A stretch of DNA of 64,000 nt from Aquilaria yunnanensis. Taxonomy: Eukaryota; Streptophyta; Magnoliopsida; Malvales; Thymelaeaceae. Positions 1-64,000 of the stretch are shown here, piece by piece. Within the stretch, counting starts at the first letter, position 1; the number at the start of each line of letters is the position of its first letter. The position numbers and the translations under genes are program-made. The notes under the pieces were generated by a model. The model did no database searches and had not been told where the DNA came from. It saw nothing but the letters and a program-made list of their open reading frames with translations. Where the stretch lies: assembly GCA_039654915.1 (NCBI GenBank), contig CM077596.1:57844501-57908500 (forward strand), read 5' to 3'.

Positions 1-850
1 TATTTTACTGATTTATTTAAAATATAACTTTTAAATCCACTAAAATAATAAATATTTTTCATTAAACAAGAAAACAAAAAGAAAACTAAAACAAGATAAG
101 AAAAAGATAAGAAAGACAAGAAAAAGAAAAGAAAAGAAAGATAAGAAAAAGATAAGAAAGATAAGAAAAAGAAAAGAAAGAAAAGAAAGAAAAGAAAGGA
201 AAGATTAAATCAAAAAGAAAAGAAAAATATAAGAAAGAAAAGAGAGAAAAGAAAAGAAAGAAAATAAAAAATAAAATTTTTTTATCTAAAAATTCTATAA
301 CAAAAAGAATTACGAATTAGTAATTAAACTAATAATTAATTCCATAAAAGTAATAATTATATAACTAACAATAAATTTAATTTAATTTCCATATCCGGAT
401 GATCCGGCAGGATCTACGGTTTGGAAAATATCAAACTTTTTAAAATAAATAAATTAAATAAAAAGATAAAAAAATCCATATTTTTACAATATGGATAAAA
501 TTGTTTAAAATTTCACCAAATTCCGTGTCCAAATGACTCGGCAGAGTCCATGGTTCGGAAGTATAAAATTTTATACAAATTAACTTAAAAATCCACATTT
601 CGACTAATTCAGTTAAAATCTCTAAATTAACTGAAAATTATTTAAAAGCAAAGTAAAACAAAATTAAAATCAACTAAGGTGCCAATTTTGGGCGCTATAA
701 CAATATTGTTTTAGCGTAACCGTACTCCCGATCCCCAAACTCTCGCAGACCAATTTTAAGGTGACCAATCGACCTAAGAAAAAAACTGATTGGTGGCGAT
801 TCCAGAAAACCCGACGTTGCCACAATTTCTTTTGAGGAACAATTTTAGAA
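1..850. other. Low-complexity purine tract and gypsy-like non-coding sequence
   Basis: No gene is visible. Positions 60-270 are an almost pure A/G tract of aagaaaag-like words. At about 385-580 a motif with CCGGATGATCCGGCAGGATC occurs in two diverged copies about 145 bp apart. At 690-830 the GC content rises and the words ggtggcgattcc and cccgacgttgcc resemble the non-coding leader or LTR sequence of plant Ty3/gypsy elements. I cannot find LTR borders or a coding region, so the gypsy assignment is a guess from word similarity. Confidence 0.3.
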
Positions 851-1118
851 AATGTCTTTTTTGCATGGAGGGAATAACTTAATTATACTATTACAAAACA
901 ACATTGCATATAAAGCTATACAATTTAAGTAATTGAACAAGTTTAACTGCAAAAAAAAAGGGGAAAACTTACAATCATCTCAACATGAGCATTTATGTAG
1001 AAATCATAATGGCTTTGATGCACAATTTTTGTCCTTAGGGAAGAGACACATGCCAGTGTAAATTATTCATATACTAGAGCAAGCATACAAGTGAAATACT
1101 ACACACACACACACTACA

Positions 1119-4110
1119 ACAGAATTGTCATTCATCATCACTAAAAAAATGTTAGTAAATATACAAAAATTGACAATATAAGTTCCTATGTGATTTACTA
1201 ACACATGAAAAAAGTGCCGTTAGAAGTCGAGTAGGTATAGGGTTTTACTAACACTTCTGTCATGTGTTGGTAAAGTGCACAGATATATACTGACACATGT
1301 TGTATGTCGGTCTAAATGTTTTTACTGGTACATTTGTCTATCTGTGTTATGTGCAATGACTATTTAAAGGGTTAGTTCACCAACACATAAACAATGTCAG
1401 TAAAACTTGTACTATCATGCAAATTATGTCCGTATAGCAATTTTTATTTTTTTAAAAAAATTGATTATTCATTTGGTTACTTATTGTTTATTTATTTAAG
1501 TCCTGAAAAATGTAAAATAAATAATAGAAAGAGATAGATAAACAAAATGATAATTAAAAAGACAATCACAATACTTTAAATAATTGTTTACAATTGTCAT
1601 ATAATGAAAAATAAAATAAAAGTAAATTATTCATCAATAAATTTTACCATATTTATTGAACACAAAACTGGTGATAAAATATAACTAGTCTTTAGCACGA
1701 CTTTTGCTTTGTCTTCACATGAATACATAACTCTTCAATGCCCACCTAGAAAAGTACATAAACAATATTATAAATTAAACCATGTGAAAAGTGTTGACTG
1801 ATTCATATTTAATCCAAGACTTATTGAAAATGAGTATTAGACATAGATGATGTGATAGCTTTGAGTTTATGATATAATACCTTAAACATTTTTAATAATT
1901 CCTTAGCCTCAGCATTATTGTTGAAGTGATTGCGGGTAGGCTGTAGTAAGAACTAGGAAACAAACATTAATCTTAGTATAAAAATAGAAATAAAAAGCAA
2001 AATATGCAAAAGGAAAAACAAAACAACATTTTGCACTTACTATTACTGAAGCTCTTCCTTACATATAAAGTTGCTTGTATTTATGCATCACTCATCCAGA
2101 ACCATGAGAGAAGACGGCCGAGATTGAGAAAATAGCTCACACTCACTTGAAAGACAAGGAAAAAAAAAACTCAGCACTGGCATAATAAAGAGAATACAAG
2201 TTTAACTTAGCAAAGTTATTTAGAATCTCTCTCTATTTCAACATTGACAATACATATAGGTAGAAACACTTATCACTTTTGTCAACAATACCAAATTTGT
2301 GGCTAAGCATCATCATTCTATAATAGTTGATTCATCAACATGACATAATATGAAACCAAAACCATTGAATCTAATTCAATCATATGCGACTTGCTATACT
2401 CGTCAGACTTTGAAAAATCTCCAGACATGATATACCTAGAAAACACTTACAAATTAGACTAATCTAATTTGATGAGAAAAGTTGAATAATTAATCCAAGA
2501 ACTGAATGCAGACATAAAATCATGCATGAATCAAGGATTATAAATTGCAAGACCTAAAAATCAAGAAGCCACCATAACTCTTAAAAATTTTGACACATCA
2601 TCAATATAAAGCCACCATTCCGAATCAAGACAATTATGAATAAAAAAACAAAATAACATTGTCAGAACATTACCATTCCTTGATGCTCCTAAGTAATATA
2701 GTCTACTAGATGGGTTAAAATAGTATTATGTATTGCTATTTATAGTAGTACCTAAATGAACATTGGAACAAGATTCATTGTAAGCAAACAACACATAGAG
2801 GGATATTTTGACATATCATCAATATAAAAGCTCCACAAGCAAAAATGTCAAGATACCAAAAAGTTAAATGACACATCACTTTAAAGATAAAAGCTATAAA
2901 AAAAAAGTTGTAGAAATAGAAGTCAATTGTGTATCTATGTGTGGCTTAATCTTTTGGGGGAAGGGTGAAGAGTAGTACCCAAAAGAATCAGCATAAAAGT
3001 AATATCTTTTTGAGTCCCTTGCTGAAATCATGAAGAAAAAACAATCCAGCCAAGGAGCAAAAAAATTAGAAAGGGCATGAACAATAGCTTGAAATCAAGG
3101 TAAGCCAAAACATACAAAGATTATGAACAAGTTGAAAAATCCAGCAGAAAAAAATTTAAAAAAAACCATAGGAAAATTTGTCAAACATGTCTATGGCACC
3201 AAATAACTGAAAAATATAGGAGAAAAGGTAGTTGTTGCCTATGGAGCATATCATCGAATATATAACAAGCATATTAAATTATGTCAAATTCTATGAGTCT
3301 GGATTTTCTTTTCCTAAATTCATTCTACAGGTAGGGTTAGACCAGGAATTCTGAAGTTAACAAAATGACCCAAATTATGGGAAGGAGCGGTTTGAGGATG
3401 GGAAAGCAAAAAGAAAAGGATAGAATGCGAGTTATCCATTTATTTAAGGAGTGGCTATTGATCAACATGAGAGCCTAAAACCTAATTCAACTTCTTATCA
3501 CAAAAGCAATGTTCTTCTTCCTCTATTAAGCATTTGTGGAAAGGCAAAATAAAAGAAGAAATGATGAAATGACAAGCATGAAAGCACTGACATTAGGTTT
3601 TTTCTTTTTCTCGCGATCCTTTGAGCAATTGTAAACCCTTAAGCTTTTCAAATTGAATGAGAAAATGAAGGGATTTAAAAATTTTGGTTTATGGAACAGA
3701 AGAAAGGAAGATATTCTTTGCAGGAAAAACCTAAACAAATAAAAGAGATAGAATGAAATAACTAAAAAATTGTTTTACAATTTTAAAGTTTCCCAAAGAT
3801 TTACACAACTTGAAAAATGCCAATTGCTCTCTGAAACTATTTTGAATTTTCATTACTCTATGTTGTCAGGTCAATTTTTTTTATTTTAGAAAAAATATAA
3901 TGACAATCCAATACAATAGTCAATATAATATGTAAATATGCTGACACGTAGTTAAAAAAATGTCAATATAAGTAGAATCTATATCGACATTCATCCCCTA
4001 AGTGTCGATGAAGGGAAAAAATATTTCATGACATGCTATGATGTCTGTATATGCTCATATATGTTGACACATGTGTCGGTGTCAGAATAAGTATGTGTCA
4101 ATATATAGCA
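1119..4110. mobile_element. Degraded CACTA-like repeat
   Basis: Two blocks (about 1119-1440 and 3880-4110) share palindrome-like words such as TGACACATGTGTCGG and tgacaatataagt, in the same orientation, around 2.4 kb of AT-rich DNA with no recognisable gene. The left block begins CACTACAACAG next to an (AC)n run at 1102-1117, which suits a CACTA-type end. Repeated palindromic words just inside the ends are usual for that superfamily. No TAGTG end is seen on the right; the right block runs into an (AT)n tract at about 4117-4142. The element is therefore truncated or misassigned. Confidence 0.35.
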
Positions 4111-4142
4111 TTTATGTTTATATATATATATATATATATATA

Positions 4143-6027
4143 TGGTGGGACATTTACAGGTCCATTTGTTAGAAATAATTTGGTATAATGATTCTTCTGA
4201 GTAACAACATAGAATTCATCTCATGAGTTTTTACCAATAAATTATTAAAAAGGTAATCATCCTTGTAGGAATATAATATATATAACCAATCTCAAGGTTT
4301 TCTTTAAAGATTAGATGTCAAATGCAAATTGCTAATAAAAGGAAAGTAGATTCTAAACAAAACACGATATATTAAGGCTTTAAATATGCTTTACCTTCAC
4401 AATTTGATCTAGCTCGATGTTTAAAACTTGGTTGAACTAAAATGCACTGGCTCCATCTTTAAGTAGAGAAGAACAAAATTGAAACATGCAATGCCATCTA
4501 AGAGACATCAAAGTGGGACTTGATACGTTTAGAGAATCATCCAATAGGTAATTACTTCTAAAATCACCATCACATTCTTAAATAGACTCCCTGCCTTTTA
4601 TAAAGGTATACTCTTGGGAATTCATTGTACTTTTTCTTTTTAGGAGGTTCTTAATGGTGAAATTATTCTAGTATTTTTTGGAACTGGGAGTTGTATTTTC
4701 TACTTTATTAATAATATTTATTTCTACCATTAAAAAAAAATGAACTGACAGAGTGCTCAATTAAACAATTATTATATATTTATGTGTCAGAGATGGGACG
4801 GGTAAGAAAAATGACATATAATCCATATCTATTCAACTATTGAATCAAATACAACAGGATGCTTGTGCCAGAATGAAAATATGCTGATAGCTTGCAACTG
4901 TGGCAGCAGCCAAAATTACCTCACAAGGCTATAAGGAAATGAATTGCAATTCTTTCCTATTTTGAAATAATCTTACCTTTTTCAATGATGGTTCACTTGA
5001 TAATTAGAAAATTGCTCCTTTTTTCCATTTCTAAGATAATCTTAAGGTACATTTCTTTGGGGGGTGATTTTTCCAAATTAATTTGAAATTTTAATTGCAG
5101 TCTACATAATTTTTTTACCAATATTCTCTTTCTATGGCTTTATCATAAAATGTCTTCCTTGCTGCTAAACTTTTGGGCATATATTTGTGTGACGATAGTT
5201 ATGTTTGGTCTATGTTAGGTTATATTTTAGGTGTTTATTGCTTTGATATGTATGAGCTAGAATGGATGTTGTTCTTAACATTATACATAAAACAGTAATG
5301 CAAGATGGTTTATTGAGTAACTCCAGTAATTTAGAGGAGAAAATCGAAAACCTTTAATGTTGGGGTAGTGGAGAACTCATTGAAGGGACTGTAAACCTAT
5401 GATGGGTTATGAAATCTTCTAATACAATAGGAATCTAGTTAGTGTATAATTTGCTCAAAATAGTTTGGGGAAGGTAAAAGTTAAAGCTTTTCCTCTTGGA
5501 AGGAAGTTTTGAAAGTCAAAGATTTTCCTCCATTTTGTGGAAAAAATGCTTCATATCTTACTAGGGAAAAGAGTGCCTAAATGATTACATCTTAAAATAA
5601 GATTGATTGGGATAAAAATAACTCTGACAATGATAAAAAATCTTTGTGTGCATTGGTTGGAACTTGGAATTGTTCATTTATTAGTAAATTAGATCGAATC
5701 AAAGTAGTTGAAAATTTGGAATTGTATAAGCATTGTTGAACTAGGTTACATAATCAGTAAGAAGGGGTCATGAACTGACATTTAGTTCATGAATTGACGT
5801 GCTCTCTTTGCTATTCACAAATTTAAAATTACAATTTAGAATAGGAACAACTCACCATCTGGAATTATGGATGGTACTGGGAACTCACCGCTTGTTCAAA
5901 GATGATGAGCTGGTGTAATTGCATTGGCTACCTCATATGGAAGTTTGAATAATCTCCTTTTATTAATAGTTTATTTTTATTTTTTATTCTTATGAAGCTC
6001 TTATTAATTTTAGCCCTTATTTTTTAT
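4143..6027. other. Intergenic AT-rich DNA, nothing recognised
   Basis: About 1.9 kb without a credible reading frame, RNA gene or terminal repeat. I see nothing I can name here. Confidence 0.5.
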
Positions 6028-6036
6028 GTTTTTTTA

Positions 6037-7154
6037 GGCCTAGTTACCTATTACTCCCCTACACTATGTTGACATGGCACTTTGCCCTACAAATATTAAA
6101 CCGTCATACTTCAATCCTTAAACTTTTTTTACCATGACACTTTGCCCATGTCACTCAGTAACTCAGTTACATAGTAACATGTAACTGACTTTTCTGTCCG
6201 CTTATCATCCAAAACAAAAAGGAGTAATCACGAGCCCCAATCACCTTAGTTTCTGAGTTCCCTAGTTCAAACCCTAAACTTTGCTAACCACAAAACAAGC
6301 ACTCATCCTTAACCCAGCGAAGATTGATCACGATTCACCACTCCCCTTTAACCACAGCCTCTAACTTATGGCCTCCTCTATCACATCCCCTAATCCTGCG
6401 AGTAGATCCTTCATTGCCCTTAGTTGTCAATCTCATTCTCCCAACTACTGAATTCAACACCACCTTTAACCTTGCAACCTTCTTCGCCACCACATCTAAC
6501 CCCATGGCCTCCTTTGCCATTACTTGTAGCCTTGTAACCAGATTTGCTAACACCTCCATCCCCAAAGTCTTCCCAAGCTACATTAAGACTTTATGTCCCC
6601 CGGTTGTAAGCCAACGGTAAGTCCAATCTCATCTTCATGGTCTTCATTAACATCAAGGACTTGACCATAGAAAGAGGTTGTCATTGGAGGCCTAAGAATG
6701 AGAGAGTATTTTACCTTCATGGATCTCCAGTTGGTGTATGAGTTAGGGTTTATTTTAAATCAAATTGATGGCATCAAATTTGAGAGTTGGGGTTAAGATG
6801 GCATTGCCAAAAGTGGACCACTATAGTGAGAAGCAATGAGTGAGGAAGGATTTTGGATGTTTCTAACTTGTGGGATAAGTGGATTAGTTAGGGTTGATGA
6901 CTAGATTGTGGTTACCAAAGTTTAGGGTTCAAAATAGGGAAATCAAGAACTAAGGCAAGTGGGCTAATGGTTACTCTCTTTTTGGATGCCGATTGAATAA
7001 AAAAATCTGTCAATGTGATAACACTTGACCAGGTTACTAATGACATGGGCAAAGTCTTTGAGTCCAAATAGTTAAAGATTGAAGTGTGTCTGTTTGAAAT
7101 TTAAGGAGCAAAGTGTTTGATTTGGGGTTTGCTCCGGGGGTGTAATGGGTAAGG
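6037..7154. mobile_element. Mutator-like non-autonomous element 1
   Basis: The left end reads GGCCTAGTTACCTATTACTC. The right end, read on the other strand, is a diverged version (CCTTACCCATTACACCCC), and both continue into shared words such as cttcaatctttaaact and actttgcccatgtca, giving a terminal inverted repeat of 100 bp or more. The flanks are gttttttta on the left (6028-6036) and tttttttta on the right (7155-7163), an 8 of 9 match, the target-duplication size of Mutator-like elements. Short frames inside (for example 6324-6620) resemble no family I know. No transposase is present. Confidence 0.6.
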
Positions 7155-7448
7155 TTTTTTTTATTATTCTTACTTTGTCTCTCTTTATATATATGTATGT
7201 ATATATGTAATATGTATATATATTCCAATCCCAATATTGTCAAAAATTTTATCTTGCTCATCATTTGAATAATCTGAAGAAAGTTCTTAAAATACACCAA
7301 TCAATTTTAATGTCCATTTTCATATTGGTTTTATTCTTTTTTTTTTTTTCAGAATTATTCTTTATTTGTTGATCTTACATTTCAAGTTAGCCTCATTTTC
7401 AATGTTTCCAAATTTTAAAATCACAAAAATTATACTATATTTTATTTT

Positions 7449-8956
7449 GGCCTAATTACCTAGATAACTCCTATACTATAGTGACTCAGCCAATTGCTCC
7501 CCGAACATTTTATGGATAAGAATCGAGCTCTAAACTTTGATGCTCGAGATACTTCGCCCACTTGACTTAACTTTCGTTCATTTAAAAAGGGAAAACCATA
7601 GAACTTGCACTTAATTTTCCTAATTTTTATCATTTGAACCATAATGTTTTGTCTCCTCCATTTATGCCATTATTTTTTATCCAAGTCTCCAGCTCCTTCA
7701 AGACCACTACCTCCCTTCTCTGTTGCCTCCACTGATGCCAATACAACCTTCATTGTAGAGTTATATGCATTTGTTTTATTTTTTAAAATATATATTATAT
7801 AAATTTTAATTATTTTTAAATCCAAATTTTAAATTTTATTTTATTATAATAGAAAGATGTAAATTATTTGGATAAGATATTTAAAAAATGCTAAAAAATT
7901 AAATTCTATAATTTATAATTTGATTGGTAAAGTAAAAAGGCAGGTTGAGATTTTTTCAAAACCATAGTAATTAACTTGTGCTATATAAAATTTGCATAAA
8001 TTCTAATTTTAATGCTCATAAAGGTGAAGGGCTACGATAAGGGTACATCTTGATGATTAAAAGGGATTAGATTAAGAGGAAATTAAGAAATATTAAAAAA
8101 TTTTATATATCATTTTGGTTTGAAAAATTTCAACAGTACATCAAGATATTTCCATTGGTTCTATACTAAAATGTGACTAGAATATAGACTTATAATATAT
8201 CATTCAAACAGTCTATGGGTCTACTTTAACATAGAAGAAATGAAATTCGATTTAGAGGTATGAGTAAGGAGCTATGTTGATTCTTATAAGACATAACTGA
8301 AAATAACAAATGTTGCGCGAGTTTGAAACTTAAGGAATAAAATGTATTGATTTGGTAAACTAAAAATTGTGAAAAAAATATATATTATAGCTTAATTTTA
8401 CAAATTACAATTTGGATTTTTATACAGAGATTTACGGTCATTCTCTTGGAAGTACGCAACTCTGTTTGTATTATTGGTGGTAAGTTAAGATGAATATTAT
8501 GGTGTTCAAATTGAGCCAAGGATTTTGGAAATTAAATTAGGCTTTGTTGAAAGTTAGAAAACTTAAGTGATCAATGGATTAGAGGTTTGACTCGAATTAA
8601 GGCTACTGCAAGTGCAGAGATGAGAACGTGCAAATAAGGCTGCATTGAAGATGATGACTTGAGTAGTAAAAGGAAAATATTTTTATGCAATTGATTGAAA
8701 TTAAAAGCTTAGATGACTATGTTTAATTGCAATTTAAGTCTTAAAGTTATTTGTTTATATTAGAGGCTTGAACTTTTCAATTGTCCAATTAGATCCAATT
8801 TCATTACATAACTAACAGAAAATGTTTGAGTTACTAAATCAAGTGGGTAAAGTGTCCCGATCATTAAAGTTTGGGACTCAATTTTTGCCCTCAAAATGTC
8901 CATGGGAGTAATTGGCCAAGCCACTATAGTATAGGAGTCATCTGGGTAATTAGGCC
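7449..8956. mobile_element. Mutator-like non-autonomous element 2
   Basis: Both ends read GGCCTAATTACC when read inwards, and the inverted repeats continue for about 140 bp (shared words include ctcctatactatagtg). The flanks are a perfect 9-bp duplication, TTTTATTTT, at 7440-7448 and 8957-8965. The 1.5-kb body is AT-rich with no transposase and no gene I recognise. It lies about 290 bp right of element 1 and 44 bp left of element 3. Its end sequence is related to element 1 but clearly diverged. Confidence 0.8.
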
Positions 8957-9000
8957 TTTTATTTTTGTTTCACGAAACACATATGTTTCTTTACATATAA

Positions 9001-9973
9001 GGCCAAAATGCACCTAAGGTCCCCTAACTCGGCCAAATAGTACACTTATTTCCTTCAACTTGAACTCAGGTCAACTCAGCCCCTGAACTTGGTAAAGTGG
9101 GTAAGTCAAGTCCTTCGGCTAGCATGTGTTATCACGTGACTTCTGAAATACTAACATCGTTTATCATTGCTCACGGTTTCCATCTTCCCAAACACTTCTA
9201 ACAAGCATAAGCCTTCGACGGTTTGACCATCCAATTGAAAACCTAGACTAAGAGTCAATAAAGCAATTACTCTAAAATTATAAATGAATAAGAAGTTATG
9301 TGAGAAGAAGCAGAATCACGAAAGTGCAAGCTAGCACCAAGCCTTGGGCTTCCTTATTGATTCGCGCCACCAATTGGCAGCACTCTAATCTCTTTCTTTC
9401 TCCTTATTTTCTCCTTTCCAAGGCTTTTATTCTTGGAGATTTACTGATTTTATTAGATTTAGCCTTCATTGTCTAGCCATTTTCTGAGAAATCTTTGAAA
9501 GCAAATGGCAAACCAATTGATTTTGACTCAATCAATAATGCACGCTACGTGTTCGATAATATGCTCCATCAACAACCACTACCTTTTCTCTTTTAGTTCT
9601 CTGTTGTTTGCCACCATCACCAGGATGAAGCCTCACTCACTATGATTTCTGTGTATTAAGAGCTGACTAATGCCCTTGTGAAGCTTCGTTTCTGGAAATT
9701 TATAGCCACCCGCATTAATTGCCGTTCAACAACTTTGATATCTCTTTCCCAGTCATTTTTTCACACGAAAGTCACCAGAATAGCGTTTAGAGAGACAGAC
9801 AGTGAAATGGCACAAATGACATTAGGATTTCAGAAGTCACATGATGACACGTGTTGGTCAAAGGACTTGGCTGACCCACTTTATCAAATTTAGAAACTGA
9901 ATTACACAGAGTTCAAGTTCAGGGATAAGAGCCTTGGTTGGCCAAGTTTGGGAGCTTCAGATGTATTTTGGCC
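9001..9973. mobile_element. Mutator-like non-autonomous element 3
   Basis: The left end GGCCAAAATGCACCTAAGGT pairs with a right end that reads GGCCAAAATACATCTGAAGC on the other strand. The inverted repeats extend for roughly 165 bp. Perfect 9-bp flanking duplications, TACATATAA, lie at 8992-9000 and 9974-9982. The internal 600 bp hold no transposase and no recognisable protein. The ends closely resemble those of the element at 45649-46592, so the two probably belong to one family. Confidence 0.85.
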
Positions 9974-9982
9974 TACATATAA

Positions 9983-12390
9983 ATAGCGTTCTGAAGCCGC
10001 TCCTATTATTTTAAAGTTTTACTTTTAACGAATTTGTGCTTTCTTTCGCGTCCATTCTCACGTTTACTCCCGCATTCACTTTGTGTGACTTAATTCACAA
10101 ATCTGTTTGGTCTAGGTAGTAAGCGGGGATGCTACATACTAATAAGATTGTTGTTCTGCTCGGCTTTACACCCACTTAGTTGCAGTTAATTCATGTTGTT
10201 GTTGTTTTTTTTTTTTTTATGTGTAGGTACCCACCTCTATGAAAACTTTCATTATTCTTTATGTTTTTTTTTTATCAATTATATATAGACAAAAGGATTT
10301 CTTAATTTTTATAAGTGATATTGTAATTTGAAAAACTATAAAATGATAGACTACAAGAGTAATAACCTCACTTAAGCCATTCATCCATATGAGGCTAAGT
10401 TGGGCTCATATAGATGAATGACCCATATGGGTTTGTTATAACTATATATGATCTGTAATGTAATAATGACTTTAGCAATTTCTTCACACTTTCCTTACTT
10501 CTTATTAGTTATATGATAATTAAGTAACATATTCATTTTGGTACAGGTATTAACAAATTTTGAAAAGCTTAAACCTGACTACATGATTAGATTCTATTTA
10601 GAGCAGTTACCTACAAGTCGACAAATCAACTCAAGTTTTCTGATTTTAGGGCTCCTTTTGAACACCCCTAATTGCAAGGAAAGTTGAAATAATGACACCC
10701 TTTTTTTTGGCCCGACTGGACCCATCAAAAAACAGATTGCTTTAGTGCGTTAAATAGAAACAAATTGGCTTGATCATTTCCCATGAGTTAGACTTCCAAA
10801 TCCAACTCAATTCATTCTAGTCAAATTTTGAAGAACATTTAACATTGGTGTAGATGTTGGAATGCCAAATCACATACTCCCCTACCCAAACTGTTTGCAG
10901 TTCTACAATGGTTACACGATTTCTATATTTAGTAAGTTTTCTATAGTTAATTCCATCCAACTTTATTTTATGATTCAATATGAAATTACAGTATAGTCCC
11001 TAATTTTTTAATGAACTACAATCTACTCTCTAAATTTTTTTAAAAAATATTTCATTTTGTTCATTACAATTTTTTTCAAAAAAACTTTACAAAGCAGCCT
11101 CAACACTTTGATGAAAATTTCAAGTAATTAGCCTTGAAAACTGACAATTTCATAATGACATTTTCTTGTTTTTTTTGTTTGGTATTCAGAAGCACAATTA
11201 CAAGTATACAAGGGAAGATGCATTAATTTTCTAAGTAAGGAAAGATGAATGCCGGCTTTTTTAGGACCCGAAGGGCAATTGAACTAGTTTTGTGTGGCAT
11301 TTTTAGAGAAAGGGGATGAGAAGGTTAAATTTGAACCCTACACCTCCTTATAATGTCCTCAATACTTTACCCATTAAGCCAAAGCTATGGAGATATATTG
11401 ACATTTTCATAAGTAAAAAAAAAAAAAGAGGAAAAATAATGTATAAAAAAAAATATACATCTTAATCGTCACATACTACCATATGTTGCAAATAAAACGG
11501 GCGAGGAGTATAGTTTTCGGTGTCTCATTAATTTGATAGATAACTGTAATTAATTTTATATTGTTTTAACCTTTGGAATTACTTTTATTAGTAGAACTCA
11601 TCGTCAGATGCCATATACCGAACGAGCTAACACCACATAAGCATTTTTCATCCAATCCTTTCAGTCAAAGAAACGTTGTGCGTGCAAAAATTTATTGTTT
11701 GGGGACCAATTTCTAATTTTATTATTCAAAGGCCACATTGCAGCAATCCATATAGTTTGGGTATCAACTTTTCAAATTATTTTGTAGGTATTGGGTTGAG
11801 GATCTAATATTATTAGTTAATTAGTTTGTTGAATTTACTTGGATGACACTTGACAATTTCGTTGTTTGATTTTTAAGAGGGTTAAAGAGTCCTTTTATCT
11901 ATTTTTCATATTAGCTTTGTCAGGGATATGATACATGGCTTTGATAAACATAAAGGGACAAGTGTAAATTTTAAAATCATAAAATTTAGATGGGTATGTA
12001 GTAATAAATATGTAGTCATTAATTGTTTGAGTCAGTGAAGTTTGAGAAGTAAATATGAAATTGGAGCCTTTTCAAAACCAACCTCAAAATTATGAAATAC
12101 ATGAACATTATTCAAGTACTTAAAATTTTTTTTCTTATTAATCTGTATTATTTGAAGGGCTCTGTATTCAAAATTATTCTCGCCTTATTATTTAGGAAAT
12201 GTTTCCATTCTAACTTATAATTTAAAACATAATTCTTTTTTTCATTTTTTGTTTTATTTAGAAATTCTACACTACCATTTGCAAGGTTTCAAAATTATTT
12301 ATAAAAAGAAAAGATTTGAAAATACTTACAACAGACAATAGTATTTTGCAAAAAAATAAATAACAAATTTTTTTATTTTTTCCTGATATA
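9983..12390. other. Intergenic AT-rich DNA, nothing recognised
   Basis: About 2.4 kb without a supported gene. There are homopolymer T and A runs and several low-complexity stretches. I see no terminal repeats or RNA gene. Confidence 0.5.
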
Positions 12391-12397
12391 TTTTAGG

Positions 12398-12472
12398 CAA
12401 AAAGGCTTTTTAGGTGACTTGGTCTGCTGTGGGTATCTTTCAATAGTTCATGGATTCAAATCCTTGATCTTT
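12398..12472 (+). other. tRNA-like relic (possible SINE piece)
   Basis: The stretch contains a box-A-like segment (aggtgacttggtctgctg) followed by a box-B-like GGATTCAAATCC, spaced as in a tRNA-derived pol III promoter, and then a T run. Sequence divergence and the lack of a clear cloverleaf make this a relic at best. Confidence 0.25.
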
Positions 12473-13399
12473 TTTTTTAAAAATATTTTTTTCCTTTTTT
12501 AATTCATTTTTTTGCATGCTTTTTGCTTTTTTGTTTTCATTTTCTACTCTATAATTCGTTTTCTTATGCTTTTTGCTTCATTTTTATTTTTCTTATTCAC
12601 TTCATTTCTTTTATTACTCTCAGTTTTTTTTTTCCATTTTTCTTCTCTTTTTGTTTTGTGTATTATTTTTATTTTTATTTTCTATTTCTTTTTTCAAGTT
12701 TTATCTCTTTTGTTTTTTATTTTAGTTGTGAGTAAAGAAAATATAGTTCAATAAAAAAAATACAAAACATCAAAGAATAAAACAATAAATAGGCACTGAG
12801 AAAAATAAATAGCAATAAATAAAAGAACATGTTGAACCGAAAAAGAATAGAAAGAAAAAAATAGATACAATTTGCTTATAGAACAACAGAAACATGAGAA
12901 AAGACTAAACATCAAGTAGGACATTTAGCAATTGAAAAAGAGCAAACTATAATTCATAAAAAACATATAGGAATTTAGAAAAAAAATATAGAACTAAAAA
13001 AGAAAAAAAATTATAAAAGAACAAATAATAATGCATAAAAGAACATTCAAGAACTGAAAAATAATGTATTTGTCAAAAAAACAATAATGTATAGAACATA
13101 ACAATCTGCTACGATTTTCTCACTCCAAAGACTAAGAAGAAATGGTAGACTAATTAAGAAAAAAGGAAATAAAATCGAAACAAAACAACAGATAAAATTG
13201 GAAGTAATACAAAAAATACGGAAAAACTTGGAAAAGACAAGAAAATGAAAATTAAAAAATAAAATTGGAAAAAAGGAAAAGAAATTGAAGAGGTGCAAGG
13301 AAACTTAAAAAATGAAAAAAAAAATATTGTGAAAAGCGGAAAAAACTGAAACCAAAAAGATTTGGGAGAAAACAAAAAAAAAACTACAAATCGTAGCGG

Positions 13400-13478
13400 T
13401 TTGTCTTCGGCAAGAGTCAAACCCTTGATTTCATAATTTCAGCCAGGCATGCTAACCACACCACCAAAAGCAGATATT
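13400..13478 (-). other. tRNA-like relic (possible SINE piece), copy A
   Basis: Read on the minus strand this gives GTGGTTAGCATGCCTGGCT (box-A-like) and then AGGGTTTGACTCTTGCC (box-B-like) at tRNA-like spacing. The same segment is present in copy B at 47432-47507. This may be a tRNA-derived short element rather than a working tRNA gene; no complete acceptor stem is evident. Confidence 0.3.
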
Positions 13479-13669
13479 TTTCTGATTCTTGTAGAAACAA
13501 TATATATAAGTAGTATACCGTATCACAAGGCTTATATATACCGTATCACAAGCTTGATTGACTGCTTTCTGAGAAGCGGGCTAAAATGACAACTCTTGAA
13601 TTTTGCAACGGTGATGTACAGTATTAGCTAGGTTTTTATAAGAGTTACTCCCACTACTACAAGTTAGGA

Positions 13670-14110
13670 CTTTACCAACTGCCAGTTACCAACGTGCAGC
13701 AGTTGGTAACCTGAATTTACCAACTGTTGCACGTTGGTAACTAGCAGTTGGTATTCGATACGTTGGAAAATTATTTACCAACGCGCAATCAATAACACGT
13801 TGGAAAATTCCAACGGATACACGTTGGTAAATTTCACGTTGGTAATTTACTAACGGTCATGCGCCAGGCTTGGTTTCCATCGCGTAGTTGTACTTACCAA
13901 CTGCTGAGCAGTTGGTAAGTTACCAACGGCTGAGCAGTTGGTAAGTTTTACCAACTGCTCTCAACAGTTGGTAACTTACTGCTGACAGTTGGTAGGTAAC
14001 TTACCAACTGCTACCAGTTGGTAACTTACCAACTTGTGGCAGTTGGTAATTTGACAGTTGGTAATTACCAACTTACAACAGTTGGTAAGGTAGTGGTTAT
14101 GAGGCCGTTG
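13670..14110. repeat. Left subterminal palindrome array of CACTA element 1
   Basis: More than fifteen copies of ACCAACTG or ACCAACG-type words alternate with their complements (CAGTTGGT, CGTTGGT), many forming perfect hairpins such as TTACCAACTGC..CAGTTGGTAA. In this superfamily such repeats bind the TnpA-type protein. The array reappears at the right end and in element 2. Confidence 0.85.
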
Positions 14111-14418
14111 ATAATTACGAACGCGCGCAAGTTGGTAAGTTCCCCGTTTGCACGTTCGTACTATACATTAAACGGTCCAGGGTTCGGTTTTAACGTATTT
14201 TTCACATTACCCAGGTATGCAAACGTAATTAAAATAAAATATTCTCAAATACAGCATAATTAAAACAACAACATATATGTCTGCAAGAAAGCATTCAACA
14301 TTCAATGGACAACACATAAGTTTTTTCAACTGAGTCTTAACTACGTCTAAAAATTATTATGTAAGGTCTCTAACACAAGAACTGGTGAATTACGCTGACC
14401 TGTTGTTGTCAACGCCCA

Positions 14419-15060
14419 TCATGGAGTCCCGACTATCTCCTCATCATCCGAGTCCGAGTCATCAGGATACTGTGAAACTGGTTGACCCGGCGGGCACGGA
14501 AGGTTTAGTGAACGACATATCATCTCCAGCTGAGCCCGGTTTGCCTCCAATGCGGCTCTCTGAGCCTCCATCTCTGCTCTCTGTCTCCTTTTAATTCTCT
14601 CGAGCTTTCTCTCGTACTGCGCATCCCTTCGCGCATTCTCCTCTGCCATCATCTTCTGTACTTGCTCGTTGAATTGCGGTGTCTGCGTGATGTCGATCGG
14701 CGGGATGGCACCTGGCTGTCGGCGTCCGGGTATAGCACACTGCTCAGATCCTAATCCAAATACACGGCCTCTTCTTCTACCGCCAGATGCCGTACTAATG
14801 ATTGCTAGTTCATCAATTGCCTCTATTCCATCCTCTTGTTGTGTTTGCTCCTCAATCTCCGCACTGATACGAGTCTACAGAAACATAATAAAATACATTT
14901 GAGTGTGTCATTATATGTTAAACATTGTAAGTTTCTTATCAATAATATGTGAACAAACAGTTATTATACTTACAGCAACTTCTTCACAGCGCTTACTAAC
15001 ATATTCCCCATTCTTCTTTTTATGTGTTGCTTGAAGGACTTTAAACAAGCCAGGGTCCTT
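14419..15060 (-). pseudogene. CACTA accessory transposase (Ptta/En/Spm, TnpA-like), 3' exons
   Basis: Two minus-strand exons can be read. The upstream one (about 15060 to 14974) encodes DPGLFKVLQATHKKKNGEYV followed by a Glu/Val/Ala end and a GTAAGT donor. The next starts after CTGTAG at 14874 and runs to a TGA near 14416. It includes GRRRGRVFGLGSEQ, a coiled-coil-like Arg/Glu/Gln-rich stretch (ENARRDAQYERKLERIKRRQ) and an acidic tail (SDSDDEE). The RRGRVFGLGSE signature and the C-terminal coiled coil are typical of the plant transposase proteins that accompany CACTA elements. The 5' exons are gone: upstream sequence is AT-rich and non-coding. It is therefore a 3' remnant. Confidence 0.8.
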
Positions 15061-15639
15061 TTATTAGTATCCTTATTATTAGTATTATAATAATTGTAAA
15101 TAATTATTAGTTTTATTTTAATCATTAGTATTATTATAATTATTATTATTTCTATTATTTGGAGGTAATATTATTATGAATATTATTTCAACTATCACTA
15201 ACCAAATATTTTAATTATTTTCTAACTTACTACTACCACAATCAAGTACTAATAATTATTATTATTACTATTATTATGTTTATATTATTGGGTACAATAA
15301 GTAATACAACGATAATTAGTATTATTATTATCATTACTGCTTTGTTTGTTATTTTATCCATACAGAAATTATCCCACAATCTAATTTTATCCAACAAAAT
15401 TACTAAGAAGAAAAACATTTTAATGACATCACTAAAATTACCCATAATCAAAAATAAATTAACACAACATAAATGGGAAAGACCGAACTAAATCACCAGA
15501 AAAATGTAGAATGAACAGTCATAATACTAAAATTTTAAGTACAACATTAATAAATAAATACATATTCTTTCCGAAAAAAAGAATTAATTCGGATAATTAA
15601 AAAATTTTAATAACTTACCTCAACCAACTTGCCATACTA

Positions 15640-16600
15640 TTTGAAATTAAAATAAATAATTTCACAGGTAAATATACAACCTAAATAATTAACTTCCAAC
15701 CAAATTATTTATTATCCACAAAGTATACAAACTAATGTTACAGAAATATTAAATATACTACCTAATCAATTAACTTGCAACTAATTTTTCACAATTTTTA
15801 ATTAAACTCAATATTTTGACATATACATATATTACCCACACATTTAACTTAAAAGTAATTATTTTCTATTTTTAATTTAATCCCAAAATTCAGAAAAAAG
15901 TAAGAAAATGAACATAAATGTTAAATTATAATGGGTCACCCAACTAGTTCAAATCCAACCATCAACAACAATACATCACCAATATTTCACAAATTTTACT
16001 ACAAAATACCATGAAATAATCTTCAAATTACCTATTTTTTTCCCACAATAAAAAAATTAAAAATACGTTGTACACAAACAAAAATTTAAGTGTAGATTAC
16101 TTACATAGTAATTTTACACAACAATTAAATAAACTACCTAATAAATTTACTTACAACATATTATTAACTTTTTTAAATTAAACTAAATAATTTCACACAT
16201 AAATATACAACATAAATAATTTACTTCCAAAGTACTTATTTATTATATCTAAATATAGAAACTAATTTTACACAAGTAATAAATATACCACCTAATCAAT
16301 TAACTACGTCAAAAATTTTTTCACTATTTTTAATTAAACTCAATATTTTCACATATACATATATAACCCACACATTTTAATTAAAAGTAAATATGTTCTA
16401 TTTTTTATTTAATCCGAAAATTCAGCAAAAACTAAAAAAGTGCACATAAATGTTAAATTATAATGGGTCACCGAAATAGTTCACATCCAACCATCAACAA
16501 CAATAAATCACAAATATTTCACAAAGTTTACTCCAAAATACAATGAAATAATCCAATATTAACTATTTTTCGGAAAATAAAAAACATTAAAAATACGTTC
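15640..16600. repeat. Tandem duplication of about 530 bp inside CACTA element 1
   Basis: Two diverged units (about 15640-16170 and 16171-16600) share the order aaataatttcaca, cctaatcaattaact, attaaactcaatatttt, aaatgttaaattataatggg and catccaaccatcaacaacaa. They have no coding potential. They occupy the place where 5' exons of the transposase would be expected. Confidence 0.75.
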
Positions 16601-16932
16601 TAAACCAAATTACCTCAAATCCGACTTCAGTTGCTTCAAATACCTCCAAATAGCTTCAAATCAGCTACAACAACGAAAATCAAAACCCATTATCAACAAA
16701 CAATCGAATCAAATTCGAAAAAAAAATTGAATAAATATTCAAACTAACCTACAGATTAACGAAATGAAGACCAGATCCACGTTTTGCTAAGCTCAATGAA
16801 GTAATTTCACCCCTTAATTTGTCAAACCAACGTGCTGTGTGTGCGTGTGGGAGTTTGGTACTCGGTTCGTGCGCAGACACAGGCGAAGAAGAAGAAAAAA
16901 CGAAGGAGAGAAGACGATGACGCTGGTTCCGC

Positions 16933-16961
<29 letters not shown>
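16933..16961 (+). repeat. Homopolymer run of 29 G
   Basis: An uninterrupted run of 29 G lies between gcc-rich sequence and the right subterminal array of CACTA element 1. This is unusual in an AT-rich window. The length may be unreliable because homopolymers assemble poorly. Confidence 0.9.
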
Positions 16962-16963
<2 letters not shown>

Positions 16964-17273
16964 TAAAAGCAAACTATTCAAAACGCACCGTATAAGTTAA
17001 AAATTTACCAACGGCTAAAGCCGTTGGTAAAGTTTCAAAAAAAAAAAAAAAAACCACCAACTGCTGGGAAGTTGGAAGTTTACCAACGGCTAAGCCCGTT
17101 GGTAATTACCAACGGTTTGAACGTTGGAAAAAAAAACTGTAACAATTTTTTTTTTAACCCTCACCAACGCGTGCACGTTTGAAAAAAATACCAACGGTTA
17201 TACGCGTTGGTAACAACCAACGGCTAAGCCGTTGGTAAAATGGCCGTTGGAAAATCAACCAATTTTAGTAGTG

Positions 17274-17949
17274 TGATCCTATTAATTTTATCTTGAAATT
17301 ACAAGTAAAACTCGTCTTAAGTTATTAAAATTTTTGAATTATATATACAGGAAAAAAATAATGTCATTTTTACATTTTTTTTGAATAATTAAATTTACAC
17401 ACAATTTGTTTTAATTTAAGTCAGCTTAATTCAAAATAACATATTTTTATTTTTATATTTTTTTATCTTGAAATTAGTTTTATTTGAAAGTCAATAATGT
17501 GTGTGTGTATGTGTGTGTATGTGTAATCAGCCATGGAATTTGTTTCTATAATTTTATTAATTCCTACAAATTTTTATTTTTTAATGCTTATACAAAGAAA
17601 AGTTTATGAAAATTTAATAATATCATAAAATGTTTACTTTCAATATGGGTTATTACACCTATAAAATATTAGCTTTGAAATGAAATTAGTTCCAAAAAAA
17701 ATGTTAAAATAAAAATACATAATTTTGAATTAAGTTAACCTAATACAAAATGATTTAGAATTTAAATGTCTCTCATGCTGGAATTTGAAAGGGGAATTTT
17801 GTGATTTATTTGCCTTTCTTATTCTTTAATGGGTCTCATTACCAAAGGGAATTATTTCTTTCCAAACAACTAAGGTAGTCTCCATCCGCGAATTTTACCA
17901 AGGGTAAAATTTTATATTAAGCATACTAATTATTTTTATTTTTCCAAAA
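17274..17949. other. Flank between CACTA element 1 and the F-box relic
   Basis: AT-rich DNA. The parts at 17279-17390 and 17757-17825 match 51778-51890 and 51961-52040 beside the intact F-box gene. There is a TG-rich run at 17498-17525. From 17826 to 17949 the sequence no longer matches copy B, so the promoter and the start of the F-box gene have been replaced. Confidence 0.6.
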
Positions 17950-18789
17950 GAAGAGCGTCCAAATCCGGTTCAGAATGGCCAAATCTTCCGGCCAATGTTC
18001 TTCAACTCATCGCCGAGCAGTATTTGGATATCTTCGATGCTCATAGCCTCACCGCCGTTTGCAAGGACTGGAACCTCCAATCCAGCAGTCTCCTGCACCC
18101 GCCTGAGCCTGAGCCCCCATGGCTGCTGACCCAAGACCTGAGCAAGCTCTACCAGTCACGTTACGTGAGCAACAAGCTACTTTCTCCTGCAGTCCTGAGT
18201 CTCCCGAATGCGTCGTCTTTTGGGTGAACTGCGAACCTGGCAGCGTAGTTCTTCTGATCCGGACATGTCGCCCGGGCGATCGTAAATGGAAGAAGCGCGT
18301 GTGTGTTCGTTTGCGGATTCCGGCAAGACAAGGACACCTGGACCAGGCTGCAAGGCATTGTCTATATGGAACAATTCCTGGAACTTGCTGATAGATGCAG
18401 AGGAGATGTTTGTCATGCTAGACGGTGACCGCTTGCTGGAATCTGGTGGAGAGCTTCTGCGGGTCCGCGGATTCCGTGATACAAACGGTGGGGCGAGGAT
18501 TTTCAAGTTCGATCCATGCCAGGTTGATTGGTTGGAACAAGACAGGTTGGGTGACCGTGTTCTGTTTCTTGGTGGTTGTGGTTTGTCTATCTCAGTGGCA
18601 GCGACAGGGCGTATGACGGCATTGGCTGGGAGGATTTATGTGCAAGGATCCGACGACCTCAAGTGCATAGAGGGAGATAGGAATAGCATCAAAAAAATCT
18701 GTTCTGATCATATCTCTTTGGGAGCGAGGTTTCCGAAGGCTGTCAGATCTGGGGCATGTGGGTTATGCCCCCATATGCCAAGTAGCTAA
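17950..18789 (+). pseudogene. F-box/DUF295 gene relic (copy A)
   Basis: This is the duplicate of the intact gene at 52195-53361. It starts at the codons for RASKSGSEWPNLPA, so the ATG and about 22 N-terminal codons are missing. The F-box segment is nearly identical to copy B. A deletion of about 206 bp (matching 52483-52688) joins VSNK to sequence that encodes TFSCSPESPEC in copy B, out of frame. A second deletion removes about 63 bp after the VYMEQ region, and smaller indels follow. The remaining fragments are spread over three frames (for example 18286-18789). The 3' end with the MPP motif and the downstream gaattccatgtac is preserved. No working product is expected. Confidence 0.9.
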
Positions 18790-19557
18790 GAATTGAATTC
18801 CATGTACAATCATGTACAAGAAGAAGCTTGCTTGCAGTTAAACATGCAAGTCTTCCTTATGTTACAAGAAATAGAACGAACTCAAAATTTAAGGTAGGTC
18901 ATATAAAACCTGCATCGCTTTCCCTCTAACTAGATTCGAATTTGCATTTGAGGTCATAAAACTGCAAATTTCACTACAAATGTGCTAACAAATGTCAAAC
19001 AACATTAAAACTTAACCAATTCATCCAAAGTCAAATTAAAGCACACTTCAATGTCAATTTTTACCTCTCTTTTTGTATTTAACTTTATTTGTTTTTTTCC
19101 CCTAGTTTTATTCCTTGTTATTTTTTTAATTTGTCTACCTTTTATTTTTAGTTTTATTTCATCTTTTACTTTTATATAATCCTATTTTTTTTCAAGAATT
19201 TATCTAATTTTTCAACTAGTAAAAAAATAAATACTAGTTGAGAGAAAAAAATAAACAATTACTGATAAAAGAATACTTAATTCCTCTAAAGGAAAAAAAA
19301 ATAAATACAAATAAAGGACAACTAATTTCTCTAAAAAACTAACAGCTACTCATAAAACAATATATAGATAAAAATAAAAAAAATAAAAATAAATAGTTTA
19401 TAAAAAACACATGTAACTTATAGAAAAATAATAACTTTAGTCAAAAGAATAAATAACAATTTTTTATAAAAATTAAATAACTAACAGTAAAAGAACATAA
19501 AAAAAAAACAAACATAAATAAATAGTTTATAACATATATAGTGTCATTAGTCAGTTC

Positions 19558-20340
19558 TTTTTTGCTATTTTATGGTTTAAGCTAAAAAAAATAAGTGTGT
19601 CAAATTCTATTTATTTGGCATCTAGAATAGTCTTCATAATTATTTTAATGGTTTGTATCCTTTAATTTGGGATGCAAATGTTGAATTGACAGTGCTTTTT
19701 TTTATTCTATTTTTAATTTTTTTTTCTATTTAGAGTTTCCATTGAAAAAAATAGATAAATATTTTTTTTGGAATCTAAAATAGCATCAATAATTATTTCA
19801 AGAGTTCAGATGCTTTAATTTGGGATTGGCATGTTTGATTGTTTTTTTTATTTTCATTTTCGTTTTTAGTTTTCTTGATATTTAATGATTTAAGTTGAAA
19901 AATAGATAAATGTGTCAAATTCTATTGCATTGGAGTTTAGAATAGTTTGCATAATGATTTGAAGAGATTAGATGCCTTAATTTGGGATGGGCATGTTGAA
20001 TTGGTAATTTATTTTATTTTTCATTCTATTGTTTTATTTTTTTTTGCTATTTTATGGTTTACATTGAAAACAGATAAGTGTCTCAAATTTTATTTCTTTG
20101 GTGTCTGGAATAATTATTTTAAGGGATTTGATGCTTTAATTTTGGATTGGCATGACTTGGTAGTTTTTCATTCTACTTTTTATTTTTTCTTTTTTTCCTA
20201 TTTAAGGTTTTAAGTTGAAAAAAATAGACAAGTGTGTCAAATTATTTTTTTTACCATCTAAAATACTTTTCATAATTATTTAAAGAGATTAAATACTTAT
20301 ATTTTAAGGTTTTTTTTTTTACTATTTGAGGTGTTATGTG
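19558..20340 (+). repeat. Five-unit tandem array of about 150 bp
   Basis: Five diverged units begin near 19558, 19712, 19860, 20030 and 20180. Each runs: T-rich tract, tatttaaggttttaagttgaaaa, atagataagtgtgtcaaatt, a tt-rich spacer, ctagaatag..cataattattt, then gatgctttaatttgggattg and gcatgttgaattg. The array begins exactly where similarity between duplication copies A and B stops. There is no reading frame across it. Confidence 0.75.
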
Positions 20341-20609
20341 TTCTAACTTTACGTTTGGGGGATCTAGTGCCCTATTTTGCTCACATTTAGGGGCTAATGT
20401 TAGATTTTCCCTATCAAATTTCCATTAACACCAACGCATATATATAATTAATGGAATGATGGAGCATTTTTGCTATAAAGATTATTTTAATCATATTTTT
20501 GCAACATTTAATAACAATTTGGGGATAAATATGTGAAATGAGGTATATTTTAAAGGCGGATTGTGCAATTTATTCCTATTTTAACAATCGGCTTTTCATT
20601 TTAGTATAT

Positions 20610-21970
20610 TTTATTATATGCATTTTTTTTTATATGAAATGCATCGGATGAAAGATCATTAAGGCATAATATCCTTGGCAATTAATAATGGCCGACAACT
20701 GAGACGACATAACATCTATCCAAAGAGTGAAATCATCAAATGAAAGAGCTAAATGAGCTAAGTGATGTGCAACCTCATTCGACTCTTAAAATGCATGGAG
20801 AACTTGCCACGCATCCAACTTTGGCAGTCGACCTCGAGTCTGCCCATTGCACTCAGAAGCTTCGAACCATCCTTTTGCATTAGCCAGAATTGCTTATACT
20901 ACCTCCTTTGCATCTATCTCCACCAATTGCCAAGATAATAATCCAAAGTCCTTAGCTAACTTCAAACCTTCAAGGCAAGCCAGATTCTCCCTAAAGAAGA
21001 CATCCACCAAGCCCTCTTTTTTGCGTTGTTAAAGCAGCAATGGCTCCTCCATTTTCGTCTCAAATTATAGCACCTATACCCAGCTCCCATGGCAACATCC
21101 AAAATTAACTTAAACCGGCCCACTGAAGCATCACCCACCCCCTCAACCTTTGAGGAATAGTGCAGGTGCTATTCTAGACAGTTAAACCATTTACCAGCTT
21201 TTGACACTCTAATTTAATTGAGGCATCCATTGATAGGCAATTTGCACCATGCACAACCAAATTCTAACTACGCCACAAAATCAATGCCACCACAGTGAAA
21301 CACCTCCATTCCTCTGTCGACAGTTCCTCCATAACATTTAGTAGCCACTCTCGAACTCATGCTCCTCCCAGCTCATCAGCCACAAAAAATAAACGTCTAA
21401 CTGCCCACAATAATATCAAATAGGGACAATCAGGAAAAATATGAAGGGTAGTTTCTATAGGCTCGAGGCTAAGGGAACACTTAATAACCTATATAATCTT
21501 TTGAAAGGCAAGGTTATCATGAGAAGGCATACTATTATGACCGGCCTACCAAATAAATTTTTTATGTTTGCTTGGAGCCTTGTACGTCCAAATTCCCTCA
21601 GCTGAATTCATAGTCATCATCTTCATATAAACAAAATGCCCACTTCGAATCGAGTACTTGCCATTGTTATTGAAATGCCCAAGGAGGGTATCATCTGTTG
21701 CCTCACTAGACAATGGAATTTTACGAATAATCTCAGCATTATTCGGGTGGAACGCCTGTCGGATCAAAGGGAGATTATAGGTCCTAAGATTGCCAAAAAT
21801 GAGCTGATCCACTGTAGCTTCAGAGCTTATACCAAAAGGAGGAGTTGATGGTCTTAGCGACTCCATTCCCGAGAGCCATCGATCCTCACAAATTTTCACC
21901 TTCGTTCCTAAACCAATCCGCCATCTTGTGTCCTTTAATAGTACCTTCAGCCCTTCGAGCACTTAAAAGA
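20610..21970 (-). pseudogene. LINE, 5'-truncated (zf-RVT and RNase H part)
   Basis: Minus strand. The frame at 21962-21546 encodes a plant LINE segment with WRIGLGTKVKICEDRWL, followed by the zf-RVT-type region ending GIWTYKAPSKHKKFIW. Further on, in broken frames at about 21130-20660, lie an RNase H-like stretch (ENLACLEGLKLAKDFG, then LVEIDAKEV) and a C-terminal SNEVAHHLAHLAL motif as in RNase H of plant L1-like elements. The 3' end meets a T run at about 20622-20629, which is the poly(A) tail on the minus strand. Several stops and shifts break it, and endonuclease and reverse transcriptase are absent. A (TAA)n microsatellite lies just upstream at about 22037-22062. Confidence 0.75.
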
Positions 21971-22059
21971 TGAGTTATGTTTGTCTTGTGCTTCTTCTGT
22001 AATCAATCTCTAACCTTACTTTGTTAGCATCGGCATAATAATAATAATAATAATAATAT

Positions 22060-23556
22060 GGTTGTGGTTGATACAATATAATACATAATATGTAATGTTT
22101 ATTTATTTATATATTCTAACAACATGTATTTCATAAAATTAACTACATTAATCAAAAGCTAGGTGAAATACAAAGTTAATACAACAAATTCATCCTTGAA
22201 ATAATATCCTTTGGCCTAGATAAAGTATTCAACAACCATATGGCTTACAACCTTTTTGTCTGCCAAAATAAAAAACAAAATTTGTGACGTTTCAAACCTA
22301 GCTAGCACTAGAAATAAGAAGTTGTCGCACCCTCTACAACAATTGTACTCCTGATTTCTAGAGAAACAACATAGGGATCTCAGCATGTAAGTAGTGAACC
22401 ACTATTCTCCATCCACACACTACAGCAATTTTAGTAAGGGCAGCATAATATCAACATCAAACTACAACTCTTTAGTTATACTCTGCAAATAAAAAATAAG
22501 AAGCATAAAGGCATTTAGATTGAACAAGAAACATAGGCAGCATATATACTAAGATGCTCTGCACAATTTCAAATACTGTAGTATTGAAGTTCTGCATACC
22601 TTGAATTTGTAGTTTTGAAACCAAACAAATAGAAATGTCAATAGGATACCAACAACAAACCACAAATCTCTAGTTCTACCCTGCAAATAGAAGGCAAAAG
22701 AAGCGTAAAAGAACATAAATTGAATAAGAAACATAAACAAAAAATTAAGAAGCTCTGTAAATTTTCAAAGACTACAGTTTTGAAGCTCCACAGAAACATA
22801 AACAGACATGGGACAAGAAAATACAAGCTATTTAGAAAAATTAGCATAGCCTTGCAAGCATTTAGTCATCCTAAAATACACCAACCAATCAAAGTGTAGA
22901 TATTTCAGACTGCTCAATTTTTTTTTTTCTAAAATGGATTACTAATTTCTAAATAGCTATACTAGTTAGATTGTTGATACTGATTAAAATTACTAGAGAA
23001 CAAAACAAATATAAATTTCAATACATATCTTTGACAAAAACTCTTTGTCAATTCAAGAATATGATCCCATGCTTAAACCAAGATAAGAAGAATATTTCTT
23101 AGGAAAAAATTAACCGTGGTCTCCAGGGATGAGAAAACGTTGATGAGGCCCATCATACTGGAAGCTACAAGGCATACTCAAAAGGAGAAAAAAAGATGCC
23201 TTTCATATGTTAATGCTGATGAATTAGGATATCTAGGTCTGACCACAAATGCAAAAAATAGATGAATTAAAATATTCTCATTTATTAAACAAAGGCCCAT
23301 ACAGATTATAATCCCAATCTTTTATAACCGGCCCCTCAAGTACCCTTTTTATATCCATTGAACACCTTTTAGAGTTTGACAGTAATAACACTTCAAACAA
23401 AACTTAAAATCAACAAGTATTGCGCACTTGTATCACACAGAGATTTCTTCAAGTAATCATATAAAAAATGAAGATGTACAAAAATTATAATAATAACCCA
23501 CAAAATATGATGGATTTCCACCATCACCAGTATCAGCCATAAATTGATCATAGAGA
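22060..23556. other. AT-rich DNA with a diverged tandem duplication
   Basis: No confident gene. Segments at about 22456-22600 and 22650-22797 are diverged direct copies (shared: ctctagttataccctgcaaata, gaagcataaa, ttgaataagaaacata, tttgaagctc). The right end (23380-23556), read on the minus strand, may be exonic (see the entry at 23393-28760). Confidence 0.5.
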
Positions 23557-23561
23557 TAGAG

Positions 23562-23789
23562 TGTTGAACAGGAGTGGATTGATTCAACACTTATGGATAA
23601 CTTCTGTTTCAAGTTTCCTATCTTTTCGGTTTCAGTTCCTGATATCTTGCTTTGTTTACGTTAAGGTTGTTAGTCTAGTTTGTTATGCTTCTGTAAACGC
23701 CTCCATAAAAGGCAAACTATCAGATTAATAAGATGCACAAGTTCATCCAATTGTTCTATGCTCAATTCTGCTCTTCTTAAGATCCATCA
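23562..23789 (+). repeat. Left LTR of copia A
   Basis: 228 bp, TG..CA termini. It matches the right LTR except for a few substitutions (for example gtggattg versus gtggactg, and ttcatcca versus ttcaccca). Confidence 0.97.
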
Positions 23790-23846
23790 TTTGGTATCAG
23801 AGCCAGGTTGGGCTAGAACATTAGTGAACTATACCTTCAAGATACA

Positions 23847-26800
23847 ATGACAAACAACAGTGCTGCAATGAACATTACTCAACCACAAATCCCAATTTTC
23901 AATGGTGATTCGTATGAATATTGGAGCATCAAGATGAGGACCTTGTTTAAATCACAAGGGCTTTGGGATCATGTTGAGAATGGCTACGAAGAAGCCATTG
24001 ATGATGACATACGTGAAGAACACATCAAGAAAGACTCAAAAGCATTGTTTCTCATCCAACAAACAGTGCATGAAACAATTTTCTCAAGAATTGCTATAGC
24101 GACATCGTCTAGACAAGCATGGACGATCCTTAAAACAGAGTATCAAGGCTTTGCAAAGGTAATTACTATGAAACTGCAGTCATTAAGGCGTGAATTTGAA
24201 ACATTGAGCATGAAGAGTAAAGAAACCATACAAGAATACTTGGCTAGAGTCTCAGCAATAGTCAGTCAAATGATAACATATGGAGATAAGTTTGATGATG
24301 AAGTAGTGGTTGCTAAAGTATTAAGAAGCTTGACACCAAAATTTGATCATGTTGTTGCTGCAATAGAGGAATCTAAGGATTTGTCTATGTTCACCTTTGA
24401 TGAGCTAATGGGTTCTCTGCAAGCACATGAAAACAGGATTAACAGATCTGCAGGAAAAGAAGAAGAGAGACCTTTTCAGGTTAAGGGGGAGAACGAATCT
24501 TTCTCCTCTCAAGCTAGAGGAAGAGGAAGAGGAAGCTACCGTGGCAGAGGTAGAGGAAGAAGTAGCACAATATGTCCATATTGCAAGAAATATGGCCACA
24601 GAGAAGATGACTGCTGGACCAAACAAGCACAAGCAAAGTTTGTAGAAGAATGACAGGAACAGGAAGACTATCTGTTCATGACATATAAAGGATGCAAAGA
24701 AGAACCCACAGGCGTGTGGTTTTTGGATAGTGCATGCTCAAACCACATGACTGGACAGAAAGATTTGTTTCGAGAATTGGATGAGTCAGTAAAGGCTCAA
24801 GTAAAGCTAGGTGATAACAAATAATTAGAAGTACAAGGGAAAGGTATTGTGGCAATCCAAGTAAGCCCAGGTAAAACAAAATTACTTAGAGATGTACTTT
24901 TTGCACCAAGCTTGGCTCACAATTTGCTTAGTGTTGGACAATTAATAGATGGAGGCTATACTGTGGTTTTTAGCAATAATAAATGCATAGTGAAGCCCAG
25001 TCAAGAATCAATTCTGGAAGTAGACATGACTGCAAATAGAATGTTTCCTCTTATGTTTAACAAAGAAGGAAATGTAGCACTGATGACAGCACATGAGGAA
25101 ACAAACCTGTGGCATATGAGGTATGGTCATCTTAACTTCAATGGATTGCAATTGCTGAGTAATAAAGAAATGGTGCATGGCTTACCAAACATTAAAGGCA
25201 TAGATCATGTTTGTGAAGAGTGCTCTTATGGGAAGCAAACTAAAAAACCGTTTCCAGTAGGAAAAGCAAAAAGGGCATCATCTCACCTTGAACTAGTTCA
25301 TACTGACTTGTGTGGTCTTATGCGAACTGAATCACTTGCAGAAAACAAGTACTTTATGTTGTTTACAGATGACTACAGTCGTATGAGCTGGGTCTATTTT
25401 CTAGAACATAAGTCAGAAGCATTGGACAATTTTAAAAGATTCAAGGCCATGGCAAAAAAGCAAAGTGGAGAAAAGTTGAAGGTACTTAGAACTGACAGGG
25501 GAGGAGAGTTTTTGTCTCATGATTTTACAGATTTCTATGAAGAAGAAGGCATTGGCAGAGAATTAACTGCTCCATATACACCTGAGCAAAATGGTGTAGC
25601 AGAAAGAAAAAACAGAACCGTGGTAGAAATGGCCAGATGCATGTTGAAGACCAAAGGCCTACCAGACTCCTTTTGGGCAGAAGCTGTAGCAACTGCAGTT
25701 TACTTACTGAATATCTCTCCAACAAAAGCTGTGTGGAATCAGACACCGTTTGAAGCATGGAGTGGACACAGACCTGGGGTAAGACACCTAAAAATATTTG
25801 GGAGTATCTGCTATGTTATAAAACCCAGCTACAAGCATAAACTGGAAGAAAAATCTTCAAAATGCACCTTCATAGGATACTGCTCCCAATCTAAAGCTTA
25901 TAAGGTGTTTAATCCCATTACATCTAAAGTGATTGTGAGCAGAAATATCATTTTTGATGAGAAAAAAAGTTGGAGCTAGGACAAGATTGAAGAAAAATCA
26001 CAAGTAAAGATAGATATTGAAGAAGGGAAGGAGATGCCAGCAGACTCTCCAGGAACTTCACAAGTCTCTTCACTAACTTCTGACAGTACAAGCAGAACAA
26101 ATTCTTCATCAGATAAGCCACCTCAGACGTACAGATCATTAAACGAGATTTACTTATCCATGTATGCACTATTTGCTGGTGAGCCATCAAACGTGGAAGA
26201 GGCTCTGTCATGTGAAGAATGGAACAAGGCAATGCAAGAAGAGATTGCTGCCATAAAGAAAAATGATACTTGGGAACTTACTGAGCTACCTGAAGGGAAA
26301 CAAGCTATTAGACTGAATTGGATTTACAAGATAAGACATCATGCAGATGGAAGCATGCAGAAATATAAGGCAAGAGTGGTGGCCAAAGGCTATTCTTAGC
26401 AACAAGGAATAGACTTTGAAGAAACCTTTTCACCAGTGGCTCGTTTTGAAACTGTAAGGCTGATCCTAGCATTAGCAGCTCAATTTAAATGGATAGTATA
26501 CCAGTTTGATGTTAAATCAGCATTTCTAAATGGGGAATTGAAAGAGGAAGTCTATGTAAGCCAGCCAGAAGGATTCAGGATCAGAGGAGAAGAACATAAA
26601 GTCTACAAGCTCAAGAAAGCTCTCTATGGGCTAAAACAAGCTCCAAGAGCATGGTACAGCAAGATTGACCAGTTCTTCCTTCAAAATGGGTTCCAGAAAA
26701 GCCTCAGTGAACCTACCCTGTATGTTAAGCAACAAGGAGAATCAAATTTTATGATAGTAAGTCTCTACGTTGATGACATGATATATACTGCTTCATCTTC

Positions 26801-27683
26801 ATTTCTTATATCTGAGTTTAGAGATGCTATGATGAATGTGTTTAAGATGTCTGATTTGGGAAAGTTGCATTACTTTCTCGGTCTTGAAGTTTGGCAAACA
26901 TCAGAAGGCATTTTTTTGTCTCAACAAAAGTATGCTATAGATATGTTAAAGAAGTTCAAGATGCTGGAATGCAAAGTGGCGAAGACTCCTATGAACATGA
27001 ATGAAAAGTTCTTTACAGAAGATGGGATGAAAATGGATGATGTAAGTTTCTTTAGAAGTCTGGTGGGAAGATTAATTTATTTAACTCACACCAGGCCAGA
27101 TATGGCATTTGCAATAGGAATGATCTCAAGATTTATGCATCAACCATCCAAACATCATTTAGGAGCTGCAAAAAGGATACTGCGTTATGTTGATGGAACA
27201 AAGGAGTACGGTTTATGGTATAGAAGAGTGACAGATTTCAAACTCATTGGGAATACAGATAGTGACTGGGCAAGATCCGTTGATGATCGAAAAAGCACCT
27301 CAGGATACTATTTTTCACTTGGATCAGGAGCTGTTTCATGGACATCAAAGAAACAGCCCACAGTAGCCCTATCATCAACAGAAGCTGAGTATGTAGCAGC
27401 AAACTCAGCAGCTTGTCAAGCAGTGTGGCTCAGGAAGATTCTCAAAGATCTCAATCAGGAGCAAAAGGAGGCAACTGTAATTTTCTTTGACAATATGTCC
27501 ACTGTGAACTTAACTAAGAATCCAGTGTTTCATGGCAGGACTAAGCACGTTGAGATCAAACATCATTACATTCGTGAATTGGTGGCTAGAGAAGAAATAA
27601 AGCTGGTTCATTGCAGCACAGCACAACAAACTGAAGATGTGCTAACCAAATCCTTGGCATTATCTAATCATGAAGTACATTGA
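23847..27683 (+). pseudogene. Copia A gag-pol polyprotein with four in-frame stops
   Basis: One continuous frame starts at the ATG at 23847 and ends at the TGA at 27681-27683. Gag (UBN2 type) is followed by an RGRGR-rich stretch and the zinc knuckle CPYCKKYGHREDDC. Next come a protease-type DSACSNHMTG (about 24730), the GAG-pre-integrase HxxxxH/CxxC region (WHMRYGHLNF, CEECSYGKQ), and the integrase core with HTDLCG, RTDRGGEF and QNGVAERKN, so D, D and E are all kept. Reverse transcriptase has YVDDMIYTAS, and RNase H has DSDWARSVDDRKSTSGY and STEAEYVAA. The frame is interrupted by TGA 24651-24653, TAA 24822-24824, TAG 25977-25979 and TAG 26397-26399, with no frameshift. The catalytic residues look intact, but the protein cannot be made in one piece from this copy. 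Confidence 0.95.
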
Positions 27684-27722
27684 CTGAAACTTGGAATTGG
27701 AGCATTGAATCAAAGGGGAGAA

Positions 27723-27950
27723 TGTTGAACAGGAGTGGACTGATTCAACGCTTATGGATAACTTCTGTTTCAAGTTTCCTATCTTTTCGGTTTCAGTTCC
27801 TGATATCTTGCTTTGTTTACGTTAAGGTTGTTAGTCTAGTTTGTTATGCTTCTGTAAACGCCTCCATAAAAGGCAAACTATCAGATTAATAAGATGCACA
27901 AGTTCACCCAATTGTTCTATGCTCAATTCTGCTCTTCTTAAGATCCATCA
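27723..27950 (+). repeat. Right LTR of copia A
   Basis: 228 bp, preceded by the polypurine tract at about 27711-27722 and followed by the TAGAG duplication. Confidence 0.97.
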
Positions 27951-28799
27951 TAGAGGTCTTCTTTTTTGACACTATCTCTGCTCATTGCGGCCTTGGTGGA
28001 TATAAGGCAGATTAAAGCGCATAAATATGTTCAGATGCAAGCTCAAATAAACAACAATGAACAAATAAATTTCTAGGCAAAACTTATAATAAAATGAGAT
28101 AAAGGAATATGAATATCAGAACCAAAGGAAAACATTAGTTCCTTCACAGTATTGCTTATGAACTAAAAGGAAACAACAATCATGCCTGTCCATTATATCT
28201 TTTCAACTATAACTGCTCGGATTCTTATTCCTCAATTAACATCACAGCTCAATCAAATCCTTGAAAAGTGCCATTCCATCTACAATAAACCTGCAGAAAT
28301 GGGCTGAAGAGGAAATGATAAGAAAGATAAGAAAAGCAAAAGACGAAATCGACCTGACAGATCACTTGGTCCCTTCGTGCACCGCAACTACTGAGCTTTC
28401 GGAGAACATAATTGTATTCTTGTCGCTGTTGGATCAATTTCCGTTCGAGCTCCCTCCATTTGTTGATTTCAGCCACAAGATGACTGGAAAAATTTGATAA
28501 CAGAAAATCTATGGAGAACTCAAAATCGAATATGAGAAGTTGGTCAGCGGTGATGAGAAATGCCGCGGTTATGCAGTGGTCGTGAGTGAAAAAAAAGTCA
28601 GCAACCGAGAGAAAAAGGGTGGTTGGCGATGATCAACGAAAATTGGGATAGAGATAGCTGCCAGAGCAGAGGAGGCGGCGGATCAAAGAAGAATGGTGGT
28701 CGGCGGCGGCGATGACGACGAATGGTGGTTGTAATACCTCCCAAGGAGGTTGCTCTGGGACAAATGAATTAGGACAGACTTTTTCGTTCTTTATCACTT

Positions 28800-29480
28800 A
28801 TCACCAGCTGGGAATAATATGATCAGGGCTCAAGACCATCAGCGCCCATATCCAAATCTGGTCCTTCTCTAACTCTTTGCACTTTTCCTGAGATGTTGAT
28901 CCCTGTGCACGTCCTTCTATTAACACAGCGCTGAACTGCGTTTTATTGAACTTGTAAATTATTTCAAGTAATGCATGCCATTTTAGCCTCAAATCATGTT
29001 TAAGCAAGCAAGGCCAATTTTGAAGGAGCAGACACAAATAGAAAGCAGACTAAGTGGATGCAGCTGTTGTTGACTTGCTCTTTCTCATTGGGACTGAATT
29101 ACTAATATTGTACAGCAAGGGTGCATTGTATTATTAACGTAACTCATACTGCTAGAAGCTGTAGAGTGTCAACCAGGAGGATTTAATGGATTATTTAGCT
29201 TCATGCACTTTGGTCTGAACCTGTGTGAGATGGAGTTATCAGTCTTGGCAAATTGAATGACAGTAGACAGTTTGGTGTTTGACGTTGGCTATTTATAATC
29301 TCATTTGTTTTTTCTGCAAACAGCCTCTTTAACTCTTAGCATATCATATGCAGTTAAGACCAATTGATGGTTTTAGTTGTTATTCTGTTCTTCTCATAAG
29401 ATATATTGCAGTTTTGTCTGTTCAAGTTTGTCCAATCCCACTTTAAGCATTTCTATATTAATATGGCTCTCTCTGCTTTT
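28800..29480. other. Stretch between gene fragments, unidentified
   Basis: A minus-strand frame (29037-28801) has protein-like composition (LLKHDLRLKWHALLEIIYKF and a charged centre), but I recognise no family. The rest is AT-rich and could be intron or upstream sequence of the lipase-type exons that follow. Confidence 0.25.
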
Positions 29481-29484
29481 TCAG

Positions 29485-29637
29485 GGGAGTGGTAGTTCTT
29501 ATGCATGGCCTGAATGAACATAGGTACATCGTTTAGATTGACCGACTCTAAGTTCATGTCTATCTGATATATTACAATATTTTCTTTCCTCACCCTATTT
29601 ATTTCGTCAACAACAGTGGAAGATACAGTGATTTGGA
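29485..29637 (+). pseudogene. Monoacylglycerol lipase-like alpha/beta-hydrolase, two exon pieces
   Basis: After a TTTTCAG acceptor, 29485-29523 encodes GVVVLMHGLNEH and stops at an AG/GTACAT donor. A second piece starting at 29617, after CAACAACAG, restores the frame and continues the peptide as SGRYSDL. HGLNEHSGRYSDF-like sequence is the oxyanion-hole region (HG motif) of plant monoacylglycerol lipases and caffeoylshikimate-esterase relatives. After this point the family resemblance ends: a stop follows within about ten codons, and the nucleophile (GHSxGG) and downstream exons are absent. The hAT element is inserted 93 bp further on. This is either a broken host gene or a displaced fragment. 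Confidence 0.65.
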
Positions 29638-29730
29638 GTTTGATCCGTGTTTGAAAATTTTTATATAGGGTAGCGTGAAATTTAGTCATTTTCTTTTTCA
29701 TTTTTCTCAGCAGGCCTCTGCTAGTGCAAC

Positions 29731-32700
29731 TAGAGGTGGGAACCGGGTCGGACCGGCCCGGGACCGGCCGGTCCTGGGCCTGGTTTCTGAGGCCCGGGCA
29801 CGGACCGGCTCTAGGCGGGGCAGTCCCGGGGCGGGGCGACGGCGGGGCGGGGCGGGGCGGGTTTCATTTTTTTTTTGTTAAAAAATATATATATATAAAA
29901 TAGAACAATTATTAATTATATAAGTCATAAATATTTTTAAGAAAAAACACCACCTCCGGTGTAAGTTTTATTAAGTTAAAAAGCCAAACGGCACTTACAA
30001 ATAATCGGAACGTGCCTTACATTTTAAAATGGCAAAAACGTTCCGAAAATGATAAATAATAGAAACCTATGATCTGTGCTGAACAGCATAATCAGATCAA
30101 ATACAAACTACATGTATGATTGAAAGAAAAAAATTTAACTCTCGGTATCGGATATTATCTCATCATCCGAACTCTTTTGGTCTTGATGCCAGAGTGCTGC
30201 GAGGCCCCAATCTCGGTTGCACACGCATACTTCTACCGCGTCGGGTGTCAATCTTGACCGTTTTTCTGTTATCACCTGTTTTCCGGCACTAAACGCTGCC
30301 TCAGATGAGACGGTCGATACTGGAACGGCAAGAATTTCTTGTGCGATTATCGACAAGATCGGAAATCTTGATCTCTTTTGTTTCCACCACTCCAAGATGT
30401 CGAGGTCGCTTGTCTTGAATGATGTGTTAAGATAGTCATCGACCTCAGCTAATCCCGATGTCATCGGTCGAGGTCGTTTGAGCATTTGGAGCGCTGGGTT
30501 GAATCTTGAGGAGATTGATCTCCTTGGAGGCTCAGTTTGAGAAGCTTCGGATCTTACCTTATCCGAATGCTGCTCACAATATAACTTGTATAAAGAATGC
30601 AAGTACTCGGCAGCAGAAGCAGACATAGCCAAAACATTTATATGAGACATTTCTAAATAAGTATGAAAAATTCCTTCAAGCAGTGTTGTTGTGCCCATTA
30701 ATTTTACATACGGGTCAAGTAAAGAAGCGACTAAAAAGATAGGTGGAATGTTTGAGAAATATTGAAGCCACTTAGCCCGCATGGCTTCGACAGTCGGTTT
30801 TAACAACTCATCATTTTTAAATTGATGTAAAGCATAGGTGATGTTCACTAAATGAAACAAAACTTGATGACTTGTTGAGTAGTAAACACCAGAGAAAAAT
30901 TCAGTTGCCTCGTAAAAAAACTTAAGCAATTCACCGGTTTTGGAACATTTCTCCCAAATTTCAGTCGTAAGAAATTCAGAACCCATTTTTAAATTCATGA
31001 AATGTGACAACAAATTTGCATACGGTAATGCATCTTGCAACATAAAAAATGTGAAGTTCCAGCGGGTTGGGCAATCCAATTTAAACCGTTTCCAAGAAAA
31101 TGGTTTTTGATTTTCAATACAAAAGCTTTTAAATTCACGAAAAATAGCAGGTCTGGACATCAAATATTTTAATGAGTTTTGAATAGGCAAAATCTCATTT
31201 TGGAGAACTTCTAAACCTTTTTGCACACAAATGTTTAAAATATGGCACATGCATCTAACGTGAAAAAATGCACCGTTGAGCGGTGGTTGCAAGTTTTGAC
31301 TCAAAAGACGAGCGGCAACATCATTATTTGAAGCATTATCAAATGAAATGCACAGAACTTTATCAGTACAAAAATAATCACGTAAAGTTTCTAAGATACA
31401 ATTAAATATTTGAAAACCAGTATGATCTGTTTCAATAACCTTAAATGACAAAATTCGTTTTTGCATTATCCAATCAGAATCAATCCAATGAGAAGTAACA
31501 CAATAGAATGATTGACCTATAGGTGATGTCCACATATCAGAAGTAAATGCCACACAATGATCAAGAGCAGAAAAATATGCTTGCAAATCTGATTTTCGGG
31601 TTTCAAATTGTCTAAAGCTTTCTTTCCTAGCAATTTTCCTAGATATTTTTCTAAATGCAGAATTTAATTGTGATTTTATCCAAGATTCTAGGTGAACATC
31701 TTCAGCTTGTGAAAAAGTTTTTCGGTAAGCATCATCCAATTTACCATACCTTCTCTACAAGATTGTTGGTTAAAACGAAATATACCTGGTCCGCCGGTGC
31801 CGGTTGCAAACCCAAGTTGTGTTTGTCCTCCAGAACTAGTCCCGGTATTAGGGAGGACGTTAGCATGTTGATTTTCAATATGCCTCTTCAGCGTTCCAGT
31901 GCCAGAATTCTTTCTATGCACAAAATTTTTCCCGCAATGTTTGCATTTTCCGTACCTCGACTCCTCTTCGTTTATGAGCTCATAATGCTCCCAAACCCAA
32001 GCAGTTAGTCTCGTGGATTTACCTTGTGCTTGAGTTCCCTCCACGCCGGGTGCATGACTTGTAGGCGTCGGTTTCTGTTGATGGATTCCCATACGCCATC
32101 GCATCCAACTCTTCCACTTCATCATTGGATAATTGATCGTCGAGACCCAAATCGTAATTCGTCATATTGATTCCGGCATCATCGTCGTGAAACTCTTGAA
32201 TTGAAATGCCTTTATCGGCGGGCCGAGATCGGCGACGAAACAAGGCTCGGAGGCCGGTGTTGCGGGAAGATGAACTATCTGTTGACTTGCCCTTTCCTTT
32301 TGAAGCCATGACTCACGTACTAATAGTAGTGATTAATGCAAAATCAAGAGAGGATTATGAAGATATTAGGGAGAGATTAGTAACAAATTTGGAAGAAATT
32401 AAGAAAATAAGGAGAATGGTTGAGAGAATATAATAGATGAAGAAGAGAGGTTGAGTGATTGTGTGAGGATTGAGTGAAAATGGCATTGGTATTTATAGGG
32501 AGAAGGGAAAAATTAGTTTGACCAAAAAGTCCTTGAAATTTAGTTGTTGGGAGGGGCAAAAATGAAATTTTGGGGGTTGAAATGGAGCAGAAAATCGTTG
32601 GAGGGCCTGCTGTGTAATTAGCCCTTTTTTAAAAAAAAATTTCTGCAGGTTTATGTTGCGCAGAGCCGTTGCGCGCGGGTCGGCGGGGCGGGGCGGTCCG

Positions 32701-32859
32701 GTCTGGCGGGTTGGTCTGGTCCGTGCCGGTCTTTTTTGCGTCCCTCTCCTCCTATTGGGCCCATTCGACCCACAAAATTGCGGGCCTCTTGCGGGGCGGG
32801 TTTGACTGCGGGGCGGTTCGGGTTCGGTCCGGGCCAACCCGGCCCACGTCCCACCTCTA
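29731..32859 (-). mobile_element. hAT transposon (BED finger/DUF4413 type), nearly complete
   Basis: Terminal inverted repeats TAGAGGTGGGA..TCCCACCTCTA are flanked by a perfect 8-bp duplication, AGTGCAAC (29723-29730 and 32860-32867), which is diagnostic for hAT. The length is 3129 bp. Both subterminal regions are GC-rich (gggcgggg, ggaccggcc words), in sharp contrast to the AT-rich interior. The transposase gene fills the minus strand. The element appears recent because both ends and the duplication are exact, but the gene has two frame breaks. Confidence 0.97.
30135..32309 (-). pseudogene. hAT transposase, two frameshifts
   Basis: Minus strand, three overlapping frames in the correct order. 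The first (32309-32019) starts with MASKGKGKSTDSSSS, a basic and then acidic N-terminus. The second (to about 31740) carries a BED zinc finger: CKHCGKNFVHRKNSG, then TLKRHIENQH. The third (31739-30135, 534 codons) has the RNase H-like core with DMWTSP and SFDNASNND, the DUF4413-like helical insert, and the C-terminal dimerisation region (EVDDYLN, DILEWWK, ILAVPVSTVSSEAAFS). Frame changes occur near 32060-32110 and near 31740. Otherwise length and domain order are as in complete plant hAT transposases, so only two small indels separate it from an open gene. Confidence 0.95.
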
Positions 32860-32908
32860 AGTGCAACGGCTTAATAATATTTGTGGATAGAAGACATATA
32901 TATACCTA

Positions 32909-33941
32909 TAGGTATTCGTCAGCCCAAGGTTTGGAGGGATCGGGCATGGCCTGGGTAAATGCGTACGGGTCCTGTGCTGGGCCTAACTTGGGCCTTTTAT
33001 ATTATTTTTTAAATTTTTTTAAAATTTTTTAATTTAGTTTTTACACGAATTTTTTTAAGATTACTTATTTTAAGAGTAAAACACCACCGCTGATGCAAAT
33101 TTTATTAATTTTAAAGCAAAACGGCACTTGCATAAGTTGAAACGGGTGTTACATAAGTCAATGGCCAAACGTATTAAGCCATGTCGAATTGCTCGGCATC
33201 ATCGGTATTTTGAAGGTGGATCCCACGTCTTGCCGGTCTGGACATTGAATGGAAAAAGGACCTTAACCCCGATGCAAGATGAAGAGCTAGAGGCCTTCCC
33301 CTTTTCTTTGGATGCCATTTGTGAGAGATTAAATTGAGATGATGAAAAAATTTAAAAGTAATTAAGGATCTGATTAAGAAAATATCAAGAAAAAAGCTTG
33401 AAAGCTTGAAGAAAATGAGAGAGGTTGTATTAGATGAGGAAGAGAGAATGTTGAAATTGGTGTGAAGAAGTGATGCAAATGACCTCCCTATTTATAGAAG
33501 GGAGCCATTTTTCTTTACCAAAAAGCCCTTCAAATATAGTTGTTGGGGGGTAAAATGGGAATTTTAAGGGCTAAAATAAATGTGCAGACCGTTGGAGGGA
33601 CCTATAGTGTAATTTTACCTTTTTCTTTTCTTTCAAAATAATGCCATTGACGATTGGCCTCCCTACCATTAGGACTGAATCGAACCAATCGGGACTATCG
33701 ATCCTAGGCCAAGCCAGGCTCGATCCTATGCCTGCAAGTTGAGCTATGCTGGGCCAAATTAGAATTGGATCATGCTGGTCACAGGTCCATCCCCCTCTTT
33801 CCTAAGACTCATACCCCCCCTTTATGTCTTATGCCTTACCCGGGCCCATGCCAAGCCGGGTTTTGATCGGTCCCAATCCAGGTTTGACTCGGGTCGGCCT
33901 CGAGCTAGGCCGGGCCCAACCCACCCATTTGAACACCTCTA
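32909..33941. mobile_element. hAT non-autonomous derivative, internally deleted
   Basis: The ends are TAGGTATTC on the left and GAACACCTCTA on the right (TAGAGGTGTTC inverted), flanked by tataccta and tataccaa (7 of 8 match). Inside, 33060-33170 resembles the left part of the neighbouring hAT (gtaaaacaccaccg, attttattaa, acggcacttgcata). The stretch 33290-33620 resembles its right part (gagagattaa.., tatttatag, aaaaagcccttcaaat, gttgggggg). The transposase core is missing. It lies only 49 bp from the larger element and could be mobilised only by a related transposase supplied from elsewhere. Confidence 0.8.
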
Positions 33942-33949
33942 TATACCAA

Positions 33950-35510
33950 TGGATAAGTACAATCTGTATGAACACTATTAAATCCTCTAGGCTGCTTTTC
34001 CATTAGCATAACACAGGGTTTTAGGCTTGGCTTCTGCCAACGCTTATCATGTGCATTAGTATAAGTATATGTTAGTAAATGACATTTTTCTTGTTGTGAC
34101 TCAATTTCAAGGAAATAGTTAAGGTTAGAGTTTTCACTTCTAGTATATCAGTTACGATTAATTTTAGACTGTATTCCCACTCAATTGGAATTCACACATA
34201 AAAGATGTCTCAATCAGAGAATTTAGTAATCAAATTTCAAAAATATTAGGTATGAGTTAGTATTATCTTTCTTTAATCCTATAACATCAACACTTGCTAA
34301 TGAGTTCAAGTATCAATCATGTCAATCTTTGTCAACAATAAATCAAGATTCCAACAGATCACAACCGGTAGAGCCACACTCTATAGAAGGAATCAATCAG
34401 CTTTTATGTCAATGATCCACTATGATAAATCGAAACTCCTACTTAACAAGGAGGGTAGCTAAATTTATTAAGAAAGTAAATATCAATAACGTTATTAGGA
34501 TCCATTTAAATTAATCATAATCTTTATACCAAAAGCTTCACCCTTTTACCTTACCAAAATAAAAATTAGTTAAACATGATAACAATAAATTACATGTTTG
34601 AAAATGAAATAAATATCGATTGAAAGATTAAATAAAGAACAAGAAGAAAAGCACTTTGAACAAAGCTTCAGGATTGAAAGTTAAAAACAATATTAAATAA
34701 CGAAGAATAGCTTTGATGCAAGAACTCTAAATTTTCCTAGGAACTAGCTTAATTTCTTCCTCCCTATGTTGCTTATTTATAAAGCCTTATGAATGGGGTA
34801 GGTGAAATAGCAATGGCTGGTGTAATAGTAATGGAAAGTGAAATACAAATCAATATATGCGGCTCAAACTTCTTCTAATTTTTCGACCACCATACACATT
34901 GACTCAGCTCTTCATGAATGCACAAGAATTGTAGATCTCTTTCTTAGCTTCGAAACGATTGTTTGATCATTCAAAACCAGCATTTATAGCCTCAAGTTAT
35001 GATTTTTCTACCAAAACTACTTTTTAGTGCACAACAGAACAGATGGTCTCACTTGTAGCCAAATTTCAATAATGAAAACAATCAAACTTGTTCTCAGCAT
35101 ATGAAGTAAAGTTAAAGATCTATGTGTTTGTTTTCTAATGGATTTGAAATCACTCAATTCCGAAATCCACAGCTCCAGATATGATTTTTCTCATGAAGGA
35201 TCACAAAATACTCGTATGTTGGAACTAATTTTGTTTGTGATTCAACTTTGGCCTCCTATATCTCTCAATTAGGCTGGATCATGAGTTACAAATTGTAGAC
35301 AATTGAGGCTCGATCATTGATCCAAGAATTGATAGATGTTGTGATTTTATCTACCTACATAAAAGCAATTATTAAGTTCAATTTGTAAACAAATATTTTT
35401 TCAACTCTAGATTATAAAACTGCTCAAATTAGAGAAATTAATCATACTTAAAATGTATAATGGTGATTTAAACCCTTAATAGCTATATACTTATGAGTAT
35501 TTATCAATTA
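33950..35510. other. Non-coding, repeat-like DNA
   Basis: About 1.5 kb without an open frame. The style (stretches such as cgaaactcctacttaacaag, and cagctccagatatgatttttc) resembles dispersed non-coding repeats of plant LTR elements, but I find no borders. Confidence 0.35.
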
Positions 35511-35850
35511 TGCCTAGCAAAAACATACTCCTGAATCCATTCCTTCAAAAAATTAAAAGCATCATTTTTCTTTCTACTGACACAAGTGGGAAGCCCCAAA
35601 TAGCGATCCACACTTCAACATTGCTCAACCCCAAAAATGTTCAAGAATTCCAACCTCTGACTCTCACTAGTATTTGGGCTAAATAACACACTAGAATTTT
35701 TAAAATTGGTTTTTTGTCCCAACATCTGCTCGTAAGTCTTCAACACCCACATCAACCTATTCTTTCCACATCGTGTGGCCCAACAGAAAACCAGACTATA
35801 ATTGGCAAAAAATATAAATAAAAGACTTGGGGTCCCCTTTAGAAGTTACC

Positions 35851-36113
35851 TGTAGGAATTCGATGACCAAATCTCTCAGATTTGGAAAGTATTCTAACTG
35901 TAGAATATGACTGAACAAGATTGGGAAACTAGAATTAAAGGGGATATTTTATTTCCTTTAATATCTAAGGTGTAGTTAGCTTTCCTTTCTTCTTAGCTTT
36001 CCCTTCTTCTGTAATTTTCCTATTCTTTGTTAGTCATTAATTCTATATATTAGGGTTGTACATACGTATTTTCTAAGTGAAATATATAGAAGAAAATTAC
36101 TCTGATTTCTTCA
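35851..36113 (+). repeat. Left LTR of copia B
   Basis: 263 bp. It starts TGTAGGAATTCGATG and ends GATTTCTTCA, and matches the right LTR over its full length without indels. Confidence 0.95.
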
Positions 36114-36192
36114 TGGTATCAGAGCTGGGTTCTCTTTAGCATTGTTTTTTGAAACCCTAGCTGCTGTCCAGTTTTTCTCCTTTAGCCAAAAA

Positions 36193-39100
36193 ATGTCTGA
36201 AGTGTCTGAATCCACCCTTGTTACTCCTACTGCATCTTTTAAGACCACCGAAACCAAAATAACTCATATTGAAGCTCATTCAGTCCAGATCACCACTATT
36301 CGACTGAATGGAGGGAACTTCTTACATTAGTCTCAATCAATACGGATGTATATCCGTGGAAAAGGCAAGATCGGGTATTTAATTGGAGATACCAAAGCTC
36401 CAGCACCAACAGATCCTTCATATGCCACCTGGGATGCAGAAAACTCTATGATTATGGCATGGTTGGTGAACTCTATAGATGAAAACATTAGTGCAAACTA
36501 TATGTGTTATTCTACAGCCAAAGAACTCTGGGATAATGTAACCCAGATGTACTCAGATTTAGGAAATCAATCCCAAATATTTGAACTACAATTGAAGCTT
36601 GGAGGCATTCACCAAGGAGATGATGATGTAACAAGATACTTCAACTCGCTAAGAAGGATGTGGCAGGATCTTGGCCTCTTTAATGACTATGAGTGGAAGA
36701 ACGTTGATGATTTTAATCATCATTAGCAAACTGTGGACAGTGATCGGATTTTCAAGCTCTTTGTTGGTCTTAGAGATGATTTTGATGATGTGCGAAGACG
36801 TATCCTTGGCAGGCGTCCATTACCACCAATAGGAAAAGTATTTTCTGAAGTAAAGCGTGAGGAAAGCTGCCGGAATGTTATGCTGGGCAAGAAGAATTCT
36901 GGTAGTCTTATAGAAACTTCTGTCCTTGTTGCTGGTGCTAATCAGCAATGTTCAAATGCACAACCTCGTGTCTGGTGTGACTACTGCAACAAACCTAGAC
37001 ATACCCGTGAAACCTGCTGAAAACTCCATGAAAAACCTGCTGATTGGAAGAGTAGTAAGCCTGGTGGGGACAGAAGTAGCCGTTCAACACCTTCAGCACA
37101 TGAAGCAACCAATCTAAATTAGGTTTTTAATAAATAACAGATCGACCAGCTTCTGAAACTGCTAAAACCCGATCCACAGTCTAGTTCTTCTAATGTTGCT
37201 TTGGTTCAAACAGGTAGAAATTCAAGTGCTTTATCTGGCTCTTTAATACTTACACCTTGGATTATTGATTCAGGTGCTTCTGACCATATAACAAATAACT
37301 CAACCTTTTTTAATTCTTATTTTCCTTGTCTTGGCCATAACAAAGTTCGTATTCCAAATGGTAGCCTTTCACCTATTGAATGGAAAGGAACTGTAAAAAT
37401 TTTGGATAATATTGAGTTAAAATCTGTCCCTCATTTCCCTAAACTATCTTGTAACCTTTTATCGGTAAGTAAACTGTCCAAAGATTCTAACTGCCATATT
37501 ATTTTATTTGATTCTTATTGTGAATTTCAGGACCAGAGTTCGGGGAAGATGATTGGCAGTGCTAAAATGAACAGTGGACTTTATTATCTTGGTGATAATC
37601 TTCTACAGAATAAACAAGCTCAAGGTCTGAGTGGTAGTATTAGTTCTTTTTCAGTTTATGAGACAATTATACTCTGCATCAAAGATTAGGGCACCCTAAT
37701 TTTCCTTATTTAAGGCATCCATTTCCTAGTTTGTTTCAAAATGTGGATTGCAATTTCCTTTATTGTAAACATTATTATTTATCTAAGAGTCATCGTATCC
37801 CTTATAAACCTCTTGAGTACCGAGTGTCTTACCCTTTTTACTTAATTCATAGTGATGTTTGGGGACCTTCAAAAATTACTACCCTATCCAGAAAAAAATG
37901 GTTTGTAACCTTTATAGATGACCATACTCATCTATGCTGGGTTTATCTAATGAATACTAAATTTGAGATAGAAAACCTATTTAAAGATTTCTACAAAATG
38001 ATTGAAAATCAATTTCAAACTAAAATAAGTATCCTTCGAACCAATAATCGTACCGAATATTTCAATGAGTGTCTAGGGAGTTTTTTACGCTCTAAAGGTA
38101 TTTTACACCAATCTACATGTCGTGACACTCCCTACCAAAATGGTATTGCTAAAAGAAAAAATCGTCATTTACTTGAAGTAGGTAGAGCTTTGCTCTTTTC
38201 TATGAATGTACCTAAGTATTTGTGGGGTGATGCAATCTTGATTGCATGTTACTTGATAAATCGAATGCCTAGTCGTGTTTTGAAATATCAAACTCCCTTG
38301 CAGTGTTTTCAAAATCTATTTCCAGGAAGTCATTTGACTTCAGAACTTGATTTAAAAATATTTGGATGTACTATCTTTTTTCACCTTCCTTCACATCTTC
38401 GCTCCAAGTTAGATCCTAAAGCAGAAAAATGCTTTTTTTTTTGTTATGCACCTAATAAACGGGGTTACAAATGTTGGAATCCAGTGACTAAAAAAACACA
38501 CATCAGTATGGATGTGATATTTCTGGAAAAATAACCTTTTTTTGAAAAAACTCATCTTCAAGGGGAGAGAGGATATGAAGATCGGTTTTGGGATTTAAAT
38601 ACCACTACACCTACACCTAGAATATATCTATTTCCTGATTATATTTCAACAGAAAATACAGGGCTAACTCTTCGTAGTGAACCTCTTTCTAATGAGCCTA
38701 TCTCTTCTCCAACTGAGATACAAATGGGAAAAAAAATACTGCCAAATAATCCTGAGCTCCGTGTTTATACTAGGCGAAGATTTCATCACAAGAATAAAGA
38801 TCAGCTGGTCATCCAAACTCAATCATTGCCTCTGAAGTCTGGTCACTTAAATGACCCAGGTATCTCTTCTTCTCAAACCTCAAGTCCTTCTATTTATTCT
38901 AATCTAGATCTACCTATAGCACTTAGGAAAGGAGTTCGCTCCTGTACTCAACACCCCATTGCCAAATACTTATCTTATCATAGACTTTAAAAGAACCATA
39001 GAGCATGTGCTACCAATATTTCTCATGTGTTTGTTCTAATAAACATTCAGGAAGCACTAGAAAACCCGGATTGGAAATTAGCAGCTTTGGAAGAGATGAA

Positions 39101-40451
39101 AGCTCTCCATAAAAATGCAACATGGGAAGTTGTGGACCTACAACAAGAAAAGAAGATAGTTGGATGCAAATGGGTTTTTACTGTCAAATGTAAATCTGAT
39201 GGCAGTATATAGTGGTACAAAGCAAGGCTTGTGGCAAAGGGTTTCACCCAAACCCATGGGATTGACTACCAAGAAACTTTCTCACTAGTTGCCAAGATGA
39301 ACTCAGTCTGAATCTGTCCCTAGTTGTTCATCATAACTGGCATTTATACCAGTTGGATATTAAAAATACTTTCCTTAATGTAGAGCTAGAAGAAGAAGTA
39401 TTCATGGAGTTACCGCTTGGATTTGAAGAAAATATGGAGGTGCAAAAGTGTGCAAGTTAAAGAAGTCTCTATATGGTCTGAAGCAATCGCCATGAGCTTG
39501 GTTTGAATGGTTTGGTAAGGCAGTAAAAGGACACGGTTACACCCAAAGTCAGGCCGATGATAGCATGTTCTACAAACACTCAAAAAAGGGGAAGGTAACA
39601 GTACTAATTGTATATGTTGATGATATAATGTTGACAGGTAATGATCATACCAAGCTACTAGCTAAAGACTTTGAGGTAAAAGACCTCGGGATCCTCAAGT
39701 ACTTTCTTGGCATGGAGTTTGCTTGATCAAAAGAAGGATTGTCTCTCAGCATAAGTATGTACTGGATTTACTAGAGGAAATAGGGTTGCTTGGGTGCAAA
39801 CCTGCAGAAACACCCATGGAATCCAGCCTAAAAATTCAACCCAAAAGTTCATGAGAACATGTGGACAAAGAGTAGTATTAACATCTAATGGGAAAGCTAA
39901 TATACGTGTCTCATACCCGTCCAGATATTGCCTTTGCAGTGAGTGTAGTAAGTTAGTTTATGCATTCACCAGGGGCAGAACATTTTGATGCAGTCAATAG
40001 AATACTAAGGTACCTAAAGGGTACTCCAGGAAAAGGACTACTATTCAAGAAAAATGACAATTTTCAAGTGAAAGTGTATATGGATGCTGATTGGGCTGGA
40101 AGTGTGATAGATAGAAAGTCAACTTCAGGCTACTGCACCTTTGTTGGAGGAAATCTAGTCACTTGGCGTAGCAAAAAACAAAGTGTGGTGGCATGGAGTA
40201 GTGCCGAGGCTGAATTTAAAGTTGTAGCTCTCAACATTTATGAAATCTTATGGATTAAACAGCTTCTTGAGGAATTAAAAATGAAGATTCAACTACCTAT
40301 GAAAGTCTACTGTGATAACAAGTCAACCATTCTAATCACTCACAATCTAGTACTTCATGATCGAACTAAACATGTGGAGATTGACAAGTGCTTCATAAAA
40401 GAGAAATTGGATAAAGGACTTGTTTGTATACCTTACATCCCAACTACATAA
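36193..40451 (+). pseudogene. Copia B gag-pol polyprotein, heavily mutated
   Basis: The likely start is MSEVSEST at 36193. Gag (UBN2/retrotran_gag type) and a zinc knuckle remnant (CDYCNKPRHTRETC) are in one frame with stops at 36328, 36724 and 37018. Protease has WIIDSGASDHITNNS (about 37258). A frameshift near 37670 precedes integrase (37731-38534). In integrase the second and third catalytic positions are altered: RTNNRTEYF where copia elements have RTDNGTEYF, and AKRKNRH where they have AERKNRH. Reverse transcriptase is fragmentary (YVDDIMLTGND at 39610), and RNase H (39960-40451) has DADWAGSVIDRKSTSGY. The copy is inactive for protein. Confidence 0.92.
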
Positions 40452-40554
40452 CAGGTTGTAGACATTTTAACTAAAGGATTACCAACAAAGCAATTTGAAA
40501 ACTTAATTGGCAAGGTAGCCATGAAAGATTTTTTTTGTCCAGCTTGAGGGGGAG

Positions 40555-40817
40555 TGTTGGAATTCGAGGACCAAATCTCTCAGATTTGGAAAGTATTCTA
40601 GCTATAAAATATGACTGAACAATATTAGGAAACTAGAATTAAAGGGGATATTTTATTTCCTTTAATATCTAAGGTGTAATTAGCTTTCCTTTCTTTTTAG
40701 CTTTCCTTTCTTTTGTAATTTTCCTATTTTTTTTTAGTCATTAGTTGTATATATTAAGGTTGTACATACGTATTTTCTGAGTGAAATATACAGAAGAAAA
40801 TTACTCTGATTTCTTCA
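40555..40817 (+). repeat. Right LTR of copia B
   Basis: 263 bp. It starts TGTTGGAATTCGAGG and ends GATTTCTTCA, followed by the TTACC duplication. Confidence 0.95.
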
Positions 40818-41739
40818 TTACCACTCCTGAAATATTGCTGGCCTTTAATTCCACTCTCAGCATCCGTGACAACCCATTAGCACATATAATGAATAAATAA
40901 GGAGAAAGCGAATCTCCTTCCCAAAGCCCTCTACTTAAACCTAAATTTCCATGTTATTGCCCATTCACCAAAACAAAGTACAAGAAAGATGAGATGTAGT
41001 CCATGATTAATTTAATCAATTTGTCCAGAAAGCCAAACTTATGCATTATATGCTCCATAAAACTCCATTCAACCTTGTCATAAGCTTTGGACATGCCCAA
41101 CTTCTTTAATGCACAATAAGAACTTTTCCTTTGCCAATGTCCTCGCAAACTATGAAGCATCACATAGGCCACCAAAATGTTGTCAGAAATTAACCGACCT
41201 TTTATAAAAGCACTATGTTTGGTAGAGATAAGATCAAGCAACACCTTTTTGAGCCTACTTGTCATTATCTTTAATATAATTTTACATAACACAATGCAGG
41301 GGTTAATGGGTAAAAAATGAGCTACAGTTTCTAGAGATTTTACTTTCGAAATGAGCACAATATTTGTATTATTTATGGCTTTAACACTCTCACCACAATT
41401 TAATGCATTAAGGCACAAGTCAATGACATTAGAATGTACCTTTGCCTAGAATTTTGATAAAACAGTGCCGCAGGCCGTCTAGACCAAATGCCTTAGTTGG
41501 GTGCATCTCCATTAGTGTAGCTTTCACTTCCTCTATGCTAAATGGATGAATCAAGTCATGCAAGTAGTCTTGAAAAATAGTCACGAATGCCAAATCAGGG
41601 AAGAAAAACGCATATTGGTCCACTGAAGACTTAAAGAGGGTGTGAAAATATGTCAATGCCAACCAAGCAATACCTTTGTGTTCGAGTCCCCTTATTAAAA
41701 CCAAGTCACTCCCAACTACTTCTATCAAATTAGCATGTA

Positions 41740-42700
41740 CTAGGATCAAATTAATATATACCAGGATCAAATAATAGTTTATTGTTTGTATATTGTTTGA
41801 CGCTATCAAAATTATCATGTATCAAGATTAGATTATTAAAATAATTACATAGGTACCCTTTTTTTTTTTAATTCCACAAGTTCAGAATCTCTAGGTTTTA
41901 CATGCACAAAATCCTTACTCTTCCCAATCACATAAAAAAACATCATTGCTATCAATCAATGATGTTTATTACTTGATATTACTATGTTAATTGTGTAATC
42001 CAACATATCTAAGTATATTCAGTGATAAGCATCATTGGTTGATATATCAAAATTGCATAATCACCATATAATGTTCATAGCATTCTCAAGTCTATAAATT
42101 AATATAACTTGAACTCTTTTCTTGATAGTTTATAAAAGTAAGAGTTCTAACCTTTGGTCCTATTCAATATTTGTTCATAACAAATACTCACGTATACTAA
42201 AAGTTTCCACTCTGATAATTTGAGACACATTATCTTATTACTTATAATAGTAATCATGTGACAACCTTTTATGAATATAATGTTCATCTTATGCTTATAG
42301 ATTATGAAGCAAGCTTTAAAGTTATAAGGTAATAAAATCAAGCCTCGTTATTGATAACCTCTATTATCAATTTGATTTTATTCAATATAACCTTTGGACA
42401 TATTCTCATGATACCTTACACCAATGGGAGTCATACATTACACATAAAATTATAGTGACATCTTTATGTTATTTCATTACAAATATAGTTATACATGTAG
42501 TGTAAGCTCATACGTAACACACAATACCTAAAAATGCATGTGATTAATATATGACTTTTTATCTAATAATAAATCATCAATTGACTTTATGGACATATAT
42601 CTTTCATTGTGATCATTCAACCACTTTCACCTTTCATTCCTAATTGGCACAATTCTATTACTACATTAGCAAGAAATATAGCACGGGAATGTAATTACCT
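41740..42700. other. AT-rich insertion within the LINE, flanked by similar 45-bp segments
   Basis: The segments at about 41680-41725 (tcgagtccccttattaaaac, caagtcactcccaac) and 42703-42750 (ctagtccccttcttgaagcc, aagtcaccgtcaacc) are related. The AT-rich DNA between them interrupts LINE similarity. It has no open frame and no terminal repeat I can recognise. Confidence 0.4.
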
Positions 42701-45118
42701 CGTGCTCTAGTCCCCTTCTTGAAGCCAAGTCACCGTCAACCACTACTTCGAAAAAATTTCTTCTTGGTGAAGCCACTTGTATAGTTTCTTCTTAAGAACT
42801 TGGGCTTGATGAAAATTTTTAGTCGATGCCCCTGATTATGCACTACTCCCAGCTCCCGTTCCAACTGCTTAATCTATTCTTGGGCATTGTCAAATTGAGC
42901 TGTGTCCCACGCCTAAAGAGCCATAGTCACTCTAACAATTTTCCCAACTAGCCCCTCGATGTCAACATTACCAATTCACCGAGCTGACTTAATTACCTGC
43001 TCACACTCATCTAAGTGGGGCCACATTTCTTCAAATCTAAATGGCTTCTCGCCCCACTTTCGATGAGCTGGTCTCCATAACATAAGCGCAAGGGTAGAGT
43101 GATTAAAGAAAGAAGCGGCTTAATGTTAGACATAAACTATCGGAAACATCTACATCCATTCCCTAGACACTACAACTCGGTTAAGAAGGCACCAAATCAC
43201 ACCTCCCCCTGTACCGAACTTTAGACCAAGCGAAAATCAAGCCTGAGAAGCCCATGTCCTCCAAACTAAAAAACTCTAGCCAGTCCCAGAACTTGGCCAT
43301 AAGCCTATCATCACAAGGCTCACCTCTCATCTTTTCACTCGGATGCATTATTTCATTCAAATCACCTCCAAAGAGTCAGGGAAGCTGAGACTCATCTCAA
43401 AGGCAATGAAGTAGCTACCATGACTAGCCCTTCTTCCTTTTATCGGGTTCCTCATAAATGCTTGTGAGCCGCCATGGCCCATCTTCCCTCACCCCGTCAA
43501 TCCGCAGGTCTATATGCATCCTTGAAAAACTAAGCAGTTGTGCTGTTATGTTGGAGTGCCACAAGAATGCTAATCTACCAGATCTTCCGTTGCTATTAAT
43601 AGTAGACATATATGGAAAACTACACATCCTCTTCACAGGTTCCTTACATGTCACCTATAACCATGTTTCATAAAAGAAAATCAAACTAGCACATTCTATC
43701 TATAGGAGATTTTTTAACAAAAGAACTGACTAATCCTCTCCCAAGCCCCAGAAGTTCATAAACATGGCACTCATTGTGATCGGCTGGCCTAAACCTCAAG
43801 TTCCGTTGCTGGTAAAAGGAATGCTTCCACTGTCCTACTCCTGTTTGCCTCGTCATCAATATCCATTTGATCACCCCAGTAAGTTTTTTGCCAACCATCC
43901 TTTGAAGGTCTGAAGGAGAATCTGCCCCTCCTGTTCATGACTTATTCCTGAGCCACGAGCAACCTCTTCCATCCCATGACTTATTTCAGATGGATTACTG
44001 CTCTATGTCTCCCCTGCACCCCATCAGAAGATGCTCTTACCCCATCCCCACTCTCCTTGGCCTTCTCTACTGCACTGGTTTGTGAAGCTACCTATACTTG
44101 CCTCCAAAGGTAATGTCCACCTGAGCAACGTGACTGTTCTTTGCCCGTGCCCATTTAACCCAGTAGCTCCCACACCCAGTTGCTCGTCTAGACCATAATA
44201 AGCAGTGATTTCCCCCAATCCCCCTTCCTTCAAAACTTGAGTTTCGGGAACCTTCTTGAGGTTATGAACTTAATTCTTCCCCACCAACAGCTCATTCTGT
44301 TTCTCCACAGCTCTCATTTGACAAATTGCAGACCCAACCAGAACCCCTTATGTTTAGCGCACATCTAACTCGTCCCCGTCTTGGTGCCTTCGGCCCAAAG
44401 TGCTCCCTTACACCAGATTCCAAGGAGGAACTCTGGTGAATAGACTTTCTCCATCCGTGCTCCTCCGACAAGCATCTGAATCGACTGCTGAGAGCTAATG
44501 CTCTGTATTGGCCTGCAACATCAATTCTTCCTTCCATTTCATAATCTTAATCAACTTGTCCCAACCTCCCATAAATAAAGTAGAACTGCTGTAGTCTCTC
44601 ATACTACGACCCTATCCCACAATTTTGTTATTTTCATTTTTCATTTTATTTTTCCAGTTTTATCCTTTTTTATTTTAATTGTGAGCAAAGAAATTGTAGT
44701 TCAAGCAAAAGAACAAACATTAAGAATAAAATAACATATAGGAACCAAGAAAAAACAAAAAAAAAAAGAACAGAAAAAAGAACATATGGAGATTGAAAAA
44801 GAACAAAAAGAAAAGAACTAATACTATTTGCTTACAAACAATGGAAACATGAGAACAGCTCAGACATCAAGTAAAACGTATAGCCATTGAAACAGAACAA
44901 AGAAAAATCATAAAAGAATATATAAGAACTAAAAAAAATAAAAACAAATATATATATAGAAATTAAAAAAAATTATTTATAAAAGAATAAATAATAATGC
45001 ATAAAAGAACATATAGTAACTGAAAAAAAAATCATATTTATAAAAAAACAAACAAAAATGCATAAAAAAGAATAACAATTTGTCTCAACTATCCAATTAA
45101 CTTTGACGACTATGACGA

Positions 45119-47154
45119 ACAGAGGTGGATCCATTCATGGAGAAGTGGGATACTTGGATACCACCTTTTAAAAAAAAAAAAAAAAGTGTATACAAGAGGC
45201 TTCTAAAATATTACTTAGAACCCACTTTTATTTTTTATTGAACTCCACTAAAAATAGAAAAAAAGATTGGAAGAAGAATTTTAATTTTTCACCTCCCCGA
45301 AAACAAAACATCAATAATTAGTTTTATTTTTTTTCTTTCATCTTTTTTTTTCACACCCCTTTTCCTATAGAAGAAAATAAAAAAAATATTTTTTTGAAAA
45401 AAGAACATGGACCCCTTTCTAATTTCTTGTAACTCCACAAAACTAATTAATTTTTTTCCTTGTCATTTTTATTTTTTCTTCTCTCAACTCATATCGACAA
45501 AAACCCTAAAATTAATTATTCACATACTATAGATGAAAAAAAAAAACAAGATTGACCATGAAATTACCTTTCCAAAAGAGGTTAGTTCAACACTTCTTTT
45601 AAATTATTATATTTATATAGTAATTTTACTTATGCATAATTTTTTTTAGGCCAAAATGCACATATAGTCCTCCAACTTGACAAACTCGAGCGAGTTAGTC
45701 CTTGTTGTTTGACTCACTGTGAGTTAGTCCTCTAACTTTCTAGATTTAGCGTTTTAGTCCATAAAGTTTGCTAAACTAAACAAGTTAGTCCATCTTCTAA
45801 CGGAAGGCGTCCAGCTCAGCGAGGGTCTGACTTAACGCCGTCTGTTAGTGAATAGGTGGATTAAAAACGAACAGAGGCGGCGGCGGTGATGGAGCATTCG
45901 AGTTCGACGATTCAAGCTCCACCACATCGAAGTCATCAAGCAAGAAACCAAAGATCGGTGATAGAGGCGACGTAATGGAGGCATGAATTTGTTGTTGAGG
46001 ACGGCAGAGGGTGGCGATTCGATGAGAATCGATTCGACAGAGGTCGGCGATTTGCGATTCGAGAAATGCAAGACCGATGGGAGATAGGAGATTCGGCAAT
46101 CAAGGAGATGTGAGACTGATGGGAGGTAGGAGACGAGATCGACCCGAGTTGGAAAGGTAAGATCGATGGCAAGGGGAAGCAGGGGGTCGGTAGGAAAGGG
46201 GCAATAAAGCGTTGAGGGCATCGGAAATGGATGGGTATGAGAGCGTTGAGGGTGGCGAATGGGTGAGGTTGGATATGGGCATCGAATTTTTGGGGGGTTG
46301 ATGGCGAATCGGCAATCAATTTTTGAGGGCGGCGCGTTAGCGACTTGGAGGAGCATTTTTGTTCCCCCTGTTTCTCACCCAACCCAGCTCAGCAAAGCCT
46401 CCCAAGCCCCATGCCACATCATCAACACATATAACCCTGCCATGCCACATCAGCAGCACATAAGCCTTTCATCCAATTTGGACTAACTCGCAAATTTTTT
46501 CCAAGTTGAGGGACTAACACACAATGAGTCAAAGATAAAGGACTAACTCGTTAGAGTTAGCCAAGTTGAGGGACCATATGCGCATTTTGGCCTTTTTTTT
46601 ACAGAAAATTTGTCTGATATAATTTAATCTATATGCTGCTCTGCTCCAACATGGCATGCACAAGGGTCACAAGCAAAATTATTTTGGTTTGATGCATTAC
46701 AACAGTATTTCCTTAGAAATAATTTTTGATGCCCCAGTAACACAACCAAGCAAGAAAGAAAGAGATTCCTCAATTGATTCAAATACAAAAGTAGCAAAAC
46801 CGATGATTTTATATATTTATGTACACAAAATTTGATTTTTAGCAATAAAATTGATAAAGATTAATTTTTGGAATAAAAATGAGTGATCAATTTACGAATA
46901 ATTGTTTAGTAGCATATATTGAGAAAGATGATATTGTTTAGTAGCATATATCAAGAATGATGTATTAGATGGTGTTATTAATGATGTCATTACAAAAAAA
47001 ATTTTAAGAAATTAAAAGTCACCGAAAAATGACTGTAAGATATTAATTTGTTACTTATCATATAAATAAATTTCTATCTTTTAGTATATGAATATAATTC
47101 TTAGTAGTGAAGTATATATATAGACCCCACTTTCAAAAAATTCTAGATTCGCAA
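45119..47154. mobile_element. hAT-like element with nested Mutator-like insertion
   Basis: The left end ACAGAGGTGGATCCATTC and the right end (AGTTGCGAATCTAG on the other strand) are imperfect inverted repeats. Copy A lacks the interval: tagaagaaatggtagac-like sequence continues where copy B has ctatgacga (45110-45118) and ctaagatga (47155-47163), probably the diverged target duplication. Near the right end, 46877-46940 encodes MSDQFTNNCLVAYIEKDDIV, like the C-terminal region of zinc-finger MYM-type (hAT) transposases of plants. A Mutator-like element of 944 bp sits inside at 45649-46592. Confidence 0.6.
45649..46592. mobile_element. Mutator-like non-autonomous element 4 (nested)
   Basis: The ends read GGCCAAAATGCACATATAGT on the left and GGCCAAAATGCGCATATGGT on the right (other strand). 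The inverted repeats extend about 110 bp (gagttagtcc words). Perfect 9-bp flanking duplications, TTTTTTTTA, lie at 45640-45648 and 46593-46601. The interior has overlapping Pro/Ser-rich minus-strand frames (for example 46356-45832), which are repetitive in character and match no family known to me. Confidence 0.85.
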
Positions 47155-47431
47155 CTAAGATGAAAAGGTAGACAAATTAAAATAACAAAAAAAGCAAGGA
47201 ATAAAATTGGAACAAAACAGCAAATAAAATTAGAAACAATACCAAAAAAAAGGATAAGAAAAACTAGAAAATGACAATAAAAAATAGATTTCAAAAAAGA
47301 AATAAAAAATGAACAGGTGGAAGGAAAACTAAAATAATAAATGAAAAAATAAATGTGGAAAAGCAAAAAACAAAATTACTGAAATTAAAAAGATTGGAAA
47401 AAAAATGAAAAAAATACTGGAAAAAATGGAG

Positions 47432-47507
47432 GTTTATCTTCAGCAAGAGGCAAACCCTTGACTCCATAATTTAGCCAAGTGTGCTAACCACTCCACTAAA
47501 CACAGAT
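47432..47507 (-). other. tRNA-like relic (possible SINE piece), copy B
   Basis: On the minus strand, GTGGTTAGCACACTTGGCT is followed by AGGGTTTGCCTCTTGC. This is the duplicate of the relic at 13400-13478. Confidence 0.3.
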
Positions 47508-47567
47508 ATTTATTTGTATCTTGCAGAAATAATACAAGCAGCGTACACTACTAACTTTCGTGGCTTT

Positions 47568-47825
47568 TCCAACGGCTATACCGTTGGTAGTTTCCAACGC
47601 GTAGAGCCGTTGGTAGATTTCAATATGTAGAACCGTTGGTAATTATTTCCAACGAGCACGCGTTGTTGAGGGTGTAAAATTTCTTTTGCAGGTTTTTTTT
47701 GTTTCCAACGTGCTAGCCGTTGGTAATTACCAACAGTGAAGACCATTGGTAACATTCCAACTTCCCAGCGTTGGTAGAAATTTTTTTTTTTAGGGTAGTT
47801 TACCAACGGCTAGCCGTTGGTAAAT
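47568..47825. repeat. Left subterminal palindromes of CACTA element 2
   Basis: Repeated TCCAACGGCTATACCGTTGG-like hairpins, five or more, followed by TTACCAACGGCTAGCCGTTGG at 47800-47821. They are the same type as in element 1. Confidence 0.85.
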
Positions 47826-48084
47826 GGTTTTTAAAATCCTCTTCTTCATTTTGCAGGTTCAGACGCGAGTTCAGGTGAGTTTCGGGGAGAGAGAAGGTCT
47901 GGTTTCTCCGTGACGGCGACGCCGTCAAATGCCGGCCAACGTCCGTCCGTTTTCCGCCGTTCTTGTTCGTTTCTCCGTGACAGCAATTCTTTGAACTCTT
48001 GATTGTTTCTTGTTTTTTGAGAATTTTTTTGGGGTTTGGTTTCGTTTTTTAATCCTGGTATCGAAGTTTGTGATGTGTGTTGGG
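47826..48084 (+). other. Sequence between CACTA end and the first captured exon
   Basis: GC-richer than the surroundings (gacggcgacgccgtc, ccggccaacgtccg). It contains an acceptor-like TTTTGCAG at about 47862-47869 and a donor-like CAG/GTGAGT at about 47886. It may be a captured leader exon or promoter from another gene; I cannot name its source. Confidence 0.35.
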
Positions 48085-51000
48085 CGTTGCCAGGCTTCGG
48101 CTACCAGGGGACCCAAGGAGAGGAACACTAGATTGGAGAACTTATGCTGGAGAATTTGGAATTTGGCTCGCAAGAAAAAGCAGGTCAGCTTTTTTCTTTT
48201 TTCTTTTTTCTCTGGAAAACTAACTCGTTAATTTTGTGGATGGCGTGAAATGAGCAACAGCTATGTCTTTGGTCTGATGTTAATTGCGAAGTAGACAAAT
48301 AATTTGATTTTGGTTCCAGAAAACCAGAACGGTAAAAGCAGGAAAGAAGGCTAAATATTGGTTGCTATGAACTTCTATGAACTTAAAATTTGGCAGCAAT
48401 TGTGGATAAGCCTATTTGTTGAAACTCGTGGAGCAATTTATTTTCGTCAGTGCCTTTAATTAATTTCAAGTTACCTGAATTTCAACTGCTTAACTTTAGA
48501 ATTATGTTGCAACCTGTCATGTAAGAATGATGCAATAATCTAATGTATTTCCTTTCATTGTTGCTGATTTCTGTGAGCCATCTTCTTATTTCTTTTTTCA
48601 TCTCTAATTGTTTTGCTACCTCATCAGCTTGAGGGAGGAAGCTCAACAAAATGCTAAACGACACCTTGAACGGGAAAGAGCTCGAAGAGAAGCAACAGCA
48701 AATATGTCAGAAGACTTATCAGAAGGAGAGAGGAGATGGGCCGGGTGAGATTTCAGCTCATGGTGAAAATGCTAAAGGAGGAATGCCGAGAATCAGTTCT
48801 GTTGACATGATGGAGAATTTGGTGAATCAGCTGAAAGAAAAGAAGTTGTATATTATACTGATAAGGCATGAATAACTCTTCTTGTTACCTGATGCATTAA
48901 AGTTGTTATCTAGATACTTCACTGATTTTAGCATTAGTAATTGGATATAAAATTTATTGTATCTACCTCTCATTGATGTTACTTTTAACTACTGGAATTT
49001 TTCAGCCTTCATGGCTTGATACGTGGTGAAAATATGGAACTTGGTCGTGATTCTGATACTGGGGGACAAGTTGGTTATATTCCTTATTTCCCACTAGGAA
49101 TCTTATCATTGTGCTGAATGTGGGAGAATGGCTTTTCTTCGTGGGAGCAGTACTGTTATGAAAATAGGGGACATTGATCTTATATTTTGTAAGCAGGTTA
49201 AATATGTAGTAGAACTTGCAAGGGAATTGGGCATGATGCCAAGGGTTTATCGTGTTGATTTGATGACAAGACAAGTGTCAGCTCCTGATGTAGATTGTAG
49301 TTATCCTGAACCGACGGAGATGCTTAATCCAGGAGATGCTGAGAATTATATGCATGAGCATGGGGAGAGTAGTGGTGCTTATATAATCCGTATACCATTT
49401 GGCCCAAGGGACAAATACGTTCCAAAGGAAAATCTTTGGCCACATATTCCTGAATTCGTTGATGGTGCACTTAGCCACATTATGCAGATGTCCAAAGTTC
49501 TCGGCGAGGAAATTGGTGATGGGAACCCAGTCTGGCCTGTTGCCATACATGGCCATTATGCAGATGCTGGTGACTCGGCTGCTTTTCTTTCTGGAGCACT
49601 GAATGTGCCAATGCTTTTTACTGCCCATTCACTTGGACGAGATAAACTTGAGCAGCTCGTAAAGCAGGGAAGACAGTCAAGGGAAGAGATAAATTCAGCA
49701 TACAAAATTATGAGGCGTATAGAGGCAGAGGAATCATCTCTTGATGCCTTTGAGGTTATCATTACTAGTACCAGGCAGGAGATAAAAGAGCAATGGCGCC
49801 TCTATGATGGCTTTGATCCAGTATTGGAGCGAAAACTTAGAGCAAGAATCAAAATGGGTGTTAGCTGTCACGGCAGATTTATGCCTCGCATGGTTGTAAG
49901 TATCAGGAACTCGTAGTTGTTAGTTACACCATGTTTCTAATCATTTGTAAATGAGGGTGTTTTTTAGTTGTTCTATGAAAAGATTTGGGGTTATCATTGT
50001 ACCGTTTGGAGGTGCTCCAGTGCATAAACCAAGTGGCATCCTAGTTTTAGAGATGGATATTCTAAGTCTAGTACGTGAGAATAGAGTTTAGTGTAGACCT
50101 GAGGTTTCATTGTGAGCATCTGTGAGAACGATTAACTCTGCTAGAACTATCAATGGAATTTCTAGTTGAATGTAATGGCGACACAAGGTTCATGTCAATG
50201 AACACTAGTTTAGGATCTAAAGTTAGTTGAGTGATTGGTTGTCTGTATTATATTTCCAGGTAATTCCTCCTGGAATGGAGTTTCATCATATTGTTCCTCA
50301 TGAAGGAGATTTTGATGGGGATGTAGAACGAATTGAAGGTAACCTAGCTTCTGCTGACCCACCAATTTGGTCTGAGGTAATTCATATTATTTATTTATTC
50401 AATTTTTAGTATCATCTTCTTGAACCTAATTTCAGTTCCTTATATAGCTAGAAGAATTTTGCCGAGGCTTCCTGTGCTCAGGGTCCCCATTGGTGGAAAA
50501 ATATCTTTGTCATCTGAAGATTACTTTTTGTATTTTTGCAGATTATGCGTTTCTTTTCAAATCCACGCAAACCAATGATACTCGCCCTTACACGACCAGA
50601 TCCAAAAAAGAATATTACGACTTTAGTGAAAGCATTTGGAGAATGCCGCCCCTTAAGGGAGCTCTCTAATCTCGTATGTATTATTCTTTTAAGTCAATTC
50701 TATATGGTAGTTTGTTGTGCTATTTTGTATTTGCATATACTCCCATATTCTTTATCTATCTTGAGCACATTATGAACCTTAGATATACATGAACTATTGT
50801 GATGTCCATGTTTCGGATGTTCACTATATCCAGCAATCGCTCATTTTTTATTCTAGTTTCTGTTCACTCCTGGCAAATAATTTTATTACTTGATCAACAG
50901 AGTCCCTCAACAGATATATTCTTTTTTCTAATCTTTTACACCTTTTCTGTAGGGTGTTTTCATTAATCCAGCTTTCATTAAGCCATTTGGGCTTACACTA

Positions 51001-51157
51001 ATTGAGGTGCTTATTCATACCGATTGATTTTAATTTTTTTTTTATTTCATGTCTTAACCAGTTATAGGTTGACTTGTGTTATTTTGTGAAATAGGCAGCA
51101 GCTTATGGTTTGCCAATTGTTGCCACAAAAAATGGGGGTCCGGTTGACATTCACAGG
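48085..51157 (+). pseudogene. SPS: Captured sucrose-phosphate synthase gene fragment
   Basis: Sucrose-phosphate synthase makes sucrose 6-phosphate from UDP-glucose and fructose 6-phosphate in the cytosol. Exons readable in order: 48085-48183 ([20 protein letters not shown]), 48628-48864 (ERERARREATANMSEDLSEG, phosphorylation-site motif MPRISSVDMM, LYIILI), 49016-49069 ([20 protein letters not shown]), 49197-49895 (YVVELAREL to GRFMPRMV, with HGHYADAG and [14 protein letters not shown]), 50260-50376, 50542-50673 ([20 protein letters not shown]), 50953-51006 (GVFINPAFIKPFGLTLIE) and 51095-51157 (AAAYGLPIVATKNGGPVDIH). Missing are the first exon, the exon between 50673 and 50953, and everything after the last. 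The second exon has two 2-bp deletions. The first Glu of the EX7E motif is Lys. Confidence 0.95.
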
Positions 51158-51399
51158 GTTTGTCTACAGTCATAGCTTGAAATGATTGTAATCAACTAAA
51201 TGTTATATGCTTTCTTCCAGACATATATGTTCTTGTTTTAATTATGCTGTATTTGAGAATATTTTATGAAAATTACGTTTGCAAAGCTGTGTAAACTTTA
51301 TTGCTGAGTAAAGCTGGGGGAACTTTTGAATTGGTATATATGTTAATTTCGAACTTGTTTCAAACTGGGAAAAATACGAAACAACCGAAACCTGGGACG

Positions 51400-51720
51400 C
51401 TTAATGTACATTACCAATGTGCAACCAGGGTTTATCAACTCGTGCGCGTTGGTAATTATCTCCTACCAACTGCTGGCAGTTGGTGATGGGCAGTTGGTAA
51501 CTTACCAACTGCTAACAGTTGGTAACTACAACTACGGGATGGAAACCAAGCCAGGTTCCTGACCGTTGGTAATTATGAACGTGAATTTTACCAACGTATA
51601 CACGTTGGAATTTACCAACGTGTTATTAATTGCGCGTTGGTAAAAAAAATTTTCCAACAAATCGAATACCAACTTGCGTTTACCAACACGCAGCAGTTGG
51701 TAAATGGCAATTGGTAAACA
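51400..51720. repeat. Right subterminal palindromes of CACTA element 2
   Basis: Alternating TTACCAACTGCTAACAGTTG and ACCAACGT/ACGTTGG units run up to the TAGTAGTG end. They closely resemble the left end of element 1 read in inverse order. Confidence 0.85.
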
Positions 51721-52085
51721 CCTGAATTTTAGTAGTGGTATGATATAATTAGTCATGTTCATGTAAGGTTTACTCATATTAATTTTTTTTGCAATTACAA
51801 ATGAAGCTCACCTTAAGTGATTAAACTCTTTTATACTTATATGTATGTATAAAAACAATCAATGTTGTTTTACATTTTTTTTTTTTTTTGAATATTTGCT
51901 TTTAACCCTTTTAACGAAAGCGAGCAGAGAGCCAACGTTCAATCGTATATTTAGAGGTTTTAAATTCAAAATAGAATTTAAATGTCTCTCTCCTGCTGGA
52001 ATTTGAAAGGGGAATTTGTGATTTTGTTGCCTTTCTTGTTCTTCAAGTCCGAGGAGTCCAAGAAGTCTAATACAACTTGGAAAAC

Positions 52086-52136
52086 CTAAACCCTAGCAAT
52101 ATATCATATCTTGGTGGGCAAGCATTTATATATGTA
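52086..52136 (+). promoter_or_regulatory. Putative core promoter of the F-box gene (telo-box, TATA-like)
   Basis: AAACCCTAG at about 52088-52096 matches the plant telo-box, and a TATA-like tttatatatg lies at about 52125-52134, roughly 60 bp before the ATG. Such a short distance would give a short leader. The upstream 340 bp to the CACTA end are the only non-transposon promoter space. Confidence 0.35.
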
Positions 52137-52194
52137 TTCGACGTTTCCAGCATCAGATTATTAATCATAGAATATTCTCAACAAGGATTTAAGG

Positions 52195-53361
52195 ATGGTT
52201 TCTAAGGGCAGATCCAGCGGCAGTGGTAGCAGTAGCACAGCAAAGAATACCGCCGGAAGAGCGTCCAAATCCGGTTCAGAATGGCCAAATCTTCCGGCCG
52301 ATGTTCTTCAACTCATCGCCAAGCAGTATTTGGATATCTTCGATGCTCATAGCCTCACCGCCGTTTGCAAGGACTGGAACCTGCAATCTAGCAGTCTCCT
52401 GCACCCGCCTGAGCCTGAGCCCCCATGGCTGCTGACCCAAGACCTGAGCAAGCTCTACCAGTCACGTTACGTGAGCAACAAGCCTTACGTGATCACGAAC
52501 TGTGCGCGGCACTGGTGCGCCAGTCCTGTGGCATCAAAGCTGGGCTGGTTACTGATGGAGGATGCGGGATGGAACTTCAAAGACATTAATTACTTCTTCT
52601 GGTACCCTTTCGCTCGCGGGAAGTGGATGAAGATACTCCCCCTGCCACCAATAGAAACCAGCGGTTACCGTTATCATTTTCGCTTAGCCACTTTCTCCTG
52701 CAGTCCTGAGTCTCCCGAATGCGTCATCTTTGGAGTGAACTACAAACCTGGCAGCGAAGATCTTCTGATCCGGACATGTCGCCGGGACGATCGTAAATGG
52801 AAGAAGCATGTGTTTGCGTGCAGATTCAGACGAGACAAGTACACCTCGTTGAGAGGCATTGTCTATATGGAACAGCATCAAATGCTGTACTGTTTATTTG
52901 AGGATGGAAGCTTGGGGGGTTTCTGTCCTACCGACAATTCATGGAACTTACTGATAAATGCAGATGCAGAGAGGATGTTTCATAATGTTGCCGCACGATA
53001 CGGTGATGACTGCTTGGTGGAATCTGGTGGAGTGCTTCTGCGGATCTGCGGATTCTATAACATAAACGTAGGGACGACGAGGATTTTCAAGTTCGATCCC
53101 TGCCAGGTTGCTTGGGTGGAACAGGACACGTTGGGTGACCGTGTGTTGTTTCTTGGTGTTCGTCGTTCGTCCATCTCAATGGCAGCGACAGGGCGTATGG
53201 CGGCATTGGCTGGAAGGATTTACGTGCAAGAGAGCGACGGCCTCATTTGCAGAGAGGGAGATAGGATCAGAAAAGGCTGTTCCGATGATCTCTTCAGCAG
53301 TGAGGTTTCCGAAGGATGTCACATCTGGGGCACTTGGGTTATGCCCCCATATGCAAAATAG
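52195..53361 (+). CDS. F-box protein with DUF295 (KIB-type) domain
   Basis: Intact single-exon gene of 388 codons. A Ser/Gly-rich N-terminus (residues 1-28) is followed by an F-box (about 29-70: WPNLPADVLQLIAKQYLDIF, then SLTAVCKDWN). F-box proteins of this type bind SKP1 and select targets for SCF ubiquitin ligases. The remainder has the beta-propeller-like layout of the plant DUF295 family (repeated Trp/Phe/Gly strands, FKFDPCQVAWVEQDTLGDRV, then LFLG near residues 295-325). It ends with the conserved IWGTWVMPP near the C-terminus. The start is the first ATG after an in-frame stop-rich leader. It lies 458 bp right of CACTA element 2, and a broken duplicate is at 17950-18789. The family is plant-specific and expands by duplication; the substrate is unknown. 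Confidence 0.9.
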   Translation: MVSKGRSSGSGSSSTAKNTAGRASKSGSEWPNLPADVLQLIAKQYLDIFDAHSLTAVCKDWNLQSSSLLHPPEPEPPWLLTQDLSKLYQSRYVSNKPYVITNCARHWCASPVASKLGWLLMEDAGWNFKDINYFFWYPFARGKWMKILPLPPIETSGYRYHFRLATFSCSPESPECVIFGVNYKPGSEDLLIRTCRRDDRKWKKHVFACRFRRDKYTSLRGIVYMEQHQMLYCLFEDGSLGGFCPTDNSWNLLINADAERMFHNVAARYGDDCLVESGGVLLRICGFYNINVGTTRIFKFDPCQVAWVEQDTLGDRVLFLGVRRSSISMAATGRMAALAGRIYVQESDGLICREGDRIRKGCSDDLFSSEVSEGCHIWGTWVMPPYAK

Positions 53362-53715
53362 CTAGGAATTCCATGTACAAGAAGAAGCTTGCTTGTAATT
53401 AATCATTAGCCTAGAGGACAAATATATAGCATATGCTAAAGTGTGTCTCGAATGATGAGATACATGTGCATTTCTTATTTTGGTGAGTATATAAACTTTC
53501 GTAAGAAATAATATATTGTATGAGCTATACATGCAAACACATGTTCCTTATGTTGCAAGAAATAGAACGAAATAAGAACTTGTAATTTGTAAACGAACAA
53601 TAAACTGACTAATGACTATTTTTTTTTTATAAAAAGTAAATAACTAATAGTAAAAGAATATAAAAAAAACAAACATAAAAATAAATAGTACATAACATAT
53701 ATAGTGTCATCACTT

Positions 53716-54433
53716 TGTTATAACATATATAGTAAAGTTTATGTAATGACATTTTATTAACTCACTACAAAATATGCACTTTTTTGTAACAACATTAATT
53801 CACATCATCACTTTATTAATTTTGTAACATATATAGTGTCATTATCAAATATTTACTCAACAAATATAATAAGTCATTACAATATATGCTCTTTCTATAA
53901 CAATATTTGGCATCGTTACGTAACTCTTTTAATTTGAAGTAATTTCTATATTGTTAAGAAATTAATCAATTTTATAATAATTTTACTTAGTTACAAAATA
54001 CATCTTAGAACAAGTATACTGTCATTTATAGCCTAGTCTCAAGTGGCTTATCGTTTCGTTGGTAATAGTAAATTATCATTGTAAATTAAAACCATTAAGC
54101 TCCAAATTAATAAGTTGAAGATCATGGTGGAGATATTAAAGTTTAGCAAGGCTTTTAGAAATAGTATATATTAATGCTAGTTTATCTGGCATAAAATAGA
54201 TAGCATGCAGTATAAAATATCACCGAACAAGTAATTTTCATTGACAAACGCAATAACAAAAATTTGAAATGATTTCTACTAAGATTTGTCTCAAGCATTA
54301 ACACTCATCATATACAATCTCAAGCACAAGTAATTAAAAGGGCTTTTCAATCTCTTAGCATGCATATATATAGAAACGTGAGACAGTTTCTCCTAATTAA
54401 TTGCTGAGTATCTTAAATTTTGGCTTTCCATGT
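53716..54433. other. Intergenic DNA with repeated taacatatatagtgtcat word
   Basis: The word atataacatatatagtgtcat occurs near 53690, 53720 and 53825, and is shared with the right border of duplication copy A (19540). Otherwise AT-rich, no gene seen. Confidence 0.4.
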
Positions 54434-54543
54434 GAATTGAACCGAAAATTATTGTATCCACCGGGTGGACATACACCCGGTTAAAAAACATGAAGGAGAC
54501 GTTTATTTTTTAGAGAATATGAAATTAGTTTCGGTTAGGATAA

Positions 54544-54936
54544 TTGCCACAATTAGGTGATAAGTGTGATCTATTTACCTTTAATAAAATATTTAATATG
54601 GTTATTATCCATACCAATTTTGAATTTAGCGATTCCCTCATTCTTCACCCATCTTATACTTTATTCGATCATTATATCAATTTTTATTTTTCATATTTTT
54701 TTGAAATAGTTCTATTATTTCTTTCTTTGCATTTCGATAGCTGGTATAACATGGTTTTTGACTTGAAAAAAATTCTACCGGTTGAAGATAATTCTATTGG
54801 TGCTCGGGGCGAGGAAGACATTGGGGAGATAAATTGTATATTTAATGAAGATGAAAGTAGCAGTTTAAACGTTGAAGTTAGAGGATATGGGAAAGAGGTC
54901 GGCGACGATTATGTGAATCCTTTTTTAAATTGTTGA
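54544..54936 (+). other. Open frame of 130 codons, unidentified
   Basis: It starts MPQLGDKCDLFTF. The middle is Phe/Tyr/Leu-rich and could be a membrane segment, but the base composition there is simply T-rich. The end is acidic (RGEEDIGEI, NEDESSS). It matches no family I know and lies just inside the left end of the transposon. It may be chance. Confidence 0.2.
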
Positions 54937-55039
54937 AAATACTCATGCACGCAATACCCTGTACTAGCATTGTATTATTCTGTAGTTTGATAGTTTAAAA
55001 AAGAAAACCACACAACTATATAGATTTCGCCAACAATAA

Positions 55040-55480
55040 CACCATACAATTAACGTATTAATTTAGAAACTCAATGTATTATTTTGGAAATCACATGTAT
55101 TAATCTGGAAATCCAATGTACCATTATATACATTCATTGTATTAAACTAGAAATTCAATGTATTACCCTGGAAATCCAATATATCATTCTGGAAATATAA
55201 AGTATCATTCTATAAATTCCTTATATTAAATTGAAAATCCAATGTATTAATTTGGAAATTCAAAGTATTATTCTATACATTCGTTGTATTAATCTTGAAA
55301 TCTAATATACCATTATATATATTCCTTGTATGAAACAAAAAATTCAATGTATTACCCTGGAAATCCAAAGTATCATTCTATACATTTATTGTATTAAACT
55401 GTAAATCTAATGTATTAATTTAGAAACCCAATGTATTATTCTATACATTCGTTGTATTAAACTATTCAACCATGTGATAC
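55040..55480. repeat. Degenerate tandem array around aatgtattaatttggaaatc
   Basis: About fifteen copies of a word of about 25-30 bp (gtattaa..tggaaatccaat) follow each other with substitutions, plus interspersed tatacattc.ttgtattaaac. No coding potential. Confidence 0.7.
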
Positions 55481-55562
55481 ATACCATAATCAGACCTAAA
55501 ACCCAAATAAAAAAGAAGCCATGGACATGGGAGACAGAGGCTGTGGTTAGAAGGAGAAGGGG

Positions 55563-55760
55563 AAGGATCTGTTGGGGCTACTGCTGGGGGTGAATAAAGG
55601 GGATCAGGTGATGAGGAAGTTGACAACCATGGAGCTGGTGGACGAGTGCAAGACCTTCTTCTTCAGCGGCCACGAGATGACGGTGCTGCTGCTGCTGCTG
55701 GAGGAGCACCCCCGGTGGTAGGAAAAGTTGTGGGAGAAGATTGCAAAGGTTGTAGGTGAC
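55563..55760 (+). pseudogene. Captured cytochrome P450 (CYP735A-like, CYP72 clan) I-helix region
   Basis: The frame encodes KDLLGLLLG, then TTMELVDECKTFFFSGHEMT, VLLLLL and EEHPRW, a TAG stop, then EKLWEKIAKVVGD. ELVDECKTFFFSGHETT is the I-helix oxygen-binding signature of CYP72-clan P450s such as the cytokinin hydroxylases. About ten residues normally found between the I-helix end and the H-P-x-W-Q region are missing, and the Trp codon is followed by TAG where the family has Gln. Heme-binding and K-helix regions are absent. It is only about 200 bp of a gene that normally encodes some 500 residues. Confidence 0.75.
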
Positions 55761-56555
55761 AGTCCGATTCTCACCTTTGCACAATCGCGACGCCCCGTCA
55801 TCCATATTGCAACGCCCCGTCCTCCGTATCGCATCACCTTCCCACCTGTGCAACCCCTTCTAGACCATGTATTTGACGAACCATTCAATACATAGTATCA
55901 ACCTAATTCATACACGAATTAAACTGAAGAATTAATGTATTGTTCTGGAATACTACTGTATGCAATAGCCACAAAACACGGTTCATGCTAACTTTCATTG
56001 CGATATTACCTTCTGATGGTTAGTAATGGCTGATCCACAAGTTTCAATGTTGATTTGTTATACCCAACCCACTAGGCTCTTCCTCGAAACCAGAATACCG
56101 GCTAACGAAAGACAGAACAGGCGGCAACCGTTACCCTTCCACTTCACTACCAAATTGCCCACCGTCGCGCCGCTGTGCCCACAATGGAACAGGACAACAG
56201 AATGACAACAGCAGAGGTGAGACGACTGAATCTGGCCGCGGGTTCCTCCGGTTGTAACCGATGAAGACGTGATGAGGTATTTATCTGTCAATTTTTACGA
56301 TAAGCAAAATGATGCTTCGGTGACGCTCTGATTGTGGTTTTAGGGTTAACAGAGCTTTGGCAAGAATTTGTATGGAAATAGCAAATAGGAGTCTAAACAT
56401 GGTAACTTCCGCATTAAGTCCACAATCCTTGCGCCTCCTCCTCTTTTTTTCTTTTTCTTTTTTAAACTGGGTAAGGGACGGGAACGGGTAAAACCTCTAA
56501 CGGTGTTAGATGGTGTATATACACCGGGTGAATATTTTCAATTCCCGAATTGAAC

Positions 56556-57571
56556 AAAGGAGGAAGTATAAAGCATCAATCAGAATTTATTTTGTTTCAT
56601 TTTCAACTGTACCTTGTTTTGGTTTCCAGTATTAGGAAAGATATCTTCCTCGAGGAACATGGTTGACAGCTTAGAATATTTGTATTGGAATCGAATTTTT
56701 CTATTTTGTATCTTCTAAATAATAACCTGAAAATTAAACATTTGGCTTTGGCTTTCACGTAATGATCTCTTTGTATTCACTAAATTGCTTGGGTCCGTGA
56801 CATTGGGTCCTCGAGGAACATAAGATCCTCCAGCCGGACATTTGGACTTCTGCAACCATAAAGATGCTGATAAGTCCTAAAAGACGCTTCTGCATAATTG
56901 ATATAGCAAGAAATCAGTTCAAATCTTTTTAAAGCCTAGTTATAGTCTTCATTTTTCACCCCTAAAAAAGAGATATCAAAGACCCCTTCCTCAAGCAACT
57001 GCTGAAAATAAGATAACTTCTAGTTGAACTAAGGGCCTTCAAACATCAATTCTTCTGACGCCAGAGGGGGGGAAAAACCTGCAGATCAAACATCAATTCA
57101 GAGTCCTTTCTTAAATTTTGAAGTAATGTGCATTTTGTGTGAAAAACAATCATCATCACACTGCCCGAAAGCTTAATCTCAACATCTGGGCTGGTGATAC
57201 AAATTTTATTATTATGTCTACCAACTTCCATGAGCCACTCTGACATTATAATTCCATCCAAAATAAAACAATGACATAATTCTTACACTTGCTAATCAAC
57301 ACCATGTAATATAAATATGAGGAAACGGAGTAAGCACATGGATCTAAAATTTAATCAAATCTCCTTCCCTTTCCTGTCTTCTCCAATCATAACCTCATTA
57401 AGTTGTTCTTAATTAACAAAACCAAATGGGGAGAAAAAATCCCCCCCACATTTATGTATCAAATATTGTAGAATGACCATTGGTCATTTAATCTTTACTA
57501 AAAAACCACAAACACCAAACACTTCCAAGCATTTTCGTAACGCCTTAGAATGAACATGATCAATGGTGGTT
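56556..57571 (-). other. Intergenic stretch with weak coding-like pieces
   Basis: Minus-strand frames at 57261-57046 (ICITSPDVEIKLSGSVMM, NLRKDSELMFDLQ) and around 56880-56780 (KSKCPAGGSYVPRGPNV) have protein-like composition but no recognised family and no clear splice links. They may be remnants of one gene. Confidence 0.2.
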
Positions 57572-58007
57572 TGGCGGAACCAGGTTTTTAAACTCAAGGT
57601 CTAGATGGAGGCAAGACGAGAGACAGCCAAAACCTTGGAGAAAAAAATTCTCTAAATAATTATTAGGTGTATAAAATATTTGTTCTAAATAAAAATAGGT
57701 AAAATAATTACTTTGTTTTTATTAATCGTCACGGAAGCAGAGCAAAGGAGAGAAAGAGGCAGAGATGTTGGGAGCCAATGGTTTGGGATGGATATGCAAT
57801 AGTTGAGAGGTTAAGGACAAATTTGTAATGAAAGTAAAGATTTAGTACTACTAGTACTATTTATCCTTTTTGTATTCTTCAAGTAGTTTGGGGGGAAAAA
57901 TTCACACTTGGTTCTTAACTTCTCACAAAATGGCCAATACAGTACTTCATATTTATACAATTTTGAAATTCTCAGGGGGGTGCTACTGCCCCTATGCGGT
58001 TCCGCCA
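57572..58007. mobile_element. Short inverted-repeat element (MITE-like)
   Basis: Left TGGCGGAACCAGG and right GGTTCCGCCA are inverted ends around 436 bp without coding potential. TGGCGGAACC-type ends are frequent in small plant DNA elements related to hAT. I do not see a clean target duplication, so borders are approximate. Confidence 0.45.
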
Positions 58008-58150
58008 TTGACCATGGTCATGTTGTTTCCATTGAGAGCAGGAAAGAACCATAACAATTAAAAGAATTTCATCACAGTTAAACGTTGGTGAAATCTGTGT
58101 TACTTGTCTTGAAGTTTTGTTGCATCAAGCGGTGGTAGATAATTTAGTAA

Positions 58151-59660
58151 GGGTAAAATTCACCATAGGTCACCTAGCTTATTTTTTTGTCCTATCCGGG
58201 TACCTTACCTTTATTTTGTTCTAATGAGGTACCTTTCCTCTTATTGTGCATTCTGTTCAGCTACTTTCCGTCAAATTGGTTGTTAAATTGGATGGAAAAT
58301 GATGAAGTGGCATTAAATAATACTAAACTAAACTTAAAATAACAACTTCAGTCCTCAAACTATTTCAATTACTAATTCTAACCCTTAAAATTTCACTTAA
58401 GCCAATTCTATCCCTCTTATCCCGTTCACCGCCACCTCCCACGCTTCTCCCCCGTCATTCTCCCACCAGTCACGTCACACTGCACACACCCGGACCATCA
58501 CCAGTCCCAAACTCACCATTTCCAACAGACGCGTGGATTCTGACAAACTTACCAGCCACGGCGTTTGAGTCATTCACTTCCGATTCATTCGACAAGAATT
58601 CGAGTCTCCTGGAGGAGATTCTCTTCGTCGTCACTTGGATGGTTCCTCTAAATGAAGAATCAAGATTCTACTTTGGATCATTCGCTTCTATTTCTTCCAT
58701 GGTTCGGTTTTTGAACCGTAACGGGGACCTTCTGGTGAAGCAAAACGCCATGGCACTTCTCAAAGAGCTCGTTTCATCAGGCACAGGAAACCACCACTCG
58801 GAATCTCTGGCAGCCATTGACGGAATCTCGGATACCCTGTTCAAATTCGTCAAAAACCAAATCAGCCTCTCTGTCACAAAATCATCTCTCATGGTGATTT
58901 TCCACCTGATTTCCAGCAATTCTTAGAACCAAACAATCATCGCCGAGTTCGTCCACTTGGGCTTGGCTTCTCTGCTACTAGAGATAACGATTGAGTCCAA
59001 GAAAAGCGTGTGCGAGAAAGCTCTATTAGTGCTGGATTCCCTCTACAAATCGAGGGAAGCTCGAAAAGAGGCTTATGAGAACGCCTTGACGGCGCCAGTG
59101 CTGGTTAAGAAGATCATGCGGCTGCCAGGGGCAGCGACAAAGGCGGCAGTGTCGACCATGTGGAAGCTCTGCAAGTACGAGAACACGTATCAGGAGAGAG
59201 TTCTAGTGGAAGCTCTGCAAGTGGGTGCGTTCTAGAAGCTGCTGCTGCTTCTCCAGGTAGGCTACGCCGAGGACACGAAAGAGAAGGCAACGGAGCTCAT
59301 GAAGCTTTTGAATCCTTACAGGGCCAGATTGGAATGCATTGATTCGCAGGACTTGAAGAATCTGAACCGTGGGAGGTGGCAGTGAACGGGATGAGAGGGG
59401 TAGAATTGGCTTAAATGAAATTTTAAGAGTTAGAATTAGTAATTGAAATAGTTTGAGGACTGAAGTTGTCATTTTAAGTTTATTTCAATATTATTTAATG
59501 TCATATCATCATTTTCCATCCAATTTAACAACCAATTTGATGGAAAGTAGTTGAACAGGATGTGTAATAGGAGGAAAGGTACCTCGCTAGGACAAAATAA
59601 AGATAAGGTACCCGGATAAGATAAAAAAATAAGCTAGGTGACCCATGATGAATTTTACCC
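58151..59660 (+). mobile_element. Pack-MULE carrying a U-box E3 ligase gene fragment
   Basis: Long inverted repeats of about 290 bp (58151-58443 and 59369-59660) begin GGGTAAAATTCACCATAGGT and, on the other strand, GGGTAAAATTCATCATGGGT. They are flanked by identical 10-bp duplications, AATTTAGTAA (58141-58150 and 59661-59670). The entire space between the repeats is the 3' part of a plant U-box gene. No transposase is present. Long repeats, 9-10 bp duplication and host coding DNA together define a Pack-MULE. Confidence 0.93.
58560..59385 (+). pseudogene. Captured plant U-box (PUB20/21-like) ARM-repeat region
   Basis: Plant U-box proteins are E3 ubiquitin ligases with an N-terminal U-box and C-terminal ARM repeats. 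Here one frame runs from SFDKNSSLLEEIL through FLNRNGDLLVKQNAMALLKE, KALLVLDSLYKSREARKEAY and AAVSTMWKLCK to LLNPYRARLECIDSQDLKNL, which is the typical C-terminus of the PUB20/21 group. The U-box and the first half are absent. Two in-frame stops break it: TAG at 58924-58926 (after ISSNS) and TAG at 59233-59235 (in place of the Gln or Lys before KLLLLLQ). The frame is otherwise undisturbed. Its last codons and stop come from the right inverted repeat. Confidence 0.9.
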
Positions 59661-59735
59661 AATTTAGTAATTGCCACTGCTCCTCATTTGTCCGTGTTTC
59701 ACAAGCTTCTCGAAGGTAACAATCTCCTGCATCAT

Positions 59736-60943
59736 GGGAAAAAGTCAAAATCAGTCTTATAAGTTTCACAACTTTTCTTATTAAGTTTATATCTTCATAA
59801 ATTTTTATTTGAGTCCTATATATCAAAAAACGTGATCTCGGTTAATCCTATGAATGATGGCCTTGGCGGGAACTCGTACATGGTACATAACGGCCTTATC
59901 TTTTGCCCAATTGGTAAAATTGAGTTGTTGTCTTGCCCACTCGACACATGTAGGTAAACTTAATTGCAAAAAATGAAAGTTTTATGCACAAACATAAAAA
60001 TTATGGGTACATTAGGCCTCTCCTTCAATTGTTCCTTGCTCCTCTGGGTTCTCTTTTGGGCTCTATCTCCGATAGTGTTTTATTTCTTTCTTCCACTCTT
60101 TAGTGGCAGATGTCGGTGCCTTTCTTGCCTTTTTCGCCTCACCACCGACGACAACTCAGAGTCTGGAGCCGGGTACGATGCGGGCACCGTCTGTGCCGGA
60201 TTATACCCAATCCTCGGCGCTGGCACAACCCAATTCTCATCGTAATTTGACATTCTCGGAGTCAAGCCAGTCGACGAATGAACAAAGTACACATCTGCAG
60301 GGCCAAAATTAGAAGGCCTTCCTGGGAACCATCATCAAGTAAAAATCTAAACTATTGAAATTGGAGCCAGAGGTTGATGCTGTAAATTTTGACGTTGGAG
60401 ATTCAATGACCTTGGCCCTCTACTCTCAGATTGCATCCAATCCCAGTTGATCCTCTACCACCCGTCGGAGCAAGCCGTCTACCGAGGCTGAGAATCTATC
60501 CTTAAGCGAAAAGGTAGTGACAACTTCGCTTGATTTCTGGCCGGCCAATATGCATTTGTTGGCGATGCCAACTTCTCTTGATTTCTGGTCGACAGAGAAT
60601 GACGGCAACATGTTTGACAAAATGTCTCAATGAAAAGCGTTTGTCTGAGAGAGAGTGAGATAGAACGGATTTTGTCTAATTGGGCATTAAGTACCCATAA
60701 TTTTGTGTTTGTGAATCTTTTTCATGTAACTTTTATTTTTTGCAATTAAGTCCGATATATGCACCCACTAGTTAGAGTTAACAGCCGTCAAATGCCACAT
60801 AGAATTTCCCATTAGGCCGTCAAATATAGGACTAATGTAGCTCATGTTTTCGAATGTATAGGACTTAAACTGAAATTTTTGTAATTATAGGACTCAACTA
60901 AAAATGTTATGAAACTTATAGGGCTTTTCTTGACCTTACCCCC
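59736..60943. mobile_element. Mutator-like element 7 with long inverted repeats
   Basis: The left arm (59736 to about 60012) and right arm (about 60672-60943) are inverted copies. Shared words include tataagtttcacaac, cttaattgcaaaaaatgaaa and aaaattatgggtac. The flanks ctgcatcat (59727-59735) and ttgcatcac (60944-60952) match at 7 of 9. The 650-bp interior is GC-richer, with overlapping Ser/Thr/Pro-rich frames on both strands (for example 60103-60312 +, 60620-60426 -) that I cannot assign. It lies 75 bp from the Pack-MULE and about 300 bp from the last visible GATA exon. Confidence 0.75.
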
Positions 60944-61246
60944 TTGCATCACAAATTAGAGTAATATTCCATCAACTTTAGATGGGATTCAGAACAAGAC
61001 CAAATTGCTAAAGGGGAAATTCTTTCGAGAACTAATTAATGAGTTTCCTCAAACATGAGAAGATGTGGCAGATTGTCTCTAGGGGTTTATAGATCAACCA
61101 GATTTCTCAGGCTCAGAGTAGGTGTCGTATTTTGGTAGTTCATCAAGCAGAGATGATAAAGTTCTTTTTTCTTTCTTTTTTTTTTTAAAAAAATTTTAAA
61201 AAAACCCAAAACGGGAAGAATGGGAAAAGATATAACAAGAACTTAC

Positions 61247-62890
61247 ACTTAAATCTATGTTACACAATGTACTATGACATCCAAGGAATTCTGGTGTTTC
61301 TTGCTGAGCCTTCTCCCTGAGAGATCCCAAACAAATACGAAAAACATGAATATTAGTTTTCTTGACCACCATCCATCAGAGACTACTAGTTTTGCAAAGC
61401 ATCTTGAAACAAGCATGATTCATTTATATAACAAGCTAAAGTCCTAGAGTCACCATTTGAGCCTGACTCAATCTTGCCATTCACAATTTGACACAGACGA
61501 TCTAACCAGTCATAAATTTAGTTATAGGGCATTTTAAGCATAAGGTATGACCATGTGAAAGCTTTAATATTTACAAAACCGACTTTTCTATCCCCTCTAG
61601 TTTGTAACTCTATATTGTTCTAGTACAAAAACTAGAGTTCTATGGGGCCAATATACCTTTTGAATCGATCTGCCTGCATTAGTTATCTAGTGGGGTTTTT
61701 AGCTTTTTCAGTTGTACAGGCCGAAAGATTTGCATGCTTGCTCTCATTATGTACAATGAGGCCTGAAGTAAGCGAATAAGCCCCAGTATCTGAGAGCTGT
61801 CTGCTCTCAACAGAAAGGGAGCTGGCCTCAGATTCCTGCTCTCGAACTATTGAGTTGGGATGCCTTATCAAAACACTTCCATGACCTATCTCAACCGAGA
61901 CCACTGGAGTTTCACTCTCAAGAAGCAGATCCTCATCATATGAACCAGAGAAGTATGATGACTGTTCATGTAGAATGGTATATAAATCTTTTGTAAGCTT
62001 CTCAACAGAAGATGGCTTTGGCCGATTTACACATGTCCTCTTCTTAGATGGTGCCATTGTCTCCCATGCATTAGATTGGGCTGGACCTAAGGAAAAAGAT
62101 GCAACTGTTAGGCAATTCAAATCAGTATTTCTGAACTTCCAAAAAGTTAAGATTCACACTCAGCAGTTGTCTTTAGCAAGTGTCAGGCTAATGGTGCCAT
62201 ACAATGCAGATCAAATATCAACACATGACACCAAGAAGACCAAAGAAAAGGCCTAGCAGAAAAGACAAGCTAGCACATTCTCTTCACTGTCCATTTCCAG
62301 ACAACTGCAGCAATAACTCCTGCATATGCATAAATGCTTTAAAGGACATTTTAGGTCATGGTGACCTTATTTTACTCGGGAAAGAGCGGTGAAGGAATCA
62401 CTATTGGAGTTCTAAGATACTTTTACAGAATTTAATGTCCCAACATTTTATCACTCAGCTCCACTAACCAAAAGAATGCCAATCACTGATTCAATTAACT
62501 TAAGAAGACAAACTTGCATTAAGTCCAACCTGTCAAGTCACTGGCATCTGCACTGCCAAACTGCATACAACTTTCGGAGTTAGATATGACAGATCCCAAA
62601 CTTGAGCTGTTACTTGTGTCTTCATCTATAACTTTTAGACCACCCTGATCATGGTCATGCATCATCATGACAGAATCATGATTCGGTTTCCTTTTGAGAA
62701 ATTTTACTTCTTTGTGCTTATTTAAAGACATGCTCTTAGCTTGGGGAGTCTTGTACTCCTGAAGATCATCGAATTCAGACCGAGCATGCAATGGGGTATA
62801 ATTTTCCAGAGTCCCCTTTGTTCTCCATCGAGAACCACATGCATTGCATAGAACAGGCTTCTCAGGAGGTCCATTGCGCCAGAGAGGTGT
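61247..62890 (-). CDS. GATA26: GATA26/27-type transcription factor, 5'-partial, with in-frame stop
   Basis: Nuclear factor with a single GATA zinc finger. Visible exons: 62890-62530 ([38 protein letters not shown], then an acidic/Ser-rich linker), 62086-61657 ([56 protein letters not shown]) and 61316-61247 ([19 protein letters not shown]) with a GTAAGT donor. Splice phases agree across both joins. The first exon, with the CxxCG half of the finger, must lie beyond 64000. The second exon shown has TAA at 61683-61685, ahead of the donor AAAAG/GTATAT at 61657. If the downstream exons are real, this is a premature stop. Exons beyond 61247 are not found. Confidence 0.8.
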
Positions 62891-64000
62891 GCCTGTCCAA
62901 TTCTTCATTGTCAGCTTTAAGCAAGGAAATGATGGAAGGCAAAAAGATGGAAAAATGCTGGATGAACAACAGAAATCATTTTATCTTTATTTTCAACGTA
63001 AAGAATTAGAAAAAAAAAAAAGTTGCAAAAAAAATACCATTTTAAAAATCCAAAGAAACTGAGCAGTCAATTAGTTACTATCCTTTGAAGTAAAACACTT
63101 GAAAGAAGAAATGTAAGTGCTTATTCTTAGTTTCTGAAGCTTGTATTATCTGATAACAAATCATGGAAAAGAAAGAAGATCAGGCTTAGCTCCTTGAATC
63201 AAGGAAAAAACATTATTAAACTCAACCATGGTAGACCAGGGATGCAATTTCCTTCACAACCAAATTTGAAAGGAACCAACATTGTTCTAATGCAGCATGG
63301 TAAGAATCATCAAGTGCCAGAAGAAAACCCAAGAACATTTCAGCATGGATGGAGTTTGCTTCTTTGCAATCCAACTATGGTAAGAACAAATATAAGGTTT
63401 ACAAAACTGACATTTATTTATCAAAGCAGAGGCAACTGGACCTTCTAAGGAATTGAATTGTTAGATTATGCCCAGGTTTCATCAAATGTAGACAGTAACC
63501 TTTGTAAGGAACACATCAAATATTACTACTGTCTGTAAGAAATGCTAGAGCAGATTTTCATGCCACTGAATCCATAAGATACTGAAAACAAGGACAAGTG
63601 GATTGATTTCTATCTCAGACAGTTATACTGCATATCACTTTTCAATATGCAGGCCTCACGAACAATACTGGATGTCGGACATAGATACATAGATGAATTA
63701 ACTTAACACTACTAAACTGATTCCCATTACTCCAACAAATGCCAACACTCTTAGTCGACAACGAGCAAGGAAATGGTGAAAAAATGAGGTAGAAGCCTCG
63801 AGTCTGCTCAGCATTAAAATTCACAATTCACAAGGGTAGCAAAAGAAAGAAAAAAAAGAACCTTTTCGATTTGGAGATATAATTTAGCTTAGACTGAGGA
63901 TGTTTGACCACGTATGTGAGATATAAACTACTTTCCTAACGGAAGCCAATGGATTGTAAGGTTATTACATTACCCAACATTCAGTAAAATTCAATCCCAA
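62891..64000 (-). other. Probable intron 1 of the GATA gene
   Basis: No codons for the first zinc-finger half (CxxCG) are visible up to the window edge. The acceptor GGACAG lies at 62891-62896. The region has no other supported feature. Confidence 0.45.

Follow-up and report, generated by a model that had tools for sequence, protein, structure and literature searches.

The 64-kb window, by which we mean the whole stretch of DNA analysed, contains a non-autonomous CACTA (En/Spm-type) element at 47546-51737 whose interior holds exons and introns of a plant sucrose-phosphate synthase (SPS) gene, and a second member of the same transposon family (hereafter, the sister element) approximately 30 kb away. 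A list of the features discussed, including the target site duplication (TSD) and the evidence on which each feature was placed, is given below.

13652..17273, minus strand: sister CACTA element, with common ends and a Transposase_24 remnant, and without an SPS match
47543..47545, unstranded: left copy of the TSD, GTA (sequence inspection)
47546..51737, plus strand: CACTA element with SPS capture, 4,192 bp (ends, TSD, arrays and sister match)
47546..47834, plus strand: 5' terminal and subterminal repeats, sharing 73.0% identity with sister positions 17273-16997
47835..48093, plus strand: 5' junction stretch, which may comprise SPS intron 1, element leader, other captured DNA or a combination of these
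48094..48183, plus strand: SPS exon 2 (translation, splice sites)
48628..48865, plus strand: SPS exon 3, carrying two deletions of 2 bp each and a GC donor
49006..49069, plus strand: SPS exon 4 (translation, splice sites)
49197..49895, plus strand: SPS exon 5, 699 bp, unsplit, 233 open codons (plant SPS model)
50260..50376, plus strand: SPS exon 6 (translation, splice sites)
50542..50673, plus strand: SPS exon 7 (translation, splice sites)
50674..50952, plus strand: fused introns 7/8, exon 8 absent (three plus-strand frames inspected by eye)
50953..51006, plus strand: SPS exon 9, with Lys at the first Glu of EX7E
51095..51157, plus strand: SPS exon 10 (translation, splice sites)
51158..51198, plus strand: first part of SPS intron 10, with the 3' capture junction either inside this interval or at its end
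51199..51737, plus strand: 3' element region, with successive sister matches of 89.6% (96 bp), 68.5% (181 bp) and 85.3% (218 bp)
51738..51740, unstranded: right copy of the TSD, GTA (sequence inspection)
52171..53361, plus strand: KIB1-4 beta-propeller open reading frame (ORF), 396 aa from stop to stop, 3' of the SPS element and in the same direction

The coordinates that a first-pass annotation of this DNA had assigned to the element proved exact. CACTACTAA forms the left end at 47546, its reverse complement forms the right end at 51737, and the perfect GTA duplication that had been claimed is present on both sides, although perfect agreement of the two inverted ends extends over 9 bp only and a 3-bp TSD match has a chance of approximately 2% at the local base composition. 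Inverted ends starting with CACTA are a feature of the superfamily, and the palindromic subterminal arrays (CCAAC/GTTGG) that had also been reported were found inside both ends, with a perfect 26-bp palindrome at 47799-47824 in the subterminal array. A subterminal palindrome consensus, composed after the arrays had been seen, gave nine matches in the window against 0.00 expected (100 shuffles); these represent six distinct places, three of them scored on both strands, with two of the nine matches in the SPS element, seven in the sister, and none outside these two elements. CACTACTA matched seven times against 1.26 expected, four of these matches being the ends of the two CACTA elements and three lying elsewhere. 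The 3-bp TSD and CACTA ends rule out a Pack-MULE, an element type with a 9-bp TSD and long terminal inverted repeats (TIRs). No transposase was present in the SPS element's ORF list (the ORF list alone was inspected), and its link to a CACTA transposase gene is via the sister only, in which Transposase_24 lies beside the common 3' sequence.

Between these ends, eight SPS exons occur in consecutive order on the plus strand, spanning 48094-51157 and totalling 1,457 bp of exon sequence in 3,064 bp, in agreement with the approximately 3-kb, eight-exon piece with ordered introns described previously. Exon numbers follow the Arabidopsis numbering. Exons 5, 6, 7, 9, and 10, joined into a 355-aa query, matched the plant SPS model TIGR02468 with 705 bits (E 1.5e-211), the whole-protein cut-off of 1144 bits not being reached because the query covers about a third of the protein. 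Acceptors are AG in all eight exons and donors are GT in seven, with GC at exon 3; given that the splice rule guided the placement of exon borders by eye, this agreement is not independent evidence. Intervening sequence with splice sites separates all neighbouring exons, which rules out a processed (mRNA-derived) retro-copy and argues that SPS was taken up as genomic DNA.

With exon 5 as the query, bacterial genomes gave 24 stretches that matched a pattern, of which eight encode relatives (32-45% identical) that served as an outgroup. Solved structures yielded six distinct matching sequences, the best (E 2.1e-26) being a glycosyl transferase, group 1. Viral contigs searched with exon 5 gave no matching stretch, plasmids searched with the whole element gave no match, and the window contains no Rfam match at gathering scores and no tRNA. 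In seven of the eight bacterial loci approximately 60 residues lie between the positions of exons 7 and 9 (the ORF of the eighth stops before this region), so that the gap between these exons in the captured piece is real; no remnant of exon 8 was visible by eye between them in the three plus-strand frames.

In tomato, the family B SPS gene lacks the first intron and family C has an interrupted fifth exon (PMC8124378), so an intron before exon 2 together with an unsplit exon 5 would fit tomato family A, a comparison based on the gene structures of one species. Tomato SPS1 and SPS2 have 13 exons and coding sequences of 3,165 and 3,147 bp, respectively (PMC8124378); if the donor likewise has 13 exons, the piece would represent 8 of 13 exons and approximately 46% of the coding sequence. 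The 5' capture boundary is confined to 47835-48093; positions 47825-48093 match neither the sister nor any other part of the window. SPS sequence terminates within the CACTA element, and extension of SPS similarity past the CACTA ends, which the first-pass annotation regarded as evidence against capture, was absent: at the nucleotide level the window holds no second SPS match outside the element.

The sister provides the main point of comparison for the interior. It is 73.0% identical to the SPS element over the 5' 289 bp, and its interior consists of noncoding sequence and a remnant of a plant Transposase_24 (PF03004, E 8.7e-12 with two exons joined; the second exon alone gave no Pfam match at E 0.001), with no SPS match at the nucleotide level. 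The matches to plant SPS and plant transposase models indicate that the DNA is of plant origin. The SPS element enters the common 3' stretch at approximately 51199, 41 bp past exon 10, and the sister does so approximately 120 bp past its transposase remnant. Given that the sister has the same ends, a Transposase_24 and no SPS match, the transposase interior of the SPS element was probably replaced. The enclosure of SPS wholly within the CACTA element would also be expected had a second mobile element (Helitron or Pack-MULE) carrying SPS inserted into it, but approximately 2.7 kb of interior is missing relative to the sister, giving the appearance of replacement and not insertion, and we regard this scenario as very improbable. 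The seeming absence of a TSD around the sister may, weakly, be resolved by TCC: this triplet lies to the left of 13652 and recurs at 17277-17279, with three additional bases (TGA) between the element and the second copy, a 3-bp match at a freely chosen offset.

Both elements are flanked by duplicates of one KIB1-4 gene locus. Flank matches were found between 13131-13502 and 47154-47534 (75.1%), 17756-17829 and 51972-52046 (89.5%), and 17277-17382 and 51774-51882 (75.7%), and the KIB1-4 genes of the two loci also match farther out; the ORF at 52171..53361 additionally gave an F-box-like match that scores below the curated cut-off. With the elements removed, the flanks align through the insertion points with 56.5% identity over 639 aligned columns, a value that is low because approximately 100 bp of the left flank, together with a portion of the right one, lack a counterpart in the other locus. 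Each element is absent from the matching point of the other locus, which thus represents an empty site. Judged from the near right flank, the SPS element lies approximately 35-40 bp from the site corresponding to that of the sister, and in the opposite orientation. From these alignments, two separate insertions following duplication of the locus would best account for the arrangement, and a single old insertion that was later rearranged is less likely. That the SPS exons are instead what remains of a tandem or segmental duplicate of SPS struck by chance CACTA ends is extremely improbable, given that the other copy of the duplicated KIB1-4 locus has no SPS match and that nucleotide-level SPS similarity in the window is restricted to 47546-51737; we saw no point in its support. 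The retention of introns, the termination of SPS inside the element, and a sister at the duplicated locus without an SPS match together bear out the earlier proposal of capture as genomic DNA.

While the captured piece had been described as decayed, this is too strong a term. Exon 3 does carry two 2-bp deletions, exon 8 is indeed missing, and Lys does replace the first Glu of EX7E (Glu in all seven bacterial relatives that reach this position), but the frame is otherwise open, and decay of the cargo is light. In their native frame the SPS exons comprise about 487 codons without a stop (four bases at the two deletion borders being counted twice), and loss of exon 8 is in frame. Once spliced, the exons can be read as a single open frame of 453 codons, which begins at an ATG in exon 3 and ends five codons beyond exon 10; its first 26 or so codons are out of the SPS frame, and it requires use of the GC donor. 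An Ala in the TAHSLG motif was dropped as a sign of decay, the same residue occurring in three of eight bacterial relatives. Similarly, the piece departs from the bacterial relatives at 7 of 65 positions invariant among them, which is no measure of decay since these may be plant-type residues. Under neutrality, and with transitions given a weight of 2, the lack of stops limits post-capture divergence to about 5.5% (95%), the 50% point being 1.3%. The SPS element differs from the sister by 10-32% along the main matching stretches; set against this, the stop-free bound suggests that either the capture is younger than the split from the sister or the frame has been maintained by selection.

Taken together, the ends, the cargo and the sister make it very probable that 47546-51737 is a Pack-CACTA or Tpn1-like element with a genomic SPS segment in place of its former transposase interior. 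The older state would be represented by the sister interior, as judged from one sister, and the capture would have occurred at the DNA level, taking in a segment of a candidate family A SPS donor that starts in intron 1 or at its end and reaches intron 10. The segment may have been acquired when a break inside an element was mended by gap repair that involved template switching, or through fusion of two neighbouring elements, and a family transposase acting in trans on the ends would then have moved the SPS element. A variant in which an ordinary CACTA element first landed at this site, later underwent breakage or abortive excision, and had the resulting gap filled from an SPS gene, such that the SPS form never moved, is possible, though we would not favour it. 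The TSD and empty site attest only to the insertion of some CACTA element, and the window contains a single SPS-bearing copy; nothing speaks directly against this variant.

Fusion of two neighbouring family members flanking an SPS gene, a second variant that follows the Catoni and colleagues model (described in PMC8903248 and PMC13317346), is rather unlikely in our estimation. Similarity to the sister is uneven, with 73.0% on the 5' side and two 3' stretches at 85.3 and 89.6%, as in a hybrid, and two family members do lie within the same window. The third 3' stretch, at 68.5%, weakens this contrast between the two sides. Moreover, no inner copy of an end was found with fewer than two mismatches to CACTACTAA (14 places have two), although the model permits loss of inner ends, and the local pair is in opposite orientation, unlike most reported local pairs; those in maize are mostly co-oriented (hAT, 12 of 15; PIF, 12 of 13; PMC8903248).

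With regard to function, the Pack-CACTA or Tpn1-kind element identified here is today most likely a passenger in a defective transposon. SPS runs in the same direction as the transposase remnant of the sister, so the 5' side of the element would yield sense RNA. This orientation rules out an antisense capture and leaves the earlier suggestion of antisense RNA without support. Transcription from the 5' end would produce a sense RNA, and splicing of this RNA could give a truncated SPS frame, at most 453 codons long, that lacks exon 8 and the C-terminal portion. It is improbable that siRNA or chimeric RNA from the element acts on the parent SPS gene, as the first-pass annotation had considered. 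A sense piece with 1,457 bp of exon within a transposon is of a kind proposed to feed siRNA pools (PMC2773423), and observed/expected CpG ratios are 0.50 in the SPS exons and 0.37 in the introns versus 0.73-0.79 for KIB1-4 and 0.86 for U-box. Against this, the terminal regions of the element show no CpG depletion (1.25 and 1.00), a hAT transposase has a ratio of 0.90 and a GATA ORF one of 0.29, such that CpG content says little about methylation here, and an antisense arrangement is lacking. Retention of the SPS piece for a use of its own, whether spliced into a truncated glucosyltransferase-domain protein (at most 453 codons), alone or joined to KIB1-4, or as an RNA tuning the parent SPS gene, is quite improbable; it would draw on transcription from a promoter of the element or of the flanking DNA.

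The locus is of value as a clean, long CACTA capture at the DNA level for which a sister element and a duplicated empty site both lie within the same 64 kb. The junctions with the donor could distinguish between two published capture models, namely gap repair (credited to Rubin and Levy in PMC8978399) and neighbour fusion. Captured pieces also risk being miscounted as genes by automatic annotation (PMC2773423). A literature search by titles and abstract openings found no paper on SPS capture by CACTA elements; we do not claim that it is absent from print.

Among the closest known systems is the Tpn1 family of Ipomoea nil, a non-autonomous CACTA family that, like the SPS element, retains its termini around an interior of captured host genic sequence and has a 3-bp TSD and subterminal repeats (PMC5105172). 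Its ends are 28-bp TIRs, whereas those of the SPS element agree over 9 bp, and the two differ in cargo, the captured gene here being SPS. Pack-CACTA elements likewise have CACTA ends and a TSD around coding DNA without a transposase, and the worked Pack examples from other superfamilies hold 58, 163 and 260-280 bp of gene sequence (PMC8903248). In soybean, the 5.7-kb CACTA element Tgm-Express1 carries pieces of five genes within an intron of F3H, and its captured host exons and introns, comparable to those described here, are spliced as cassette exons, from which it follows that exons captured by CACTA elements can be spliced into host transcripts (PMC1947982); the SPS element differs in holding eight exons of one identified gene and in lying upstream of an ORF. 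Further cases of CACTA capture have been reported in grapevine (PMC2528002), Chenopodium (PMC8978399) and maize (PMC2773423, PMC3503983). Host genes in CACTA elements with TSDs are also known from wheat chromosome 3B, where 145 captured genes in 140 CACTA events average 488 bp of coding sequence and 3.05 exons, and where some are transcribed and under purifying selection (PMC4290129). By this one yardstick, the unusual length claimed for the SPS piece is upheld (1,457 bp and eight exons versus means of 488 bp and 3.05 exons; PMC4290129). The kind of capture described here is thus already known, and its exon number is above the wheat 3B average.

The two CACTA elements at 13652-17273 (the sister element, on the reverse strand, with a Transposase_24 remnant) and 47546-51737 (the SPS element, on the forward strand, carrying eight captured sucrose-phosphate synthase exons) belong to the same family and lie in opposite orientation in the upstream regions of duplicated KIB1-4 genes, their insertion points falling roughly 35-40 bp apart in register. 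Given that two members of one family are found near one point in the duplicated flanks, the KIB1-4 upstream region is a possible insertion hot spot. The KIB1-4 duplicates themselves share 98.2% identity across 228 bp (17950-18177 and 52256-52483), whereas identity drops to 73.9% in the next match (18175-18845 and 52686-53406), a disparity which looks like local gene conversion.

At the end of the sister element (17274-17279), three bases, TGA, separate the terminus from a TCC which may represent the target duplication of this element. Its interior contains a direct duplication of approximately 440 bp (15636-16078 and 16167-16608; 85.7% identity), and a 29-base G run (16933-16961) is located in its 5' part.

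Other mobile elements were also identified. The Copia-type retrotransposon at 23558-27951 encodes gag and RT domains, and was probably inserted recently based on the 98.3% identity of its 233-bp end repeats. A second element (35851-40818), called copia-like from its ORFs by eye, has 264-bp end repeats that are 93.2% identical. Between them, a hAT transposase with a Dimer_Tnp_hAT domain (30135-31754) has an open frame of 539 codons.

A nested minisatellite with periods of 21, 63, 84, and 105 bp occupies 55044-55465. Further downstream, the arms of a 297-bp inverted repeat (58151-58447 and 59364-59660) are 90.6% identical, the left arm overlapping an ORF that encodes a U-box ARM domain; this repeat could give rise to a hairpin RNA.
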